From a virus, in the IMG/VR virus record IMGVR_UViG_3300028844_002446, positions 1 to 22,928 of that record: a stretch of DNA of 22,928 nt, one strand, 5' to 3'. The notes beneath the pieces are model-generated. The model ran no database searches and was not told where the DNA came from. It worked only from the letters and a program-made list of their open reading frames with translations. Below, piece by piece: positions 1 through 22,928 of this stretch. Numbering within the stretch: position 1 is the first letter of the stretch; every line of letters starts with the position of its first letter. Made by a program: the position numbers and the translations under genes.

Positions 1-100
1 TAAATGGCAAAGAACAATTTTCCTTCACCATTTTATAAAGTCTATTTACCCATGTGTGGTCATACTTTGTGCCATATTTGACACATACGATGTTGATCAT
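1..100 (-). CDS. Probable glycosyltransferase, N-terminal fragment
   Basis: A gene starts with ATG at 100-98 and stays open to the left edge of the window, giving 33 codons. The start overlaps the TGA stop of the upstream oxygenase-like gene (ATGA arrangement), which suggests translational coupling. The visible peptide begins MINIVCVKYGTKYDHTWV and continues with NRLYKMVKENC. This resembles, from memory, the N-terminal strand and helix of a phage and bacterial glycosyltransferase-like family that opens with 'VCVKWG-x-KY...YVNRLYxMVxxN'. The catalytic part is outside the window, so the activity is inferred from the opening alone. Its position beside another glycosyltransferase supports the call. 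The fragment is too short for its length or donor sugar to be judged. Confidence 0.7.
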   Translation of the reverse strand, partial: MINIVCVKYGTKYDHTWVNRLYKMVKENCSLPF

Positions 101-780
101 ACTGGATCTTCCAAGTCTTCAATAACCTCTTGCCAAACTGTTTCATGTGGACCCCAAACATATGCGACAGATATTCTAAGGCAGTCTGTGCTTGCAGCAT
201 GGTAACACAGATCATCAGTCTCATCATACGAACCAAAGTATGTCATCTTTGCTTGCCAACCAGCATGGTCAGGAATACGAACACGTTCTTTCTTATCAGC
301 ATCCCAATAGTCAAACCAGCCATCACCATTTTCAGACCAAGAGAGAATAAGATTGTAACCAGCGGCGTTAGCATTGTTGTGCCAAGAGATAAACCCACCT
401 GGTGGGTAAACCGAGACCAAAGTATTTTTCTTAGCGGATAACTCAGTCATCAAAGTGTCATTGAGTTTCTGGCTCTGATCACGATAGCTGATTATGGTAT
501 TCATATATTCTTTACTGCCATTTCCCAAGGAGTTATCTGGCATTAGGTCTGCATAAGATTGAAGTTTATCTGGATATCCTTTGTGACCTCTGCCTTCATC
601 CATAATCTTATGCATATATTCGTCAGACAGATAATCACTAGGTTTGTCTTCTTTACAGTTGACACGAAGTTTTTGTTTCATCTCTCCAGAGTCGTGCCTT
701 GTCTGAATGAACTCTCTAAACTCTTCCAGCGCATTTAAAACAACGGTGTTGTTTATTGTGATATCCTTCACTTCTTTCAT
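97..780 (-). CDS. 2-oxoglutarate/Fe(II) oxygenase-like protein
   Basis: This 227-residue protein looks like a cupin-fold 2-oxoglutarate and iron dependent oxygenase of the kind carried by marine T4-like phages. The core runs from about residue 120 to 210: a GGFISWH strand with His134, a WSENGDGWFDYWD segment at 148-160, a loop with GW at 174-175, and a closing YHAAS segment with His194 followed by Arg202. His194 plus an Arg eight residues later fits the usual distal iron ligand and 2-oxoglutarate carboxylate anchor. The first ligand pair reads His134-Asn-Asn136 rather than His-x-Asp/Glu, which is unusual. Residues 1-115 are helical-looking and unassigned. The ATG overlaps the stop of the upstream glycosyltransferase gene (ATGA), so translation is probably coupled. 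The substrate is unknown; protein hydroxylation of a fibre is one possibility. Confidence 0.7.
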   Translation of the reverse strand: MKEVKDITINNTVVLNALEEFREFIQTRHDSGEMKQKLRVNCKEDKPSDYLSDEYMHKIMDEGRGHKGYPDKLQSYADLMPDNSLGNGSKEYMNTIISYRDQSQKLNDTLMTELSAKKNTLVSVYPPGGFISWHNNANAAGYNLILSWSENGDGWFDYWDADKKERVRIPDHAGWQAKMTYFGSYDETDDLCYHAASTDCLRISVAYVWGPHETVWQEVIEDLEDPV

Positions 781-1571
781 GCTTTAAAATCCTTATTCAT
801 AGATGCGGAATGGTGAATTAGAATGGGATGCTTATCTACTAGATTGTGCTTTCCATTTTCATCTTGTCTAAAACTAGTAAACCAGTTCCACCTGTAGTTT
901 TCTTTAAATATACCTATACTTAGTTCCTTATACTTAGGAACTTTATTTACCAACCACCAAAGAGTGAACTGATCCCATCGTAACATACTCGAAGGAGTGT
1001 CTTCTGGAAACCACTTATCTTCCTTTGGCTTGTTTCCACGATTTTTGCTGTATTGATACCAACTCTCTTGGATCACAAACATGTCCCACCAATCTTGCAT
1101 AAAGTCCTTGACAAGAGGATTTTTCATGTTATATAGACAGACACCGCCGCATAGTGTCAAATCAATCTTATCTCCTGTGCTAGGAATAGGAGCCGAGACC
1201 TCTACAAAACTACGTTGTGCTCTCTCATCTTTAGTCAACTCAACAAACTTCATATCATCATCACCAATCTGATCCCAGATAGTAATGATATCTTCGTGTT
1301 GACATTCTTGGTCAGCATCGATATACATTGTCAAGTCAAAAGGAGAGTTAGCCATACCATAAAGCTTAGATCGTATGTGATCTTGACAGTCAAAAACTTG
1401 GATGTTGAGACATATGGCCCTGTGGTCTAAGAATCTTTTTTCTGTAAACAAGGCAAACTGAGCATCTGGATATTCATCCATGATCGATTCGATTAGATTA
1501 ATCGCTGAGTAGTAAAACGCAACCTTCTTTGACGCTACGATTACAAAGCCTTTACTTTGTTTCGATTTCAT
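777..1571 (-). CDS. GT-A fold glycosyltransferase-like protein
   Basis: This is a 264-residue protein with the pattern of a nucleotide-sugar-dependent glycosyltransferase. An N-terminal strand (GFVIVAS) is followed by a segment at 67-87 reading R-S-K-L-Y-G-M-A-N-S-P-F-D-L-T-M-Y-I-D-A-D, where Asp85-Ala-Asp87 is the DxD motif expected to hold the metal and sugar nucleotide. A CGGVCLYN motif at 141-148 resembles the acceptor-side 'NxGvxlyN' signature of this superfamily. A tryptophan-rich region follows (WWDMF, WDQFTLWWLV) and the C-terminus has LIHHSAS. No signal peptide or membrane segment is seen, so it is probably cytoplasmic. It overlaps the upstream gene by 20 bases and the downstream oxygenase by four. 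The acceptor is unknown; the adjacent Ser/Thr/Asn-rich fibres or a host glycan are both plausible. Confidence 0.82.
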   Translation of the reverse strand: MKSKQSKGFVIVASKKVAFYYSAINLIESIMDEYPDAQFALFTEKRFLDHRAICLNIQVFDCQDHIRSKLYGMANSPFDLTMYIDADQECQHEDIITIWDQIGDDDMKFVELTKDERAQRSFVEVSAPIPSTGDKIDLTLCGGVCLYNMKNPLVKDFMQDWWDMFVIQESWYQYSKNRGNKPKEDKWFPEDTPSSMLRWDQFTLWWLVNKVPKYKELSIGIFKENYRWNWFTSFRQDENGKHNLVDKHPILIHHSASMNKDFKA

Positions 1572-2004
1572 TATTATACTCTTCTTGGATTAGCATCGTA
1601 AGGAATGCTTGCATTTCAAAAATACTTCTGGCTTTTCTGATTTTGGATTTCAGCTTTCTATTAGAAGAGTTTTTAATAGATTCAATCTCAAACACCTCTA
1701 GCTTGGCATTGAATAGCTGTTCAAGTTTGTGTGCTTGGTCACGCTCTTTGCGCTTTCGTTTATCGTTGTCAGCCCTCTGCCTGTGCCGATCTTCTCTTTC
1801 TTTCGTATTACGATCAATCTTTTCAACACCATTCTGTGCAATGATTGCTTCGTAATCCTCAGTGAGTTTTCCATCACGAGTATATTTACTCACGGTTGCA
1901 GTTGATGTGCTTTCTTTACCATCACTATGCTTGATGGTCAATTTGGCAGTGATCCTATCCTTCTGGTAATTTTCCCAGAACGGATGTTTCCATTCTTTAT
2001 TCAT
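1552..2004 (-). CDS. Basic charged protein of unknown function
   Basis: I do not recognise the family of this 150-residue protein with confidence. Residues 1-60 look like a small beta domain (KLTIKHSDG, STATVSKYTRDGK). Residues about 65-100 are very rich in Arg, Lys, Asp and Glu with heptad-like spacing (KEREDRHRQRADNDKRKRKERD), suggesting a helix or coiled coil, and the C-terminal third is again helical. The start ATG at 2004 is preceded by AGGAG at a six-base distance, a good ribosome binding site. The gene lies just after the long fibre gene and overlaps the glycosyltransferase gene by 20 bases. A fibre assembly helper or a non-virion protein are both possible; nothing in the sequence decides. 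Confidence 0.78.
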   Translation of the reverse strand: MNKEWKHPFWENYQKDRITAKLTIKHSDGKESTSTATVSKYTRDGKLTEDYEAIIAQNGVEKIDRNTKEREDRHRQRADNDKRKRKERDQAHKLEQLFNAKLEVFEIESIKNSSNRKLKSKIRKARSIFEMQAFLTMLIQEEYNNEIETK

Positions 2005-2030
2005 TACAATCTCCTAGTATTAATCACTAT

Positions 2031-2038
2031 TATATATA
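2031..2038 (-). promoter_or_regulatory. Possible degenerate T4-type late promoter box
   Basis: The 39-base gap between the long fibre gene and the 150-residue gene holds, on the minus strand, TATATATA, which differs from the T4 late box TATAAATA at one position. It lies 27 bases before the ATG at 2004 and upstream of an AGGAG ribosome binding site. Its placement is right for a promoter of the modification cassette, but the match is imperfect and the region is simply AT-rich. Confidence 0.3.
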
Positions 2039-2043
2039 CGCTA

Positions 2044-5000
2044 CTAAGCAGTCCTCACATATAGCGTGTAAGTCTCAATATTTGTGTTTCCACTTTGGAT
2101 CGTTAGTCCAGCATAGTTACCAGTGTAATCACCTATAAAGTTCCCCACATAGTTGCCAACAGAATCTCTCGTTGACGGTACATTTTCACCTTGGTAGTTA
2201 GCGTCATAGTTACCAGTATAGTTGCCCGTGTAATCTCCAGTAAAATCACCAGTATATGTTTCTTGGTCATCACGAGTGAACTGACCTTCATACGTCGCAG
2301 TATAGTTACCAGTGAAGTCGCCAGTATATGTTTCTTGGTCATCACGAGTGAACTGACCCTCATAAGTTCCTTCATAGTCACCAGTAAAGTCACCAACATA
2401 GTTACCATCATACTGTTCATCTTGAACTCTAGTGAATGTGCCAATATAGTTACCAGTGAAGTCGCCAACATAGTTCCCACCATAAGCTACAGTAGAATCA
2501 CGAGTGAATGTACCAATGTAGTTACCAGTGTAGTTACCAGTATAATCATCAGTGGAATCACGCTGTGAGTTTCGAGTAGAATCGGCCCCATCATAGTTGC
2601 CAGTATAGTTGCCAGCAAAAACATCAGTTGAATCACGAGTTGAATCACGAGTCGAGTCTGCGCCATCATAGTTACCAGTATAGTTTCCAGCAAAAACAGC
2701 AGTTGAATCACGAGTCGAAACCCTTGTTGAATCAGCACCGTCATAGTTGCCAGTATAGTTGCCAGTGTAATCACCAGTAAAGTTGCCTGTGGAAACCCTT
2801 GTCGATATACGTGTAAAGATTGCAAGATAGTTACCTGTGTAATCACCTAAGAAGTTGCCAGTTGATGTCCTTTGTGAGTTTCGAGTCGAATCACGAGTAA
2901 AGTTTGCAGCATAGTTACCAGTGTAGTTACCAGTATAATCTCCTAGGAAATCACTAGTGGAATCACGAGTCGATACACGAGTAAAGTTTGCAGCATAGTT
3001 ACCAACAAAGTTACCAGTAAAGTTATTAGTTGAGTTACGAGTCGATGTTCGTGTAGAAGTACGAGTTGATGTTCTAGTATACTGACCGTCATAGTTACCC
3101 ACAAAGTTGCCTGCAAAGTTACCTGCAAAGTTACCTATAAAGTTTCCAGTATAACCAACAGTAGAATCACGAGTAAAGTTTCCAGAATAGTTACCAGCGA
3201 AGTTTGCTTGGTAGTTACCAGTGAAGTTACCGTAGTTGGTAGCTGAAACACGTGTAAAGTTTGCGGCATAGTTGCCAGCAAAGTTTTGTAAAAGGTAATT
3301 ACCTATAAAGTTGCCTGTTGAAACTCTTGTCGAATCACGAGTTGATGTTCTGGTAGAAGTACGAGTTGATGTTCTAGTATATTGTCCATCATAGTTACCT
3401 AAAAAGTTACCAGCAAAGTTGCCAGCGAAGTTGCCAGCAAAATCTCCAGTAAACACCGCTGTTGAATCACGAGTAAAGTTTGCAAGATAGTTACCAGTGT
3501 AGTTACCAGTAAAGTTGCCAGTTGATGTTCTTTGTGAGTTTCTTGAACTAACTCTGGTAAAGTTTGCAAGATAGTTACCAGTGTAGTTACCCGTGTAATC
3601 TCCTAGAAAGTCATCAGTCGAATCACGCTGTGAGTTACGAGTAAAGTCTGCCCCATAGTTACCACCGTAGTTACCAGTATAATCATCAGTCGAATCACGA
3701 GTTGAGTTTCTTGTGCTGTCTCTGGTAAATGTACCAATATAGTTACCAGTATAGTTGCCCGTAAAGTTACCAGTGTAGTTTTCTACGTCATCTCTCGTAA
3801 AGGTGCCAACATAGTTACCAGTATAGTTTCCAGTAAAGTTACCTGTATAGTTTTCTACATCGTCACGAGTAAAAGTTCCGATATAATTGCCAGTATAATC
3901 ACCAGTAAAGTTACCTGTTGAAACTCTTGTCGAATCACGAGTTGAGTCTGCACCATCATAGTTGCCAGTGTAGTTGCCAGTGTAGTTCCCTACAAAGTCA
4001 TCGGTAGAGTTACGAGTTGAATCAGCACCTTCATAGTTGCCAGTATATTGACCAACATAATTTCCTAAAAAGTCTTGTGTGGAGTTACGAGTGAATGCTG
4101 CACCATCATATGCACCATCGTAGTTACCTGTATAGTTACCAACGAAATCGTCTGTTGAGTTACGAGTAAATGCTGCACCATCGAAGACTGCATCATAGTT
4201 ACCTGTATAGTTTCCTATAAAATCATCAGTCGAGTTTCTCTGAGAGTTTCGAGTAGAATCTCTTGTAAACGCACCAAGGTAATCTGTGAATGCTCCGACA
4301 TAGTTGCCTTCATAGTTACCTTCGTATGTTACGGTAGAATCACGCTGTGAGTTTCTTGTATAGTTTGCATCTGCAGTTGTCTGTTTTGTATCAGTGGCAG
4401 TACCCTTGGCAACCCATGTTCCTGTTACTGTAGGAGCACCTTGTGTGCCAGTTCTCAATAGATACGAGCCAATGGATGTAGCCATGATTCTGTTTTGGCA
4501 TGTTTTGCCAAGGGTGTACCCAATCTGTCCTACAGTTGCTTCTTGAATACCAGTAAAAGACAATCCTTCATCTTGAGGTGTACCTTTGAGCCTCACATAC
4601 TTGACAGTCGATGGTGCCGACATAGCAGTACGTTTCCAAATGCTATAGTTTACAGTATTGCCATCAGCACGTGTATCAGTAAACACGTTAGAGTGTGCTG
4701 CAGTGTAATCACCACTCGGCGCACTTGTCGCAAGCTTGTATGTGCCAGGATAATCATTCTCATGGATAATTTTATTCAAACGATCCACAAGAATGTTAGT
4801 ATCCGAATCTGCCATCTCTTGTAGTTTGTCATTAACAAATGCAACTGGTCTACGAAAGCCATCCGAATCAACAAGGGATGTCGTACCAGATCTCTGATAG
4901 ATTATTTGGTTTTCCGTAGTTGTTGAGCCAACTGGATCTCCAACACTGTCAGCAAAGAATGTATTGGTAAAGGTACCTATAGCATCATCACCAGAACCAG

Positions 5001-5157
5001 ACGTGTTGATTCTGCTAACTGAGGTATTGGCAATAGTAGATAGTTTCAACCCTGCTCTATAGGCTAGGAAGTTTTCTTCCGCCGAGTCATTGTACTGTTG
5101 AAAATCCCCATTCGTACCTTCAAGTTTGAGCGGAATGTTTGATGCAGTCCGTGCCAT
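2044..5157 (-). CDS. Long fibre-like protein with four-residue repeats
   Basis: This 1037-residue predicted fibre or adhesin has three parts. Residues 1 to about 263 are a non-repetitive head domain, clearly paralogous to the head of the 552-residue protein upstream (shared EEN.[LI]AY..GL, SNVFTDTR.DG...NYSIW, and the identical GTWVAKGTATDTKQTTAD). Residues about 266-1016 are low complexity on a four-residue rhythm: blocks of aromatic-x-Gly-Asn (YTGN, FAGN, YDGA) alternate with blocks of T-R-D/N-S or S-T-R. The last 20 residues (TIQSGNTNIETYTLYVRTA end) are nearly identical to the paralogue and probably form a cap or trimerisation tip. I count close to 40 Asn-X-Ser/Thr tripeptides in the repeat. 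No signal peptide or transmembrane segment is seen. The gene follows its paralogue after eight bases with only a weak ribosome binding site. Receptor binding is inferred, not shown. Confidence 0.85.
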   Translation of the reverse strand: MARTASNIPLKLEGTNGDFQQYNDSAEENFLAYRAGLKLSTIANTSVSRINTSGSGDDAIGTFTNTFFADSVGDPVGSTTTENQIIYQRSGTTSLVDSDGFRRPVAFVNDKLQEMADSDTNILVDRLNKIIHENDYPGTYKLATSAPSGDYTAAHSNVFTDTRADGNTVNYSIWKRTAMSAPSTVKYVRLKGTPQDEGLSFTGIQEATVGQIGYTLGKTCQNRIMATSIGSYLLRTGTQGAPTVTGTWVAKGTATDTKQTTADANYTRNSQRDSTVTYEGNYEGNYVGAFTDYLGAFTRDSTRNSQRNSTDDFIGNYTGNYDAVFDGAAFTRNSTDDFVGNYTGNYDGAYDGAAFTRNSTQDFLGNYVGQYTGNYEGADSTRNSTDDFVGNYTGNYTGNYDGADSTRDSTRVSTGNFTGDYTGNYIGTFTRDDVENYTGNFTGNYTGNYVGTFTRDDVENYTGNFTGNYTGNYIGTFTRDSTRNSTRDSTDDYTGNYGGNYGADFTRNSQRDSTDDFLGDYTGNYTGNYLANFTRVSSRNSQRTSTGNFTGNYTGNYLANFTRDSTAVFTGDFAGNFAGNFAGNFLGNYDGQYTRTSTRTSTRTSTRDSTRVSTGNFIGNYLLQNFAGNYAANFTRVSATNYGNFTGNYQANFAGNYSGNFTRDSTVGYTGNFIGNFAGNFAGNFVGNYDGQYTRTSTRTSTRTSTRNSTNNFTGNFVGNYAANFTRVSTRDSTSDFLGDYTGNYTGNYAANFTRDSTRNSQRTSTGNFLGDYTGNYLAIFTRISTRVSTGNFTGDYTGNYTGNYDGADSTRVSTRDSTAVFAGNYTGNYDGADSTRDSTRDSTDVFAGNYTGNYDGADSTRNSQRDSTDDYTGNYTGNYIGTFTRDSTVAYGGNYVGDFTGNYIGTFTRVQDEQYDGNYVGDFTGDYEGTYEGQFTRDDQETYTGDFTGNYTATYEGQFTRDDQETYTGDFTGDYTGNYTGNYDANYQGENVPSTRDSVGNYVGNFIGDYTGNYAGLTIQSGNTNIETYTLYVRTA
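2110..4362 (-). repeat. 12-nt-period coding repeat array of the long fibre
   Basis: About 2.25 kb of imperfect tandem repeats encode the four-residue modules. The commonest DNA unit on the plus strand is close to agttaccagtgt and its variants, i.e. codons for Tyr-Thr-Gly-Asn, interspersed with cgaatcacgagt-type units coding for Thr-Arg-Asp-Ser. Larger copies are layered on top: 3031-3150 and 3331-3450 align at an offset of exactly 300 bases, and a 38-base stretch at 2249-2286 recurs at 2321-2358. This is the expected outcome of repeated slippage or unequal exchange. Confidence 0.9.
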
Positions 5158-5165
5158 ATATTACC

Positions 5166-6824
5166 CTACGCTGTTCTAACATACAATGTATAAGTATCTA
5201 TAGTAGTATTGCCTGCTTGTATGGTTTCGCCAGAATAATTTCCTACGAAATCATCAGTTGAATCTCTTGTGAACTGACCGTCATAGTTTCCGATAGAGTC
5301 TCTGGTATAGGCACCATCATAGTTTCCGATAGAGTCTCTGGTATAGGCACCATCATAGTTTCCTTGAGAGTTTCTGGTAAAAACTGCTGTAGAATCTCTT
5401 GTGTACTGTCCGTCGTAGTTACCAGTATAGTTACCAGTAAAGTTACCAGTAAACACCGCCGTGGAGTTTCTGGTAAAGGCGTCACCACTTCCGAGATCGT
5501 CGCCATCATAATTAACATCAGATGCGCTAAGGTAGTCACCAGTATAAGCCCCTACATAGTCACCAGTGTAGTTGCCAATAAAGTTAGCTGTATAACTTGC
5601 AAATAATCTCGTTGAGTCACGAGTTGATACACGAGTAAAGTGCTGCGCAGCATCAATACCACCAGTATAGTCACCAGTGTATGTAATAGTACCAGTATAG
5701 CCAGCATAGTTTGCCGCAACTACACTGTTTCGAGTATATGGGTTGTCAGTTTCTAAGGCAGGTCGAACACGTACATAATCACCAATAAAGTTACCAGCAT
5801 ATTGACCATCATAGTTACCAGTAAAGTCGCCAGTAAAGTTATCAGTTGAATCACGAGTAGAATCTCTTGTATATGTGGCATCATAGTTACCAATAAAGTT
5901 ACCAGTATAGTTGCCAACATAATCACCAACGAACTGACCGCCATAGTTACCAACATAATCACCAGCATATTGACCGCCATAGTTACCAACATAATCACCA
6001 GCATATTGACCGTCATAGTTACCAGTAAAGTTACCAGTAGAAGTTCTGGTATAGCTTACATCAGCAGTTGTTTGTTTCGTGTCTGTGGCTGTGCCTTTGG
6101 CTACCCAAGTTCCAGTAGCAGTGGGAGCACCTTGAGATGCATTTCTTAGTAAGTATGTACCAATACCAGTAGCCGTAATTCTTGTCTTTGCTCTTTGCCC
6201 AAAGGTGTATTGGATCTCAGCCGCATCCATGGCTTTTATATCAAAAGTGTTATGTAATATTTGTGGAGCAACCTTAGTTGGTACTGAACCACTAGTTTTT
6301 ATCCAAATGCTATAGTTAATTGATGTGCCGTCTGTTCTTGTATCAGTAAACACATTAGAAAGTGCTGCAGTCCAATCACCACCAGGAGAACTAGCAGCAA
6401 GTCTACGACACCCAGGATGTTCGTTTGCAAAAGTTTTTAAAAGTGCTCTGTCAACAATAGTATTAAGTTCTGTGTCATTTGCAGCTTTGAGTGCCACAAC
6501 ATCACCTGTTGCAGACCTATCAAAAATCACAGGTTTATGAAAGTTTCCTCCGCTTTCAGAGGCTGTTCCAGTTGTCTGTTTCAGTGTCACAGTGGTAGTT
6601 GTAGTCGTAAGAGATCCATCGTGGCTTCCCACGGCATCATCGAAACTAGTATCAGTAAATGTTCCAACTGTGGTACCACTGCCTGATGCTTTCAGACCAG
6701 CATTACTGGTACCTGGTGTATCAAGAGAAAGTCTTAACCCTATTTGATAGGCTATATAATTCTCTTCGGCATGAGTTATCTTTGTTAAGTTACCGTTAGC
6801 ATCGGCTTTGAGTAGGGCATCCAC
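5166..6824 (-). CDS. Short fibre-like paralogue with four-residue repeats
   Basis: This 552-residue protein has the same architecture as the longer fibre downstream: head domain 1 to about 257, four-residue repeat region about 258-528, and a conserved C-terminal 22 residues ending DTYTLYVRTA. The repeats include G-N-Y-D-G-A-Y-T-R-D-S-I copies and Y-A-G-D-Y-V-G-N-Y-G-G-Q copies, each encoded by an exact 36-base tandem duplication. A less repetitive island lies near residues 355-440, with a VRVRPALETDNPYTRNS stretch and a GDDLGSGDAF turn. The start is GTG at 6824: AAGGA lies eight bases upstream, the reading frame is closed a few codons further up, and the resulting N-terminus aligns with that of the paralogue. 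It is likely a virion fibre; head and cap conservation suggests that both paralogues attach and fold the same way. Confidence 0.83.
   Translation of the reverse strand: MDALLKADANGNLTKITHAEENYIAYQIGLRLSLDTPGTSNAGLKASGSGTTVGTFTDTSFDDAVGSHDGSLTTTTTTVTLKQTTGTASESGGNFHKPVIFDRSATGDVVALKAANDTELNTIVDRALLKTFANEHPGCRRLAASSPGGDWTAALSNVFTDTRTDGTSINYSIWIKTSGSVPTKVAPQILHNTFDIKAMDAAEIQYTFGQRAKTRITATGIGTYLLRNASQGAPTATGTWVAKGTATDTKQTTADVSYTRTSTGNFTGNYDGQYAGDYVGNYGGQYAGDYVGNYGGQFVGDYVGNYTGNFIGNYDATYTRDSTRDSTDNFTGDFTGNYDGQYAGNFIGDYVRVRPALETDNPYTRNSVVAANYAGYTGTITYTGDYTGGIDAAQHFTRVSTRDSTRLFASYTANFIGNYTGDYVGAYTGDYLSASDVNYDGDDLGSGDAFTRNSTAVFTGNFTGNYTGNYDGQYTRDSTAVFTRNSQGNYDGAYTRDSIGNYDGAYTRDSIGNYDGQFTRDSTDDFVGNYSGETIQAGNTTIDTYTLYVRTA
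5281..5352. repeat. Exact 36-bp tandem duplication
   Basis: Positions 5281-5316 and 5317-5352 are identical over all 36 bases. A third, diverged copy begins at 5353. The unit encodes 12 residues, i.e. three of the four-residue modules, in the short fibre protein. Perfect identity, synonymous positions included, indicates a recent slippage or duplication event. Confidence 0.95.
5941..6012. repeat. Second exact 36-bp tandem duplication
   Basis: Positions 5941-5976 and 5977-6012 are identical over 36 bases, and a partial diverged copy lies just before 5941. The unit codes for 12 residues of the form Y-A-G-D-Y-V-G-N-Y-G-G-Q in the short fibre. It has the same unit length as the duplication at 5281-5352 but an unrelated sequence, so 36 bases (three modules) seems to be a preferred duplication step. 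Confidence 0.95.
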
Positions 6825-6836
6825 AGTGTTAATCCT

Positions 6837-9515
6837 TTAGTTAAGAAGCGTCCCATCCGAATCGAATATGCTAGGCACTTTTCTTGTCCAAATAAAGTTA
6901 CCAGACCCATTAGAAGCTAATGCTCTATATTTCGTTCCATTACTATCTATACCAGCCATTTCAGACACTGCGATAGAGTTTGTAGTAACAGCAATCTCAC
7001 CTGTACCACTTGTGTATGTAATCGAGTTACCACCGCTGAGTGCGGCTCTTGGTTTGGTTGTTTCTTGCGCTTTCAGTTCGTTGATTGCCCCTACCAAATC
7101 ACTTGCAGATGTATTCAAAGATCCACCAGTGATTGTTCCAGCAAATGTTACGTTTGCACCTGCGAATGTTGCTGCAGTTGTTGTGCCTGATTTAATAATC
7201 AAGTTTCCGCTTGTATTAGTAAGTGAACCGAAAGTAGTACCAGCATCTTTAAGGAATACATCACCACCATCAGCATCAAGTGAAATATCACCTACCGCAT
7301 CAAGAGTCAAGGCATCAGATGCCGTAATGGTTTGAGTAGATGTACCCATAGTAAACCTAATCTGCTCTCCAGATGTAACACCTTGAAAGAATACATCATC
7401 ACCAGTTGGTTTTAAATAAATGTCACCTGACGTTGAGGTTTCGAGAGTTAAGTTTCCGCTTGCTCTTGTAATCGCATTGGCGTTTATTGTAGTGTTATCA
7501 ACTAATACTGAACCAAATGTTACAGCATCACCATATCTAGCAACTGTTTGTTTATCGTTTTTAGTACCGATTTTCCAGATATTATTGGTTTCATCCCAGA
7601 ACAGTTCAGCAGAGTCTTGAGTACCACGTCTGACACTTAGTGTTGCGTCATAAGTTGGAGATGATGGAGTTGCACCAGAAGATGTACCATCAAGCAACCT
7701 AATCTCGTTTGAAGCGTTTTTCTGAGAACCAGTTGTTGTAATATTACCGTTGACCGTGATATCAGAATCAAATGTTACAACACCGTGGAATTGGCTGTTG
7801 GATCGACCACCATTTGCTGTAAAGGTTAAACCTCTTGCATCACTTGATGTCCCAGAAGCAATTCTAAGATCACCATTTTCTTGTCGAAGAGCACCAAACT
7901 GTGTTCCACCGTCTTTATATTCTATAACACTACCATCTGCATCTAGTGTGATATTTCCAGTAGCATCGAGTACAAGAGCATCAGATACAGCAACAGTCTG
8001 TGTTGTGGTACCCATTGTAAACTTGATTTGTTCATTAGAAGTAGTACCTCTAAAATATACATCATCACCAGTAGGTTTGATGTAAATATCACCAGCAGCA
8101 CTTACAGTAAGATCACCACTTGATAGAGCAATCGAAGTGTCATCAATGTGCATGTTATCTACATCAATACCACCATCTGCAGTCACAAGTCCAGTTACAT
8201 CAAGTGTACCAGAAGTTGCGATATTGCCAGAAGTATTAGCAACCGTAAATGCTCCGTCAACATCGATGCCACCATCGAGTGACGCAAGTCCAGTTACATC
8301 AAGTGTACCAGAAGTTGCGATATTACCAGTAGTATTAGCAACTGTGAATGCTCCATCAGCATCAATACCACCGTCAAGTGAAGCAAGCCCAGAGACATCA
8401 AGTGTACCAGTGGTTGCTACATTACCAGTAGTATTAGCAACAGTAAATGCACCATCAGCATCAATACCACCATCAAGAGATGCGAGTCCACTCACATCAA
8501 GAGTACCTGTTGTCGCAACATTACCATTGGTATCAGCAACAGTAAATGCACCATCCATGTCGATGCCGCCATCAAGAGATGCTAACCCAGATACATTGAG
8601 TGTGCCAGTGGTCACAACGTTACCTGTGGTATTTGCAACACTAAATGCGCCACCATCAGCAGTTATACCACCATTAAGTGTGGTAAGTCCAGTTACACCA
8701 AGAGTGCCTGATGTTGCCACATTACCTGTTGAGTTGGCTACGGTAAATGCTCCATCCACATCAATACCAGCATCGAGTGATGCAAGTCCAGATGCGTTGA
8801 TTACACCGAGAGTAGATGTTCCAGTTACGCCGAGAGTTGTTCCTACTGTGACACCAGCAGTAAATGCAGCGGAGTCACCCTTGATACCATCTAGATTCGC
8901 AACTCCATGAACGTGTAAGTCTTCCCATTGTTTTGAAGAACTACCAAGATTATATGTAGCATCAGCATCTGGTATGATATGTGAGTTTACTTCGCCTGTC
9001 AGTGTGATGGTATCAGTGGCAGCATCACCAAGATTGATGTTATTATCTGCGCCAGCTTTGAATGTAACTTGACCATCAACCGTAAGAGTACCAGCCATTG
9101 TGGTATTACCAGCGACATTCAGTTTGCCATCAATGACAACATTGTTCATAAACTCTGCGCTGTCTTGAACAATCAGTTCTCCAGCGAGGTTTGTATTACC
9201 ATCTACAACAACATTGTTTCGAAACTCAGCACTGTCTTTGGCAATAAACTCGTTGAACTCTACATTAGATGCTTGCTTAACCGCTTGGTCAAGTAGTTGA
9301 TCTATAGAGTCGAGTCTATAATCAACTTCGTTGATAGCTTCGATTGCACTTGAATCAGCCCCAGAAAACGTTTTTGGTGAAAGTGGACCAGATCCTATTC
9401 CTACAAATCCGCCAGTTGTCAAGGTGGCAAGATCCCCAACCTTGTTAGTCAGATTGTTGAACTCATCCTTGAACTGGTCTATTCTGTTAGTTAACACTAT
9501 ATAAGCTTTAGCCAT
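6837..9515 (-). CDS. Tail-fibre-like protein with 33-residue repeats
   Basis: This 892-residue probable fibre or baseplate-attached structural protein starts with a helical N-terminal region (residues 1-100; FKDEFNNLTNKVGDLATL, then EVDYRLDSIDQLLDQ) of a type I associate with marine T4-like virion proteins. Paired 'DSAEF.NNV' units follow. From about residue 234 to 452 there are six full and one partial tandem repeats of about 33 residues (GTLDVSGLASLDGGIDADG, then AFTVANTTGNVATT), suggesting a stacked beta-helix. Residues about 453-557 and 672-782 are an internal duplication sharing IKPTGDDV, QI.FTMGT and DALTLDA-like strands. A segment near 625-655 (SVRRGTQDSAELFWDETNN) is familiar from marine phage fibres. 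The C-terminus ends in SIFDSDGTLLN with no chaperone or cleavage domain. It begins one base after the 65-residue gene. Confidence 0.83.
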   Translation of the reverse strand: MAKAYIVLTNRIDQFKDEFNNLTNKVGDLATLTTGGFVGIGSGPLSPKTFSGADSSAIEAINEVDYRLDSIDQLLDQAVKQASNVEFNEFIAKDSAEFRNNVVVDGNTNLAGELIVQDSAEFMNNVVIDGKLNVAGNTTMAGTLTVDGQVTFKAGADNNINLGDAATDTITLTGEVNSHIIPDADATYNLGSSSKQWEDLHVHGVANLDGIKGDSAAFTAGVTVGTTLGVTGTSTLGVINASGLASLDAGIDVDGAFTVANSTGNVATSGTLGVTGLTTLNGGITADGGAFSVANTTGNVVTTGTLNVSGLASLDGGIDMDGAFTVADTNGNVATTGTLDVSGLASLDGGIDADGAFTVANTTGNVATTGTLDVSGLASLDGGIDADGAFTVANTTGNIATSGTLDVTGLASLDGGIDVDGAFTVANTSGNIATSGTLDVTGLVTADGGIDVDNMHIDDTSIALSSGDLTVSAAGDIYIKPTGDDVYFRGTTSNEQIKFTMGTTTQTVAVSDALVLDATGNITLDADGSVIEYKDGGTQFGALRQENGDLRIASGTSSDARGLTFTANGGRSNSQFHGVVTFDSDITVNGNITTTGSQKNASNEIRLLDGTSSGATPSSPTYDATLSVRRGTQDSAELFWDETNNIWKIGTKNDKQTVARYGDAVTFGSVLVDNTTINANAITRASGNLTLETSTSGDIYLKPTGDDVFFQGVTSGEQIRFTMGTSTQTITASDALTLDAVGDISLDADGGDVFLKDAGTTFGSLTNTSGNLIIKSGTTTAATFAGANVTFAGTITGGSLNTSASDLVGAINELKAQETTKPRAALSGGNSITYTSGTGEIAVTTNSIAVSEMAGIDSNGTKYRALASNGSGNFIWTRKVPSIFDSDGTLLN
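8160..8815 (-). repeat. 99-bp tandem coding repeats
   Basis: Six to seven imperfect copies of about 99 bases encode the 33-residue units of the 892-residue protein. Central copies are the most alike at the protein level and outer copies more diverged, the usual pattern when expansion occurs in the middle of an array. A long open frame on the opposite strand across 8137-8910 is a by-product of this repetition. Confidence 0.88.
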
Positions 9516-9516
9516 A

Positions 9517-9714
9517 TTATTGCTTCTCTATTAGTTGTTTCAGCAAGGCTTTCATTTCGCTTATATCATTTTCTAATGCTTGCAGTTTTGCGTCTTTGTT
9601 TTTTCTTTCACGCCGAATCGTTCTAAGCCTCTCAGCTTCACTCTTATTTATATTAATAATCGCCCCATTATTTGGATCTCTTACAAGATCTTCATGGTCT
9701 TTCACCCTAATCAT
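9517..9714 (-). CDS. Small coiled-coil virion-associated protein
   Basis: This 65-residue protein opens with MIRVKDHEDLVRDPNNGAI, a pattern I recognise from small conserved proteins in the structural regions of marine T4-like phages whose function I cannot name. Residues about 25-37 are very basic (LRTIRRERKNK) and residues 38-63 form a heptad-like helix (LQALENDISEMKALLKQLIEK), so a short coiled coil or oligomer is likely. It sits with one-base gaps between the 530-residue structural protein and the 892-residue fibre-like protein, as if coupled to both. A small connector or fibre-attachment protein fits the position, but this is inference. Confidence 0.8.
   Translation of the reverse strand: MIRVKDHEDLVRDPNNGAIININKSEAERLRTIRRERKNKDAKLQALENDISEMKALLKQLIEKQ
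9645..9652 (-). promoter_or_regulatory. Possible internal T4-type late promoter box
   Basis: An exact TATAAATA occurs on the minus strand inside the 65-residue gene, within codons for Ile-Asn-Ile-Asn-Lys and about 130 bases before the start of the 892-residue fibre-like gene. It could drive the fibre genes. One or two such octamers per strand are expected by chance in a window of this size and composition, so the call is weak. Confidence 0.3.
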
Positions 9715-9715
9715 G

Positions 9716-11308
9716 TTATGTACCTAATGCAATAACTGAAAGATCTCTAACTCTTGGAACAACATTCTGTTTCGTAGAGTTCATAACAAGTTTTACTTGG
9801 AACGTGTTGAACTCAGCAAGAGTGTTCGAAGACAAGTCACCAATGGTATGTTCGTATTCTTTGAATGTATTTGGACCAGCATTCTTACCAGGATCTGCAT
9901 CCACTGTAGAAGCGATAAATGTACCTTCAGTAAAATCTGAATCTGAACCTATGTTAGCTGTTCTATAGAATAGATCAATAGAGGTTCCTTCTTGCACGTT
10001 TGCGCCATATAGGATTTTAAGACCTGTTGCTGGCTCTTCGAGTGTAATCGCTTTCGTGATATGTTTAGCAAGAGAAGTTCCGCCCTTTGGATCAGTTTCT
10101 GCTACAAAGTCCAACGGCACGTTAAATCCAGTTGTCGCTGCTGAGTCTTGATTGTCTACAATATTACTTACAAGTGTGAGACTTGCTCTCTGTGCATCAA
10201 GGAAAGGTGCAATGATATTTCCGCCAACGTCAGTAGATATAGTCGCTGTGAGAACAGTCGATTGCGTGATAGTATGAAGATTTTCATTTGAATCATTCAT
10301 GATCACATGAGGTGCATCAAGGAATGCATCTTGGTCATTGACCAACGCCAAATTTGATGTTGTTCCATATGCAGTTTCTGACCCAGCAAATGATTTGGAT
10401 GTAGTCAAATCCCCCACAAGAGAGAAGCTACCAGTGTTTCTTGGATTGTATACACCGATATTCGGTTGGATTACATCATACTGAATCTGTTTCGAGGCAT
10501 TGATACCTGTTCCACCAAACTCAACAGCAGAGTCAGCATTTCCACCAGCACTAAACTTGTATCCAGTACCATCAATATGAGTCACTGTACGTCTACCATT
10601 TAGGTTTGCAGCAGTAATACCGTTTACTGTTCCAGACACCCCAGTGATATAAACTCGGTCATTTACTTGAAAACCGTGGTTTGCGTGTTGAACTCTCACA
10701 ACAGCAGATCCAGCAGTACCTCTGAATGGATCATCAACAAGATCTTCTTCATCTACGTTAGCATCAAAAAACTTAACTGTGCCAGAAGTTGCAGTAAAGT
10801 TTGCAATGTATAGGTTATGTTTCAAGTCCGTATCAAGTTCTGGCACTGGAGTATTACCTGTATTACCCTTGAACAGATTTCCTGGAGCAAGGTTTTTTGT
10901 GATTTTATTGGTAGTAGATCCTAGATCAAAATCAAGCACCTTACCAGCCCAAACCTTGTATGTATTTTGCTCATTTGAAAAGAGTGTGAATGCATACATC
11001 TTACCTGGATGTAGATAAACTGGCTCATCGAACTCAAACTGAGTTTCTGCAGATGCATCTGCAGAGACGGTAATAGTACTTTGATTCTTAGTAACTTGAG
11101 AACCAGGTATAATCTGATAGATGTTAGGAGTACCACCTTCCTCAATATTCCTAAGACCAAGAGTAATAGGATATGTAGTAGATTTTGCTTGAAAATACAC
11201 ACCGACTTTTGTTAAAAAGCAGCCGTGAGCATTTGGCATAATAAATGATTGTGCCATGGGGTTGACAAACTGATCGTCTGCTACGCCAGCTTTACTTCTA
11301 TATGCCAT
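9716..11308 (-). CDS. Virion structural protein with 'NPMAQSF' N-terminal domain
   Basis: This 530-residue protein is probably a baseplate or tail-associated structural protein. Residues 16-125 carry a pattern I know from marine T4-like phages: N-P-M-A-Q-S-F, then G-C-F-L-T-K-V-G-V-Y-F, a P-I-T-L-G-L-R strand, FEFDEPVYLHPGKMYAF, and a YKVWAG strand. In other phages I recall this beta-sandwich-like domain at the C-terminus of a very large structural protein rather than at an N-terminus. Residues about 207-253 (HANHGFQVNDRVYITGV to TVTHIDGTGYKF) form a second small beta domain seen repeatedly in marine phage virion proteins. The rest is beta-rich with few Cys. AAGGA lies seven bases before the ATG. 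The gene directly follows the Hint-ending protein, hinting that the two are functional partners. Confidence 0.8.
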   Translation of the reverse strand: MAYRSKAGVADDQFVNPMAQSFIMPNAHGCFLTKVGVYFQAKSTTYPITLGLRNIEEGGTPNIYQIIPGSQVTKNQSTITVSADASAETQFEFDEPVYLHPGKMYAFTLFSNEQNTYKVWAGKVLDFDLGSTTNKITKNLAPGNLFKGNTGNTPVPELDTDLKHNLYIANFTATSGTVKFFDANVDEEDLVDDPFRGTAGSAVVRVQHANHGFQVNDRVYITGVSGTVNGITAANLNGRRTVTHIDGTGYKFSAGGNADSAVEFGGTGINASKQIQYDVIQPNIGVYNPRNTGSFSLVGDLTTSKSFAGSETAYGTTSNLALVNDQDAFLDAPHVIMNDSNENLHTITQSTVLTATISTDVGGNIIAPFLDAQRASLTLVSNIVDNQDSAATTGFNVPLDFVAETDPKGGTSLAKHITKAITLEEPATGLKILYGANVQEGTSIDLFYRTANIGSDSDFTEGTFIASTVDADPGKNAGPNTFKEYEHTIGDLSSNTLAEFNTFQVKLVMNSTKQNVVPRVRDLSVIALGT

Positions 11309-11340
11309 TTATCAGTCCTTTATTTCTTTAAATTTTATCA

Positions 11341-14300
11341 TCAGTATTCACCGCATGTGCCTTCACTAGAGCCTCCACAACCTTTGTTATGAACAAGCAT
11401 ACCGTTTGCGTAATATGTATGGTTTCCACTGAGACCTAAGTTGTATAGTTCAAGTTCTGGCTCTCTTTCTTGAGGTACCCAAGATTCGATTTTCATTTCA
11501 CCAGTTTCTGTTACAATGGTTGTTCCTACATTAATGTCAACCAGATGTCCACCATTCTCTTCCATTACTGCTTCATATGTTTCTGGTTCCATTTCTCTAA
11601 ATGTATTTGCATTGATAGACCCCCAACCTTCGGTAGTCATCAATGGATGTTCTTCAGATACAAATGGTTCAGAACCATTAAATCCGTACAACATTCTTGA
11701 ACCAATAGGAACGATTTCAATATCTGACACCTCGTTGCCATGAACCTTACCACACTTATCACATTCAGAACTTTTCACAATATCACCACGTCTGACTGCA
11801 GAGATGTGTTTTGTAGATCCATCTACCATTGTAATAAGTGTATCGGAAGTGAAACACGACTGATGCACATAAGGTGGTCTGATATTTGCGGCGTATCTTG
11901 TAGCCACACTGACTGCAAAATCATATTCTCTTGTTACCAAGAACTCTTCTTGTGATACTCTTAACTCACCTTCTGCTGTAAATACACCTTTTGTATACGA
12001 TGAGGCATTAGCAGTTTTATGTGTTTGAACATCAGTAATAAGTATTTCACGTCTACCTGTATTGAACTGTATAGTTGATGTGTTTGGTATGAGAATGTAA
12101 CCAGACAACGCACCATTAGCGTCAGTAGTGTGTGTTGTTGCCCCACCAAGTACGGCAGGATATCCTGTTTCATTTTTCCATCTCTTACCCATTTTTCTGT
12201 AAATAGAATCACGAGCAAGACTTGCTTCTGCAACAAATCCACCAGTACCAGATGCCGTGCTTGCATAGCCACTTACTTCTGTTTTATCAATAAAGATGTA
12301 ATGTTTTGTATTGGGTCTCAAGCCTGTTGCTCTGATAGAAACAAACCTTGAGCGCATCTTTTTGATTTCTGTTTTAGCTACAATTTTCTCGCCTAAACTT
12401 TCAGTAACTGTTTCGCTACCAGTAAATTTCCAAGTTCTTGTAGTTGTAGTAGTGCCACCAGAGTGGAACTCTCCATTACCAGTTACCGCTGTAACACCAG
12501 TTTTCTGATCGATAATTTCGCCAACTTTATATGCATTGGCATCCTCTGCAGTAATACCTCTCCAACTAGTATCCCAGTTTTTATATTTTCTACCGTTTTT
12601 ACTAATCTTAGCACCACCGTCTACCAGCTTGTCTGGAAGATCTTTGTCTTCATACCAAACATCTGATGATGGTGACATAGTTAAAGAACCACCCATAACT
12701 TGAGTACCCACTGGATTTACAATAATGGATCTTGATGCTCTTGATTGAGAGGCAAATAACTGATGTGTATATTTGATATAGATGTTATCCCCAACACGTT
12801 TAACATTCGTTGAAGATGCCGAGTCATACACAAGAGGAACAGAATATGCTCTGAAATCTGGTCTAATCTCTCCTTTGATTTCGTCACGAGATGACCTATA
12901 GTTTGAGTCGAGTGTGTCCGTACCAATATCGTTGACAAAGTTGTCAACAAAAATACCAGACTTAAATCTGTTCAAGCCAGCACTGTCATAGATGTTAATG
13001 TTTTGCCTATTCAATTCTAACATATTGAGTGCAGTTTGTTCTTCTAGTTCGTCGATACGCTTCTCAAGCGCACCAATATCTCTCATGGTATAACGACGGT
13101 TATCTTTATATTTGACTTTCTTATCTTCAGCACTTACCATATATGGATGAAGTTCGATAGATGCAATTTCCATTGTACCATCAGCCAGTGTAGGATACTT
13201 TGGTTCGAACGCTGGTTCACCAAACTTAACCCCAACATAGCCGTCTCTATGAACAAATGCTCTACCTTTTTTACCAAGGTAGTAGTTTACGTCAAGATCA
13301 ATATTATCAGTGTTTTTAGGTAAAGGATGAATAATAGCCCCTGTCGATGTAAAGTCATCAGCACTATTTGCCTTACGAGGTCTAAAGTCTAGAACGTTGA
13401 AAAGGGATATGACGTTACCATTTGTTTGTCTGTGGCCTGGAATCTCTTCGTATGCCACTTGTCCATCATAGGAGTTTACAGCGAAGAAGTCTCCAGTAGT
13501 ACCATGGTCAAAGAAACGATACACGATATTAACATTTCCAGAAGGTGCTGGTTTACCACCTTTTAGTTTAACCGATCCAACGTCATAGAAGTTATCTCTC
13601 TGCCCATTGTCAAGAGTAAAGTTTCTTGTAATATTTTTGGAAGTTGTGGCATCAGTAATAGATGTGATGTCAAATATATCACAACGATCTAGTGTAGCAA
13701 TACCGCCTGACAATGAAACACCATTCTGTGTTCTCGTCGTAATAGTTTTTGATCTTGCTGTAGCAACTCTTTTCTTTTGGTAATATAAGAATGTAGCAGC
13801 AGAAGAGTTAGGTAAGCCAGACAATGTAACTTGTGAGACAGATGATGCAGAAACAGTAGCATCAAAAAGTGTTCCACTTGAATCAATTCCTACAAGCCAA
13901 GTTGAGGCATCAGCAAGATCAAAGGCCGTGCTAGATCTGTTGATTACCAAAGTACCTGAACCTGTTGTTGTACCAGTTCCTCTATACTGTGCAGTCACAG
14001 AAATGTCGCTCAACTCTTCTGGTCTTTCTCTTGGAAGTTCAAACAACAAGTTGTTGTTCTGCTTATCTTTGAGTTCTGCAATACCAGTTGTAGATAGTTT
14101 TACATCAAAATATTCTGTAGCCGAATCGCCAAGTGATCTTACAAGAGATATATTTTTACCAGCATTCATTCTGATATCAAACAAGTATACTCTATAGATT
14201 GATCCAACCTTTTCAAGGGATCTTACTCTTGCAGTACCAATAGTTGAACCACCGTATGTAACAGCACTTCTCAGTTGGATTTTTTCAAAAGTGGTAATGT

Positions 14301-15447
14301 CTAGTAAGTTACCCTTACCAGTAGAACACTCGAAGTAGTTGCCATATTGAGCAATCGAAGATGTATTCTGTACAAGTCCAGTTGTTCTTGGTTTTGAATA
14401 AAATGGTGTTACTGGACCACGAAGATAGTATCTGTGACCTTCTACATATGCTTTACCTGGGTTAAATGTGATATCCAGATTAGAGGCATCAGAATCATTT
14501 GTGGCAAAATCAAGAAGGAAGTTACCAACAGTGTAGTTACCAGATTCTTCATGAGTTCTTCGAGCCATCTCGTCTCCCAAAGTGGAGTACGAGTTAGCTG
14601 CACTACTTTGCTCAACAATAACACCCTTGACGATCTGAGCAACTTCAATAAATCTTTGATCCGAATCTACAGTAGTGTCTAGCGTTAACTCTAGTTTAAT
14701 CTCATGTCTGTCAGCACCTGGTGCTGCTAGGTTAAGGTTTGCACCTGAGTTATCGAATAGATCTTGATCATCACTTGAGGTGATAACTCTTTCTACTACT
14801 TTAAATCCTACATTCGCTGTTGGTTTGTCATCATACTTTCCGACGATAATGTCTTCTGCTGCTTTAAAAACAGCATGACCATCAAGGTAAAATCTACCCA
14901 ACTGTTGACGGAACACACAAGATTGTCCGATAGCAGGGTTTGCTGCAGTGTTTGTTGTTTGGATTTCAAGAACAGTTCCAGTTGTAGCACCAGTAAGAGT
15001 TGTGCCTGGAGTAAGATCTAACGCTGTTGTGACATCAGTTGGCGTTTGTCCATTCGAATCTAGAATCTGTACAAAAATTGTAGCAGGATCAGATCCTGTT
15101 GCAGCAACTGCTTTTATCAATCTTATTTTGATTCCAGTTGTAGTGGCAAATGTCTCACCAGTAATAGTAGTGAGATCTGCTGGCAAAGAGTATGTTGTAG
15201 TATTAAGTTTTACGAACTTGACGTTCTGTTCCACATCCATAAGCCCACCAGAAAGTGGAGCACCTGATCTATAAATCGCACCGAGAGCCGCTGCATTATC
15301 TTGATTCAGAATAGTCTGTAGCTGGTTGAGTTCTCTACTCTGCAAGCCACGACCAGAGTTAAATAGGATTTGATAATAGTTGTCACTATCCTTATAGTCA
15401 TCCTTATATTGAGTAAGGAATAGATCTTTGATTACTTCGGTTGCCAT
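11341..15447 (-). CDS. Giant structural protein ending in a Hint autoprocessing domain
   Basis: This 1368-residue protein has an N-terminus (LFLTQYKDDYKDSDNYYQIL, then FNSGRGLQSRELNQLQTIL) that matches, from memory, the DUF4815-type structural proteins of marine T4-like phages. A short heptad-like helix lies near 797-820 (KRIDELEEQTALNMLELN), followed by the 'FVDNF' region and a long beta-rich stretch. Residues 1198-1354 form a Hint domain: Cys1198 with F-T-S-D-T-L-I-T-M-V-D-G-S, a GDIV turn, block B S1264-E-E-H1267-P, block F LYNLGLSGNHTYYANGMLVH, and the terminal His1353-Asn1354. Only 14 residues follow, KGCGGSSEGTCGEY. The +1 residue is Lys, so full protein splicing is not expected; cleavage at one or both ends is. 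The ATG has AAGGA six bases upstream and is 12 bases after the gp8 gene. Confidence 0.85.
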   Translation of the reverse strand: MATEVIKDLFLTQYKDDYKDSDNYYQILFNSGRGLQSRELNQLQTILNQDNAAALGAIYRSGAPLSGGLMDVEQNVKFVKLNTTTYSLPADLTTITGETFATTTGIKIRLIKAVAATGSDPATIFVQILDSNGQTPTDVTTALDLTPGTTLTGATTGTVLEIQTTNTAANPAIGQSCVFRQQLGRFYLDGHAVFKAAEDIIVGKYDDKPTANVGFKVVERVITSSDDQDLFDNSGANLNLAAPGADRHEIKLELTLDTTVDSDQRFIEVAQIVKGVIVEQSSAANSYSTLGDEMARRTHEESGNYTVGNFLLDFATNDSDASNLDITFNPGKAYVEGHRYYLRGPVTPFYSKPRTTGLVQNTSSIAQYGNYFECSTGKGNLLDITTFEKIQLRSAVTYGGSTIGTARVRSLEKVGSIYRVYLFDIRMNAGKNISLVRSLGDSATEYFDVKLSTTGIAELKDKQNNNLLFELPRERPEELSDISVTAQYRGTGTTTGSGTLVINRSSTAFDLADASTWLVGIDSSGTLFDATVSASSVSQVTLSGLPNSSAATFLYYQKKRVATARSKTITTRTQNGVSLSGGIATLDRCDIFDITSITDATTSKNITRNFTLDNGQRDNFYDVGSVKLKGGKPAPSGNVNIVYRFFDHGTTGDFFAVNSYDGQVAYEEIPGHRQTNGNVISLFNVLDFRPRKANSADDFTSTGAIIHPLPKNTDNIDLDVNYYLGKKGRAFVHRDGYVGVKFGEPAFEPKYPTLADGTMEIASIELHPYMVSAEDKKVKYKDNRRYTMRDIGALEKRIDELEEQTALNMLELNRQNINIYDSAGLNRFKSGIFVDNFVNDIGTDTLDSNYRSSRDEIKGEIRPDFRAYSVPLVYDSASSTNVKRVGDNIYIKYTHQLFASQSRASRSIIVNPVGTQVMGGSLTMSPSSDVWYEDKDLPDKLVDGGAKISKNGRKYKNWDTSWRGITAEDANAYKVGEIIDQKTGVTAVTGNGEFHSGGTTTTTRTWKFTGSETVTESLGEKIVAKTEIKKMRSRFVSIRATGLRPNTKHYIFIDKTEVSGYASTASGTGGFVAEASLARDSIYRKMGKRWKNETGYPAVLGGATTHTTDANGALSGYILIPNTSTIQFNTGRREILITDVQTHKTANASSYTKGVFTAEGELRVSQEEFLVTREYDFAVSVATRYAANIRPPYVHQSCFTSDTLITMVDGSTKHISAVRRGDIVKSSECDKCGKVHGNEVSDIEIVPIGSRMLYGFNGSEPFVSEEHPLMTTEGWGSINANTFREMEPETYEAVMEENGGHLVDINVGTTIVTETGEMKIESWVPQEREPELELYNLGLSGNHTYYANGMLVHNKGCGGSSEGTCGEY
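11386..11856 (-). other. Hint (intein/hedgehog-like) domain, residues 1198-1354
   Basis: The domain carries the expected catalytic set: Cys1198 for the N-S acyl shift, block B S-x-x-H with His1267, the block F His1343, and a C-terminal His1353-Asn1354 pair for Asn cyclisation. There is no homing endonuclease insert; 157 residues is a mini-intein size. A C-x-x-C pair (Cys1229, Cys1232) with His1236 sits in a loop after the first strand block and could bind zinc. Lys at +1 and a Cys/Gly/Ser-rich tail resemble bacterial-intein-like elements more than classical inteins. Confidence 0.85.
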
Positions 15448-15459
15448 GTTTAATCCTTA

Positions 15460-16830
15460 TTATATCTCGATGATGACTTTGATGTCTTCAGTTTGGTCTG
15501 CTGCTCTCAATACGGCTGCTCTATTCTCTACGTATAGCAAGTCTCCAGTAAAAGGCATTGCCACTGGTTTCAAGTTAAATCCAGAACCAAGAAGTGTACC
15601 AGTATTATTGTCGGAGTCTTTAACTCCCTCACCTGCTTGGAATGGAGTAAATCCTGTTCCTTCTGTCTGATGATACCAAATCTCATCCGAATCCGTTTTA
15701 TTTATAATGCCTTTAGCACCTGATGTCACACCTGACAATGTAGAGCCAATGGTCATTGCGAGACCAGTTGCCGTTGACATCTTCAGTCTATATAAGGCAT
15801 TACCAGCGGTTGCGGTAAATGCAGCATCAGCAGAGTCGAGTGGGTTTCGAATGATACCAATCGTTCTAAAATCATTTCCGATTACAAACTCATTTGTTTC
15901 AGTTCCAGCAGGTTTGATATTAAACATAATAGCACGTGCTCGTAGATCGTTTCTTGGATCTGCACCAAACCCACCTACTGGACCTAAAATGGCTCTTGCA
16001 GTGGCTGGTGTGGTAGGAGATCCGCCAGAGATTACGGCTTCGGCATAGTTGTAACCAGATCCAATAACAAGAGTACCTGCTGATTCGTCCATTTCGATTT
16101 TAGTAACAACACCACCTGATACCGTAGCAACTGCTCTTGCTCCAGTTCCATTACCTTTGATTGTTACAGAAGGAGCAGATGTATAACCAGCACCACCACC
16201 AGTGACAATAACACCACTTAATGAACCATTAATAGCAGCATCTTGAACACCTTTTTGTTCTACTAGCTGTGACAAAGAGGTAACACTACCAGATCCATCT
16301 GAATCAAGTTTACCTTGTTTTAAAACAGGGTGGAAGTTAGAAGCAAGGAAAGAAGACTGATTAGGCGTGGTCATTGTGTATAAAAACTTCCAAGCATATC
16401 CATCTGCATATGTCTTTACAACATTATCAACACCAGTTGGTTTTACAGTAGATGTAACCGCAGCACCAAGTGCGTTTTTACCTTGTCTCACACAAAGATA
16501 GACAGCGTTTGTATCTGTCATTACATAATATGGAGATGTAGGGTGTCCTGCTGCATTATCATTATATGCGCTATAGGTTGTACCAGTGATCCAGTTATTT
16601 CTCGGCACAACAAAACTAAAATCAGCAACCCTTTTCATAGACTGTAGACCAAGACGGAAATTTCTAGATTCTCTTTCAGTTTGCTCTGGGGTTGGTGCAA
16701 GGTCCGAATCATTCCATGGTTCGGATTTGCCAATACCAATATAATATTTCGCACCAGCGGAGTCTGTAATATCGTCAAGGATATCTTGGATAACTTGTTT
16801 CTTCAAGTCGTGTGTAATGATTGCAGCCAT
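15460..16830 (-). CDS. gp8: Baseplate wedge protein gp8
   Basis: This is the baseplate wedge subunit gp8, which in T4 connects gp10, gp7 and gp6 in the wedge. The call rests on colinear matches to T4 gp8 as I recall it: YIGIGKSEPW at 30-39, VPRNNWITG at 75-83, DGYAWKFLYTM at 143-153, and a C-terminus LYVENRAAVLRAADQTED with T4's 'IYMENRPPIIMAMDQTEE'. It is 456 residues against about 334 in T4. The extra length is largely an insert at about 203-285 (GVIVTGGGAGYTSAPSVTI and GSGYNYAEAVISGG), a Gly-rich beta domain frequent in marine phage virion proteins, plus a SGAKGIINKTDSDE segment at about 365-385. The ATG is preceded by AGGG, 15 bases after the upstream gene. Confidence 0.92.
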   Translation of the reverse strand: MAAIITHDLKKQVIQDILDDITDSAGAKYYIGIGKSEPWNDSDLAPTPEQTERESRNFRLGLQSMKRVADFSFVVPRNNWITGTTYSAYNDNAAGHPTSPYYVMTDTNAVYLCVRQGKNALGAAVTSTVKPTGVDNVVKTYADGYAWKFLYTMTTPNQSSFLASNFHPVLKQGKLDSDGSGSVTSLSQLVEQKGVQDAAINGSLSGVIVTGGGAGYTSAPSVTIKGNGTGARAVATVSGGVVTKIEMDESAGTLVIGSGYNYAEAVISGGSPTTPATARAILGPVGGFGADPRNDLRARAIMFNIKPAGTETNEFVIGNDFRTIGIIRNPLDSADAAFTATAGNALYRLKMSTATGLAMTIGSTLSGVTSGAKGIINKTDSDEIWYHQTEGTGFTPFQAGEGVKDSDNNTGTLLGSGFNLKPVAMPFTGDLLYVENRAAVLRAADQTEDIKVIIEI

Positions 16831-16845
16831 GTTTTTCGCCCTAAA

Positions 16846-17886
16846 TTATGCTATGATTACTCGATTGCCTAGACCACCAGCGGAATCGAGACCAATCAGA
16901 TACCAGCCAGGTGTTGCACTGGCAGCAGTTGTTGCGTTATATACAGCATCGACTGCTGCTTTACTTTGTAGTGTGAATGATGTCCCTTGAGCAAATGTGG
17001 CAGGAGTAACTGTTACTGCCCCAGTGTTAATATTTACAAATCTCATGATTTGTCCATTATTACCATTTGCTAAAGTATTGGTGCCAGCCCCAGATTTATT
17101 TAAAAGTGCTACAGGTGCAGTAAGTGCTATAGCAGCAGCATCACTTGCAGTGTAGTCATCGTGCTTCATACTGAAAGCTTCTACTCTCAGTGTTCCAGTA
17201 CCTTTGCCTTTCAATATAAAGTTAATATTAGTACTGGCACCGATTGCTTCCATACTAATGTCATTTCCTGCGGTAGCACTATTGATTTGAGGATAGTTTA
17301 CTGCAGAAGCAACTGTTGGTAGATTTAGAATGGGGTTCCCAGCAGAGTCTTGTAGTTGAGTACCAATATGAGGATTTCTTAGAACAGGAGAAACATATCT
17401 TTTAGATCCACTCAGAGTAGATGTTGAGGTATTTGTGATAAGTGTATCACTATCGGTAAGTGTAGGAATATTCAAGTTGATATTCTTAGTCATACCAGAA
17501 GCAGTTGGTGGCACAAGTTCGTAAAAGTTGTTTGCATCAGCCGAGTCATATAGATCTGTATTTACTAGCACAGGAGAAATCAATGTTTTCTTGTGCAATG
17601 ACTGTGCAGCAGTAGTAATCACCAAAGCCCCAGTAGAGTCTGGCATAGTAATAACATTATCTTTAGTTGGTTGTAATACAGTCAGCCGTGTTTCATGAGC
17701 ATCTGGATTAGTACCTTCAAAGACAAGATTATTAGGCTCAAGGAAAACACTTGAGTTAGTGGAATCACCACCTAGAATATTATACAACTCGGTAAAGTTA
17801 GCATTAATTTTAGTCGTGGCACCACGGAGCGTATCGCCTGTACCGTCGTTTGCAACTGTGCCACTCTGTAATACTTGTCTTGCCAT
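16846..17886 (-). CDS. Virion structural protein, unassigned
   Basis: This 346-residue protein starts MARQVLQSGTVANDGTGDT and continues with LRGATTKINANFTELYNILG. The 'NDGTGDTLR...KINxNFxELY' pattern is common at the N-termini of tail and fibre-associated proteins of marine myoviruses. The middle has Gly/Ser/Thr-rich beta strands (NVITMPDSTGALVI; GSKRYVSPVLRNPHIGTQL), and the last 70 residues (NGQIMRFVNINTGAVTVTP, then GWYLIGLDSAGG) look like a small beta domain also seen in such proteins. It sits between gp6 and gp8 in a baseplate cluster, so a baseplate-associated role is likely, but T4 has no obvious counterpart. It has its own late promoter box and an AGGA ribosome binding site. Confidence 0.78.
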   Translation of the reverse strand: MARQVLQSGTVANDGTGDTLRGATTKINANFTELYNILGGDSTNSSVFLEPNNLVFEGTNPDAHETRLTVLQPTKDNVITMPDSTGALVITTAAQSLHKKTLISPVLVNTDLYDSADANNFYELVPPTASGMTKNINLNIPTLTDSDTLITNTSTSTLSGSKRYVSPVLRNPHIGTQLQDSAGNPILNLPTVASAVNYPQINSATAGNDISMEAIGASTNINFILKGKGTGTLRVEAFSMKHDDYTASDAAAIALTAPVALLNKSGAGTNTLANGNNGQIMRFVNINTGAVTVTPATFAQGTSFTLQSKAAVDAVYNATTAASATPGWYLIGLDSAGGLGNRVIIA

Positions 17887-17910
17887 TTTCTATGTCCTGT
17901 TGATTGTCTT

Positions 17911-17918
17911 TATTTATA
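17911..17918 (-). promoter_or_regulatory. T4-type late promoter (TATAAATA)
   Basis: An exact TATAAATA on the minus strand lies in the 49-base gap, the longest in the window, between the 327-residue and 346-residue genes. It is 24 bases before the ATG at 17886, leaving room for a short leader that contains AGGA. T4 late promoters consist of this single box, recognised by the phage sigma-like factor gp55. The likely start of transcription is near 17900-17906. Confidence 0.72.
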
Positions 17919-17935
17919 TGAAAAACTAGAGAGTT

Positions 17936-18919
17936 TTATACAGCAGAGTCTTTAAATTTCTCTTGGTCAAGGGTTTCTATTGTGTTATCCAGACTGATAG
18001 ATGTTTTCAGTGCTGTGCCATCTGAGTCCATATCCATCGTTGGAGATGTTGCCCTCACCATATCAAACAGTGATGGATACTGTTCTGCATTGAATGCGAG
18101 TGAACCAAATCCAGTTGAGTCTTGTGTGACAAGAGTATGAGCAGATAGAGTCATTCTATCAAGATCAAGGCGTCTTGTAACTCCTTCAGATGTGATAATA
18201 CCAGTTGGTTCTCCAAGAGAAGCTGGAGCCATGCTACCAATACCCAGATATACAACTGGCGCTGGAACATCTGGAATAAAGATAGGCATATTATCAAATG
18301 ATATGTCAGCGTTTACCGAAACAATTTTAACCTCACTTGCATAGTACATACCAGCAGGATGAGCGAATAACTCATATAGATCTTTCCACTCATTTTGTTG
18401 GATACCTAGTTTAAATAGCAATCCCCAGTGTTGAAAAACTTTATCATTTTGTATTCTATTTTCTGTATCTGGTCCAAGAACAGAACCGTTAGGTCCATCA
18501 TTTAGATTAAAGATAAGATCCCTACCATAGATAACCTCTGGATCTTCTTTGAAGAATGATCTAAAAAACCTTTCAAAAGAATACTTGGTACCCTTTGTCC
18601 TATAGTAGTTGTTTGCAAGTTCAGCACCTGTTCTCTTGTCAAGAATACCTTCAAGGTAGTTACCACCAAGTAGGAGTTCATCTTCAAGTAGTGTTAGGTT
18701 TTCTTTTGCTGTTTGTGCTATATCTCTGCTTGAAGGTAGGTCTTTAATCTTAAACCCAAAGTTACCATCAGAATCTAGATGTTCGTAGTACGTATCCAAA
18801 AGTTTTACAAGCTTTGGATATTCCTCTTGAAAATATTCTGGTAAAGCCTTGTCGATTTGGTTGTTACCAAACTCAAGTTCTCTTCGATTGATATCTCTTC
18901 TGGTTTTATCTATAGCCAT
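17936..18919 (-). CDS. Baseplate-region structural protein, unassigned
   Basis: This 327-residue protein has the feel of a conserved marine T4-like virion protein, but I cannot name its T4 counterpart. The N-terminal 130 residues are helical (LPEYFQEEYPKLVKLLDTYYEHLD; ELANNYYRTKGTKYSFERFF). The Y-x-T-K-G-T-x-x-S-F motif at 106-115 resembles a motif of P2-gpI-like and wedge-type baseplate proteins as I recall them, which would make it a wedge component. Residues 160-230 include a W-x-x-L-Y-E-L-F-A-H-P-A-G-M-Y segment. It lies where T4 has gene 7, between gp6 and gp8, but is a third of the gp7 length, so equivalence is only positional. It starts 10 bases after the gp6 gene and lacks a strong ribosome binding site. 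Confidence 0.8.
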   Translation of the reverse strand: MAIDKTRRDINRRELEFGNNQIDKALPEYFQEEYPKLVKLLDTYYEHLDSDGNFGFKIKDLPSSRDIAQTAKENLTLLEDELLLGGNYLEGILDKRTGAELANNYYRTKGTKYSFERFFRSFFKEDPEVIYGRDLIFNLNDGPNGSVLGPDTENRIQNDKVFQHWGLLFKLGIQQNEWKDLYELFAHPAGMYYASEVKIVSVNADISFDNMPIFIPDVPAPVVYLGIGSMAPASLGEPTGIITSEGVTRRLDLDRMTLSAHTLVTQDSTGFGSLAFNAEQYPSLFDMVRATSPTMDMDSDGTALKTSISLDNTIETLDQEKFKDSAV

Positions 18920-18929
18920 GACTTTTTTC

Positions 18930-20792
18930 TTAGTTCTGTGCGTCTACGATAACAGGGGTGATTGTAGAGGCAATCTCATCGAAGTTTAAGATTTCATTGA
19001 GTTCTGGTGTAATAGCACTTTGGTTTGCAGGAGTTACAGATATTTTAATAATACCATCTCCTCCAGAAAGTGCAGTAGGTTTAAATGCCACAATATCCAA
19101 CTTCCCACTGATTGGATCAAAAGAGCCGATGTTATTGGTTTTTATTGCGCCAGTGCCAATCTCAACAATTCTTAATATATTACTTGCTGGTACAACTTTA
19201 TCATCTGATAAAGTACGTGCTGTTCTATTTTCAATTCTACATGTAGCACCGTTTACAACAAAGTTGGTACTCGTGACAACAGGCTCAATGGAATCTTTGG
19301 GATCAAGAATAGCCGTAGGATATGTAAGATTGAAAGAGTTAATAGCATTTACCGTAGGAGTAATCCGCTGCTGAACTTTTACTTCTGCTCTACTCGAAAG
19401 AACAGCAGGTGACACATCATCAACCAAGGAAAGCACATTTGATCGTCTGAAAGATTTACCAAACTTACCAATGTTGTCAGTGAAATATTTATTCACTACT
19501 CCTTTGATTGAAACACTCAATGCGTTGACAGATAGAGGTGTAAGCCTTGGATTCACTTGAAACCTAATATTGGTTTCTAAGAAGATATCCAAAGGATCAG
19601 TGAACTCCACTTTGAATGAAAGAACAGCGAGTTGATCTACAAGATCAATAATGGCTTGCTTTGTATCAGCTTGTTGTTGAGCACTCACATCAGTTTCAAA
19701 CTTGATAGAGGTAAAGACCGTTCCAAACTTAGGTTCTGGATTATCTTGCCCACCCCATGTAAAAATATCATCAATCAAAGATGAGAAGTTACGTAGAATG
19801 ATTGACTTGTAATCTTCTGCAGTGACCATTCTATTCTGTGTGGCATACTGGAATGGTGCGTTTCTACGAATAGATTCAGCAGTCTCTTTGAAATCTCCCC
19901 CAGCACTAACCGAGGTGGTTGTCGCTGAAAGCGTGTAGTTAACACCATTTACAGTAACTTGATCAATGGGTGCAAGACTCTTTGCAGTATTTGCATCTGG
20001 ACCTGCAGTACTGATATAATCAACAACAATCTTACCACCAGATTTTGGTGCTTGTCCCAAAATATCATTTGCACCGAAAGTCAACTGATAGAACTCATTT
20101 GGAGACTCTTTTAAAATGTATATGGTAGAGTTTTCATTCACAGATGTCGCATCGATAATATTCTGATATGCAGTAAATGCGGTTGCTGTTGTCGAATCGA
20201 AAACATTAACAGACACTGTGCTCGTGTCCATATTTTTATCTGGAATGATATACACATCCGTCTCATCAAACTCGCCTACGAGGAAAGTCTTTGTTTTTCT
20301 TGAACCTTCGAATACTGGAATGGCTTCAGAATCTCCTGCTGTTTTGAAAATATATACACCAGTGCCATCATCAGACGCAGTAAAGACTTCAGTTGTTTGA
20401 AAGGTATATGTAACTTCGTTTACTGTAGAAGTAAATCGAGTAAACTTAGGAAGATCTATAGTTGAAGGTCTCCCAGAAACACCAGCAAGGTTCAGTGAAA
20501 TTCTCAGAAGTGCACGTGATGCTGTTCTACTATCTGGAACATATCCAATACCTGTTGCCAAGGAGACCAGAGAAGATCTCAACTGAGCAGTGTTTAGGAA
20601 AGATTCGTTAATCGAGAAGTTAGCAATCAATCCATTCAAGTGGGTATTGTACGCCAACACGTCAAGGATATTTGAAAGGCCAGATGCTTCAAAATCATAG
20701 TCTGTAAACTCTGTGCTATTTTTTAACTTGTCTTTTAGACTTGACTTGATGTTCTCAAATCCAAGTGCTGATGATGTGATTGCTGTTGCCAT
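18930..20792 (-). CDS. gp6: Baseplate wedge protein gp6
   Basis: gp6 is the core wedge subunit whose dimers form the inner ring of the T4-type baseplate; its family includes the gpJ-like proteins of other contractile tails. The 620-residue length is close to T4 gp6 (about 660). The N-terminal segment (LKDKLKNSTEFTDYDFEASG, then LSNILDVLAYNTHLNGLIAN, FSINESFLNTAQLRSSLVSL) is characteristic of this family. The C-terminal half has the gpJ-like domain (APFQYATQNRMVTAEDYKS, then SSLIDDIFTWGGQDNPEPKF, and LVDQLAVLSFKVEFTDP). The ATG directly abuts the gp25 stop (TAAATG), implying coupled translation, and gp25-gp6 adjacency is a hallmark of contractile-tail modules. Confidence 0.93.
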   Translation of the reverse strand: MATAITSSALGFENIKSSLKDKLKNSTEFTDYDFEASGLSNILDVLAYNTHLNGLIANFSINESFLNTAQLRSSLVSLATGIGYVPDSRTASRALLRISLNLAGVSGRPSTIDLPKFTRFTSTVNEVTYTFQTTEVFTASDDGTGVYIFKTAGDSEAIPVFEGSRKTKTFLVGEFDETDVYIIPDKNMDTSTVSVNVFDSTTATAFTAYQNIIDATSVNENSTIYILKESPNEFYQLTFGANDILGQAPKSGGKIVVDYISTAGPDANTAKSLAPIDQVTVNGVNYTLSATTTSVSAGGDFKETAESIRRNAPFQYATQNRMVTAEDYKSIILRNFSSLIDDIFTWGGQDNPEPKFGTVFTSIKFETDVSAQQQADTKQAIIDLVDQLAVLSFKVEFTDPLDIFLETNIRFQVNPRLTPLSVNALSVSIKGVVNKYFTDNIGKFGKSFRRSNVLSLVDDVSPAVLSSRAEVKVQQRITPTVNAINSFNLTYPTAILDPKDSIEPVVTSTNFVVNGATCRIENRTARTLSDDKVVPASNILRIVEIGTGAIKTNNIGSFDPISGKLDIVAFKPTALSGGDGIIKISVTPANQSAITPELNEILNFDEIASTITPVIVDAQN

Positions 20793-21233
20793 TTATCTTA
20801 GCCTTGCTAGTGTGGAGTTCAATACAATAGTCTCACTTGTATTTATTACCTTAAAAGTAACTGATACTTTCAACTCGTTTCTTTCTGGGACTGAACGTGC
20901 ACTGACATCCAAAACTTCTGCCCTTGGTTCATATGTTGATATGGCAAATCGTATTCTAGATTCAGCATCAGTTTCAGTAAACTCATCTGCTAGATCAAAT
21001 AATAGATCTCGAATATTCCCCCCAAACACTGGTCTGAAAGGTTTTTCATTATAGTTAGTGCTGATCAAGTTTTTTACCGCTTGCTTTACTGCAGCAGATT
21101 CTTGCTTTTTAAAAATTTCACCGTTAGGTTTTGCTGCAAAGGATAAATCGATATCGATGTATTTACGATTTCTCTCACCATAGACCTTGGAACTACCAAG
21201 GCTTCTGTCCTCTGCTGATAATTTTGATGCCAT
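20793..21233 (-). CDS. gp25: Baseplate wedge protein gp25
   Basis: gp25 is the small wedge protein that bridges the inner baseplate and the sheath and nucleates sheath polymerisation; it is homologous to TssE of type VI secretion. The 146-residue length is typical (T4 gp25 is 132). Key features are Y-I-D-I-D-L-S-F at 25-32, the AVKQAVKNLISTNYNEKPF segment at 48-66, F-R-P-x-F-G-G-N-I-R-D-L-L-F at 66-79, and the diagnostic Glu102-Pro103-Arg104 ('EPR') motif followed by a V-L-D-V strand. The gene is headed by a late promoter box and an AGGGA ribosome binding site. Confidence 0.95.
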   Translation of the reverse strand: MASKLSAEDRSLGSSKVYGERNRKYIDIDLSFAAKPNGEIFKKQESAAVKQAVKNLISTNYNEKPFRPVFGGNIRDLLFDLADEFTETDAESRIRFAISTYEPRAEVLDVSARSVPERNELKVSVTFKVINTSETIVLNSTLARLR

Positions 21234-21256
21234 ATCTTAAATCCCTTTTCTATACC

Positions 21257-21264
21257 TATTTATA
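21257..21264 (-). promoter_or_regulatory. T4-type late promoter (TATAAATA) upstream of gp25
   Basis: An exact TATAAATA on the minus strand lies in the 36-base gap between the gp5-like gene and gp25, 23 bases before the gp25 ATG. It is followed by AAAAGGGA, which serves as ribosome binding site. It begins directly after the upstream stop codon. Its location in one of the few gaps and exact match to the single-box T4 late consensus make it a good candidate for driving gp25, gp6 and the following gene. Confidence 0.72.
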
Positions 21265-21269
21265 AGGTT

Positions 21270-22928
21270 TTAGGTACCTTTCATAGCATTAATGAACCAT
21301 TGATCAGAGTTCCATGTAACAACAGTTTTTCTATCATATCCACCGCCCTTAAGACCTGCTCCAAGGGTATCAAGGTGCATTGTATATTGTCCCATATAGC
21401 CAGTAGACATACCACCAGCCAAGATTCCTTCTGTTCGTGCTGCCCTTACAAACTTATCTAGAATTTGTCTATCAGAAGTACTGTCTTTATTCAACTGTCT
21501 GTTATTAACTTTACAAATCAAGTCAGCGGCATCTAATGTATCGTGTCTTGTAGTACCAGTTCGTAAACCTCTTGTCCCTGGCTGTCCACCAGATGTAACC
21601 ATTACGACGTCCACTCCAGATTTTCTTGCTGCTGCAGCAAGCTTTTGCTCAAGAGTTTTAGAAATATATAGATCCCTATTCTTACCAGAAAGTTGATATT
21701 CAACTCTACCTGCTTGTGCAGTTTCACCTGGATCTGGGGTTTCACCACTTCTTATAGCAATACCAGATTCATCTACTTCAACAAGATCAGAGGTGGATAT
21801 GCTTTTATTATTATATGTCGTTGCCACAGAAAATGCAGGTTGCCCATCATCTCCGCCACCAACGATTTCAAACTCCTCATCAACTTCTGGCATGACTACA
21901 GTAATCTGTACGTGAACTCCATCCTTGTTTGGATCGATTTTATCGTAATCAAGTTGTATTCTATCATATCCAAAGAGGCCATCTGAAAGTGCCTCGGCAA
22001 ATTCAAAACTGTTTTCAATATCCATTTCTCCATCATCATCGAATAGTTCATATACAATGGCACGTCCTGTTTGTCTCAAAAATGGAATAGAATCTTTCTC
22101 TAGTACCTCTAACTCAGCAGGTCTATACACACCCTCTGCTACGACAAGTCTAAAGTCTTCGAACTTTTCTTCGTTATTCTTACAAAACTTAATAACCTCT
22201 GCTTGCAGAACAAGTTGCCTCATAAGAGCGGCTCTCTCTTCAAACGTAGAAAGATGTCCAATGTTTGTTGCACCACCAACGCCACCTAAAAATGTGGATA
22301 TTGGTATTCCAAGAGCAACTAATGTTTTTGCGTTGATTGCCTTGGCCCCAAGACCACGTGGATCAATCAGCGTTGGATTGTACTTATTGTTTGGAGTGAA
22401 CTTAACGTAAGTTCTTTCGGGTTGAACAAAGGTAGGACCACTGTCAGATCTTGCTACGGACCCAGCCCCAGATGATGTTCGTCTTATGCCAGGAGGAGAT
22501 GGGTTATTGTACTCAGATCCAATAGAATTATCTTTGAGTAGTGCTGCAATGAAGTCAGCATTTGCCGCATTGTTAGGATCTTTCAGTTTGGCTCTTGCTT
22601 CTCGTGGATCAAGAGATTTATCTGAAATACCACCCATTTCGCTGGTCTTGTCAATGCCTTTTTTAATCATGTCGCCTGGATCTACAAGAACCTTTTTCAC
22701 GCCTCTGCTTGAGTTCTTGAGAGCGGCTTTCATCATATTTGCATTTGGTACAGCAGTTGCTGTGTTATCAAGAGCAGTAGATGCTACACTATAACCACCG
22801 CCGCCGCCCAAAGCCCCTGCAGTATCTGCATCTTTTGCTTCTTCTGCAGTACCGTTCAGATCACCATGGAAAACATTTGCTGCCATAGTATCAGCGTGAA
22901 CAGATTTAGTGGCATGCATATTGTACGT
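21270..22928 (-). CDS. gp5: Baseplate hub gp5-like protein with M15-type peptidase end, partial
   Basis: The frame stays open to the right edge of the window (Thr-Tyr-Asn precede the first Met at 22919), and no ribosome binding site is visible, so the true start lies outside. Numbering from that Met gives 549 residues. The first 40 (VHADTMAANVFHGDLNGTAE) resemble the tail of the OB/beta part of marine gp5 proteins. A Gly/Ser/Pro-rich linker spans about 36-170. A helical/mixed domain at about 220-350 is unassigned. Residues about 430-520 have the arrangement of M15/VanY-type zinc peptidases: V-T-S-G-G with Arg450/453, His459-x6-Asp466 (H-x-x-L-x-A-x-D), and M-His515-L-D. This would cleave peptidoglycan peptides during infection, in place of T4 gp5's sugar-cleaving lysozyme domain. 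It lies immediately upstream of gp25. Confidence 0.75.
   Translation of the reverse strand, partial: TYNMHATKSVHADTMAANVFHGDLNGTAEEAKDADTAGALGGGGGYSVASTALDNTATAVPNANMMKAALKNSSRGVKKVLVDPGDMIKKGIDKTSEMGGISDKSLDPREARAKLKDPNNAANADFIAALLKDNSIGSEYNNPSPPGIRRTSSGAGSVARSDSGPTFVQPERTYVKFTPNNKYNPTLIDPRGLGAKAINAKTLVALGIPISTFLGGVGGATNIGHLSTFEERAALMRQLVLQAEVIKFCKNNEEKFEDFRLVVAEGVYRPAELEVLEKDSIPFLRQTGRAIVYELFDDDGEMDIENSFEFAEALSDGLFGYDRIQLDYDKIDPNKDGVHVQITVVMPEVDEEFEIVGGGDDGQPAFSVATTYNNKSISTSDLVEVDESGIAIRSGETPDPGETAQAGRVEYQLSGKNRDLYISKTLEQKLAAAARKSGVDVVMVTSGGQPGTRGLRTGTTRHDTLDAADLICKVNNRQLNKDSTSDRQILDKFVRAARTEGILAGGMSTGYMGQYTMHLDTLGAGLKGGGYDRKTVVTWNSDQWFINAMKGT

Follow-up and report, generated by a model that had tools for sequence, protein, structure and literature searches.

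Do the genes that follow a repetitive tail-fibre gene in a marine virus encode enzymes that modify the fibre, and if so, at which residues? We investigated this in a stretch of 22,928 nucleotides (the window), positions 1 to 22,928 of the IMG/VR virus record IMGVR_UViG_3300028844_002446. The original prediction was that a downstream cassette hydroxylates the fibre repeats and glycosylates them at N-X-S/T sequons. That reading survived in part: the cassette belongs to an aromatic fibre type, and the predicted folds match those of a glycosyltransferase and a 2-oxoglutarate (2OG) hydroxylase, but glycosylation at N-X-S/T did not hold.

The repeat fibre and its neighbouring genes

As had been read from the DNA before, the genes downstream of the fibre F1 encode, in overlapping or coupled order, BP (a basic protein), GT (a glycosyltransferase with a DxD motif), OXY (an oxygenase-like protein) and the start of a second putative glycosyltransferase (Table 1). 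GT overlaps BP by 20 nt and OXY overlaps GT by 4 nt, while the ATG of the second putative glycosyltransferase, at position 100, overlaps the OXY stop and its gene continues past the window edge. A full-length relative of this last gene matches phrog_1962, "glycosyltransferase", and of 48 loci extending 4 kb or more past OXY, 16 contain the gene. Pfam and PHROGs searches found no family at useful E-values for the window's F1, F2, BP, GT or OXY.

Table 1. Features of the fibre locus, in window coordinates
Feature	Position	Strand	Description
F1, tail-fibre-like protein, 1037 aa	2044..5157	(-)	N-terminal domain, tetrad repeat, conserved short C-terminus (IETYTLYVRTA)
F1 tetrapeptide repeat, aa 263-1015	2113..4371	(-)	187 tetrads x-[GR]-[ND]-[YFS], 11 non-4 steps
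F2, second fibre of F1's kind, 552 aa	5166..6824	(-)	tetrad repeat aa 255-530 (window 5235-6062)
BP, charged partner, 150 aa	1552..2004	(-)	34 K+R, 27 D+E
GT, predicted GT-A/GT8-like glycosyltransferase, 264 aa	777..1571	(-)	model, alignment
DxD motif of GT (Y-I-D-A-D; D85, D87)	1311..1319	(-)	invariant in 50 aligned sequences
OXY, predicted prolyl-hydroxylase-fold 2OG oxygenase-like protein, 227 aa	97..780	(-)	model, alignment
OXY H134-x-N136, at the usual place of the H-x-D/E iron motif	373..381	(-)	invariant in 64/64 aligned rows
OXY H194 to R202 (distal His, putative 2OG-binding Arg)	175..201	(-)	invariant in 64/64
Second putative glycosyltransferase, start only	1..100	(-)	translationally coupled to OXY (ATGA)

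The F1 repeat has a strict period of 4, x-[G/R]-[N/D]-[Y/F/S]; in the long tail fibres of this marine T4-like phage group, every fourth residue is aromatic, either tyrosine or phenylalanine. K, C, H, M and W are absent from the 753 residues of the F1 repeat, and P occurs once. Proline or lysine, the acceptors in Skp1- and collagen-type modification, are thus nearly absent, and hydroxylation of this kind was rejected; the case is solid for F1 but weaker for other fibres, since the pooled composition of 77 fibres was 0.85% Lys and 2.02% Pro. Per-position conservation in the repeat singled out no single residue as modified. A second period-4 fibre, F2, lies upstream of F1, outside the region that the original prediction covered.

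Linkage of the cassette to aromatic fibres

Loci were collected with a DNA pattern for the aromatic repeat that is blind to the cassette, and counts were limited to loci with enough downstream DNA. BP followed the fibre at 60 of 63 loci (at least 0.7 kb downstream), GT was present at 55 of 56 and OXY at 45 of 46. At the sole locus lacking all three (L200), the pattern falls in a 166-aa non-fibre protein. A control scan with the identical pattern, but with V/L replacing Y/F, covered at least 120 stretches, and the cassette was observed at 2 of 47 loci among the matches listed; the only complete cassette among these, at L397, immediately follows an aromatic fibre of its own. Counted from the GT side, BP accompanied GT in 77/77 cases, OXY in 78/78, and the tetrad regular expression matched in 56/62. 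Among 77 non-redundant cassette loci, 5 had fewer than 10 aromatic tetrads in the open reading frame immediately upstream of BP. The co-occurrence across genomes that had been proposed as a check was therefore strongly positive (45/46 aromatic-fibre loci vs 2/47 V/L control loci among the matches listed), and there is strong evidence that the cassette is near-obligately linked to the aromatic tetrad fibre type.

Gene orders were permuted between loci while the genes remained together. We observed fibre-BP-GT-second fibre-OXY at three loci (L030, L037, L047), BP-OXY-GT at another (L088), and GT placed separately from fibre-BP-OXY at a further one (L057). Fibre and cassette were also found together on two GTDB-binned contigs. 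All closely inspected loci were T4-like tail modules, and the co-occurrence partly reflects common ancestry. The phage-encoded GT is linked to the structural gene at these loci, a feature shared with phage virion glycosylation.

S-RIM2 and other Synechococcus phages (67 tblastn records) were considered as carriers of the same fibre and rejected, the S-RIM2 repeat being TGN[V/L] rather than aromatic. Profile searches of six cyanophage records found GT, OXY and BP in 0/6 each, while the positive control, phage C48C1, gave 1, 3 and 1 matches. Of the six, S-RIM2 alone has a long TGN[V/L]-type tandem, so this comparison rests on one lineage; the wider control is the V/L scan.

Predicted enzymes and alternative roles

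The AlphaFold model of GT (pLDDT 95.8) had as its best VIA matches glycogenin (3t7n, Z 16.1, rmsd 3.6, 195 aligned) and the Skp1 galactosyltransferase 6mw5 (Z 15.4). Further matches were GlyE (Z 14.7), an enzyme of pneumococcal serine-rich-repeat protein glycosylation, and the lipopolysaccharide (LPS) galactosyltransferase LgtC. The 50 best structural matches listed are GT-A enzymes without exception, and D85 and D87 of the DxD motif were invariant across 50 rows. This confident model points to a GT-A glycosyltransferase of GT8-like fold. In sequence-profile searches of 50 GT-family members, at E-values up to 0.1, the GT8 profile PF01501 was matched by 2, GT2 (PF00535) by 11 and PF03407 by 2, with none for the window's GT. 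The GT profile run against PDB sequences matched ribosomal eS25 (0.002), which we regard as a chance hit, and glycogenin (about 5).

The sequon richness noticed earlier was confirmed: F1 has 42 N-X-S/T (18 NYT, 13 NFT, 6 NST, 5 others), exceeding 1000 composition shuffles (26.2 +/- 4.3, maximum 40), and this excess is what speaks for GT as a cytoplasmic N-glycosyltransferase using these sites. However, the excess is a by-product of the repeat, since 38 of the 42 sequons lie in the tetrad register and, within it, N followed by S/T is in deficit (38 observed vs 50.7 expected under independence, Fisher p 1e-4). Across the 72 testable of 77 relatives, 769 sequons were observed against 873.9 expected, with 28 fibres above and 41 below expectation. 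Asn in sequons was kept no better than other Asn (22/30 vs 24/36, p 0.60; 16/19 vs 15/20, p 0.69), and D-N swaps were the most frequent change at position 3 of the tetrad (19/58 and 9/19). Several cassette-linked fibres have almost no sequons (L054, 1 in 442 aa; L045, 3 in 758; L041, 2 in 481), whereas the S-RIM2 fibre repeat, without a cassette, is denser at 13.2 per 100 aa. Known cytoplasmic N-glycosyltransferases (HMW1C/NGT, GT41) have a GT-B fold without DxD. Membership of GT in that family was rejected on both its GT-A fold with DxD and the lack of sequon enrichment or conservation in the fibre. N-glycosylation at N-X-S/T is therefore not borne out and the role first proposed for GT is very improbable; the N-X-S/T sequon is not the modification signal.

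For OXY, the AlphaFold model (pLDDT 95.4) has a double-stranded beta-helix fold and matched prolyl hydroxylases at Z 9.1-10.2 (3oui, Z 10.2, rmsd 4.0, 153 aligned), including Dictyostelium 6t8m (Z 9.8), with a Foldseek match to 4iw3 (E 1.2e-6) and AlkB-like proteins further down the list. Profile searches against PDB sequences for OXY and BP were empty or gave chance matches. In place of the iron triad H-x-D/E...H, OXY has H134-x-N136...H194 in all 64 rows; R202, 8 residues past H194 and equally invariant, fits a 2OG-binding basic residue. The confident model thus indicates a prolyl-hydroxylase fold with H-x-N in place of H-x-D/E, and because of this replacement we class OXY with these enzymes by fold alone. 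Since H-x-D/E is usual in active 2OG oxygenases, OXY may lack activity or catalyse a different reaction. Paralogues of OXY away from the fibre, at the uvsY locus and beside a NifU-like gene, count against the fibre-modifying module proposed below; in its favour, OXY adjoins virion genes in its second context too.

We weighed three further roles for these genes. OXY could be a non-catalytic or differently acting relative, with BP and OXY serving as assembly factors and GT alone modifying the fibre. The invariant H-x-N, with H194 and R202 kept, speaks for this, yet Y125, W133, D171, G174 and W175 are also invariant, as expected of a maintained active site, and loss of catalysis normally relaxes the pocket; we consider this role unlikely. 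The glycosyltransferases and oxygenase could instead alter the host envelope (LPS) or exclude other phages, their adjacency to the fibre reflecting a common host-recognition cluster. A survey of pelagimyophages assigns GT8-type enzymes of this genome region to host LPS (PMC7029224), which favours this, as does LgtC among the GT matches. The linkage is specific to the aromatic tetrad fibre (45/46 vs 2/47 among the matches listed), however, cassette and fibre genes are interleaved, and BP and the 2OG oxygenase-like protein are almost always included, all of which makes an envelope role similarly improbable. Phages also use an oxygenase with a glycosyltransferase on DNA, the oxygenase hydroxylating a base that the glycosyltransferase then glucosylates, and the AlkB-like proteins lower in the OXY list would fit. 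Against DNA hypermodification are the position of the cassette at the end of a tail operon beside one fibre type, the protein prolyl hydroxylases at the top of the OXY matches and the protein-modifying GT8 enzymes among the top GT matches, and we regard it as the least likely role of all.

A proposed fibre-modifying module and related systems

Intracellular decoration of the fibre is the probable task of GT, OXY and BP. With moderate confidence, we propose that these three and F1 work as a single unit in T4-like marine phages, an aromatic-tetrapeptide long tail fibre with its modifying enzymes, for cytoplasmic O-glycosylation and hydroxylation. The period-4 repeat, the near-obligate gene linkage and the predicted folds are what we observed; that the fibre is the substrate and that both enzymes are active is our inference, as are the sequence in which they act, what BP does and what the modification is for. 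The fibre would be modified in the host cytoplasm ahead of assembly. OXY may hydroxylate fibre side chains, the usual 2OG targets on hand being N, D and R; the GT8-like retaining GT would most likely add sugar to repeat hydroxyls (those of Tyr, Thr or Ser, or one introduced by OXY); and BP might deliver or chaperone the fibre. The modification could stiffen the fibre, keep it soluble, protect it from proteases or affect adsorption.

Few systems are known in which phage enzymes glycosylate the virion, and the open-licence literature searched yielded no phage fibre on which an oxygenase and a glycosyltransferase act together. Many marine viral contigs carry the module, whose four proteins are small enough for tests in E. 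coli. It pairs a defined, putative repeat substrate with dedicated enzymes, and the predicted iron site of the OXY family breaks the H-x-D/E rule. More tentatively, aromatic-tetrapeptide fibres could be a new class whose maturation depends on a BP-GT-OXY line of their own for oxygen-dependent hydroxylation and glycosylation. In bacterial viruses this line would parallel the Skp1 and collagen pathways, with an H-x-N oxygenase of unusual chemistry that has targets other than Pro/Lys.

Among the known systems compared, phage C48C1 (OQ984149, Kyanoviridae) has the same order of fibre (3347 aa), BP, GT (44%) and OXY (38%); it differs in that all four are annotated hypothetical, two further OXY copies are present, and the gene behind OXY is annotated as L-shaped tail fibre assembly, not a glycosyltransferase. 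In the mycobacteriophages Che8, Corndog and Myrna, virion proteins are glycosylated by phage-encoded glycosyltransferases (Freeman 2023, cited in PMC12363180), like the virion targets proposed here, but there the capsid and tail tube of another phage group are modified, and the text of PMC12363180 available to us reports no oxygenase partner. Glycogenin (GT8) and GlyE resemble GT in fold and act on protein acceptors, at 11-14% identity. Collagen-type hydroxylation and glycosylation, exemplified by the vCPH of PBCV-1 (5c5t, Z 9.1), likewise involves a virus-encoded prolyl-hydroxylase fold that acts on repeat proteins, but the F1 repeat has no Lys and one Pro in 753 aa. The Skp1 pathway of Dictyostelium and Toxoplasma (PhyA followed by Gnt1, PgtA and AgtA; PMC3515798) likewise combines a cytoplasmic prolyl-hydroxylase-fold oxygenase with glycosyltransferases on one protein target, and its enzymes 6t8m and 6mw5 stand near the top of our fold matches; it is a eukaryotic single-site signalling system, whereas F1 is a structural phage protein whose repeat nearly lacks Pro, accompanied by an H-x-N oxygenase.

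Fibre repeats and their gene neighbourhood

In this 22.9 kb virus record, the cassette and tail-module genes all lie on the minus strand. Beyond the fibre-like genes come BP (a charged partner protein), GT (a DxD glycosyltransferase), OXY (a 2-oxoglutarate oxygenase-like protein) and the first 100 bases of another gene; these genes overlap one another, with 20 nt shared between BP and GT, 4 nt between GT and OXY, and ATGA between OXY and the gene after it. When gp6 was compared, the nearest named phage was Phage C48C1 (40% identity), followed by cyanophages, Pelagibacter phages and Methylophilales phages (~ 31–32%). The C-terminal residues ~ 1197–1276 of the DUF4815 protein are Hint/intein-like (PF14623 Vint, E 5e-4, under the Pfam cut-off), and VHNKG lies close to its C-terminus; self-processing of this baseplate protein is possible.

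Tail-module genes of the window, with baseplate gene names from Pfam and PHROGs
Feature	Position	Strand	Source of name
gp25, T4-type baseplate	20793-21233	minus	Pfam/PHROGs
gp6, T4-type baseplate	18930-20792	minus	Pfam/PHROGs
Baseplate wedge subunit	17936-18919	minus	Pfam/PHROGs
gp9/10-like	16846-17886	minus	Pfam/PHROGs
gp8-like	15460-16830	minus	Pfam/PHROGs
Large DUF4815 tail protein	11341-15447	minus	Pfam/PHROGs
Long fibre-like gene	6837-9515	minus	
Long fibre-like gene (F2)	5166-6824	minus	
Long fibre-like gene (F1)	2044-5157	minus	

Residues 263–1015 of F1 form 187 tetrads, x-[G/R]-[N/D]-[Y/F/S], with only 11 steps other than four. T is commonest at position 1 (105), followed by G (94) or R (50), N (91) or D (49), and Y (76), F (54) or S (51); 88% of the aromatic or Ser residues are followed by another such residue at +4. 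The 753 residues contain one P and no K, C, H, M or W, and F2 shows the same pattern at residues 255–530. Cassette-linked fibres consistently show Y/F spaced four residues apart (in some, for example L041 and L040, the period is 6 or 10), G at position 2 (mean 0.65) and an ETYTLYVR-like C-terminus; at position 3 they use N/D, but also Q, S, T or R. Aromatic-repeat fibres of 2000–3300 aa, well above those of the window, were seen elsewhere (L101 2-6280, L026 1-9150, L009 7412-17455).

Linkage of the cassette to aromatic-tetrad fibres

All ORFs were scanned with iterated HMMs built from the BP, GT and OXY of the window. We consider the fairest set to be a cassette-blind one, an IMG/VR pattern scan for three aromatic tetrads that gave 113 stretches; a tetrad ORF is present in 102, and divergent fibres and one unrelated locus are among the other 11. 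The original prediction tied the cassette to the fibre, and their co-occurrence across genomes is borne out: where enough downstream DNA was available, OXY follows the fibre in 45/46 loci, versus any cassette match in 2 of the 47 stretches with 2.5 kb downstream from a control scan with V/L replacing Y/F (at least 120 stretches). BP and GT follow the fibre in 60/63 and 55/56 such loci. BP was not found in the 746 and 835 nt searchable in L240 and L248, and all three genes are absent from L200, whose ORF is a 166-aa non-fibre protein. Some contigs yield several stretches; all four features occur in 55 loci, 35 non-redundant by OXY. Among the 120 control stretches listed, the sole complete cassette (L397) lies directly behind its own aromatic fibre of 421 aa, and the other matches are two weak, distant GTs. 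Anchoring on GT, in loci that overlap with the earlier sets, gave BP in 77/77, OXY in 78/78 and the tetrad regex in 56/62.

Cassette gene orders are permuted and interleaved with fibre genes in some loci, which argues that function, and not descent alone, keeps the set together. Because every locus examined closely is a T4-like tail module, the linkage signal comes in part from common ancestry.

Sequons in the repeat

The original prediction pointed to N-X-S/T sequons as possible sugar acceptors, a reading that fared poorly. In F1, 38 of 42 sequons join a position-3 N to the T that opens the following tetrad. These 38 in-register N-then-S/T pairs compare with 50.7 expected, given 83 N and 107 S/T in 175 four-step neighbours (p 1e-4). 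This deficit, part of which we attribute from the layout to alternating GNY-type and TRxS-type blocks, leaves no ground for claiming enrichment. Across 72 of the 77 non-redundant fibres linked to the cassette (the other five have too few tetrads), sequons total 769 versus 873.9 expected; 28 fibres exceed expectation and 41 fall short. Density spans 0.2–5.6 per 100 aa, and in one fibre (L045) 77% of tetrads have Q at position 3 and not one has N. Sequon Asn and other Asn are equally often kept between F1 and its near relatives L017 and L010, with 15/30 and 11/19 intact sequons kept, respectively. The constant features of the linked fibres, together with the aliphatic control, mark the aromatic tetrad rather than the sequon as what accompanies the cassette. 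Synechococcus phage S-RIM2 (4990-10728), which lacks the cassette, has a period-4 fibre of the aliphatic kind (TGNVTGNL) whose 1913 aa contain 59 sequons.

Enzyme folds and the proposed module

Y83, D85 and D87, among others, are invariant in GT across 50 diverse sequences. Its AlphaFold2 model (pLDDT 95.8) matched UGGT and LgtC in Foldseek (E down to 1.2e-8), and glycogenin (Z 16.1), Skp1 alpha-galactosyltransferase (15.4), GlyE (14.7) and LARGE1 (14.5) in VIA. Tyr as sugar acceptor would suit a glycogenin-like GT; this is only a guess because Y and F swap freely (20/34 position-4 changes between F1 and L017). A second GT is optional: of 48 loci whose DNA extends 4 kb past OXY, 16 have it. 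L260 (4043-6491) and L397 (5043-7927, minus) each carry ~ 4 tandem ORFs, second-GT-like by eye, on the strand opposite the cassette.

The OXY alignment (64 rows) has invariant Y125, W133, H134, N136, D171, G174, W175, H194 and R202. Its model (pLDDT 95.4) best matched Pseudomonas prolyl hydroxylase 4iw3 in Foldseek (1.2e-6), and PHD2 3oui (Z 10.2), Dictyostelium PHD 6t8m (9.8) and vCPH 5c5t (9.1) in VIA; OXY fails the iron triad, with Asn (N136) where Asp/Glu is expected. Phage C48C1 has three OXY copies, one of them in its cassette. Another (18267-18920), flanked by uvsY and a gp19-like tail-tube gene, follows closely on the major head gene; the uvsY-type copies, those of C48C1, L091, L111 and L114, form a single clade (100/100, 72-row tree). 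The third (40130-40804) adjoins a NifU-like Fe-S assembly gene. The same phage carries nucleotide-sugar epimerase and UDP-glucose dehydrogenase genes (35326-37226), a possible sugar-donor supply.

The simplest account of BP-GT-OXY is a fibre-dedicated modification module, because the linkage to one repeat chemistry is strict, the genes interleave with fibre genes, the best matches of the GT fold include protein glycosyltransferases, and the OXY fold is that of a protein hydroxylase. The main rival, that these genes modify the host surface (PMC7029224), leaves unexplained why the cassette goes with aromatic-tetrad and not aliphatic fibres. The proposed module would work like the Skp1 pathway (PMC3515798) or mycobacteriophage virion glycosylation (PMC12363180), but we place it in neither class, since OXY fails the iron triad and the glycosylation is a prediction.

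Follow-up and report, generated by a model that had tools for sequence, protein, structure and literature searches.

The window analyzed here is a 22,928-nucleotide stretch of viral DNA (IMG/VR record IMGVR_UViG_3300028844_002446). It encodes a large tail-baseplate protein of a marine-type phage, and this protein ends in a complete Hint domain. We give an even chance to the reading that this is an autoprocessing domain of the bacterial-intein-like (BIL) type, which sits at the linker joining the N- and C-halves of a DUF4815 baseplate protein and mainly cuts rather than splices. Among the explanations weighed below, self-cleavage appears the most likely. It is the best-supported reading in view of the predicted fold, the catalytic residues, the fixed linker site, the basic residue at position +1, and purifying selection. 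We infer activity from conservation, and both the dominance of cleavage and the mature ends of the protein are likewise predictions.

The host protein and its neighbor occupy the following positions in the window:

11341..15447, minus strand: N-half of a DUF4815/VrlC-type baseplate protein with C-terminal Hint domain, 1368 residues (phrog_358, 1.8e-210; DUF4815, 2e-45; phi812 structure 9euf, 5e-17)
12643..13773, minus strand: best Pfam DUF4815 match, residues 559-935
9716..11308, minus strand: C-half of the same ancestral protein, encoded as a separate gene, 530 residues (phrog_358 positions 1765-2054, 1.7e-88)
11316..11320, minus strand: Shine-Dalgarno-like AAGGA, 7 nt from the ATG of the C-half gene, read directly in the sequence

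By homology, the 1368-residue protein corresponds to the N-half of what most relatives encode as one chain in one gene, and the next gene supplies the C-half. The original prediction placed the Hint domain on a phage structural protein; this host can now be specified as a DUF4815 baseplate protein by sequence match. Both marks of the DUF4815/VrlC baseplate proteins are present, namely the DUF4815 match and a T4-like baseplate gene order, with gp25-, gp6-, gp8- and wedge-like genes upstream. The phi812 baseplate protein (9euf) was reached in three ways: with the sequence of the window protein, with a profile of the C-half, and with the fold predicted for a relative that lacks the Hint. In phi812, both halves lie in one chain of 1152 residues, whereas the window phage uses two genes and carries the Hint on the first. 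The homologous proteins of pf16, HTVC008M, and C48C1 are also single chains without a Hint. A programmed frameshift joining the two open reading frames was considered and set aside, given that several stops lie downstream of the Hint in its frame and that the C-half gene is preceded by AAGGA and begins with an ATG of its own.

The Hint domain comprises residues 1198-1354 at the C-terminus of the minus-strand open reading frame, with the following features:

11386..11856, minus strand: Hint autoprocessing domain, residues 1198-1354, from profile searches and predicted fold
11854..11856, minus strand: Cys1198, Hint residue 1 and predicted nucleophile of the N-S acyl shift (Cys in 78 of 78 distinct Hints)
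11647..11649, minus strand: His1267, block B histidine, invariant in alignment A6
11386..11391, minus strand: His1353-Asn1354, predicted site of Asn cyclization (77 of 78 distinct Hints have His-Asn; codons confirmed in the nucleotide sequence)
11344..11385, minus strand: tail KGCGGSSEGTCGEY, with Lys at +1 and two Cys shared by nearly every member of the window's clade

When this sequence was searched singly, the NCBIfam model intein_Cterm matched at 22.6 against a curated cut-off of 15.6, and Pfam Vint and Hint gave sub-threshold matches. Among 54 aligned Hint members, 51 matched Hom_end_hint and Vint at E<=0.01. A profile built from the relatives found the solved structures of BIL2 (2e-14), the Clostridium thermocellum BIL (5e-12), and the gp41-1 intein (3e-9). 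The AlphaFold2 model of the domain, for which one row from an annotated phage record was left out of the input, has pLDDT values of 89-97 across most of the core. Among solved structures it is closest to BIL2 (Z 19.2, rmsd 2.2 A over 145 residues), and the gp41-1 intein matches it at Z 15.8-15.9. The features of the Hint superfamily, a horseshoe beta fold (here predicted), Cys or Ser at residue 1, and a block B histidine, are all present. As alignment A2 was too diverse for the scan, two subsets were used. In alignment A6, which holds the window protein and 53 relatives, Cys1198, His1267, His1353, and Asn1354 are invariant. The complete C-terminal Hint of the original prediction, with the positions given for these four residues, is therefore borne out by profile searches, predicted fold, and conservation among homologues. 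Its block F histidine, His1343, does not belong in the conserved set, since relatives have His, Asn, Lys, Arg or other residues at this position.

Comparison with known systems places the domain closest to the BIL families. It shares the common Hint fold, Cys1, block B His, and terminal His-Asn with the type A BIL of C. thermocellum (PDB 2lwy; Z 15.6). Both domains lack a Cys, Ser or Thr at +1, so the type A signature of a terminal His-Asn without such a residue is present here. The window's group differs from type A in that its +1 residue is nearly always Lys or Arg and its host is a phage baseplate protein with a fixed linker site. BIL2 of the Tetrahymena BUBL1 locus (6y75, 6tmm) has both the nearest fold and the best sequence match. 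Its host is a eukaryotic polyubiquitin-like precursor, however, and the isopeptide ligation reported for BIL2 is a candidate chemistry for the window Hint. The class 1 intein gp41-1 (6qaz) has a similar fold and a C-terminal sequence match, but class 1 inteins use a +1 nucleophile for splicing and the residue here is Lys1355. The PT-HINT domains of polymorphic toxins are likewise autoprocessing Hints near a C-terminus, and 34 of 54 members match them at E<=0.01. They release a C-terminal toxin, though, and the window protein has only its 14-residue tail. Hedgehog Hog domains combine the N-S acyl shift with a sterol-binding region and have no terminal Asn, while Asn1354 is present in the window Hint; the Z of 14.0 to Hedgehog 1at0 reflects the common fold only.

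The residues around the two predicted scissile bonds are informative about the likely chemistry. Among the 78 distinct Hints, Cys1 is found in all and His-Asn in 77. The +1 residue is Lys in 55, Arg in 17, Glu in four, and Cys in one, which confirms the earlier observation that Lys at this position provides no canonical splicing nucleophile and extends it to the group as a whole, where 72 of 77 cases have Lys or Arg. A basic +1 argues against canonical splicing, as canonical transesterification is unavailable without Cys, Ser or Thr. BIL domains lacking the +1 nucleophile have been reported to give mainly cleaved products (PMC7664689). We propose that Cys1198 would activate the Ser1197-Cys1198 bond through an N-S acyl shift, and that Asn1354 would cyclize and break the Asn1354-Lys1355 bond, with cutting rather than splicing as the main outcome. 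In fused relatives, the Hint would cut a polyprotein into two chains at the flexible linker. In the window phage, where the gene is already broken, its sole effect would be to trim the N-half that carries it, near Ser1197. The His-Asn-Lys ending is also present in Hints of bacterial genomes and therefore marks a wider Hint group rather than a phage invention.

The same residues bear on two other explanations. The Hint fold might be kept for a structural role, for example as a C-terminal assembly domain, and catalyze little or nothing. This would fit the Hint-less split relatives L098, L100, and L103 (relatives are referred to by locus number), which have other C-terminal modules at the same place, as well as the Peptidase_S74 segments that follow the Hint in some relatives. 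We consider it unlikely given the near-complete retention of Cys1 and His-Asn; the last tandem copies in L007 and L009, which lose His-Asn, exemplify relaxed constraint. Alternatively, a different virion protein could supply the nucleophile that takes over the thioester, which would give a covalent cross-link. Such a hand-off is chemically possible for Hint domains, as in Hedgehog, and the -1 residue is Ser (28), Cys (15) or Thr (13) in 56 of the 78 distinct Hints. However, His-Asn is unnecessary for a simple hand-off and no partner is known, making the cross-link improbable. The part of the original prediction that proposed a bacterial-intein-like self-cleaving element is the best supported, and evidence for the thioester transfer or cross-linking that it also proposed was not found.

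Self-cleavage is also consistent with where the domain sits. It is preceded by a fast-diverging linker:

11857..11907, minus strand: pre-Hint linker, residues 1181-1197, ending in Ser1197 (position -1), defined by identity to near relatives

Identity to near relatives is 29-53% in this linker versus 72-81% in the DUF4815 domain. In the Hint-less relative L188, the junction lies between two predicted beta domains and has pLDDT under 50 at 317-342; in other Hint-less relatives the linker is about 9 to 95 residues long. Aligned with these proteins, the Hint is seen to sit at the flexible inter-half linker. All fetched loci with both halves were sorted by architecture: 146 are fused without a Hint, 13 are fused with one or two in-frame Hints at the junction, 36 are split with a Hint (overlapping fetches of the same contigs and near-duplicates counted), and four are split without one. 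In most fused loci with a Hint, the C-half begins within a few residues of His-Asn, as in L083 (LLAHN|RDPLAQSF), L062 (HN|RSDPLAQSFF), L069 (HN|RDPLCQTF), and L085 (HN|KPIAQSF); L039 has a longer spacer. In the split lineages, including that of the window, the Hint stays on the N-half. Fission does not need the Hint, because two lineages (L098/L099 and L100/L103) are split without it.

All Hint-bearing DUF4815 loci found are on uncultured viral contigs. Three different Hint queries against an isolate phage collection retrieved no Hint-bearing protein annotated DUF4815; matches were to another protein of a Providencia phage, to helicase-type proteins of Vibrio and Lactobacillus phages, and to Ruminococcus and Achromobacter phages.

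Hints occur in several other arrangements as well. Two or more are found in tandem in phage proteins of L084, L007, L009, L010, L023, L034, L036, L038, L041, and L081, and the last copy lacks His-Asn in several tandem-Hint proteins. The 1838-residue open frame of L096 contains, at 656-1746, six full tandem Hints, of which four are near-identical, and a seventh that is degenerate; in several places a single Lys links His-Asn to the next Cys. A Peptidase_S74 chaperone-like segment lies between the Hint and the stop in L049, L055, L060, and L097. A C-terminal module, ICTxL...GYxxW, follows the Hint in L023, L030, L034, L048, and L095 and is present without a Hint in L098 and L100; the two copies searched had no Pfam match. 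In L054, L071, and L087, another phage protein begins with the Hint, after which come HNKGGGG and a long region common to the three. The DUF4815 part is broken again near profile position 227 in L032, L039, L042, L045, L046, L051, L052, L078, and L086, and this second break in the L032-L086 clade leaves adjoining or overlapping open reading frames.

A host tree was built from both halves (134 rows, quick LG+G4). It implies about five changes in Hint presence and four in the split state, counts that do not separate gain from loss. The window's clade consists of 12 rows that are split with a Hint or reach a contig end (support 99), and its sister is two split rows without a Hint (L098, L099). 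In another clade, split rows with a Hint are nested among fused rows with a Hint (supports 92 to 100). This nesting favors the order of Hint first and split later in that clade. When Hint and fission were compared in a tree-aware pair test, the pairs were too few for a significant result. The Hint and host trees conflict, and in comparisons with L003 and L005 dS is 0.34-0.44 in the Hint versus 0.8-1.2 in the rest of the gene; compared with its flanks, the region of low synonymous divergence is 11344-11856. On the basis of this conflict and the lower dS, the Hint appears to have been exchanged as a cassette between lineages. Its dN/dS is 0.14-0.15 against L003 and L005 and 0.30 against L022, ratios that indicate that the Hint is still under purifying selection after the split, as measured against close relatives.

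These patterns would also be expected of a selfish mini-intein repeatedly invading the linker site, given the roughly five changes in Hint presence, the conflicting trees, and the low synonymous divergence relative to the flanks. Inteins favor conserved motifs as insertion sites, whereas the site here is a variable linker. Moreover, the 157-residue domain is too short to also hold an endonuclease, and +1 is not Cys, Ser or Thr. We regard this as the least probable of the readings weighed.

Two observations do not sit easily with simple cutting. Cys1, His, and His-Asn persist after the gene split, where decay would be expected if the Hint served purely to separate the halves. In addition, the 14-residue tail after Asn1354 (KGCGGSSEGTCGEY), correctly delimited in the original prediction, keeps its two Cys in most of the window's clade, which is unexpected of a discarded peptide. 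Because these Cys are kept, ligation of the tail is the main rival to self-cleavage. The Hint would excise itself and join Ser1197 to the tail, leaving KGCGGSSEGTCGEY on the N-half, and in fused relatives the halves would be rejoined. The nucleophile could be a tail Cys or one of the two amines of Lys1355, either the alpha-amine or, as in BIL2, that of the side chain. We judge this ligation a serious but less likely alternative. In its favor, +1 is almost always basic, and the tail pattern [KR](G/P)C-x7-15-C persists in nearly every member of the window's clade, with L006 as an exception, while the remaining tail diverges. Furthermore, BIL2, the nearest solved fold, is reported to splice by ligating through a Lys side-chain amine (PMC8616854), and a title cited in PMC7664689 describes ligation without nucleophilic side chains for the C. 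thermocellum BIL domain. However, Arg is frequent at +1 and gives no isopeptide by the side-chain route; that route therefore cannot be general, and a general isopeptide mechanism was set aside. The tails of the other split clade (L032-L086) also lack the Cys pattern, and ligation of the halves is not required, since the protein functions as two genes in several lineages.

With self-cleavage as the preferred reading, we tentatively suggest a broader account. The baseplate polyprotein would be matured by a self-cutting Hint with a basic +1, which would have entered a single linker on several occasions and been exchanged between lineages. Later gene fission would fix the cut in the genome. The domain of the window's clade may also ligate the two-Cys tail onto the baseplate protein.

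Hint self-processing is well known from inteins, Hedgehog proteins, and toxins. A keyword search of open-licence literature, covering DUF4815, VrlC, and intein-like tail proteins, retrieved no report of it in a phage baseplate protein. If active, the domain would give tail assembly a maturation step that needs no protease. The progression from a single chain, through an in-frame Hint, to two genes would then document in nature how a post-translational cut turns into a genetic one. The set of Hints with a conserved basic +1 is also a resource for probing new ligation or cleavage chemistry.
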